DNA of 32,419 nucleotides from a bacterium. Its GTDB lineage: Bacteria; Ratteibacteria; UBA8468; B48-G9; DTJG01. Each line of letters begins with the position of its first letter. The stretch's first letter is position 1. The stretch lies in the NCBI GenBank assembly GCA_029552985.1, contig JAKPDB010000092.1, forward strand, positions 1-32,419. The letters run 5' to 3'. The position numbers and the translations under genes are program-made. The notes under the pieces are model-generated. The model saw only the letters and a program-made list of their open reading frames with translations, was not told the DNA's origin and ran no database searches. Below, in pieces: positions 1-32,419 of this stretch.

Positions 1-2
1 GG

Positions 3-1280
3 AGGACAAAACTACTTTCCAACCATATAAAGAAAAAATTTCCTGATATTGTACAGATAGCAGGTGGTCCTCTTTCTTCTGGTTTCAAACTCTTACTTGA
101 AAATACTTCTGTTGATGCGATTTTTCACGGTGAATGTGAAATGACTCTTCCCCTGTGGCTCAATAACATAAAAAACCCTGAAGCATGGCATAGCATTAAT
201 GGGATTTCCTTTCGGGAAAATGCCCGATATGTAATAAACAAGAATGTTGTGCAGATAGAAAACCTTGATGATATACCATTTCCTCCATATGGAAGGATTG
301 TTGACTATACTCCTTACATTAACAAAAGCATTCCATCAAGATTACCAACAATTGCCGCAATGATGGCAGATTATCCTTCTGTTATCAATCATTATATTCA
401 AAGGACAAAAAATAACCCGGCTTACATTGAATTTATTACAAAGCGGGGCTGTACCCATAGGTGTTTTTTCTGCTACAGGCACGTGAAAGGGATTCGCAGT
501 CATAGTGTTGAGTACGTGATAGAACATATGAAGAAACTTAAATCAATGTTTCCGATTGGTGGATTTTATTTTGCAGATGAGTTGTTCAACCACAACAAAA
601 AATGGGTGATGGAATTGTGTGAAAGAATAAAAAAAGAGTTTCCTGGAATATTTTACATTATTTCAGGTGCAAGGGTTGATAATATGGACAATGAGATGCT
701 TGATGCTTTGTACAGTAGTGGTTGCATTGAAATCAGTTATGGCCAGGAATCCGGTGATGAATCAGTTTTACAGGAATATAGAAAAGGAGTCAGTGTTGAG
801 CAAAATCTGGAAATCACAAGATTAACACTTGAAAAAGGAATATTTTCTCCTGTCCAGCTGGTTATTGGTGCACCGTCAGAAAGTCCGGACACTGTTAAAC
901 GAACAATCAAATTTCTGAAAAAATTAAAAGTTTATGGAGCGTCAATAAACTATCTTTTGCCTTTACCAGAAACTCCCTCCTGGGAATATGTACAAAGGAA
1001 TGGATTAATTGAAGATATTGAAAAATATATTGAAGACGTTGCAGAATATGGAGGAAGCAAACTTCATGTAAATTTAACCAGTTGTGACAGAAAAATTGCA
1101 GGAACCTGGGTACGTCTCATAGAGTTGCATCTAAAGGCAAATTATTCCAGAAAAAAAAGAAAATACTTAAAATTTTTCTATGAAAAATTACGGTGTTTTC
1201 TCCTTTACAGGATGCCGACTTTCTATGAAGGTGTGGCATCAATCAAGAAAAAATTAGCCGCTTTCCATGAAAAACATTGA
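3..1280 (+). CDS. B12-binding-domain radical SAM protein, 5' partial
   Basis: The reading frame is open to the left window edge, so the ATG at 141 is internal and the gene starts outside the window. The first ~45 codons look like the end of a cobalamin-binding domain (AGGP, then a VDAIFHGECE stretch). The radical SAM cluster motif CxxxCxxC is C150, C154 and C157 counted from base 3 (CTHRCFFC), followed by a radical SAM barrel with a FYFADELF strand and the GQESGDE segment. By family it would bind a [4Fe-4S] cluster, S-adenosylmethionine and perhaps cobalamin, and modify a sugar, lipid or other small molecule; the substrate cannot be read from sequence. It overlaps the next gene by 14 bases, which places it in the polysaccharide operon. 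Cobalamin binding cannot be checked because the DxHxxG-bearing half of the domain is missing. Confidence 0.85.
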   Translation, partial: RTKLLSNHIKKKFPDIVQIAGGPLSSGFKLLLENTSVDAIFHGECEMTLPLWLNNIKNPEAWHSINGISFRENARYVINKNVVQIENLDDIPFPPYGRIVDYTPYINKSIPSRLPTIAAMMADYPSVINHYIQRTKNNPAYIEFITKRGCTHRCFFCYRHVKGIRSHSVEYVIEHMKKLKSMFPIGGFYFADELFNHNKKWVMELCERIKKEFPGIFYIISGARVDNMDNEMLDALYSSGCIEISYGQESGDESVLQEYRKGVSVEQNLEITRLTLEKGIFSPVQLVIGAPSESPDTVKRTIKFLKKLKVYGASINYLLPLPETPSWEYVQRNGLIEDIEKYIEDVAEYGGSKLHVNLTSCDRKIAGTWVRLIELHLKANYSRKKRKYLKFFYEKLRCFLLYRMPTFYEGVASIKKKLAAFHEKH

Positions 1281-3171
1281 AATTTTTCAAAAATCAAAAC
1301 GTGAGTTTCAATCCCGTGAAAGAGTAAAATTTCCTGAACACTGTCGTGCCGGTATATGTATCACAGTACAGGAAGTGAATAATCTGTTGGAGAAGAACAA
1401 TTCGCAGATTCAGACTTTTATCTGTTTTTCGCCTCAGGCAACCGCGGCATGTAAATTGAAAAATCTTCCATATTTCAACATAGAAGAATTTTATGATTCG
1501 GGGATTTTTCTTGAACTCGATGAAACAATGCTTCAATATCAAAAAAATGTTTTTATTCAGCTGGATTGGTTCCTGCAGGAAAAAATAAAGGAATTCAAAC
1601 ATTTTGATTTTACACCAGCTGAGAACTATTCGTTTTTTTTAAAAGTTCTGTGTGATATGGTTTTCCGCGCTTGCATAGGTCTTTCCCACCTGATGACTGT
1701 CCCTGGTCTTTCACATGTTTATTTCTTTCCTTCGTCTGCAACCAAAATTGATCCCACTCTTTTTATTGGTCTGGATGTATATAGAAAATGTTTACCAATT
1801 TTTTGTGAGAGATATGGAATAGAATATACAATTTGTGAAGTTTCTGGGGATGAACGCAATCACTTAAAAAATCCTGTCAGGCAATTTGTGGGAACATGCA
1901 GAAGAAAATTAAAAAATTCCATTTCAAGACTCAGAACGTGTCATTCTCAATACCTTGTTTTTAAACCAGGATACGATGTAGACGAGGTGATTGAAATTTT
2001 TCAAAAAAATAGATTTCCTGTTGTGACGCTTGAGAGCATTACAGACAGACGAAAAACAAAAAGTGAATTTAAAAAAATTCTGAATAAATTGCAGCCATTG
2101 AAAAAAGATGTTTTTGACATATTTCAAAAAAACAATTTCTTCACCTGGGCTGGAGTTGATTGTTTTTCAGTCATTCTTCCATATTTGAATTTCTGGTATG
2201 AGGTGGTCATTCCACAGATGTATGCCTCATTTGTGGTAGCAAGAGATTTATTTAAAAGACACAGGCCATCTGGTATCTTTCTTTTTTCTCCCTGGGAAGT
2301 GCATGATTTTGGTGTTTTGCATGCAGCGAAATTTCTCGGCATTCCAAGAATTTTATATCAACATGGCGGTTTTGAAGGAATTTGCGAATATACCTGTTAT
2401 GACTTGACAGAACTCAGACAGTGCGATTACAGATTTGTTTATGGAAATGGTGTGGCTGATTATTTTAATGAAAGAAAAAACAAAATGAATGAGAAAAGTG
2501 CCGAACTTGTTCCGGTGGGTTCAGCGCGTCTTGATAGATTGAGAATGAAAATGTTTGATGAAAGACATATCAGGGGAAAAATCGGGATACCTGACAACAA
2601 AACAGTTGTTTGTTATATTCCAACAAGTTATCAGTATCACTGGTATATGTGCAGAGAGGCGTATCTTTCGTGTTCGTATTTTGAATTTCTTTATCAATTA
2701 TGTGATATTTTTTCGAAATTTCCTAATATCCAATTTGTATACAAACCATTTCCTGAATTTCCTGAAGACCCTATGGCAGAAATGCTTGCTTTACGAGTAA
2801 AAAATTGCAAGGTCGTGAAAGATATTTCTGTCCCTGAGATCATTTCGTCAAGTAATGCAGTGATCATTGATATACCATCAACAGCATTGCTGGAAGCTAT
2901 GTTAACAGATAGACCTTTACTGGTTTTTGCCGATAGTAGATTTATTACACTGCTGGATAAAGCAAGGCAACTATTGAAAAAACGTGCAATTGTGGCAGAG
3001 AAACCAGAGGATTTTTATTCACGCATGACTGAATTTTTATCCTCAATACCTGAAGTTCTCAAACGACCTGACTGTAGTTTTGTTAAAGAATACGGAACTT
3101 ATCTTGACGACGGTAAAAGTGCTGAAAGAGCATTTAACAAAATCATGGAGATTATTAACAACTATGGTTGA
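1267..3171 (+). CDS. Large GT-B-like surface polysaccharide transferase
   Basis: This 634-residue soluble protein has no clear signal peptide or membrane segment. The C-terminal half resembles the GT-B fold of CDP-glycerol glycerophosphotransferase / UDP-GlcNAc 2-epimerase-like proteins. It has a YQHGG motif at Q365-H366-G367, a VPVGSARLDRLR segment typical of the inter-domain region, and a late VIIDIPSTALLEAM stretch where such enzymes bind the nucleotide sugar. The N-terminal ~300 residues match nothing I recognise. It probably transfers a sugar or polyol phosphate during surface glycan assembly. The start overlaps the preceding gene by 14 bases and the end overlaps the flippase gene by 8, implying coupled translation. 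The specific donor and acceptor are unknown. Confidence 0.7.
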   Translation: MKNIEIFQKSKREFQSRERVKFPEHCRAGICITVQEVNNLLEKNNSQIQTFICFSPQATAACKLKNLPYFNIEEFYDSGIFLELDETMLQYQKNVFIQLDWFLQEKIKEFKHFDFTPAENYSFFLKVLCDMVFRACIGLSHLMTVPGLSHVYFFPSSATKIDPTLFIGLDVYRKCLPIFCERYGIEYTICEVSGDERNHLKNPVRQFVGTCRRKLKNSISRLRTCHSQYLVFKPGYDVDEVIEIFQKNRFPVVTLESITDRRKTKSEFKKILNKLQPLKKDVFDIFQKNNFFTWAGVDCFSVILPYLNFWYEVVIPQMYASFVVARDLFKRHRPSGIFLFSPWEVHDFGVLHAAKFLGIPRILYQHGGFEGICEYTCYDLTELRQCDYRFVYGNGVADYFNERKNKMNEKSAELVPVGSARLDRLRMKMFDERHIRGKIGIPDNKTVVCYIPTSYQYHWYMCREAYLSCSYFEFLYQLCDIFSKFPNIQFVYKPFPEFPEDPMAEMLALRVKNCKVVKDISVPEIISSSNAVIIDIPSTALLEAMLTDRPLLVFADSRFITLLDKARQLLKKRAIVAEKPEDFYSRMTEFLSSIPEVLKRPDCSFVKEYGTYLDDGKSAERAFNKIMEIINNYG

Positions 3172-4699
3172 GGACTCTTTAAGGAAAAGGTATTTTTATA
3201 AACTCTTTACAAATATTGCTGGATACGCCATTGGTTTGATTACAATGGGAATTATTCCAAGGGCGCTTGGACCAAAGGCATTTGGAGATTTCAATTTTCT
3301 TACAAATTTTTTCAACCAGGTTGTTAACTTTTTGGACATGGGCAGTTCCACAGCATTTTTTACAAAGATTTCCCAGAGACAAAAAGAGTCCTCTCTTTTT
3401 GCCTTTTATTTGTGGTTTACCGTTTTGGTGACTATTTTGATTTTGCTCGGAGTATCACTGGCAGGTGTGTTTCGTGTTCATCAGAGATTATGGCCAGGCC
3501 AGAATATTATTTTTGTTTATTGCGGTGCATTATGGGCGATTTTGAACTGGGTTTTTAATGTTCTGAACCAGGCAACAGATGCATATGGATTGACTGTTTC
3601 TGCTGAGATAAAAAAGTTGTATCAAAAGATATTTAGCGTAATGTTGATACTGATTCTTTTTTATAATCATCTCATCAATCTTGCCAGTTTTTTCATTTAT
3701 CAGTATGCCATTCAAATTTTTATTATCCTCTCATTTTTTTGGGTTTTGAAACAAAATAGGAAACTTCCATATAGGTGGAAAATGACGCAGGAACAAACCA
3801 GATACTATGGTAAGGAATTTTTTGTTTACTGTTATCCCCTGTTTTTTTATTCTCTTTTTAGTTTACTCACAGGAATATTTGATAGATGGATTTTGCAGTA
3901 TTATAGTGGAAGTGTCCAGCAGGGATTTTATGGACTTGGTTACCAGATTGGAACAATATGCCTGATTTTTACATCGTCAATGACACCATTGTTTATCAGG
4001 GAATTTTCTATGGCATATGGAAATCAGGACAGAGATAGGATGATATTTTTGTTTCGTAGATACATTCCTTTTCTGTATGTGATTACCGCTTATTTTTCCT
4101 GTTTTGCTGCAACCCAGGCAGATGTTCTCATAAAAATATTTGGTGGTTCTCAATATAGTGCGGCGCTTTTACCGGTAATATTGATGTGCATCTTTCCGAT
4201 ACATTCGACATACGGACAATTAAGTGGTTCTGTTTTCCTTGCCACAGGGCAGACAAAACTATACAGAAACCTCGGCGTTCCATTCATGATTTTTGGTTCT
4301 ATGCTGACATATATTCTAATAGCGCCGCAGGATAAATTTGGTTTGAACATGGGTGCATCTGGTTTGGCAATAAAGATGGTGTTGCTTCAATTTATTCTGG
4401 TAAATGTTCAACTATTTTTTAATGCGAAATTTCTTGGAATTTCCTTTATTCGATATTTTGTTCATCAAATTATTGTAATTGTTTTGTTTCTTGCTATAGG
4501 AATTGATTCAAGATTTTTTGGGGACTTTTTGTTACGCGGGACTCCATTTATTTTCAGTTTCATTTTTTCTGGGCTTGTTTATACAGCAGTTTGTATTGTC
4601 TGTGCATTTTATTATCCAAGGGTTTTTGGTTTGTACAGGGACGACATTGAATTTTTCTTACGGTTTTTTCAGTTCAAGGACTTGACAGCAAAAAAATAG
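3164..4699 (+). CDS. Wzx-type polysaccharide flippase
   Basis: The product (511 residues) is an integral membrane protein with roughly 12-14 hydrophobic segments spread along its length. The opening NIAGYAIGLITMGIIPRALGP followed by FGDFNFL is characteristic of the polysaccharide_synt / MOP-superfamily flippases. Such proteins move undecaprenyl-linked repeat units across the inner membrane. I chose ATG 3164 over the upstream in-frame start at 3080 because it begins at the family's usual N-terminus. It also overlaps the upstream gene by only 8 bases and has GGAG at 3147-3150 ahead of it. The upstream start would add 28 residues read from inside the previous gene. Its presence marks the locus as a flippase-dependent (Wzx/Wzy-like) glycan pathway, although no polymerase is recognisable in the window. 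Confidence 0.85.
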   Translation: MVEDSLRKRYFYKLFTNIAGYAIGLITMGIIPRALGPKAFGDFNFLTNFFNQVVNFLDMGSSTAFFTKISQRQKESSLFAFYLWFTVLVTILILLGVSLAGVFRVHQRLWPGQNIIFVYCGALWAILNWVFNVLNQATDAYGLTVSAEIKKLYQKIFSVMLILILFYNHLINLASFFIYQYAIQIFIILSFFWVLKQNRKLPYRWKMTQEQTRYYGKEFFVYCYPLFFYSLFSLLTGIFDRWILQYYSGSVQQGFYGLGYQIGTICLIFTSSMTPLFIREFSMAYGNQDRDRMIFLFRRYIPFLYVITAYFSCFAATQADVLIKIFGGSQYSAALLPVILMCIFPIHSTYGQLSGSVFLATGQTKLYRNLGVPFMIFGSMLTYILIAPQDKFGLNMGASGLAIKMVLLQFILVNVQLFFNAKFLGISFIRYFVHQIIVIVLFLAIGIDSRFFGDFLLRGTPFIFSFIFSGLVYTAVCIVCAFYYPRVFGLYRDDIEFFLRFFQFKDLTAKK

Positions 4700-4701
4700 T
4701 A

Positions 4702-4729
4702 TGTTTTAATTGTTTAAAACAAATTAAAC
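4702..4729. repeat. Two overlapping AT-rich inverted repeats before a start codon
   Basis: The 32-base gap between the flippase and the first cytidylyltransferase holds a perfect inverted repeat, TGTTTTAA (4702-4709) and TTAAAACA (4714-4721), with a 4-base loop. It overlaps a second one, GTTTAA (4712-4717) and TTAAAC (4724-4729). They sit 2 bases upstream of the ATG at 4732, where no Shine-Dalgarno is visible. As RNA the stems are weak, having only A-U pairs plus one G-C pair each; as DNA they could be a protein-binding site. Function is unknown. Confidence 0.35.
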
Positions 4730-4731
4730 AA

Positions 4732-5424
4732 ATGAATACAGCAGTAATCTTTGCCCGTGGAGCTGAAAAAGGGAAAAGAAACATCAATCTCTATCTGATT
4801 GATGGCAAACCCTTAATTTATTATTCAATAACTGCTGCACTCGGGTGCAAAGATATTCATTCAGTTTTCGTGTCAACTGATGATGAAAAAACCGCAAATA
4901 TCGCAACCGGGCTATCCTGTAAAATCATTCGTAGAAAAACCCCAGCAGATAATGATGGTATGGGTAGGGCAATTGTTGAAGCAGTGAAGTATATCAATGA
5001 AAACGGTGTTGAAAATATTGTAATTCTTTCAGGAAATAATGCAATGATCAGTTCTCATCTGATTACCAAGTCCCTTGATATTTTAAAAACAAGGCAATCA
5101 GTTCAATCAGTAATTTCTGTCTGGAAAGCTCGTCATGACCATCCGAATTTTGCGATTGTCAAAAAAAATAACCATGTTTCACCACTGCTGGATAAACCAG
5201 TACACCAGGATGTATTTTTTTATGACGGAGCAGTGTGCGCTATTCGTAAACAAATTATCACACATGATTGTTTCAACCATAGAAACTGGTGGGCATATCT
5301 TCCTGATTGTGTTTTTCTTGTGAGACCCTGGCCCACAGGAAGAGATGTACACGATAGTTATGGACTTGCCCTTGCAAGATGGTGGATTGAAAACGCTTTA
5401 ATTGATGTCAGTGAGGAGATATGA
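4732..5424 (+). CDS. Cytidylyltransferase (NeuA/KdsB-like), divergent copy
   Basis: The 230-residue product resembles CMP-sugar synthetases of the acylneuraminate/KDO cytidylyltransferase family, which activate a ketosugar acid or similar substrate with CTP. The N-terminal nucleotide-binding loop is FARGAEKGKRNIN, a degenerate form of the usual ARGGSKGxPxKN. It is followed by DGKPLIYYSI and VFVSTDDEKTA, which match the family strands. The PTSPLR segment usual in the family is replaced by SGNNAMISS, so the acceptor is probably not an ordinary sialic acid. No Shine-Dalgarno precedes the ATG. The stop overlaps the next gene in ATGA. A second cytidylyltransferase lies at 7386. One may have a non-standard substrate, or the pair may act on two intermediates. 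Confidence 0.75.
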   Translation: MNTAVIFARGAEKGKRNINLYLIDGKPLIYYSITAALGCKDIHSVFVSTDDEKTANIATGLSCKIIRRKTPADNDGMGRAIVEAVKYINENGVENIVILSGNNAMISSHLITKSLDILKTRQSVQSVISVWKARHDHPNFAIVKKNNHVSPLLDKPVHQDVFFYDGAVCAIRKQIITHDCFNHRNWWAYLPDCVFLVRPWPTGRDVHDSYGLALARWWIENALIDVSEEI

Positions 5425-6398
5425 AAAAGATAAGGGTTCTTGTTTCAACTCATCCATTTGCAGTGTCAAATCCAGTCGCTGCTGAAATCATTCTTCAACA
5501 GGGATGGCAACTTGAATTTAATCCATATGGAAGGAAAATTTCTTCAAAAGAATTAAAAATGCTTCTGCCTGAAGTTGATGCTCTGATTGCAGGGACAGAG
5601 AAAATTGATGCAGAAGTGCTTGAATATGCGGACGACCTGAAATTAATATCACGTGTGGGAATAGGGCTTGATGGCATTGACTGGAACGAAATCAAAAAAA
5701 GAAATATTGAAGTGGCTTATACACCTGATGCGCCAAGTTTGTCAGTGGCAGAGCTCACGCTTGGTTTGATGATAAATCTTTTAAGAGGTGTTTCTATCTC
5801 TGACGCACAGATGCACAGAAAAAACTGGAAAAGATTTACAGGTTATGAACTTTCAGGTAAAACCATTGGAATTATTGGACTTGGCAGGGTTGGAAAAAAA
5901 TTGGTTAAACTGTTGCAACCCTTTTCCTGCAATATCCTTGTTAATGATATCAACCCAGACGAGCAATTTATCAAAACCTATCATCTTACTGCTGTTGACA
6001 AAGAAACGATTTTTAGAGAGTCATTAATCGTGACACTTCATGTTCCTCTGACTGGGCTGACGCGCAATATGATTAATGAACGCGTTTTCAGAATGATGAG
6101 GCATGATGCATTTCTTATAAATACTTCAAGAGGCCAGATTGTCGTTGAAAATGACCTTTACGCTGCTTTGAAAAACCACCAGATTTCTGGTGCAGCGATA
6201 GATGTTTACCATGAGGAACCTTATAATGGTCCTCTGACAGAGTTTGAAAATATTATACTGACATGTCACATGGGCTCATGTACTCAGGAAAGCAGGGCTG
6301 CGATGGAAATCGGAGCCGCTGAGGCGGTTGTGGATTTTTTCACAGGGAAACCGTTAAAAAACAGGGTTCCTGATGAACTGAGGATTACAGATGGTTGA
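5421..6398 (+). CDS. D-isomer-specific 2-hydroxyacid dehydrogenase
   Basis: This protein (325 residues) matches the D-2-hydroxyacid dehydrogenase family, which includes phosphoglycerate dehydrogenase and D-lactate dehydrogenase, and has the usual family length. The Rossmann loop GLGRVG is at residues 153-158 with an acidic residue at D176 after the second strand, which suggests NAD(H) rather than NADP(H). The catalytic triad is visible as R237 (TSRGQ), E266 (YHEEP) and H283 (TCHMG). It would interconvert a 2-keto acid and a D-2-hydroxyacid. It starts in an ATGA overlap with the cytidylyltransferase behind GAGGAG and overlaps the radical SAM gene by 8 bases. It therefore probably builds or oxidises a precursor of the activated sugar rather than serving serine synthesis. 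Confidence 0.85.
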   Translation: MKKIRVLVSTHPFAVSNPVAAEIILQQGWQLEFNPYGRKISSKELKMLLPEVDALIAGTEKIDAEVLEYADDLKLISRVGIGLDGIDWNEIKKRNIEVAYTPDAPSLSVAELTLGLMINLLRGVSISDAQMHRKNWKRFTGYELSGKTIGIIGLGRVGKKLVKLLQPFSCNILVNDINPDEQFIKTYHLTAVDKETIFRESLIVTLHVPLTGLTRNMINERVFRMMRHDAFLINTSRGQIVVENDLYAALKNHQISGAAIDVYHEEPYNGPLTEFENIILTCHMGSCTQESRAAMEIGAAEAVVDFFTGKPLKNRVPDELRITDG

Positions 6399-7389
6399 AA
6401 AAAATTTAAAAGTCCAGGTTAATGCCAATATTCACTTTCTCTATAAAAGTCCTGATGAGCAGTTATCGGAAGAATTTCTGGAATACAGAAAGAAGTGGCA
6501 TCACAATCCTGAAACATTTACAGTCAGTAAATTTCCTTTGCATCTTGACATTGAATCGACCAGTTTATGTAATCTTCACTGTCCTTTTTGTTCCTTCAAA
6601 ACGATTCACAGGACCTGGAAAAGAGGACACATGGAATGGAATCTTTATAAGAAAATTATAGACGAAGCAGCAGAGCATCAACTTTATTCAATAAAACTGA
6701 GTTTAAGAGGTGAACCATTGTTGCATCCTGACATATTCAAAATGATTGAATACGCCAGAAAAAAGGGTATCCTTGATATTTACTTTAACACCAATGCTGT
6801 TTTGATGGATACAGAAATAGCAGAAAGAATAGTGGATTCGGGTATTAACCGTATTTCGATTTCCTTTGAGGGATTTGAAAAAACTCTTTATGAAAAAAAC
6901 AGGGTTGGCGCATGTTTTGAAGAAGTGATAAAAAACATAGAGGGGCTTATTAATAAAAAATCTCAAAGGAATTCAAAAACTCCGAGAATACGAATTCAAA
7001 CTGTTCTGATTCCAGAAATGGAAGCAATTCTGGAAGAGTACAAAGAATTCTGGATGGAAAAAGGAGTTGATGAAATTGCCTATCTTGACCTTGAAAAGGA
7101 TCCAGAAAAAGATGAAGACCTTCATTATCCGTGGATATGTCCGCAGCTGTGGCAGAGAATGACGATATGGTACGATGGCACATTAATACCATGTGTGCAT
7201 GATACTTTTGGAGTTATGAAACTGGGTAATGTCTCAAGAGTCAATATTTCCGATGCCTGGAACAATGTGATAGAAAATGCTTACAGGCAGATTCATCAGG
7301 CGGGTTATGGAGAGACACTTTATGCGTGCAGGATATGTCCTTTGCGCGCTGGCCAGGTGAGAAAATTAAAATCAGGAGGTTCGGAATGA
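6391..7389 (+). CDS. Radical SAM/SPASM protein
   Basis: The 332-residue product has the radical SAM motif CxxxCxxC as C60, C64 and C67 (CNLHCPFC), followed by a GEP motif at 107-109. The C-terminal domain carries four cysteines (C250, C268, C313, C316) in the arrangement CPQLW ... DGTLIPC ... CRIC. This is the SPASM-type pattern for an auxiliary iron-sulfur cluster. Related proteins perform dehydrogenation, epimerisation, thioether formation or deoxygenation. The position between a hydroxyacid dehydrogenase and a cytidylyltransferase suggests a small-molecule sugar substrate rather than a peptide; no candidate precursor peptide is next to it. It overlaps the upstream gene by 8 bases and the downstream gene in ATGA. 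Confidence 0.85.
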   Translation: MVEKNLKVQVNANIHFLYKSPDEQLSEEFLEYRKKWHHNPETFTVSKFPLHLDIESTSLCNLHCPFCSFKTIHRTWKRGHMEWNLYKKIIDEAAEHQLYSIKLSLRGEPLLHPDIFKMIEYARKKGILDIYFNTNAVLMDTEIAERIVDSGINRISISFEGFEKTLYEKNRVGACFEEVIKNIEGLINKKSQRNSKTPRIRIQTVLIPEMEAILEEYKEFWMEKGVDEIAYLDLEKDPEKDEDLHYPWICPQLWQRMTIWYDGTLIPCVHDTFGVMKLGNVSRVNISDAWNNVIENAYRQIHQAGYGETLYACRICPLRAGQVRKLKSGGSE

Positions 7390-8147
7390 TACCAGCATTA
7401 TTAATAGGTAGAGAAGGGAGTGTTGGATTTCCAGGAAAGAACATTTATCCTGTTGTTGGAAGACCTATGATGGAGTATCCTCTTCTTGCCGCGAAGTATT
7501 CAAAATATGTTGATGCCATATATATTTCAACAGATTCAAAAAAAATTATGGAAATAGGTGAAAGACATGGTGCTATTATTATCGAAAGACCCGCAGAACT
7601 GTGTACAAAGGAAGCATTAGGAGAAGACGTTTTTGCTCATGGTTATAGATACATCAGGGATACAACAGGAAAGCAAATAGAGTTTATGGTGCTTTTGTTT
7701 TGCAATGCTCCAACAATTCTTGCTAGTACAATAGACAAGGGTATAGAAGTATTAAGAAAAAACCCTTTTGCGGATTCAGCAGTTTCTGTTTCAATTTACA
7801 ATATGTGGAGTCCGCTCCGGGCGAGAAAGCTTGGCAGCGATGGTTTTTTGTATCCATTTGTTCCTTTTGAAGTTTTTGGCGATGTAAACAAACTTAGTTG
7901 TGACAGAGACTCGCAGGGAGATGTGTATTTTGCGGACATGGGCGTTTCTGTGGTGAGACCACATTGCCTGGAAAATCTCAAAGAAGGGCTTTTACCTCAG
8001 AGATGGATGGGAAAAAAGATTCTACCACTTCTTCAATGGGGTGGGCTTGATGTTGATTACGAGTGGCAGATTCCACTGGTGGAATTCTGGTTGAAAAAGC
8101 ACGGGTTTACAGAAGAAAAAATACCCTATGCGCAAAGGTCTGACTGA
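7386..8147 (+). CDS. Cytidylyltransferase (acylneuraminate cytidylyltransferase family)
   Basis: The 253-residue product carries the CMP-sugar synthetase loop GREGSVGFPGKN, then VVGRPMMEYPLLAAK and AIYISTDSKKIMEIG. These match the NeuA/PseF/LegF family more closely than the copy at 4732 does. I chose ATG 7386 because it follows the Shine-Dalgarno AGGAGG at 7375-7380 and forms an ATGA overlap with the radical SAM gene. The longer in-frame start at 7326 would add residues unlike the family. The region equivalent to PTSPLR reads NAPTILAS, again atypical. It probably transfers CMP to a sugar acid or polyol phosphate made by its neighbours. No NeuB-type condensing enzyme occurs in the window, so the identity of the sugar is open. 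Confidence 0.8.
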   Translation: MIPALLIGREGSVGFPGKNIYPVVGRPMMEYPLLAAKYSKYVDAIYISTDSKKIMEIGERHGAIIIERPAELCTKEALGEDVFAHGYRYIRDTTGKQIEFMVLLFCNAPTILASTIDKGIEVLRKNPFADSAVSVSIYNMWSPLRARKLGSDGFLYPFVPFEVFGDVNKLSCDRDSQGDVYFADMGVSVVRPHCLENLKEGLLPQRWMGKKILPLLQWGGLDVDYEWQIPLVEFWLKKHGFTEEKIPYAQRSD

Positions 8148-8148
8148 C

Positions 8149-8964
8149 ATGAAATATGCAATTTCCAACATAGCATGGCAAAAAGAAATGACAGACCAGG
8201 TATTTTCACTTCTTCAGGAATACAGTATTTCAGGAATTGAAATTGCTCCCAGCAGGGTCTGGGAACATACTGATAAGATTTCCTATACACAGGTTGTAAA
8301 ATACAGAAGAAAAGTGGCAAAATGGGGACTGGAAATAGTTGGATTTCACTCTCTTTTTTATGACCATCCTGGTCTTGGATTATTTAAGGAGAAAGATGTT
8401 GAAAAAAAGACAAAGGATTTTCTAAAACACTTGATTACAGTGTGTGCTGATTGTGGAGGTAAGACACTGATTTTTGGTTCACCAAAGGCGAGAAAACGGG
8501 GAGATTTACCACTGGACAGGGCAATAGAAATTGCTGCAGACTTCTTTATAGAAGTTGCTGAAAAAGCAAAAGAAAAAAAAGTTTTTTTATGTATTGAACC
8601 ACTGGGACCTGATGAAACTGACTTTATTGATTCCGCGTGTTCTGCACTGCAACTTATAAAAAAAGTCAACCACCCGTATTTTCAGGGGCATCTGGATGCG
8701 AAAAGTTTGTATGCTTCCAGAGAAATTTCTTATCAAACATTTCAAAATTTTGCGCCCTTTCTCAAGCACTTTCATGTGAATGAACCCGAATTGAAACCAA
8801 TAAGTATTTCTAAGCAGATTGACCATTGTCTTATTGGTAAATATCTAAGAAAAATCGGATACAGCGGGTATGTATCCATTGAACAAAGAAGTGTTGATAC
8901 AATGGATACACTGGGGGTGATTAAGAAAAGTATAATGGAGATGAAAAAATGTTACGCAAACTGA
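8149..8964 (+). CDS. TIM-barrel sugar phosphate isomerase/epimerase
   Basis: This 271-residue protein has the look of the AP-endonuclease-2/xylose isomerase-like TIM-barrel family. Candidate metal ligands occur in the family's order: E150 (CIEPL), D183 (HLDAKS), H209 (HFHVNE) and E245 (SIEQRS). Such enzymes move a carbonyl group or epimerise a sugar or ketose by way of a bound divalent cation. I chose ATG 8149, one base after the preceding stop with AAAGG about 10 bases upstream; an alternative in-frame ATG at 8128 lies inside the previous gene. It overlaps the next gene by 16 bases. It most likely supplies or remodels the sugar backbone for the cytidylyltransferases. The exact reaction cannot be inferred. 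Confidence 0.8.
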   Translation: MKYAISNIAWQKEMTDQVFSLLQEYSISGIEIAPSRVWEHTDKISYTQVVKYRRKVAKWGLEIVGFHSLFYDHPGLGLFKEKDVEKKTKDFLKHLITVCADCGGKTLIFGSPKARKRGDLPLDRAIEIAADFFIEVAEKAKEKKVFLCIEPLGPDETDFIDSACSALQLIKKVNHPYFQGHLDAKSLYASREISYQTFQNFAPFLKHFHVNEPELKPISISKQIDHCLIGKYLRKIGYSGYVSIEQRSVDTMDTLGVIKKSIMEMKKCYAN

Positions 8965-9734
8965 ATACTTTTCCAGGGTGGGTTCCACTATTAGAAGACC
9001 ACAGTTGCATATTGGTTGTTGGAGCAAGCGGTGGAATTGGAAAATCTCTTGTGAAAATGATGTTGAAAAGCAATGTCAATATCGGGTGTCATTTTGCCAC
9101 AAACAGGGAATCATTAAGAGAATTTGAACATTACGAAAATGTCAAATTTTTCCCAAAGGTTTTCTCAAATGGTTCTGATTGTAAATCTCTTGTAGAAGAA
9201 TTTTACGCATGGAAAAAGAAAATCGATGCGCTTGTTGTCTTATCAGGAGGAATAAAAAATCCTGTCCACTGGGAACAGATGAATGATACTGATTGGGAGG
9301 CAGACATATTTCTGAATTTGAGTGTACCATTTTACCTTGCACAGACAGCGATCCAGAAAATGAAAGAATCAAAAAACACTGGGAAAATTATTTTGACCGG
9401 AACAGAATCTGCTTTGCATGGAGGAGGGTCGTTTTCGCTGGCGTATGGTGTGGCAAAAATGGGTATTGAATGTCTTGTGAAAGGACTGGCAAGAGATGTT
9501 GCAAAATATGGTATTCTGGTTAATGGAATCAGGCCTGGTTTTATTCTTTCAGGATTCCACGAGCGTTGGCAGAAAAAAAAAGATTCTGATTTAGAAAAAA
9601 GGGTAGAATTGATACCACTAAAAAGGCCAGGATATCCTGAAGAAGTATCTGCTTTAATTCTTTATCTTCTTTCGGGTTGGGCAAATTTTATCACTGGGCA
9701 GATGTTTCCAATTACAGGTGGTGACTGGTTATAA
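8949..9734 (+). CDS. Short-chain dehydrogenase/reductase (SDR)
   Basis: A classical SDR of 261 residues. The nucleotide-binding motif is GASGGIG at 25-31, the structural NNAG equivalent is LSGG near 98-101, and the catalytic residues are S154, Y166 and K170 (YGVAK). RPGFIL follows at the usual distance and the end GQMFPITGGDWL is typical of the family. It reduces or oxidises a sugar hydroxyl/ketone with NAD(P)(H). It overlaps the TIM-barrel gene by 16 bases and closes the putative activated-sugar module. SDRs of this type (PtmA-like) occur in legionaminic-acid-type clusters, but the other signature enzymes of that pathway are absent here. Confidence 0.85.
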   Translation: MLRKLNTFPGWVPLLEDHSCILVVGASGGIGKSLVKMMLKSNVNIGCHFATNRESLREFEHYENVKFFPKVFSNGSDCKSLVEEFYAWKKKIDALVVLSGGIKNPVHWEQMNDTDWEADIFLNLSVPFYLAQTAIQKMKESKNTGKIILTGTESALHGGGSFSLAYGVAKMGIECLVKGLARDVAKYGILVNGIRPGFILSGFHERWQKKKDSDLEKRVELIPLKRPGYPEEVSALILYLLSGWANFITGQMFPITGGDWL

Positions 9735-9743
9735 GGGGGTAAT

Positions 9744-10562
9744 ATGTACGATTTTTATTTTGGTACAGAAAAACAAATAAAAGATGACCCAAAATCATTT
9801 CTTCTCACAATCAAGAGAATGTTGCCGAGGTGGTCAAATTCAATACCGGATTCAGAGTATCTGGCTATTTATGATTGCCTTAATGAAGCAGATTTACCCG
9901 AGCGAGCAGTAATTGTTGAAACTGGAAGTGGCGCCAGTACCATTGTTCTTCTTTATTTTGCTCTTTTGAAAAATGGGCAGTTGTATACATGGGATACAAA
10001 CGGTTCCAAACTGTTTTTTTTAAGAGGGGTTATCACGGATACCTTAATGAGATTTTTTAAAAATTTGAATCTTTTCAATCACTGGAAATACGTTGGCTAC
10101 ACAAGTACTTCACCCTATGCTGGCATTCCAATTCTGAAAGAAATGAACAAAAAAGTTTCCGCATGTTTTTTCGACAGTGAACATACATGGGACATACTCG
10201 GGAAAGAAGTTATGTATACAGTGGAGGTAATGGCTGATAAAGCGATTGTTGCGATAGATGATGGTAATTACAATTATATAAGGGAAAATACCGCGTATAT
10301 CAATATGCTTAGAAAAAAAATGGATCTGCCTGAAATCTCGCTTGAAAATAATGAAGGCGAGCCATTCTGGAAAAGGGTAGAGGAAATTTTGAAAAAAAAC
10401 TTCAGAAAGGTAATACATGTTGATGACAGTTACAAAAAAAATTTCAAAGATGACCTTTTCTGGGCTTACTTCAGAAATGATCGAACTGCAATGGCTGATA
10501 TGAAAATGGAAAAGACAGAAAACCTAATTCATCGTTTTGACGCCTGGTATGTTCAAAGATGA
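9744..10562 (+). CDS. Methyltransferase-like protein (Methyltransf_24-type)
   Basis: The 272-residue product looks like a class I SAM-dependent methyltransferase of the Methyltransf_24 kind. The glycine-rich loop ETGSGAST starts at E59. An FFDSEHTWD segment at ~143-150 parallels the 'D(G/S)xH' strand of the family, and AIDDGNY at ~170-176 parallels the following acidic strand. In these enzymes the His and Asp residues can bind a metal and the substrate hydroxyl. It probably O-methylates a sugar or the glycan chain. AAGGGGG lies just before the start codon. The assignment rests on a few motifs, so a non-methyltransferase role is possible. Confidence 0.6.
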   Translation: MYDFYFGTEKQIKDDPKSFLLTIKRMLPRWSNSIPDSEYLAIYDCLNEADLPERAVIVETGSGASTIVLLYFALLKNGQLYTWDTNGSKLFFLRGVITDTLMRFFKNLNLFNHWKYVGYTSTSPYAGIPILKEMNKKVSACFFDSEHTWDILGKEVMYTVEVMADKAIVAIDDGNYNYIRENTAYINMLRKKMDLPEISLENNEGEPFWKRVEEILKKNFRKVIHVDDSYKKNFKDDLFWAYFRNDRTAMADMKMEKTENLIHRFDAWYVQR

Positions 10563-10577
10563 TTTGTTTATTAAGCC

Positions 10578-12428
10578 ATGAATAAAATTATAGTGGCACA
10601 CCTTAAACAAATTGAACAATCTTTTTTGAAACCAAACGACTATAGTACCTGGCTATTTCTCGGGAGAAACTATATCGATTTACTGAAATGCAAGAAAATT
10701 CTAAATAATAGGTATATATCAATTGGAGAGACAATCAATGGTATTGCCTGGATATATAAAGACGCCTATGTCTCCTGGAGTGCATCGTTTGCAGAAAGGT
10801 ATAAGAATGATATTTCCTGGTGGACATCCAGAGTATGGGAAAGAAACACCCTTGTATCTCCACTATTTTTATATTTCTGCCATATAAAACTTATTGAAAA
10901 AATTCTTGAAGAAAAAAAGGCAGGTCATAACCTTCTTGTTGTGTGCGAGTCCTCAGAACTTTTGTTGACTTTGCGGAATCACCTGATAATAAAAGGATAC
11001 CATGTCATCATAGCGCGTGGTTTCAAAAAGTATCTTATGAAAGAAAAATTTCAGTTACCGTTTGAAATAGCTTATTGCTTTGCAAGAGGTATGAAAAAGG
11101 TAGCAACACGGTGGCTGTCGGTTAAAATGACAAAAAAATTTCAGAAAAAAAGGATTCAGAAAAATTCCTGCAAGAAACGTGTAATAATTCATACCTGTGT
11201 TGATGACCAATGTCTCGGGAAAAATCAGGTATTTCATGATCGATACTTTCCATATCTGGCTGAATGGCTTGAAAAGAAAGGGTATCAGGTAATGATTATT
11301 CCATGGATATATAATGTTTCGATGCCATTGCCGCAGGTGTACAAATGGTTCAGGAAAAACGACAAACTTTTTCTGATACCTGATGACTACTATGAAATTT
11401 TTGATTATTTATGGGCGATAATTCAATTCTTGAGACGAAACAATAAAGCCCACGGCAGACAATTTATTGATGGAGTTGATATTACATACCTGATCAGGGC
11501 AGAAAAAATAAAGCAACTGATGGAGCTGGATACAATCAGTCTTATTCTTTATTACGCCTTATTCAAAAGATTGAAAAAGAAAGGATTTAAGTTTAATTTT
11601 TTTATTGACACATTCGAGAACATGATTACAGAAAAACCGCAGATTTTGAGCATTAGAAAGTATTTTCCAGACACTACAATGATTGGTTATCAACATGCGT
11701 TAATTCTGTCGTTGCTTCTTACCTACCAAACTAAACCCTGTGAATTCCACGCAGGTCCGTATCCTGATTTAATTGTTTCAAGCAGTAAATGGACGCGTGA
11801 TATTTTGATTAAAAATGGTTTTGACCCATTTCGTGTTATTTCAGGCCCTTCATTAAGATATCAATACTTATTTGATTTTAAGAACCACTGGTCTGATTCG
11901 TCAGAAAACAGAAATATTTTAATCATATGTCCACTTGCAATTGATGCTGCTGTCGAATTACTTTTGAAAAGCATTGAAGCAATAAAGAATCTTGTAAATC
12001 TTTATGACAATGTGTATGTAAAGAATCATCCAATGATGAATACTTCACAATTGTTGGAAGCTGCAGAAATAGAAAAGTTACCTGAAAAATGGGAGTTTGT
12101 TTCAGGAGGAATGGAACAATGGCTAAAAGAAGTTTCTTGCGCTGTGTGCATGGATAGTTCAGCAGTGCTTGAAGTAGTTGTGGCAGAGCTGCCGGTGATA
12201 ATTGTGGGACGTGAAACAAATCTTACGATGAACCCCTTTTCATGGCTAAATGACCCAGAATTTCAACCAGTATTTGATGCAGAACAATTACAGAAAAGAG
12301 TTGTTGAGTGTCTGAGAATTACAGAGGAAGAAAGAAAATATTTGAAAGTGAAAAGTGAAGAAATGTTAAACAGATTATCAAAAGCAAACGAAGACAATTT
12401 AAGAGTTTTCACAATGGCAAAATCATGA
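10578..12428 (+). CDS. Large GT-B-like surface carbohydrate protein
   Basis: This 616-residue, mostly soluble and Lys-rich protein has a GT-B-like C-terminal half. It shows GYQHA at about 370-374, a DLIVSSSKWTRDILIKNG segment, VISGPSLRYQYLF, KNHPMM, and a late CMDSSAVLEVVVAELPVIIVG stretch where nucleotide-sugar binding is expected. This arrangement is similar to the protein at 1267 and to the large 'surface carbohydrate biosynthesis' proteins of LPS loci. It is probably a glycosyl- or glycosyl-phosphate transferase. No clear Shine-Dalgarno precedes the ATG. It ends in an ATGA overlap with the next methyltransferase gene. The precise family is a judgement from motif order only. Confidence 0.6.
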   Translation: MNKIIVAHLKQIEQSFLKPNDYSTWLFLGRNYIDLLKCKKILNNRYISIGETINGIAWIYKDAYVSWSASFAERYKNDISWWTSRVWERNTLVSPLFLYFCHIKLIEKILEEKKAGHNLLVVCESSELLLTLRNHLIIKGYHVIIARGFKKYLMKEKFQLPFEIAYCFARGMKKVATRWLSVKMTKKFQKKRIQKNSCKKRVIIHTCVDDQCLGKNQVFHDRYFPYLAEWLEKKGYQVMIIPWIYNVSMPLPQVYKWFRKNDKLFLIPDDYYEIFDYLWAIIQFLRRNNKAHGRQFIDGVDITYLIRAEKIKQLMELDTISLILYYALFKRLKKKGFKFNFFIDTFENMITEKPQILSIRKYFPDTTMIGYQHALILSLLLTYQTKPCEFHAGPYPDLIVSSSKWTRDILIKNGFDPFRVISGPSLRYQYLFDFKNHWSDSSENRNILIICPLAIDAAVELLLKSIEAIKNLVNLYDNVYVKNHPMMNTSQLLEAAEIEKLPEKWEFVSGGMEQWLKEVSCAVCMDSSAVLEVVVAELPVIIVGRETNLTMNPFSWLNDPEFQPVFDAEQLQKRVVECLRITEEERKYLKVKSEEMLNRLSKANEDNLRVFTMAKS

Positions 12429-13300
12429 AAAGATTTGTAAAAGGATTTTACAGGTGGCTAACGCTATTTCCTCACTATGTTTTTGCTGGATATAGCAAAA
12501 CAAGAAGTTTGAAGGAAATTAAAAGAATAATGGATGATTACGATATGGTTAAAGCGCCTTCAGAGGATTATTTCAAACAGAGATACCTTGCGATTATTAA
12601 TGAAGTCCTCAGACGAAATTTTACTCACAATATTTCATTAAAAATCCTTGATGCTGGTTGTGGTCAGGGTAGAATAACAATTGAACTTGCGAAAATGGGT
12701 CATAAAATTGACGCTATTGATGTTGTGAAATCAGCGCTGGAAAAAGGGAAAAAATATGCGGAACAACAAAATGTACACAACCTTATTAACTGGCAACAAG
12801 GGAAACTTCCAGAATGTCTTTCTCAATACATGGATAATGGATACGATTTGGTTTTATGTTTGGAAGTTCTTTATATGATGTCCTGGAGTGAAAGCAAAAA
12901 AACACTGGAAGAGCTTGCCAGAAAAGTGAAAAATAACGGGGTTATTATGATTTCGGTACGTCCCAGATTTTATTATCTTGCCTATTCACTCATGAGAAAC
13001 GATTTCAAAAAATTTCGATGGTGTGCGACTCATAATGATTTTTTGGGACTTGGAGAACATTTGTGCTGGGCTGATGTAAATCAAATGACAAAACTTTTGG
13101 AACAATTGGGATTTAGAGATCTGGGGATGAAAGGAATAAGAATTTTTTCTGGGATAGAGGGAGACCCAACCTCATTTCTCGCAATACCCCATCTTCTTTC
13201 AACAGAAGAAAGGAGAATTTTGTCTGATGTTGAGGATTCTTACAGTAATTTTTATACTGACCATTGCAGATACACTGTTTTCTGGGGAACCAGATTATAG
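12425..13300 (+). CDS. Class I SAM-dependent methyltransferase
   Basis: The 291-residue product has SAM motif I as ILDAGCGQGR (D76 to R83) and the acidic end of strand 2 at D99 (IDAIDVV). The post-motif strand is YDLVLCLEVLYMM, as in the Methyltransf_11/25 families, and GVIMISVRPR matches the later strand. It would methylate a glycan residue or chain end. Its start overlaps the previous stop in ATGA. It lies directly ahead of the aminotransferase gene, so N- or O-methylation of an amino sugar is a reasonable guess but is not shown by sequence. Confidence 0.8.
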   Translation: MKRFVKGFYRWLTLFPHYVFAGYSKTRSLKEIKRIMDDYDMVKAPSEDYFKQRYLAIINEVLRRNFTHNISLKILDAGCGQGRITIELAKMGHKIDAIDVVKSALEKGKKYAEQQNVHNLINWQQGKLPECLSQYMDNGYDLVLCLEVLYMMSWSESKKTLEELARKVKNNGVIMISVRPRFYYLAYSLMRNDFKKFRWCATHNDFLGLGEHLCWADVNQMTKLLEQLGFRDLGMKGIRIFSGIEGDPTSFLAIPHLLSTEERRILSDVEDSYSNFYTDHCRYTVFWGTRL

Positions 13301-13309
13301 GAGAATAAC

Positions 13310-14413
13310 ATGATACCGGTTGCAAGACCATGTCTTGGTGAAGAAGAACTTGAAGAAGTAAGAAAGGTTTTTGAATCAGGATGGCTTGGAATGGGTGCTT
13401 GGGTGAAAAAATTTGAGGATGAATTGAAAGATTTTTTCAATGTAAAGCATGTCATTGCAGTCAATACCGGAACATCTGCCATTCACCTTGCTCTGGTCTC
13501 GTGTGGCATAAAGCAGGGTGATGAAGTGATTGTCCCTTCTCTTACTTTTGCAGCAACAATTCAGGCAATTGTGGCAACAGGTGCTTCTGTAGTTTTTTGT
13601 GATGTCCAGCCAGATACACTGAACCTTGACCCTGAAGATGTCAAAAAAAGAGTAAGCTCAAAAACAAAGGCAATTGTTCCTGTACATTATCGCGGTTATC
13701 CCTGTGAAATGGACCAACTGAAAAACATCGCAAAACAACATCGGCTAAGAATTATTGAAGATGCAGCACACGCATTCGGTTCAAAATACAGAGGAAAAAA
13801 GATTGGTTCTTTTGGTGATGTCACATGTTTCAGTTTCGATCCCATTAAAATCATTACCTGTGGCGAGGGAGGTGCAATTGTTACGAATGATGACGATGTT
13901 GCAATAGCTGCTGAAAAGGGAAGAATTCTTGGAATCAATAAAGACACATGGTCACGCTATAAACACGAAAGAAGCTGGTTTTACGATGTTGAAACAATTG
14001 GCTTCAGATATCATATGAGCAACATTAATGCAGCAATCGGTATTGTTCAAATGAAGAAATTTCCGCGATTTCTGGAAAGAAGACTTGAAATTGTAAAATT
14101 GTATGATGAAAATTTGAAAAATATCAATGGCATAAAACTTCTTAAAACTGATTATAGGTCAATGGCACCGTTTTGCTATATTATCAGGGCAGAACAAAGG
14201 GACAACCTAATGGCATATCTGAAAAAAAATGATATAGATAGTGGTATTCACTATATTCCCAATCATCTTCAATCGTTTTTTTCAAAATATAAAACATCAC
14301 TGCCTATTACTGAAAAAATCTGGAATGAAATTCTTACGCTGCCTCTGTATTACGGGTTGCAGAATGAACAGGTATTGATGATATGTGACAGAATTAAAAA
14401 TTTTTATTCTTGA
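13310..14413 (+). CDS. DegT/DnrJ/EryC1/StrS sugar aminotransferase
   Basis: This 367-residue PLP enzyme belongs to the DegT/DnrJ/EryC1/StrS family, which converts nucleotide-linked keto sugars into amino sugars using glutamate. The opening IPVARPCLGEEELEEV, the NTGTSAIHLAL substrate/PLP segment and EDAAHAFGSKY are typical. The PLP lysine is K180 in SFDPIKIITCGEGG. Length is normal for the family. AGGAG sits 5 bases or so before the ATG. The stop TGA overlaps a TTG that may start the next gene. No nucleotide-sugar 4,6-dehydratase is present in the window, so its keto-sugar substrate must come from elsewhere. Confidence 0.92.
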   Translation: MIPVARPCLGEEELEEVRKVFESGWLGMGAWVKKFEDELKDFFNVKHVIAVNTGTSAIHLALVSCGIKQGDEVIVPSLTFAATIQAIVATGASVVFCDVQPDTLNLDPEDVKKRVSSKTKAIVPVHYRGYPCEMDQLKNIAKQHRLRIIEDAAHAFGSKYRGKKIGSFGDVTCFSFDPIKIITCGEGGAIVTNDDDVAIAAEKGRILGINKDTWSRYKHERSWFYDVETIGFRYHMSNINAAIGIVQMKKFPRFLERRLEIVKLYDENLKNINGIKLLKTDYRSMAPFCYIIRAEQRDNLMAYLKKNDIDSGIHYIPNHLQSFFSKYKTSLPITEKIWNEILTLPLYYGLQNEQVLMICDRIKNFYS

Positions 14414-14415
14414 AA

Positions 14416-15366
14416 ATGGCGAAAGTAAGCGTAATAGTCCCGGTTTATAATGCTGAGCGTTTTATAGGAGAAACACTGAGAAGTGTTTTGTGTCAGACAT
14501 ATAAAGACATAGAAGTGATTGTGGTTGATGACGGTTCAACGGATCATTCTGTTGAGGTGATAAAAAAATACAATGATCCAAGAATAATGTTAATAAGACA
14601 GCAAAACAGAGGAGTTTCTGCGGCTCGTAATACAGGAATTAAATCTTCAAATGGCAAATTTATTGCATTACTTGACCACGATGACCTGTGGCTTGCTGAA
14701 AAAATTGAGAAACAAATGATCCTGTTTGAAAAAAATCCTGATGTGGCTCTCGTGTATTCAGATATCAGTTATATTGATGGCGAAGGTAAACCAGTATCAT
14801 GGATGCTAAAACAGTTCGAGCCACATCGGGGTTATGTGTTAAGAGAACTTTTTGTCAGCGATTTTATACCCTGTCTTACTGCTGTTTTTAGAAAGGATGT
14901 TCTTGAAAAAATAGGGCTTTTTAATGAAAGATATAGGTATGCTGAAGAATATGAGTTGTTTTTGAGAATAGCAAGATTTTTTCAATTTGATTTTGTTGAT
15001 GAAGTTCTTGCCTGTTACAGGGTTCATCAAAGCAATCTCAGTAGAAATATCATTAACAGTTACCTTGAAAATATTGAAATACTTGAACATTTTTATCACA
15101 CGGTTCCTGAGGTGAAAAACTTTGAATATACTGCGAGAAAAAGAATTGCGAATATGTATTTTATTACAGGAAGAAGATTTCAGGTTGAAGAAAAAAACAG
15201 GACTGAAGCGATAAGGATGTTTAGAAAATCGTTGATTTATAATAAAATTTCAATCAAAGCCATGGTCGGTCTTCTTACAGCGTGTCTCAATGTTCCGGTT
15301 CCGAGAAGGCACAGGATTTTGAAATGTTTTACTCCTAAAAACATTTTTGATGCTCATGAGAAATAA
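14416..15366 (+). CDS. Family 2 glycosyltransferase
   Basis: The product (316 residues) opens with the GT2 signature AKVSVIVPVYNAERFIGETL. It shows the nucleotide-binding VVDDGSTD near 37-43 and a DxD-type LLDHDDLW at about 85-92, followed by a YAEEYELFLRIAR segment corresponding to the catalytic-base region. It is an inverting GT-A enzyme acting at the cytoplasmic face. Either ATG 14416 or the upstream TTG at 14410 (which would form a TTGA overlap) could be the start; neither has a clear Shine-Dalgarno and I prefer the ATG. It overlaps the next gene by about 17 bases. Confidence 0.88.
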   Translation: MAKVSVIVPVYNAERFIGETLRSVLCQTYKDIEVIVVDDGSTDHSVEVIKKYNDPRIMLIRQQNRGVSAARNTGIKSSNGKFIALLDHDDLWLAEKIEKQMILFEKNPDVALVYSDISYIDGEGKPVSWMLKQFEPHRGYVLRELFVSDFIPCLTAVFRKDVLEKIGLFNERYRYAEEYELFLRIARFFQFDFVDEVLACYRVHQSNLSRNIINSYLENIEILEHFYHTVPEVKNFEYTARKRIANMYFITGRRFQVEEKNRTEAIRMFRKSLIYNKISIKAMVGLLTACLNVPVPRRHRILKCFTPKNIFDAHEK

Positions 15367-16510
15367 CTCCTGCGGGGAAAGGCCCTGCGTAATAGTTTTC
15401 GTGATATCCAGCCTTGGATGTGGTGGGGCAGAAAAGGTTGTTACAAATATTGCCAATCATCTTTCTGTGTTGGGAAATTCTGTGAGCATTGTCACGTTTG
15501 ACAGCCCTGTAAATAAACCATTTTTCCCATTAAATAAGGAGATTGAACTTGTTCAGTGCGATATGCTTCATGTGGGGACAAATTTTATTTCAGGTCTGAA
15601 AAATAACATAAAAAGGATTCTCATTCTTCGCAGGATAATAAAGCGACTGAAAGGAGACATTGTCATTTCATTTATGGATCGAACCAATGTGATTACTCTG
15701 ATTGCTACAAGATTCTTAAAAATTCCTGTTATTGTTTCTGATAGAACAGACCCGATTCTTGGCAATCCTGGAAGAATGTGGCGTTTGTTAAGGATTATTA
15801 TGTACCATTTTGCCTGCAAAATCGCAGTGCAAACAGAAAAAGTCGTAAATAAATATCCCGTTACTTTTCGAAAAAAAATTGTTGTGATTCCAAATCCTGT
15901 AATGAAACCAGAAAAAAAATTGGTCCAGAGACAGGGTAATCTCATTGTTGGAATCGGTAGATTATCAGAGGAGAAAAATTTTCATCTCTTAATAGAAGCG
16001 TTTTATGGTATAAAAAAGAAATATCCTGATTGGCATCTTGAAATTTATGGAGATGGTCCATTAAGAAAACAACTGGAAAATCTGATATTGAAATTGAATT
16101 TGAAAGATTCAGTAAAGTTACCTGGCGTGGTAAAGGATATTGATGAAGTTTTGCAAAGGGCCGATATTTTTGTACTATGTTCAAAGTTCGAAGGGTTTCC
16201 AAATGTATTATGTGAAGCAATGGCAAATGGTTGCGCGGTGGTTTCCAGTAGATGTGGTCCAGCAGAAGAAATTATTATTGATAATGAGAATGGATTGCTG
16301 GTGAATATTAATGATGTTGAAGAAATCAAAAAAGCAATTGAACATTTGATTACGAATGAAGGTTTGAGAAGCCGGATTGGAGAAAAGGGCAGAGAAATTA
16401 CTGAAAAATATAGTATGGACAGAATAATTGGAAATTGGTTATGTGTGATAGAAGAATGCGCTATTTCTAAATTTAAACGAATAGGATGCGATGAACATGA
16501 GAAAAATTGA
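15350..16510 (+). CDS. Family 4 glycosyltransferase
   Basis: A retaining GT-B enzyme of about 386 residues. The N-terminal SSLGCGGAEKVVTNIANHL is the usual GT4 acceptor-side loop. IVGIGRLSEEKNFHLLIEA and LEIYGDGPLRKQLE mark the inter-domain and donor domains. The donor-binding EX7E motif is E281 to E289 (EGFPNVLCE). The start is uncertain: TTG 15347, ATG 15350 and ATG 15356 are all in frame, with no clear Shine-Dalgarno. It overlaps the previous gene by 17 bases and the next by 20. It adds a hexose-type residue to the lipid-linked unit; the donor is unknown. Confidence 0.88.
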   Translation: MLMRNNSCGERPCVIVFVISSLGCGGAEKVVTNIANHLSVLGNSVSIVTFDSPVNKPFFPLNKEIELVQCDMLHVGTNFISGLKNNIKRILILRRIIKRLKGDIVISFMDRTNVITLIATRFLKIPVIVSDRTDPILGNPGRMWRLLRIIMYHFACKIAVQTEKVVNKYPVTFRKKIVVIPNPVMKPEKKLVQRQGNLIVGIGRLSEEKNFHLLIEAFYGIKKKYPDWHLEIYGDGPLRKQLENLILKLNLKDSVKLPGVVKDIDEVLQRADIFVLCSKFEGFPNVLCEAMANGCAVVSSRCGPAEEIIIDNENGLLVNINDVEEIKKAIEHLITNEGLRSRIGEKGREITEKYSMDRIIGNWLCVIEECAISKFKRIGCDEHEKN

Positions 16511-17321
16511 GAAGCAATCTGTTAACTTGCAAGATAGAATTAGTTTTTCCTTTGGGAAAAACTGGGAAGAGTTTATTAATAAATATTTTAGTGAGGAAAG
16601 GGTTCGTGTGACCATTGACCACATTCTTTCTTTTCTGGAGATGCCTGATTTGAAGGGAAAGTACTTTCTTGATATAGGGTGCGGAAGTGGTTTGTCTTCT
16701 CTTGCTGCATTTAAAGCAGGAGCAGATAGAATAGTAAGTTTTGATATTGACCCAATATGTGTTGAAATTACAAGGAAATTGAAAGAATTAAACGGTAATC
16801 CAGTAAAATGGAAAATTCTTCAGGGTTCGATTCTTGATAAAAAATTCCTGTCATCCATTGAGCCAGCAGATATAGTTTACTCGTGGGGTGTACTTCACCA
16901 TACAGGAAATATGTGGACTGCGATTCAAAATGCAGCAAATTTAATGAAAAATAATGGACTTTTTTACGTGGCTTTGTATGTGGAAACCCCTTCTTCTGAA
17001 TACTGGTTAAAGATCAAGAAGAAATATAATAGGTATTCGCCTGCTGGAAAAAGAATAATGGAGGTATGGTTTATTTTCAGAAGAATAGCAGGTTTGATTA
17101 TCAGAGGGAAAAATCCGGTTGCATATTTCCGTGAATATAAAAAAAAGCGAGGTATGTCGTATTTGATAGATGTGAGAGACTGGCTTGGAGGGCTTCCTTA
17201 TGAGTATGCAAAAATTGAAGAAGTACTTCGATTTTGCAGAAAAAATCTGAATCTGGAACTCATGAATTTAAAAACAGGTGAAGCAAACATTGAGTATCTT
17301 TTTACAAGAAGGAAAGCTTGA
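16491..17321 (+). CDS. Class I SAM-dependent methyltransferase
   Basis: The 276-residue product shows motif I as FLDIGCGSGLSS (D61 to S70), the strand 2 acidic pair in VSFDIDP, and the conserved DIVYSWGVLHHTG segment of the Methyltransf_11/UbiE-like group. The C-terminal part is basic and less conserved, as in many glycan methyltransferases. AGGA at about 16483-16486 serves either ATG 16491 or ATG 16497. It overlaps the upstream GT4 gene by 20 bases and the downstream GT4 gene by 4 (TTGA). It probably caps or decorates the glycan made by the flanking transferases. Confidence 0.82.
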   Translation: MNMRKIEKQSVNLQDRISFSFGKNWEEFINKYFSEERVRVTIDHILSFLEMPDLKGKYFLDIGCGSGLSSLAAFKAGADRIVSFDIDPICVEITRKLKELNGNPVKWKILQGSILDKKFLSSIEPADIVYSWGVLHHTGNMWTAIQNAANLMKNNGLFYVALYVETPSSEYWLKIKKKYNRYSPAGKRIMEVWFIFRRIAGLIIRGKNPVAYFREYKKKRGMSYLIDVRDWLGGLPYEYAKIEEVLRFCRKNLNLELMNLKTGEANIEYLFTRRKA

Positions 17322-18436
17322 AATTGCCATGTATATCGCGCGGGAAAAAAGTGCCAAAGATTTGTTATATTATAGGAACGCTTGAAGTGGGTGGGACAGA
17401 AAAACAACTGTATCTTTTACTCAAATATATGGACAGAAGTAAATTTTTTCCTCTTGTTATTTCTTTAAGAGATGGAAGAATGAAAAACGAATTTCAACAA
17501 ATTTCAACTCTTTATGTTTTGAATAAAAGGTCAAAATTTGACATAAGAAATTTTTTCCATTTGATAAAGGTCATAAAAGAGGAAAGGCCTGATATTGTTC
17601 AGACGTTTTTATTTACATCAAATACTTGGGGACGTCTGGCAGCTATACTTGCCAGGGTGCCTGTGGTTATTGCTTCTGAAAGAAGCATGGATATCTGGAA
17701 GAAAAAATTCCATTTTCTTATTGACATTGTTCTGGGTTTTTTTACAGATGCCATTGTGTGTAATTCATTTGTTGTAAAAGAATATTACAAAAAAAAACTG
17801 GGACCGATTTCAAGAAAATTAACTGTGATAAGAAATGGCATTGAATGGCAAAATTTTTGCATTGAAAGTCAAACTCACACCAAAAAAGAAAAAATCATTT
17901 TTACTGCCAGCAGGCTTGCTCCAGAAAAGGGTATTGAATATCTAATACAGGCAGTAAGAATTTTGTCAGAAAAGATGAAGAATGTAAAACTTGTGATTGC
18001 TGGCGAAGGTCCTTTAAGAAAACAACTTGAAAATTTTACCGGTCAGCAGGGTATAAAAGAAATTGTGAAGTTTTTGGGATATCAGGAAAATGTCAGCAAG
18101 TACATCTCACAAGCAGATGTGGTTGTGTTGCCTTCCTTGTGGGAAGGGTTGCCCAATATTCTTATTGAAGCAATGGCAATGAAAAAACCAGTTGTTGCAA
18201 CAGCAGTTGGTGGAACAAAAGAGATTGTTAAAGATGGAGAAAATGGTTTTCTTGTTGAGCCCAAAAATGCTATGGCGCTGGCTGAAAAAATTAAAAGAAT
18301 TCTTGATGATGAAAAAATCGCAATAAATTTTGGTGAAAATGGTTATAGATTTGTGAGAGAAAATTTTGACCTGTTTTTGATGATTTCTTCATACGAAAAG
18401 CTTTATCAAAAATTATTTTGTAGGCAGAAACTATGA
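17318..18436 (+). CDS. Family 4 glycosyltransferase, TTG start
   Basis: A second GT-B enzyme (372 residues), with IIGTLEVGGTEKQLYLL at the N-terminus, IIFTASRLAPEKGIEYLIQA in the middle, VIAGEGPLRKQLE, and an EX7E donor motif at E276 to E284 (EGLPNILIE). It lacks any in-frame ATG near the start. TTG 17318 is chosen because AGAAGGA lies about 5 bases upstream and the TTG forms a TTGA overlap with the methyltransferase stop. A GTG 12 codons in is the alternative. It is the last glycosyltransferase of the locus and sits 15 bases ahead of the AsnB-like gene. Confidence 0.88.
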   Translation: MKLPCISRGKKVPKICYIIGTLEVGGTEKQLYLLLKYMDRSKFFPLVISLRDGRMKNEFQQISTLYVLNKRSKFDIRNFFHLIKVIKEERPDIVQTFLFTSNTWGRLAAILARVPVVIASERSMDIWKKKFHFLIDIVLGFFTDAIVCNSFVVKEYYKKKLGPISRKLTVIRNGIEWQNFCIESQTHTKKEKIIFTASRLAPEKGIEYLIQAVRILSEKMKNVKLVIAGEGPLRKQLENFTGQQGIKEIVKFLGYQENVSKYISQADVVVLPSLWEGLPNILIEAMAMKKPVVATAVGGTKEIVKDGENGFLVEPKNAMALAEKIKRILDDEKIAINFGENGYRFVRENFDLFLMISSYEKLYQKLFCRQKL

Positions 18437-18451
18437 TATGGTGAGGTAAAC

Positions 18452-20350
18452 ATGTGTGGAATATGCGGAATTGCTGGTAAAGAAAAAAGAATTTCAGATT
18501 CTCTAATAAGGAAGATGGCGTCCACAATGGTTCATCGGGGACCAGATGAAGAGGGTTTTGAATTTTTTGACAATGTTGGATTGGGCCACAGACGATTGAG
18601 AATTATAGACCTTACAACAGGCAAGCAACCAATGTCAAATGAGAACCACACAATTTTTCTTATATGCAATGGAGAAATTTACAATTTCAGGCAACTGAGG
18701 AAATCCCTTGAAAATTGTGGACATGTTTTCAGGACACAATCAGACAACGAAGTAATTCTGCATCTGTATGAACAGCATGGAACTGGATGTTTGAAATTTT
18801 TAAGGGGAATGTTTGCCTTTGCCATATGGGATGACAGAGACAAGACACTATTTCTTGCTCGTGATAGACTTGGCAAAAAACCACTTGTTTATTCAATAAA
18901 AAATCATAGCATTTACTTTGCTTCTGAAATCAAGGCATTGCTTGAGGTGGAGGAGATTTCAAGAGAAATAAACCTTAAAGCAATTGACCTTTTTCTTACC
19001 TATCAGGCAATTCCAGCGCCATGGACGATATTCAAGGAGATAAAAAAATTGCCACCTGCTCATTATTTGATATGGAAAGATGGAAAGGTGAAGATTGAAA
19101 GATACTGGCAGATTGACTTTACAAAAAAACTCAAGCTGAAAAATGAACATGAATATATTGATGCGATGTGGGAAAAACTTGTAGAATCAACAAAATTAAG
19201 AATGATTGCCGACGTTTCACTGGGTGCTTTTTTAAGTGGTGGCATTGATAGTTCAACAATTGTTGGCATCATGAGTGAAGTTTCAAAGGAACCTGTGAAA
19301 ACATTTTCAGTTGGGTTTGAAGAAAGCGATTTCAGTGAATTGCATTATGCAGGAATTGTTGCTAAAAAATTTCGAACTGAGCATTACGAATTCATTGTTA
19401 AACCCGACATTATTTCAATACTGCCAAAACTCATCTGGTATTATAATGAACCGTATGCAGATTCTTCAATGGTGCCCACATACTATGTGGCAAGAGAAAC
19501 AAGCAAGCATGTGGTTGTTGCATTAAATGGAGATGGAGGCGACGAAAATTTTGCTGGTTATACACGATACTGGCAGACAGAACTTCTTGAAAAAATCTAT
19601 CGTGCCTATGGATACATACCATTGTTCAGGAAGCAAATCTTAAAAACTTTGACAAAATTTCATGAAAAATTTCCTTCAAACACCGTTTTCAGAATCTGGA
19701 AATGGCTGGAGGAAACTGAAAAATATGGGTTTGACTACGCGTATGCAAGAAGATTGATTTCTTTTACGCGAGATTTCAGATTAGGTATTTATTCAGAAGA
19801 AATGAAAAAAGAAATTGCTGATTTTGATTCATTGTTTCTTGTAAGAAAAATCTGGGATAATTCTGGAGACATTGATTTACTTGAGAAGATGCTTGCAACG
19901 GATTTTCAAATTTATCTCCCTGACGTACTGATGGTAAAGATGGACATTGCGACGATGGCAAATTCGCTTGAGGCAAGAAGTCCTTTTCTCGACCATGAAT
20001 TTGTGGAACTTGTGGCGTCTTTTCCTTCTCATCTAAAAATGAAAAGCTTTAAATCAAAGTACCTATTGAAAAAGAAATTAAAAAATTTCCTGCCAGATGA
20101 AATTGTTACAAGAAAAAAAATGGGTTTTGGAATACCGGTTGGTAGATGGTTCAGATACGAATTAAAAAATTTTCTTCAAGAGATTCTTTTAGATAAACAT
20201 GTTTCTTCAAGAGGATATTTCAAACCGGAATTGGTCAGGAATATGGTTGAACAACACATTTCAGGAAGTGTGGACCACACAAGCAGGTTATGGTCTCTTG
20301 TGATGCTTGAAATGTGGCATAAAATTTTCGTTGACAAAAAATTTTTTTAA
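18452..20350 (+). CDS. asnB: Glutamine-hydrolysing asparagine synthetase homologue
   Basis: This 632-residue class II glutamine amidotransferase begins MCGICGIAG with the Cys2 nucleophile exposed after Met removal. The N-terminal Ntn domain has VHRGPDEEG, GHRRLRIIDL and CNGEIYN, and the ATP-pyrophosphatase domain carries SGGIDSS at 262-268. The length and motif set match AsnB. Asn is made from Asp, ATP and glutamine by the canonical enzyme. AsnB homologues at the end of polysaccharide loci are often thought to amidate uronic acids or other carboxylates of the glycan, and that reading fits here. A GTGAGG sits before the ATG. It closes the + strand locus; only an A/T palindrome follows, not a real terminator. 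Confidence 0.9.
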   Translation: MCGICGIAGKEKRISDSLIRKMASTMVHRGPDEEGFEFFDNVGLGHRRLRIIDLTTGKQPMSNENHTIFLICNGEIYNFRQLRKSLENCGHVFRTQSDNEVILHLYEQHGTGCLKFLRGMFAFAIWDDRDKTLFLARDRLGKKPLVYSIKNHSIYFASEIKALLEVEEISREINLKAIDLFLTYQAIPAPWTIFKEIKKLPPAHYLIWKDGKVKIERYWQIDFTKKLKLKNEHEYIDAMWEKLVESTKLRMIADVSLGAFLSGGIDSSTIVGIMSEVSKEPVKTFSVGFEESDFSELHYAGIVAKKFRTEHYEFIVKPDIISILPKLIWYYNEPYADSSMVPTYYVARETSKHVVVALNGDGGDENFAGYTRYWQTELLEKIYRAYGYIPLFRKQILKTLTKFHEKFPSNTVFRIWKWLEETEKYGFDYAYARRLISFTRDFRLGIYSEEMKKEIADFDSLFLVRKIWDNSGDIDLLEKMLATDFQIYLPDVLMVKMDIATMANSLEARSPFLDHEFVELVASFPSHLKMKSFKSKYLLKKKLKNFLPDEIVTRKKMGFGIPVGRWFRYELKNFLQEILLDKHVSSRGYFKPELVRNMVEQHISGSVDHTSRLWSLVMLEMWHKIFVDKKFF

Positions 20351-20356
20351 AAAAAT

Positions 20357-20384
20357 TTGCATTGAAAAAAATTTGTGATATATT
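20357..20384 (+). promoter_or_regulatory. Putative extended -10 promoter
   Basis: TTGCAT (20357-20362) and TATATT (20379-20384) are separated by 16 bases, and TG plus one base precedes the -10 hexamer, giving an extended -10. Transcription would start near 20391 and run into the Lys-rich microprotein unit that ends in a terminator at 20760-20804. It lies just after the AsnB-like stop codon, so it restarts transcription after the long polysaccharide operon. It is judged by eye only. Confidence 0.45.
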
Positions 20385-20392
20385 TTTTACAA

Positions 20393-20545
20393 ATGGAGGA
20401 GAATAAAAAGATAAAAAAATCTGAAGTAAATGAAAACCCGCGAGGATACGATTCAGCGGAAATTGCCCACCATCATGATCCCTTAAATCAAAAAAATCTG
20501 TCACCTGATTTTTGTTTTTACAGGACAGAAATTGGGAAAACATAA
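20393..20545 (+). CDS. Possible 50-residue small protein, maybe leaderless
   Basis: An ATG at 20393 opens a 50-codon frame ending TAA at 20545. The product is hydrophilic, starts MEENKKIKKSEVNENPRGYD, contains an HHH tract near residues 26-28 and has no membrane segment. The ATG lies only ~9 bases after the putative -10 box, so the transcript could be leaderless. A GGAGGAG overlaps the first codons rather than preceding them. I recognise no family. It may be chance within a structured leader; codon use is too short to judge. Confidence 0.25.
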   Translation: MEENKKIKKSEVNENPRGYDSAEIAHHHDPLNQKNLSPDFCFYRTEIGKT

Positions 20546-20666
20546 CAAAGAAATTACGTTCGATAGTTTTATGTTGCCACATAAGGCAAAAGCTCTTACA
20601 GTCATGTTTCAGAAATCTATTGTTTTTGCGTATAACCTTATTTGTTTTATTTTTGTATTAACCCTG

Positions 20667-20678
20667 AAGGAGGTGATC
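20667..20678 (+). promoter_or_regulatory. Unusually long Shine-Dalgarno (12-base match)
   Basis: AAGGAGGTGATC is complementary over 12 bases to the conserved bacterial 16S rRNA 3' tail. It ends 3 bases before the ATG at 20682; the core AGGAGG is 8 bases from the ATG. Most genes in this window have only 4-6 matching bases or none. This decides the start of the Lys-rich microprotein and suggests strong translation. Confidence 0.8.
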
Positions 20679-20681
20679 TAA

Positions 20682-20750
20682 ATGGCGTGTGCAAAAAAAG
20701 CAGCCAAGAAAAAGACTGCAAAGAAGACAGCGAAGAAAAAGAAAAAGTAG
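20682..20750 (+). CDS. 22-residue Lys/Ala/Thr-rich basic microprotein
   Basis: The product is MACAKKAAKKKTAKKTAKKK followed by two more lysines: 12 Lys, 6 Ala, 2 Thr and one Cys in 22 residues. The composition is like the tails of histone H1-like bacterial DNA-binding proteins and suggests a nucleic-acid- or polyanion-binding peptide. The strength of the 12-base Shine-Dalgarno and the perfect terminator 9 bases after the stop argue that it is a real, abundantly expressed gene rather than chance. Cys3 is unexpected in such a tail and could allow dimerisation or metal contact. The gene is not part of the flanking operons. Function is unknown; DNA binding is inferred only from composition. Confidence 0.65.
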   Translation: MACAKKAAKKKTAKKTAKKKKK

Positions 20751-20759
20751 TTTTGAATT

Positions 20760-20804
20760 GAGCGCCCGTTTTTTTGAAGTTTTTCCGGGCGCTCTTGTTT
20801 TTTT
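20760..20804 (+). terminator. Rho-independent terminator
   Basis: A 9-base perfect stem, GAGCGCCCG (20760-20768) with CGGGCGCTC (20786-20794), is followed by TTG and an eight-T run. The loop is 17 bases and T-rich. It begins 9 bases after the microprotein stop codon and isolates that unit from the M24-like gene downstream. It is the only clear intrinsic terminator in the window. Confidence 0.92.
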
Positions 20805-20854
20805 GATATAATTTTCTTGTGCATTCTTTTCAACGAATGAAATTATTAAGTTGA

Positions 20855-20882
20855 TTGGTCTTAAAATGATTTGATGTAAAAT
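20855..20882 (+). promoter_or_regulatory. Putative promoter of the M24-like gene
   Basis: TTGGTC (20855-20860) and TAAAAT (20877-20882) are 16 bases apart, with a TG directly before the -10. The inferred start point near 20889 leaves a short leader containing the AAAGGAGG Shine-Dalgarno. A terminator lies just upstream, so a fresh promoter is expected here. A very similar TGTAAAAT occurs before the SDR gene at 23965. The call is by eye. Confidence 0.4.
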
Positions 20883-20908
20883 ATTCCATAGGAAAAGGAG
20901 GTTTTTCA

Positions 20909-22279
20909 ATGAATAAATATAGGATGGGTCAATTACAGGAAGAGTTCAAAAAAATTTTAAGGGTTCTTGAAACCACTGAAACAGTTGATAAGAATTTTTC
21001 TATTTCCAGAGAGGAATTTCTTGAAAGGCAAAAAAAGACGTATCAAGAAATTAAAAAACATGGAGTTGATGCAGGGATCGTTTTTTCAGATCAACATTAT
21101 AATGGAGATGTGCCTTATTTAGGCGGAAATACAAATATTACCATTGAACAGGTTGCTGGAGTTATTGGTAAAACAGGTTTTCACATTATTGCAGGGCTTG
21201 AGGGTGGTTATGTTTCAGAACAACTTGCACCAAGAGCATCAGCAAAGGTTCACAAAGTGGAGATGCTGAAACTTGCAGATGAGGAATACCCTATTAATGC
21301 TGAAAAACTTGAAGATGTTATAAAAGAAGCAGCTGGCGGTAAGGTGAGGAAAATTGGACTACTCACGCCAAAAGAAGTGATTCCTTACAGATTTGTTAAG
21401 TACCTTGAAAATATCTATGGTTCTGAAAATGTTGTTGACATTCAAGAAGTTTATTACAGAATCAAGTATGAAAAATCTGATAACGAAATGAGGTTGATAC
21501 GTGATGCGTGTCGGATTGCTGATGCTATGATGAGGGGTATGCTTGCGGTATTAAAACCAGGATTGCTTGAAACACAGGTTGCTGCGTGGGGATACTTTAT
21601 AGCCAGGGAACTTGGTGCTGAAGAACTTGGATGGGATATTATTGTAGGTGCAAATGAAGCAAACCGCACTCTTATAGGAAAAGCACTGAACAGAGTGATA
21701 AGAAGAGGAGATTATGTTCACCTCGGTGTTGCACCAAAAAGAGATGGACTCAACTCCTGCGTAAGAAGGTCTGTAATAGCAGTGGAGAATCCATCTGAAG
21801 TGACTCCAGAACAAAAATACTGGTTTAATCTCGTTGAAGATGCGTACAGAGTTGGATTTGAAAAGTATTGTGAGGTCGCTGAAAAAAATTTACCTGCGTA
21901 TCTTCAAGAAAAAGCCCTTGTTGATTACTTTGCTTCCAGGTCAGAAGAAGTATCGAGAAGAATCGGAAAAAAAATTAATCTTGAAAAACTCAAGCCGTAC
22001 ACTGGCACACACAACGCTGGCTATACCGAATGCCAGGAATTCTATGGCGCAATTACACTTGCATCTTCTCAGCCACTCGGGAATCAGATCGTTACGATGC
22101 TTGATGTGGCACTTCGGGGGATAGGGGATAAGTGGGATGATGTGATTATTCCGGGTTTCGATTATATCGTGGTTGAGAATACCCTTGGTAAGTTCGGGAA
22201 ACGGGTAGAAACCTTCAATAAGCTTCCTATTAATGTACAATCGCTTGTTGGAAATCCAGAACCGCCTGATCAGAGTTAA
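20909..22279 (+). CDS. M24-family 'pita-bread' protein lacking metal ligands
   Basis: The 456-residue product has a creatinase/prolidase N-terminal domain (about 40-185) and an M24 peptidase-like C-terminal domain (about 190-435). The family's metal residues are mostly gone. In the GDxVxxDxG segment the Asp is G273 (GDYVHLGVA). In the following SD motif the Asp is C284 (DGLNSCVRR). H368 (GTHNAGY) remains, the first Glu aligns near D399, and the last is E423. The upstream substrate His is also missing. It is therefore unlikely to be a metalloaminopeptidase. Creatinases show that this fold can work without metal, but the creatinase His is not evident either. AAAAGGAGG precedes the ATG. Context with sugar-type enzymes suggests a small-molecule C-N or related hydrolase/lyase or binding role. 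Confidence 0.8.
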   Translation: MNKYRMGQLQEEFKKILRVLETTETVDKNFSISREEFLERQKKTYQEIKKHGVDAGIVFSDQHYNGDVPYLGGNTNITIEQVAGVIGKTGFHIIAGLEGGYVSEQLAPRASAKVHKVEMLKLADEEYPINAEKLEDVIKEAAGGKVRKIGLLTPKEVIPYRFVKYLENIYGSENVVDIQEVYYRIKYEKSDNEMRLIRDACRIADAMMRGMLAVLKPGLLETQVAAWGYFIARELGAEELGWDIIVGANEANRTLIGKALNRVIRRGDYVHLGVAPKRDGLNSCVRRSVIAVENPSEVTPEQKYWFNLVEDAYRVGFEKYCEVAEKNLPAYLQEKALVDYFASRSEEVSRRIGKKINLEKLKPYTGTHNAGYTECQEFYGAITLASSQPLGNQIVTMLDVALRGIGDKWDDVIIPGFDYIVVENTLGKFGKRVETFNKLPINVQSLVGNPEPPDQS

Positions 22280-23865
22280 TTTTTTTTCTTAAGACGTTTA
22301 TTTGCGTACATTAACTTGTCGGCAACTGAAATCAAATTGTCAATGGTTTGTTTATGCCCCGGCTGGTAGTACGCCACGCCGACACTAACTGAGAGTTTAT
22401 AATCTTTCTTGTTGTTCTGATTGGAAATATCAAGATTTGCTTGCAATCGACGCAACATTGTTTCTGTGTCAACAGGGGAACCTTGAATCACAAGGGCAAC
22501 AAATTCATCCCCGCCAATTCTACCAAGTATATCAGATTCACGAAAGGTTTTTTTCAATGTATCAGCAATTGTTTGAAGTGCTCTATCTCCCTCCTGGTGT
22601 CCATAAATATCATTGATATTCTTAAAATCGTCAACATCCATGAAGAAAAGTGCCATATGTTCTTCTATTCTTTCAGCTATTCTCAGTTGTTGTTCTGCAA
22701 GAAGGAAGAAACCTCTTCGATTGTATAAACTTGTCAGAACATCTGTAACAGATAATTGTGCAAGGATTTTTTCCGCATATTCCTTTTTTAGAGTAATACG
22801 CGCCATTATCCACGATATAACTATGAATAAGAGAACCAGCGCAGTATCATAAAGAAGAAACTCTTTTAGCCGTGTTGTGGATTGAATCGTGCACAAATTT
22901 TTTGGGACAAATGAAATGATTTTCCAGCAGTAATCAAAACTTTTTATCTGGTTTGATGGGGTATTATCAAATTCTACATCACTTTGTTCGCTTGCTTTTT
23001 CTGCGCGTGCTATCGGGTAAAATGTTGTAAAAGTAAAAAGGCCCTCTTTGGTAAATATCTGACCGGTCTGATCGATTGCAATTTTTTTCCATGCTTCTGG
23101 ATAAACATAGTCGAATCGTTTTTCTTTTCTATTACTAAAAAGAAATCCAAATTCATCTTCACGTTTTGGGCCCTTTATCCAGTAACCTTCATCATTAATA
23201 ATATAGTATGATGGATTTTTTTCTGTTTTATGCTCAAATGTTATTCTGAAGATGTCGTACACTGGCTTGCAATTATAATTTACAAGCAGTACTGCTTTCT
23301 TTTGTCTGTTGTTGTCAACAACAGGCGTACCGAATATAATCACAGGGACTCCATCATCAAGTTGAAAATCTGATACATATACATGTCCCCGTCCAATTCC
23401 AAACGTCTTGATATAATCAGGGTTATCTTTGAAGTTTTTCTTGTTCAATTGCACTCTGATTGGTTCTTTTTTCTCCATTACTATCTGTGATAACACCCTG
23501 CCATCGCTTCCAATAATTGTAATTTTCGTGTAATAGTCCTTATTTCCTAAAAATGATGAGATTTCTTCAAGAAATTTGGCTTCATTTTTATGTTCATAAA
23601 TATACCTGGAAGAAATTTCTCCTAAAAACAGGACGTCTGAAACCGAACTATCAAAGCTTTTGACAATCAGTTTGGAAATTGCGGAAGTATTTTTCAATTC
23701 CTGGTTTTCGATAAGCAAAAGTTCATTCCTTGCGCTTGATAAGTATATCACAGTGGTAATGCCAGTCAGGATTGCAAGTGTTGAAATGAAAATAAAAAGG
23801 AATCTTTTTATTAAGCTTGATGTTCTGATACCTTCGTCTTCTAGGCGAGAAAATTTCAATGTCAT
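22276..23865 (-). CDS. Membrane diguanylate cyclase with dCache-like sensor
   Basis: This is the only gene called on the minus strand (529 residues). A membrane helix at about 20-42 and another at about 336-357 bracket a ~290-residue extracytoplasmic domain of the double-Cache type. The C-terminal GGDEF domain carries G451-G452-D453-E454-F455 and an intact product-inhibition site R442-x-x-D445 five residues earlier. It should make cyclic di-GMP in response to an external ligand. Its stop overlaps the convergent M24-like stop (bases 22277-22278 shared). The Shine-Dalgarno AAAGGA is only one base from the chosen ATG, so the TTG two codons later is an alternative start. It has its own promoter in the divergent gap. 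Confidence 0.92.
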   Translation of the reverse strand: MTLKFSRLEDEGIRTSSLIKRFLFIFISTLAILTGITTVIYLSSARNELLLIENQELKNTSAISKLIVKSFDSSVSDVLFLGEISSRYIYEHKNEAKFLEEISSFLGNKDYYTKITIIGSDGRVLSQIVMEKKEPIRVQLNKKNFKDNPDYIKTFGIGRGHVYVSDFQLDDGVPVIIFGTPVVDNNRQKKAVLLVNYNCKPVYDIFRITFEHKTEKNPSYYIINDEGYWIKGPKREDEFGFLFSNRKEKRFDYVYPEAWKKIAIDQTGQIFTKEGLFTFTTFYPIARAEKASEQSDVEFDNTPSNQIKSFDYCWKIISFVPKNLCTIQSTTRLKEFLLYDTALVLLFIVISWIMARITLKKEYAEKILAQLSVTDVLTSLYNRRGFFLLAEQQLRIAERIEEHMALFFMDVDDFKNINDIYGHQEGDRALQTIADTLKKTFRESDILGRIGGDEFVALVIQGSPVDTETMLRRLQANLDISNQNNKKDYKLSVSVGVAYYQPGHKQTIDNLISVADKLMYANKRLKKKN

Positions 23866-23880
23866 GTCCTTTTTGTTAAT

Positions 23881-23909
23881 AATCTACTAAATATTTAAAA
23901 TTCTGTCAA
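23881..23909 (-). promoter_or_regulatory. Putative sigma-70-type promoter of the GGDEF gene
   Basis: On the minus strand TTGACA (bases 23904-23909) is followed after 17 bases by TAGATT (23881-23886). This is a perfect -35 with a moderate -10, about 15 bases upstream of the start codon. It lies in the 99-base divergent gap shared with the SDR gene. Confidence 0.5.
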
Positions 23910-23964
23910 ATTTATAAACCACGTTTTCTGGTGTAAAATAATTGCTAAAAAGGGAGGAGGACCT

Positions 23965-25011
23965 ATGGGAAACATGAAAGATATGCCAGATTTTATTGAA
24001 ACTGAACAGCATCTTGAAGAGTTTTTGTCAAAGCCGTATCCCGAAGTAATAGAATTGTGCAAAGTCCTGCAAGGAGACATTATTATACTTGGAGTAGCAG
24101 GAAAGATGGGACCATCACTGGCTTTACAGATAAAACGAGCTGATGATATTGCTGGTACCAAAAGAAATATTATTGGTATTGCGAGATTTTCAGACTCCCA
24201 GATAAGGAAGAATCTTGAAGATTCTGGTATCAAAACTATTTCATGCGATTTGCTTGATAGAAATGGAGTTGACAATCTTCCTGATGTACAGAATGTAATT
24301 TTTATGGCAGGAATGAAGTTTGGTTCAAGTGTTAATCAGCCCCTCACATGGGCAATGAATGCCTATGTTCCAGCACTTGTTGCAACAAAGTTTAGAAACT
24401 CCAGGATTGTTGCGCTTTCTACTGGAAATGTATACCCTTTGGTACCTGTGTCGTCTGGTGGTTCAAAGGAAACAGATACGGTCTGTCCGATTGGAGAATA
24501 TGCACAATCGTGTCTCGGGCGAGAGAGAGTTTTTGAATTTTTTTCAACGAAGTTTTCGATACCTTCTGTGTTGATACGGCTTAACTATGCAGTTGAATTA
24601 AGGTATGGAGTGATTTATGATATCGGTGTAAAGGTATATAAAGGGGAAAAAATAAATCTCGAAAATGGATATGTCAATGTGGTCTGGCAGGGGTGGGCAA
24701 ATAGTATTATTTTCAGATCGTTCAGTATCTGTTCTGTTCCGCCCAGAATCCTTAACCTGACAGGTCCTGAAATTCTTTCTGTAAGACACATTGCAGAACA
24801 ATTTGGTAGATTATTTTCAAAGAAACCGTTGTTTGAAGGTAAGGAGGCAGATACAGCATATCTTTCAAATGCTTCGCAATGTTTCAATCTTTTTGGTAAA
24901 CCTGATATCACTCCAGAGACAATTATTAGGTGGGTTGCCCGCTGGATAGAAATCGGCGGTAGGTCTCTCAATAAACCAACGCATTTTGAACAGCGACAAG
25001 GGAGGTACTGA
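23965..25011 (+). CDS. Extended SDR (epimerase/dehydratase-like) without catalytic Lys
   Basis: The 348-residue product is an NAD-dependent epimerase/dehydratase-type SDR. The cofactor loop is GVAGKMG at 43-49. ALSTGNVYP at ~150-158 is the usual catalytic Ser/Thr segment, and RLNYAVE near 205-211 matches the later conserved strand. The YxxxK motif reads YAQSC, with Tyr179 present but the Lys replaced by Cys183. An intact enzyme of this family normally needs that Lys. It may use another residue, act as a binding protein or carry out a different chemistry. GGGAGGAGG lies before the ATG. Its stop overlaps the next ATG by one base (TGATG), so the two genes are translated together. Confidence 0.8.
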   Translation: MGNMKDMPDFIETEQHLEEFLSKPYPEVIELCKVLQGDIIILGVAGKMGPSLALQIKRADDIAGTKRNIIGIARFSDSQIRKNLEDSGIKTISCDLLDRNGVDNLPDVQNVIFMAGMKFGSSVNQPLTWAMNAYVPALVATKFRNSRIVALSTGNVYPLVPVSSGGSKETDTVCPIGEYAQSCLGRERVFEFFSTKFSIPSVLIRLNYAVELRYGVIYDIGVKVYKGEKINLENGYVNVVWQGWANSIIFRSFSICSVPPRILNLTGPEILSVRHIAEQFGRLFSKKPLFEGKEADTAYLSNASQCFNLFGKPDITPETIIRWVARWIEIGGRSLNKPTHFEQRQGRY

Positions 25012-26069
25012 TGGTGGAAAAACTTAACAAAAAGATTTTAAAAAAGATTAAAAAGGGTACTGTTATTCCAGCCCATCCACTGGCACTTACAGAAAAGAGG
25101 TCACTTGATGAGAAAAGGCAGAAAGCCCTTACGCGATATTATCTTTCAGCAGGCGCAGGAGGAGTGGCGATTGGTGTACATACGACACAATTTGAAATTC
25201 ACGACAAAAAAATCGGGCTTTACAGACCAGTTCTCGAACTTGGTTCAGAAACAATTTCAGAATTTGAAGAAGAACACAAACCCGATATTCCTGTAGTCAG
25301 GATTGCGGGTGTCATAGGAAAAACCCAGCAAGCTGTTGAAGAAGCAACCATTGCGAAGGAATTAGGATACCATGCAGTACTTTTAAGTTTATCTGCATTC
25401 AAGAATTCAACAAACAAAGATATGCTTGAGCATGTGCGAACGATTTCAGAAATTGTGCCAATTTTTGGATTTTATCTTCAGACTGCTGTTGGAGGCAGAG
25501 TACTTGACTATCATTTCTGGAGAGATTTTGCTGAAATTGAAAATGTCATTGCCATTAAGATAGCGCCATTTAACAGATATCAAACAATTGACGTGGTGAG
25601 AGCGATTGCTGAGAGTGGACGAGACATTGCACTGTATACTGGTAATGACGATAACATTGTCTTTGATCTTTTGACCCCATTTTATTTTGGAAATAAAACA
25701 GTAAGAATCGTGGGGGGCTTATTGGGTCACTGGGCTTTCTGGACATCAAAGGCAGTGGAAATTCTTACCAGAATTCACTCTGTTGTTGAGAAGGGATTAC
25801 CAGTGCCACCGGATCTGCTAAAACTCGGGGTAGAGGTGACGGATTGCAATGCAGCGATTTTTGATGCAGCAAACAATTTTGCGGGCTGTATTCCTGGAAT
25901 CCATGAGATTTTGAGAAGGCAGGGACTATTGAAAGGCAACTGGACATTAAAAGAGGATGAAATTCTTTCTCCAGGACAAAAAGAAGAAATCGACAGGGTC
26001 TATAAATCTTATCCTCATTTGAACGATGACAATTTTGTATCTGAGCATCTGGATAAGTGGTTAGAATAA
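25011..26069 (+). CDS. DapA/NanA-family class I aldolase/lyase homologue
   Basis: This is a TIM-barrel protein of the dihydrodipicolinate synthase/N-acetylneuraminate lyase superfamily. The Schiff-base lysine is recognisable as K183 (VIAIKIAPF) and the partner tyrosine as Y155 (FGFYLQTAVGG). The substrate-carboxylate GTTGE motif is altered to GVHTTQF (about 55-61). At 352 residues it is about 60 longer than the usual ~290, mostly at the C-terminus. It probably forms an imine with a keto acid or keto sugar and cleaves or dehydrates it. It overlaps the SDR gene by one base, so the pair is likely a pathway step or complex. True lysine biosynthesis is unlikely given the altered motif and context. 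Confidence 0.8.
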   Translation: MVEKLNKKILKKIKKGTVIPAHPLALTEKRSLDEKRQKALTRYYLSAGAGGVAIGVHTTQFEIHDKKIGLYRPVLELGSETISEFEEEHKPDIPVVRIAGVIGKTQQAVEEATIAKELGYHAVLLSLSAFKNSTNKDMLEHVRTISEIVPIFGFYLQTAVGGRVLDYHFWRDFAEIENVIAIKIAPFNRYQTIDVVRAIAESGRDIALYTGNDDNIVFDLLTPFYFGNKTVRIVGGLLGHWAFWTSKAVEILTRIHSVVEKGLPVPPDLLKLGVEVTDCNAAIFDAANNFAGCIPGIHEILRRQGLLKGNWTLKEDEILSPGQKEEIDRVYKSYPHLNDDNFVSEHLDKWLE

Positions 26070-26101
26070 TCCTTTATTTTCTTTCTTGACCAGAGAATAT
26101 A

Positions 26102-28639
26102 ATGAATCAATCTTCAGGATTAACAGACTCTGAAGTGCAAAAGTTGTTGAAGATTCATGGGTACAATGAAATACCTTCCTCTGAGCACCGGACCATTCTT
26201 AATATTCTTAAAGATATTGTAAAAGAGCTCATGTTTCTTCTTCTGGTTGCATGTGGCGTCATTTATCTCTTGCTTGGAAATAAACTTGAAGCCCAGATAC
26301 TTTTGACTTTTGTTTTTGTCATCATGGGAATTACATTTTATCAGCAAAGAAAAACTGAAATGGCTTTACAATCGTTGAAAAATCTTTCCAGCCCCAGGGC
26401 AATTGTGATTAGAAACGGGAAAGAACAAAGAGTTTCTGGCAGAGAAATTGTACCAGGAGATATTGTGGTTCTGGCAGAAGGAGATAGAGTTCCAGCAGAT
26501 GGTGTGATTATTTCCTGCAGTAACCTTTACATAGATGAGTCGTTTATTACCGGTGAATCAGAACCTGTGAGGAAAAAGGCACAGCAATCAGGTAGTGAAA
26601 CATTGAGTCAAGAAAAAGCTTCTCTTGCGTATGCGGGTGGGCTGGTAATAAGAGGACATGGGCTAATGAAGGTGACAGGTACTGGATACGAGACCATTAT
26701 CGGAAAAATTGGTAAGTCCTTACAGAGCATAGAACCTGCAAGAACACTTGTTCAGATAGAGATTGAGAATCTGGTTAAGAAATTTTCAATTACAGGATTA
26801 ATATTGTGCGTAATTGTTGTTGTTTCTTACAGGTTGCTGAATTTTAGCTGGTTAAATGGAATTCTCGCGGGACTTACACTTGCGATGGCGATTCTTCCTG
26901 AAGAGTTCCCTGTGGTTCTTACCATATTTTTTGCGCTCGGCGCATGGAGAATGTCTCGTCATAACGTTCTTACAAGAAAAATCCCTGTCATTGAAACGCT
27001 TGGCGCAATGACTGTTTTGTGTGTTGATAAAACAGGGACCATTACCACAAACCGTATGGAAATAAAAGGACTTTACGCAGAAGGACAATTGTTAATGTTT
27101 GAAGAAAATGGATTTGACCATCTGTCTGAAAATTTTCATCGGTTGATAGAATTTGGAATTCTTGCCAGTCTTGAAAGGCCTTTTGATCCGATGGAAAAAG
27201 CATTTAGAAATTTCGCAAACAGGTATCTTGCTGGGACTGAACACATTCATGAAAATTGGACCCTTGTACAAGAATATTCGCTTTCTGATGAACTGTTTGC
27301 AATGTCAAACGTGTGGAAATCTTTTGATGGAAACGACTATATCATAGCTGTTAAAGGTTCACCTGAAGCAATTATGGATTTATGTCATTTAAGTTTACCA
27401 GTTCAAAAAGAAATCGAAGGTGTTGTGAAGAAGATGGCGGACCAGGGATTAAGGGTGCTGGGAGTTGCCGGTGCACGATTTGTACAGGGAAAAGTACTTC
27501 CGAAGAGTCAGCACGACTTTACATTTGACTTTATTGGACTGGTAGGTTTAATGGATCCTCCGCGAGAAAATGCAGAAAATGCTATAAAACTTTGTAAGAA
27601 AGCCGGTATAAAAGTAATTATGATAACCGGAGATTACCCTGCGACAGCAATGAATATTGCAAAAAGGATTGGACTTGACCATGCAGGTAAAGTAGTTACT
27701 GGTCAACAATTACTGGAAATGGACGATATGACATTGATGGAAAACATTGAAAAAACTAATATTTTTGCTCGAATTATGCCAGAGCAAAAATTAAGGATTG
27801 TTGATATATTGAAGAAGAAAGGTGAAATAGTTGGTATGACAGGGGATGGTGTGAACGATGCTCCGGCTCTGAAAGCAGCGCATATTGGTATTGCAATGGG
27901 AGAAAGAGGGACAGATGTAGCGAGAGAATCAGCGGATATTGTACTTCTTGATGATGATATTTCTTCTATTGTTAAAGGTATTGAAACAGGTAGAACGATT
28001 TTTGATAATCTTAAGAAAGCAGTGTCTTATATTATTTCTGTTCATGTGCCAATTATAGGTATGTCGCTTTTTCCTGTCCTTATGGGACTTCCTCTTGTTC
28101 TGGGTCCTGTGCATATTGTTTTTCTCGAAATGATTATAGATCCTGTGTGTTCTACAGTTTTTGAGGCAGAACCTCCAGAAAAAGGTATTATGGAAAGGCC
28201 ACCCAGAAAACTTAATGAATCAATTCTTGATGGTATAACATTTTTTTTCAGCATTGTTCAGGGTATTGTGGTTTTTGGGGTTGTTTTTACTGTTTTTCTA
28301 ATGGCACTGTCTCGTGGACACAATGAGGCAAGGTCACGGACAATTACTTTTATTACCTTAATCATTTCAAACATCTGTTTAATTCTTACAAATCGTTCAA
28401 GAATTGATACAGCTTTTTCAAAAACTCTTTTATCAAATCGGCCACTGGTTTATGTGGTTTCAGGAGCACTGATTTTTCTGTTTTTGGTAATTGTGAACCC
28501 TTTTTTGCAAAATCTTTTTAGATTTAGTTATGTCGATTTGCATGATGTAACATTTTGCGTTATTGCTGGACTTGCCAGTATATTATGGTTTGAAGGGATA
28601 AAATACTTCAGGAGAAATTCAAAAAACCCCACAGTTTGA
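26102..28639 (+). CDS. P2-type cation-transporting ATPase
   Basis: This 845-residue pump has all the core P-type features: TGES at 150-153 (actuator), phosphorylated D309 in DKTGTIT, KGSPEA in the nucleotide domain, TGDGVND at 580-586, and about 8-10 membrane helices. The layout matches SERCA/PMCA-like P2 ATPases. The ion-site motif in helix 4 is PEEFP (266-270) rather than the PEGLP of Ca2+ pumps. Helix 6 reads EMIIDP where Ca2+ pumps have NLVTD, so the Asp is kept but the Asn is Glu. The transported ion is probably not settled by analogy: Ca2+ or Mn2+ are candidates. It follows the DapA-like gene by 32 bases and may share its transcript. There is no metal-binding N-terminal domain. Confidence 0.93.
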   Translation: MNQSSGLTDSEVQKLLKIHGYNEIPSSEHRTILNILKDIVKELMFLLLVACGVIYLLLGNKLEAQILLTFVFVIMGITFYQQRKTEMALQSLKNLSSPRAIVIRNGKEQRVSGREIVPGDIVVLAEGDRVPADGVIISCSNLYIDESFITGESEPVRKKAQQSGSETLSQEKASLAYAGGLVIRGHGLMKVTGTGYETIIGKIGKSLQSIEPARTLVQIEIENLVKKFSITGLILCVIVVVSYRLLNFSWLNGILAGLTLAMAILPEEFPVVLTIFFALGAWRMSRHNVLTRKIPVIETLGAMTVLCVDKTGTITTNRMEIKGLYAEGQLLMFEENGFDHLSENFHRLIEFGILASLERPFDPMEKAFRNFANRYLAGTEHIHENWTLVQEYSLSDELFAMSNVWKSFDGNDYIIAVKGSPEAIMDLCHLSLPVQKEIEGVVKKMADQGLRVLGVAGARFVQGKVLPKSQHDFTFDFIGLVGLMDPPRENAENAIKLCKKAGIKVIMITGDYPATAMNIAKRIGLDHAGKVVTGQQLLEMDDMTLMENIEKTNIFARIMPEQKLRIVDILKKKGEIVGMTGDGVNDAPALKAAHIGIAMGERGTDVARESADIVLLDDDISSIVKGIETGRTIFDNLKKAVSYIISVHVPIIGMSLFPVLMGLPLVLGPVHIVFLEMIIDPVCSTVFEAEPPEKGIMERPPRKLNESILDGITFFFSIVQGIVVFGVVFTVFLMALSRGHNEARSRTITFITLIISNICLILTNRSRIDTAFSKTLLSNRPLVYVVSGALIFLFLVIVNPFLQNLFRFSYVDLHDVTFCVIAGLASILWFEGIKYFRRNSKNPTV

Positions 28640-28663
28640 CTTCTTTTGAAAAAATGTTACAAT
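28636..28663 (+). promoter_or_regulatory. Strong-looking extended -10 promoter before the RpiR gene
   Basis: TTGACT (28636-28641) and TACAAT (28658-28663) are 16 bases apart, and TG plus one base precedes the -10. The start point would fall near 28670. This places the TTG at 28666 upstream of the transcript and supports the ATG at 28693 as the start of the regulator. It would drive the regulator, kinase and RLP genes as one operon. Confidence 0.6.
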
Positions 28664-28692
28664 AATTGACAGAATTTTTGAAACAAAATAAC

Positions 28693-29553
28693 ATGAATCC
28701 AAACATAGATCTTTGTAGAAAAATTCAATTACTGTTGCCGGGATTGAGTATATCGGAGAAAAAGGTAGTAGAATTCCTTTGTTCAAGAAGGGCTGAAATT
28801 CCATTTTTATCGATATATAAAGTCGCAAGAGAATCCGGGGTCAGTACAGCGACTGTCAGCAGGCTTGCACGCAGGGCAGGTTGTAAAAATTTTGCTGAGA
28901 TGAAGATATTGCTGGCGAGGGAAACTGAAAACCCGCTCAACAAAATTTTTGGGGATATCAAGCCAGAAGATTCTGATGAAGAAATCGTACACAAAGTATT
29001 CCAGGGCAATATCAAGAGTCTCGAAGATACATTACATATTACTGACACAAAAAATCTGAGTGAACTGGCGAAAAGGATAATTAAAGCAAACAGATTAATA
29101 TGTATTGGCATCGGTGGTTCAGGAAATGTTGCACAGGATGCAGCATTAAGGTTTTCACATCTTGATATCCAGGCCGAAGCCTACACTGATTATTATCAGA
29201 TTTTGATACAAACACTGAGAGCCGATGTAAAAACTGTTGTACTCGGGATTTCTCATTCTGGACGTTCATCCATCACAGTTGAAGGGCTAAGGATTGCGAG
29301 ACGAAAAGGTTCAATAACAGCAGGGATTTCGAATTATTTAAACAGTCCTTTGCACGCTGTTTCAGATTTTTTCTTCTGCACATCTTTTACAGAAACAGGT
29401 GTTAAGGCAGCGGCACTTTCATCAAGAATAGCACAGTTGTGTCTTATCGATGCCATTTATATTCTTGTAGCAAGATATAAAAAGAAATTGTGGGATATTG
29501 AAAGATTGAACAATCTGGCGGATAAAGTTCTCAGGAAAAAAACCGATGAATAG
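28693..29553 (+). CDS. MurR/RpiR-family transcriptional regulator
   Basis: The 286-residue product has an N-terminal HTH_6-type DNA-binding domain (about residues 1-75, with VSTATVSRLARRAGC as the helix-turn-helix). A SIS sugar-phosphate-binding domain spans about 115-245, including LICIGIGGSGNVAQDAALRF and VVLGISHSGRS. Family members sense a phosphosugar and control sugar catabolic genes. I chose ATG 28693 over the in-frame TTG at 28666 because the promoter at 28636-28663 would start transcription after that TTG. No Shine-Dalgarno is visible at either. It overlaps the kinase gene by 8 bases, so the likely ligand is a phosphosugar made by this operon. Autoregulation is likely but no operator was identified. 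Confidence 0.92.
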   Translation: MNPNIDLCRKIQLLLPGLSISEKKVVEFLCSRRAEIPFLSIYKVARESGVSTATVSRLARRAGCKNFAEMKILLARETENPLNKIFGDIKPEDSDEEIVHKVFQGNIKSLEDTLHITDTKNLSELAKRIIKANRLICIGIGGSGNVAQDAALRFSHLDIQAEAYTDYYQILIQTLRADVKTVVLGISHSGRSSITVEGLRIARRKGSITAGISNYLNSPLHAVSDFFFCTSFTETGVKAAALSSRIAQLCLIDAIYILVARYKKKLWDIERLNNLADKVLRKKTDE

Positions 29554-31021
29554 AGAAAAGAATTATCTTGCTATTGACATAGGTGCTTCGAGTGGAAAGG
29601 CGATCTGTGGAACATTGAAAAACGGAAAAATGACATTGAATGAAGTATCCAGATTTGTCAATGAGCCAGTGTTAATTAATGGAAGTCTGCGCTGGAACAT
29701 CCTATCTTTATGGACAGATGTATTGAACTGCATTTCAGCGTGTTTGAATCAGGGTTTTGAAAATATTTCATCAGTGGGAATTGATACATGGGGAGTTGAT
29801 TTTATCTTTCTTGACGAGATGGGGCATGTTTTGCAGAATCCATTTCATTATAGAGACGAAATTACGTCAGACGTTGAAAAATGGATTGAAGATAAAATAC
29901 ACGAACAAGACCTTTATGAAATTACAGGACTCAGAATAGGTCGGGTAACCACACTTTCTCAGATGGTTTCATTAAAAATGAAATTGCGATGGCTTTTTGA
30001 TGTGGCGAGAACTTTTTTGATGATGCCAGATTTTTTTAGATATCTATTGTCTGGAAATATTGCGTGCGAGCTGACAAATGCCGGGTCATCTCAGTTACTT
30101 GATATTCGTACAAAAAAGTGGAGCAAAAAGATTTTCGATACTTTTAATCTTCCATTGAATATTATGCCTGAAATTGTTTATCCGGGCACTATAGCAGGGA
30201 AGTTACGCAAGGAAATATCAGGAAAATTTCATTGTAAGAATACGAATGTTTCTGTAGTGGCTGGACATGACACAGCATCTGCGGCAGCTGCAGTGCCATT
30301 TGTTGACCAGAATACACTATTTATCAGTTCCGGGACATGGGCAGTATTTGGATTGATTTCAAAATTTCCGCAAACAGATGACAGAACCTTTAAAGCCGGA
30401 TTTATAAATGAACCTGGATTTGACTGTATATTGGTTGTGAGAAATATGGCTGGTCTTTATTTGTTTGAAAATTTTTACAGGCGACTTTTTGAAAAAGACA
30501 GAAAAATTACTTATAGGAAAATGATAGAATCTGCAATGGATTCCAGTGGATTTCAGTTGTTTCTTAATCCCAATGATCATCTTTTTTTCTCAATAGAAAA
30601 TGGAGAAATTGCACTGAAGAAATACTGTGATAGTACCGGTCAAAAATACCCAGAGAGAATGGCCGACATATTAAGAGCAATTCTTGAAGGAATTGCTTTA
30701 AGTTTTAAGAAGCCCCTTGAGGATATTCAGGCATGCACAGGAAGAACTTTTGAAAAGATATGTATTGTGGGCGGCGGAGTAAAAAATAAACTTTTGTGCC
30801 AGATGATTGCTGATGCCACAGGATTGCAGGTGATTACAGGCCCATCTGAGGCAGCAGCCGTTGGGAATCTCTGTATCCAGGCATTTGCTGATGGTGAAAT
30901 TCAGGACATCTCCAGAATAAGAGATATGGCTGCAAGTTCCTGCAAAGTGAATATTTTTCAGCCGAAAAATACAGATAGGTGGGAGAAACAATATCAAAGG
31001 TTTAAGCATTTATATTTTTAA
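29546..31021 (+). CDS. Rhamnulokinase-like FGGY carbohydrate kinase
   Basis: This 491-residue kinase is closest to the RhaB subgroup of the FGGY family: LAIDIGASSGKAICG near the start (D11, G13-G17), SVGIDTWGVDFIFLD at ~76-90, HYRDE, and the catalytic HDTASA with D242. The C-terminal part has CIVGGGVKNKLL at ~406-417 and TGPSEAAAVGNL. It would phosphorylate a ketose, or a related sugar or sugar acid, with ATP. RhaB normally acts with an isomerase (RhaA) and aldolase (RhaD). Neither is next to it here; an RLP gene follows 23 bases later instead. The substrate may therefore be something other than rhamnulose, and I do not use the symbol rhaB. Confidence 0.88.
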   Translation: MNREKNYLAIDIGASSGKAICGTLKNGKMTLNEVSRFVNEPVLINGSLRWNILSLWTDVLNCISACLNQGFENISSVGIDTWGVDFIFLDEMGHVLQNPFHYRDEITSDVEKWIEDKIHEQDLYEITGLRIGRVTTLSQMVSLKMKLRWLFDVARTFLMMPDFFRYLLSGNIACELTNAGSSQLLDIRTKKWSKKIFDTFNLPLNIMPEIVYPGTIAGKLRKEISGKFHCKNTNVSVVAGHDTASAAAAVPFVDQNTLFISSGTWAVFGLISKFPQTDDRTFKAGFINEPGFDCILVVRNMAGLYLFENFYRRLFEKDRKITYRKMIESAMDSSGFQLFLNPNDHLFFSIENGEIALKKYCDSTGQKYPERMADILRAILEGIALSFKKPLEDIQACTGRTFEKICIVGGGVKNKLLCQMIADATGLQVITGPSEAAAVGNLCIQAFADGEIQDISRIRDMAASSCKVNIFQPKNTDRWEKQYQRFKHLYF

Positions 31022-31044
31022 AAATTGTTTAAAAAGGAGGCATT

Positions 31045-32385
31045 ATGGAAAGATATCATCTACCAGAAATTTTTCTTAACACGCTTGACGGAATTGATTT
31101 GAACACGCATATCGTTGCAACATATTATATGAAAGACAAACTCGAAGGAGCCCAGTTCATCGACCATTTTGAACTTCTTCAATCAATTGCACTCGAAGGT
31201 TCAACAGGTACCTGGGAAAAGGTTGAAGAGGATACAGAACAGGTTAGAAAAACTCTTTCAGGAAAACTTGTTGGATATTATGAAATTCCTGTTGAGGATA
31301 AATTTACAAGAGAAGCAGTAGTTCAGTTTGCTTTTCCAATTTATGCATGGATAGATAATCTTCCTATGATGTTGCTGTCAATAGCAGGAAACTGTTTTGC
31401 CTATTCTCAGCACTTAAGACTCCTTGACATTTTTTTGCCACAGGACATCCTGAAAAAATTTTCAGGACCGAAATTTGGAGTAGAGGGGATTAGAAAATTA
31501 ACAGGCGTAAAAGAAAGGCCGTTTTCTCTTCACATTATCAAACCAAAGATGGGAATGACTCCAGAGCAGGTTGCTAATCAGGTTTATCAAACTGCACTGG
31601 GTGGCGTTGATATGGTAAAAGATGACGAAATGACATCTGATGTCTATAACAATACTTACCTTGACAGGTTGGATGCTGTACTTGAAAAATTGTATCAGGC
31701 AGAAAAGCAGACAGGTAAAAAAGTAATTTATTTTTTAAGCATTACTCATGAACCTGACAAAATGATTGAACGTGCGCACAAGGCAATCAAGCATGGTGCT
31801 ACAGGGCTGTTGATTACTTATTCAGCGGGCCTGCCTGTATTGAGACAGATTGCTTCTGACCCTGAAATCAATGTGCCGATTTTGTGGCACGCATCTCATA
31901 TGATTGCTGCTCAACCAAGAATATCCTGGCCTGTATTTGCAAAACTTGCTAGAATTTGCGGTGCAGATTTAATGCTTACGCCGACATATTGGTCATCAAT
32001 CCCAATGGTAAGTATGGAAGAAGGTCTTCGCACAGCGCATGTGAAGCTTGCGCCACTTGGCAAAATCAAGCAAACATTTCCAATGCCATGTGCAGGAGTA
32101 TATCCTGGGCTTGCTCCAATTCTTATTGGAGAATATGGACCGGATATTGTGATACCTGCTGGCGGAGGAATGCTTGGTCATCCGGATGGATATACAGCAG
32201 GTGCTGCTGCATGGCAGCAGGCAATAGCGGCAGTTATGGAAGGTATACATATTGTAGAATATGCTAAGAGGCCAGAAAATAAGGCATTAAGAAGAGCAAT
32301 TGAAAAATGGGGATATATTGAAAGGCCTAAAACCCCATGGTTAAGAATTGCTCCACAATTTCATCCGAAGAAAATGGAAATATGA
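31045..32385 (+). CDS. Form IV RuBisCO-like protein (RLP)
   Basis: The 446-residue product is homologous to the RuBisCO large subunit. It keeps the KPKMG segment (K166, K168) and the GGVDMVKDDE site with K192, D194 and E195. These correspond to the carbamylated Lys201 and metal ligands Asp203/Glu204 of the spinach enzyme. It has the GGGMLGHPDG loop at about 373-382. Residues needed for carboxylation are changed: the HRAMH motif is WHASH without the Arg, the His327 position reads DLMLT, and the loop 6 Lys334 region is TPTYWSS. The Ser379 segment is CAG. It is therefore a metal-dependent enolase-, isomerase- or decarboxylase-type RLP, not a CO2-fixing enzyme. AAAAAGGAGG precedes the ATG. It sits behind a kinase, as RLPs do in some sugar-acid pathways (OiaX with OiaK). 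Confidence 0.92.
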   Translation: MERYHLPEIFLNTLDGIDLNTHIVATYYMKDKLEGAQFIDHFELLQSIALEGSTGTWEKVEEDTEQVRKTLSGKLVGYYEIPVEDKFTREAVVQFAFPIYAWIDNLPMMLLSIAGNCFAYSQHLRLLDIFLPQDILKKFSGPKFGVEGIRKLTGVKERPFSLHIIKPKMGMTPEQVANQVYQTALGGVDMVKDDEMTSDVYNNTYLDRLDAVLEKLYQAEKQTGKKVIYFLSITHEPDKMIERAHKAIKHGATGLLITYSAGLPVLRQIASDPEINVPILWHASHMIAAQPRISWPVFAKLARICGADLMLTPTYWSSIPMVSMEEGLRTAHVKLAPLGKIKQTFPMPCAGVYPGLAPILIGEYGPDIVIPAGGGMLGHPDGYTAGAAAWQQAIAAVMEGIHIVEYAKRPENKALRRAIEKWGYIERPKTPWLRIAPQFHPKKMEI

Positions 32386-32419
32386 TGGAGATGGACGGAA
32401 AGACAGAAGCATTATTCAC
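32382..32419 (+). CDS. Start of another gene, 3' partial
   Basis: An ATG at 32382 overlaps the RLP stop codon in ATGA, and a second ATG at 32385 is in the same frame. Only the first dozen codons are in the window (MMEMDGKTEALF). The coupling indicates that the RLP operon continues to the right. The product cannot be identified from this fragment. Confidence 0.5.
   Translation, partial: MMEMDGKTEALF

Follow-up and report, generated by a model that had tools for sequence, protein, structure and literature searches.

A phosphosugar-sensing regulator, a RhaB-like sugar kinase, a RuBisCO-like protein (RLP), a xylose-isomerase-like TIM barrel and a TPP-dependent E1/lipoyl E2 complex are encoded in one operon of a bacterium of the lineage Ratteibacteria, and it is very likely that all of them serve the same pathway. 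Such a shared pathway, which an earlier note made from the sequence alone had inferred for the kinase and the RLP, is strongly supported; its substrate and the chemistry of the RLP remain inferences.

Gene Organization and Operon Continuation

The window, that is, the whole stretch of 32,419 nucleotides that was analysed (contig JAKPDB010000092.1), ends with three genes on the forward strand. The first (28,693–29,553, + strand) encodes a MurR/RpiR-family phosphosugar-responsive regulator (Pfam HTH_6 1.7e-12, SIS 4.6e-14), for which an alternative in-frame TTG start is possible upstream, at 28,666. It is overlapped by 8 bases by the gene of a 491-aa RhaB-like FGGY kinase (29,546–31,021, + strand; FGGY_N/FGGY_C, TIGR02627), a predicted ketose-1-kinase. 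The RLP gene (31,045–32,385, + strand; PF00016 1.8e-38) starts 23 bases past the kinase gene and is complete, coding for a 446-aa member of a separate form IV clade. This tight coupling had been claimed by the earlier note and held, with exact coordinates. Its statement that the operon continues into another gene could not be seen in the window, the 34 bases following the RLP gene (32,386–32,419, no strand assigned) being the beginning of a 248-bp repeated element, with further copies in the genome, at which the contig ends.

The true next gene was found on another contig. The window contig (C45) joins contig C4 (G000:C4, L016) by an exact overlap of 141 bases, 107 of which are RLP sequence. 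After the RLP gene, C4 carries the genes of the xylose-isomerase-like TIM-barrel isomerase (395–1372), the lipoyl E2 (1369–2460), the TPP E1alpha (2457–3419) and the TPP E1beta (3432–4454), separated by −4, −4 and 12 bases. The identical order is present on unbroken contigs of three other members of the genus (G006, G005 and G001). A dedicated isomerase and a TPP–lipoyl dehydrogenase complex were beyond what the earlier note could see, and its claim that rhamnose isomerase and aldolase are absent held only in part, as a sugar isomerase is present but is not RhaA. Rhamnulose-phosphate aldolase (RhaD) is absent from the operon, class II aldolases being located elsewhere in the genome; the occurrence of both RhaA and RhaD downstream, which together with ordinary L-rhamnulose activity of the kinase would have refuted the note's reading, was thus not observed in the operon.

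Conservation across Phyla

The RLP locus recurs at 40 loci, in uncultivated bacteria belonging to about a dozen phyla, and this recurrence puts the gene arrangement well beyond chance. Gene presence within 10 kb of the RLP was counted by tblastn, because under gene-order calling the E1 genes were masked by antisense ORFs in GC-rich contigs. The TIM barrel was found at 26 of the 40 loci, E1alpha at 26, E2 at 25, E1beta at 23 and the kinase at 23, the last count confirming that the kinase–RLP neighbourhood is conserved, as the earlier note had proposed to check. RLP, kinase, TIM and E1alpha occur all together at 16 loci, many contigs being truncated. The regulator beside the RLP is of the RpiR type at 18 loci and of the GntR type at 5. 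Since some RLP loci lack E1/E2 or the kinase within 10 kb, these steps may be optional or encoded elsewhere. Among 13 related genomes, the TIM barrel was present only in four of the five that carry the RLP clade (RLP-X, see below). No recurrent glycoside hydrolase family was detected among the 18 RLP-neighbouring proteins scanned, which gave no hint of the substrate; an apiosidase-family gene (PF13204) lies between E1alpha and E1beta in one related genome, but it is not recurrent among RLP loci.

The RuBisCO-Like Protein

The fold (Foldseek TM about 0.8), the RuBisCO_large N and C domains (PF00016/PF02788) and the lost carboxylation residues place the RLP in form IV of the RuBisCO superfamily. 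Its AlphaFold model (pLDDT 88) has MtnW as best Foldseek match. The 36 full-length RLPs group together in a single clade (100/99), RLP-X, which excludes MtnW, MTRu-1-P isomerase, OiaX and true RuBisCO; its place in the tree is on the side of MtnW, though less firmly so in a second tree. RLP-X retains E60, T/S65, W66, N123, K175, K177, K201, D203, E204, H294, G381, G403 and G404. These include the metal site and K175, as well as the P1 site for one phosphate; lost are the P2 residues R295, H327 and S379 and the loop-6 K334. The loss of the P2 residues and K334 with the P1 site kept indicates that RLP-X is likely a monophosphate-acting, non-carboxylating enzyme, an inference from sequence alone whose chemistry is untested.

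Known identities were tried, and most were rejected. True RuBisCO (forms I–III) is ruled out by the missing catalytic residues (TIGR03326, 228.4 bits versus a cut-off of 497), and OiaX by its model score (145 versus 700 bits) and by the absence of grouping in the tree. The RLP also falls outside the clade of MTRu-1-P 1,3-isomerase (DeepYkr) and lacks its K201-D203-H204 motif, which speaks to clade and motif only, not to 1,3-isomerase activity on a ketose 1-phosphate. For MtnW, the scores were 220.3 bits against a cut-off of 513.6 (TIGR03332) and 270.6 against 409 (PRK09549), and the RLP fell outside the MtnW pair in both trees. In addition, RuBisCO position 123 is an asparagine in the RLP (N116), invariant in 36/36 sequences, and a lysine, the general base of MtnW (GkMtnW K98), in both MtnW sequences. 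The RLP therefore lies outside the MtnW clade, membership of which would have refuted the earlier note, as shown by its separate 100/99 clade, the low model score and the Asn in place of Lys.

Kinase, Isomerase and E1/E2 Complex

The best model for the kinase is rhamnulokinase TIGR02627, whose cut-off it fails (369.6 versus 528 bits); it is 31% identical to E. coli RhaB and its best PDB match is 4c23 (L-fuculose kinase), followed by RhaB (2cgj). A second kinase of the genome, encoded outside the operon, resembles RhaB more closely (38% identity to the E. coli protein). A simple L-rhamnose operon was rejected given the lack of RhaA/RhaD and this separate RhaB-like gene. The RLP-linked kinases do not form one clade; they branch within the RhaB proteins, in some cases next to genuine RhaB, and one locus carries a XylB-like kinase, so that the phosphorylated sugar may differ between loci.

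The TIM barrel is distantly related to D-apiose isomerase (ApsI), with 3ktc as nearest solved structure (1e-57). The same structure comes closest (420 bits) to a TIM barrel of Rhizobium whose gene lies with those of AptA/AptB, AplK and TpiA, corresponding to the apsI type named in PMC13001218. RLP-linked TIMs are mostly of one family (47–82% identity to that of the window genome, versus 33–39% to ApsI), sharing the catalytic-type residues with ApsI and differing at about 11 group-specific positions. The TIM barrel thus stands on its own branch within the ApsI family, without AplK/AptAB in the operon, and resembles RhaI only weakly (68 bits).

RLP-linked E1alphas, drawn from many phyla, group in a single clade (22 rows, 100/99) that is distinct from the housekeeping E1alpha of the genus (44–48% identity). 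The E1 and lipoyl motifs are present and E3 is encoded elsewhere in the genome. Most RLP-linked E2s read HRxxNG instead of the usual HRxxDG (HRLANG in the window genome), for which reason CoA transfer by E2 is not certain. E1/E2/E3 sets also occur within sugar operons of Agrobacterium and Priestia.

Comparison with Known Systems

MtnW (2,3-diketo-5-methylthiopentyl-1-phosphate enolase, form IV-YkrW) provides the nearest solved structures (2zvi, 2oem) and the nearest model, sharing with the RLP the RuBisCO fold, the P1 site and the carbamate–metal site, and is its probable sister group. The RLP differs from it in identity (32%), in its separate clade, in Asn123, in retaining E60 and K177, and in lying in a sugar operon rather than with mtn genes. 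The R. rubrum-type MTRu-1-P 1,3-isomerase (IV-DeepYkr) resembles the RLP in the proposed type of reaction, carbonyl transposition on a ketose 1-phosphate, but belongs to another clade, has His at 204, lacks W66 and K177 and, in one plasmid example, neighbours a cupin gene and not kinase and E1/E2 genes. OiaX/OiaT of D-apiose (apionate) catabolism are likewise RLPs of pentose catabolism with a sugar-acid kinase as neighbour, but are only 27–31% identical, sit on the opposite side of the tree and, for OiaX, retain R295 and K334. Their partner belongs to the four-carbon acid sugar kinases and not to the FGGY family, as observed in the plasmid records examined, in agreement with the earlier note's remark that OiaK-type kinases are not known to be RhaB-like. 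An OiaX/DUF1537-type pathway was accordingly rejected, both RLP clade and kinase being wrong.

D-apiose pathway I (ApsI, AplK, AptA/AptB) has an isomerase of the same family and the same order of isomerase, kinase and TPP enzyme, whereas the operon has a kinase from another FGGY branch, an additional RLP and a PDH-type E1 with lipoyl E2 in place of the split transketolase. The L-rhamnose pathway (RhaB/RhaA/RhaD) has the kinase superfamily in common, but the operon lacks RhaA/RhaD and has the RLP and the TPP–lipoyl complex. Acetoin and pyruvate dehydrogenase complexes share E1alpha, E1beta, lipoyl E2 and the conserved E1 motifs; the operon is distinguished by its RLP-tied E1alpha clade and by HRxxNG for HRxxDG in most E2s.

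Proposed Pathway

The operon can be viewed as a catabolic one for an unidentified aldose, every reaction and the substrate being inferred, and the scheme as a whole is as likely to fail as to hold. The ApsI/xylose-isomerase-type TIM barrel would convert the aldose to a ketose, which the RhaB-like kinase would phosphorylate to the ketose 1-phosphate. The RLP would hold this compound through its retained P1 phosphate site and Mg-carbamate, form the 2,3-enediolate and shift the carbonyl along the chain to give an acyloin, ideally a 1-deoxyketose phosphate, by analogy with the R. rubrum-type RLP and MTRu-1-P. E1alpha/E1beta/E2, with E3 from elsewhere, would then split the acyloin by oxidative cleavage, much as acetoin dehydrogenase does, with NADH, an aldehyde phosphate and an acyl-CoA (acetyl-CoA in the ideal case) as products, and RpiR would sense a sugar phosphate.

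This model is favoured because the tree places RLP-X on the side of MtnW and both MtnW and MTRu-1-P isomerase act on 1-phospho-2-ketones (PMC6302742), and because the gene set is conserved, the E1alphas form one clade and the TIMs are mostly one family. It counts against it that nothing in evidence fixes the substrate and the RLP reaction. Kinship with ApsI hints at apiose; the ketose of apiose, having no C3 hydrogen, could not undergo the proposed enolisation.

Alternative Explanations

A first alternative, considered unlikely, is that the sugar is D-apiose itself. The TIM barrel would yield D-apulose, to be phosphorylated by the RhaB-like kinase, the RLP would cleave a C–C bond at the tertiary carbon of the branched substrate, as OiaX does, and E1/E2 would substitute for apulose-4-phosphate transketolase, giving DHAP and glycolyl-CoA. 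In its favour are the nearest structure and catalytic-type residues shared with the Rhizobium apsI-type TIM, the single PF13204 gene between E1alpha and E1beta, and the reactions of apiose-catabolic RLPs, which either decarboxylate 3-oxo-isoapionate phosphate or hydrolyse it (PMC6302742). Against it, the TIMs are distant from ApsI in both identity and group-specific positions, neither the kinase nor the E1 resembles its counterpart in that pathway (AplK and AptA/AptB, respectively), PF13204 is found even where members of the genus have no RLP, and an RLP step on apulose phosphate has no clear role. The transketolase-type apiose pathway I was rejected, with kinase and TPP enzyme from other families.

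Also improbable is a phosphate elimination by the RLP, in which the 2,3-enediolate of the ketose 1-phosphate would become a 1-deoxy-2,3-diulose that E1/E2 would split into acetyl-CoA and an aldonate. The P1 site and the enolising residues are kept, no aldolase would be needed, and beta-elimination from the enediolate is a side reaction of RuBisCO. However, to our knowledge no RLP has phosphate elimination as its main reaction, the phosphate would be wasted, and there is less precedent for TPP–lipoyl cleavage of diketones.

A variant L-rhamnose/6-deoxyhexose pathway, with RLP and E1/E2 replacing rhamnulose-1-phosphate aldolase, is less likely still. It draws on the position of the kinases within the RhaB part of the tree, where some adjoin genuine RhaB, and on the weak TIM–RhaI similarity, but the kinase nearer RhaB is outside the operon, the TIM is far nearer ApsI than RhaI, and RhaA/RhaD are missing.

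Finally, that the RLP is an ordinary MtnW of methionine salvage, beside a sugar kinase by chance, is all but excluded: MtnW does give the nearest solved structure and the nearest NCBIfam model, but scores are far below cut-off, the clade is separate, Asn invariantly replaces the MtnW lysine, and linkage to sugar genes is conserved across phyla.

Significance

No description of this operon was found in the literature searched (RLP with rhamnulokinase, apulose kinase, acyloin-cleaving complexes on sugar phosphates); an RLP of unknown function beside an "epimerase" gene has been noted in a Hakuba actinobacterium (PMC7325909). The operon points, by inference, to an undescribed route by which uncultivated bacteria from about a dozen phyla would break a sugar down into an activated acid. 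The bolder reading, an undescribed route in which the RLP makes an acyloin out of a ketose 1-phosphate, to be cleaved directly to acyl-CoA by a dedicated TPP–lipoyl complex, could go either way.

RLP clades with an assigned reaction are few, those cited here being the MtnW enolase, MTRu-1-P isomerase and the RLPs of apiose pathways. In RLP-X, a candidate maker of the substrate (isomerase and kinase) and a candidate user of the product (E1/E2) are co-encoded in many lineages, so that four to six purified proteins would suffice to test the RLP reaction. If true, the acyloin-cleavage model would add a new reaction to the RuBisCO superfamily and a sugar-phosphate-cleaving member to the 2-oxoacid dehydrogenase complexes, and would reveal a carbohydrate route in uncultivated bacteria.

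Operon organisation and continuation

The coordinates and coupling of a regulator-kinase-RuBisCO-like protein (RLP) operon, as read in the earlier note, held, and all three genes are complete. On the forward strand these are an RpiR regulator (28693-29553, Pfam/NCBIfam HTH_6/SIS), an FGGY kinase overlapping it by 8 bases (29546-31021) and, after a 23-base gap, the RLP (31045-32385, RuBisCO_large). The best model for the kinase was rhamnulokinase, its 369.6 bits falling short of the NCBIfam cut-off of 528. Two genes upstream of the operon (window 23965-26069), one for a 348-aa product that matches no Pfam family and the other for a DHDPS-like protein, are syntenic in 4/4 RLP-bearing genus members. 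Also upstream, window 13310-20347, which encodes a PseC-like aminotransferase, a glycosyltransferase and an XrtA/PEP-CTERM-type amidotransferase, resembles a gene cluster for surface polysaccharide.

The source genome is a metagenome-assembled genome (MAG) of 2.2 Mb, 86% complete, of which the window makes up one entire contig (G000:C45). An exact 141-base match (107 bases of RLP plus 34 of a repeated element) joins the window's 3' end to the start of another of its contigs (L016). The 248-bp element (window 32386-32419, first 34 bases; L016 108-355) has two further near-full copies in this genome (G000:C87:27551-27797 and 1449-1687), and this repetition explains the assembly break. It has inverted ends, is MITE-like, lies between the RLP and the next gene, and is absent there from all three genus mates. 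L016 continues with a xylose-isomerase-like TIM barrel (TIM), lipoyl E2, E1alpha and E1beta, with 4-base overlaps at TIM-E2 and E2-E1alpha and 12 bases between E1alpha and E1beta, the E3 gene being located elsewhere in the genome. The complete order, RpiR to E1beta, is found on unbroken contigs in three genus members. In one genus mate (G001) the RLP gene (G001:C42:11900-13237) has one in-frame TAG, reflecting sequencing error or decay.

RLP clade and active site

Thirty-six full-length relatives of the RLP formed one clade, RLP-X (support 100/99), which with one reference set was sister to the methionine-salvage enolase MtnW (98/92). When DeepYkr (R. rubrum-type isomerase) sequences were added and the longest branches dropped, this link became weak (74/73) while RLP-X remained intact. 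MtnW was also the closest fold (Foldseek on an AlphaFold model, pLDDT 88), differing in having Lys where RLP-X has an invariant Asn116. In RuBisCO numbering, RLP-X keeps E60, T/S65, W66, N123, K175, K177, K201, D203, E204, H294, G381, G403 and G404, and has lost R295, H298, H327, K334 and S379. The metal and P1 phosphate sites are thus intact, whereas the second phosphate site and loop-6 lysine are gone, from which we infer a non-carboxylating enzyme that acts on a monophosphate. A different, more degenerate RLP clade is found in the same order (L026 10705-14721, L027, L025), close to a homologue, at about 64%, of the FAD oxidoreductase encoded directly after E1beta in the source genome.

RLPs, FGGY kinases and E1/E2 are each of known kinds; no description of RLP-X, its partner set or its spread was found in the literature library searched. 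In 2020 a form IV RLP of unknown function was reported from an actinobacterium, where it lies close to an "epimerase" gene; Spirochaetes, Planctomycetes and Moorella have related proteins (PMC7325909). This RLP may or may not belong to RLP-X. RLP-X might also equal an environmental form IV clade already named but uncharacterised.

Conservation of the gene set

A genome scan gave 39 RLP loci (52-91% identity), all from MAGs, labelled Omnitrophota, Armatimonadota, Planctomycetota, Latescibacterota, Acidobacteria/Terriglobia, Hydrogenedentota, Atribacteria, Spirochaetota, Verrucomicrobiota-type (Kiritimatiellae, Opitutaceae), Actinomycetota, Chloroflexota and Aerophobetes. Counting the window, the RLP neighbours include TIM in at least 26/40 loci, E1alpha in 26/40, E2 in 25/40, kinase and E1beta in 23/40 each and RpiR in 18/40, with RLP, kinase, TIM and E1alpha together in 16; these are lower bounds because many contigs stop inside the operon. 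UROD-family genes, often tandem, adjoin the operon in 12 loci (L039, L044, L052, L056, L057, L068 and others), accompanied in L052 and L056 by a B12-binding protein; demethylation of methylated sugars is one possible role.

The RLP-linked kinases are RhaB superfamily members, yet they do not form one clade, and the window genome has a second RhaB-like kinase nearer true RhaB. The linked TIM barrels are mostly one family (47-82% identical to that of the window genome), confined, among 13 related genomes, to 4/5 of those with the RLP, save one weak 29% match; the fifth RLP genome offers only a short contig. E1alphas beside RLPs of many phyla form one clade (100/99) apart from the genus's housekeeping E1alpha. 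Most linked E2s, including that at L016 1369-2460, have the acyltransferase motif HRxxNG, as opposed to HRxxDG in housekeeping E2s, the Asp being retained in those of Anaerolineae, L060 and L061. Since RLP, TIM and E1alpha co-diversify, they very likely belong to a common pathway, other explanations being hard to find.

Proposed pathway

The substrate could be apiose, a rival that we retain and consider unlikely. In its favour, the operon TIM belongs to an apsI-related isomerase family (nearest solved relative 3ktc) and at one locus an apiosidase-family gene is a neighbour of the operon genes. The TIM family is nevertheless distinct from the apsI type, whose references we take to be the Rhizobium isomerase with an AptA/AptB/AplK/TpiA operon, and 3ktc.

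In the reading that we prefer, the kinase would make a ketose 1-phosphate, RhaB/FucK-type kinases being known to phosphorylate O1 of ketoses, and the RLP would bind this phosphate at its P1 site. MtnW-side RLPs use 1-phospho-2-ketones as substrates, and the R. rubrum RLP shifts the carbonyl of 5-methylthioribulose-1-phosphate (PMC6302742). By analogy with the latter, the RLP, its reaction still untested, would shift the ketose 1-phosphate carbonyl to yield an acyloin. Oxidative cleavage of this acyloin is suggested by the dedicated TPP-lipoyl complex downstream and the lack of an aldolase, and would resemble the action of acetoin dehydrogenase, which is known to cleave its acyloin oxidatively. 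Purely as illustration, a 5-deoxyketopentose 1-phosphate would give DXP and then acetyl-CoA and glyceraldehyde 3-phosphate.

E1/E2/E3 sets also sit in sugar operons on plasmids of Agrobacterium (L147 3441-11904, with ABC transporter, PfkB kinase, oxidoreductase and LipA) and Priestia (L148 2318-9746, in a sorbitol-type PTS operon). Both may be sugar-cleaving TPP-lipoyl systems without an RLP, and such complexes in sugar catabolism are therefore perhaps not unique.
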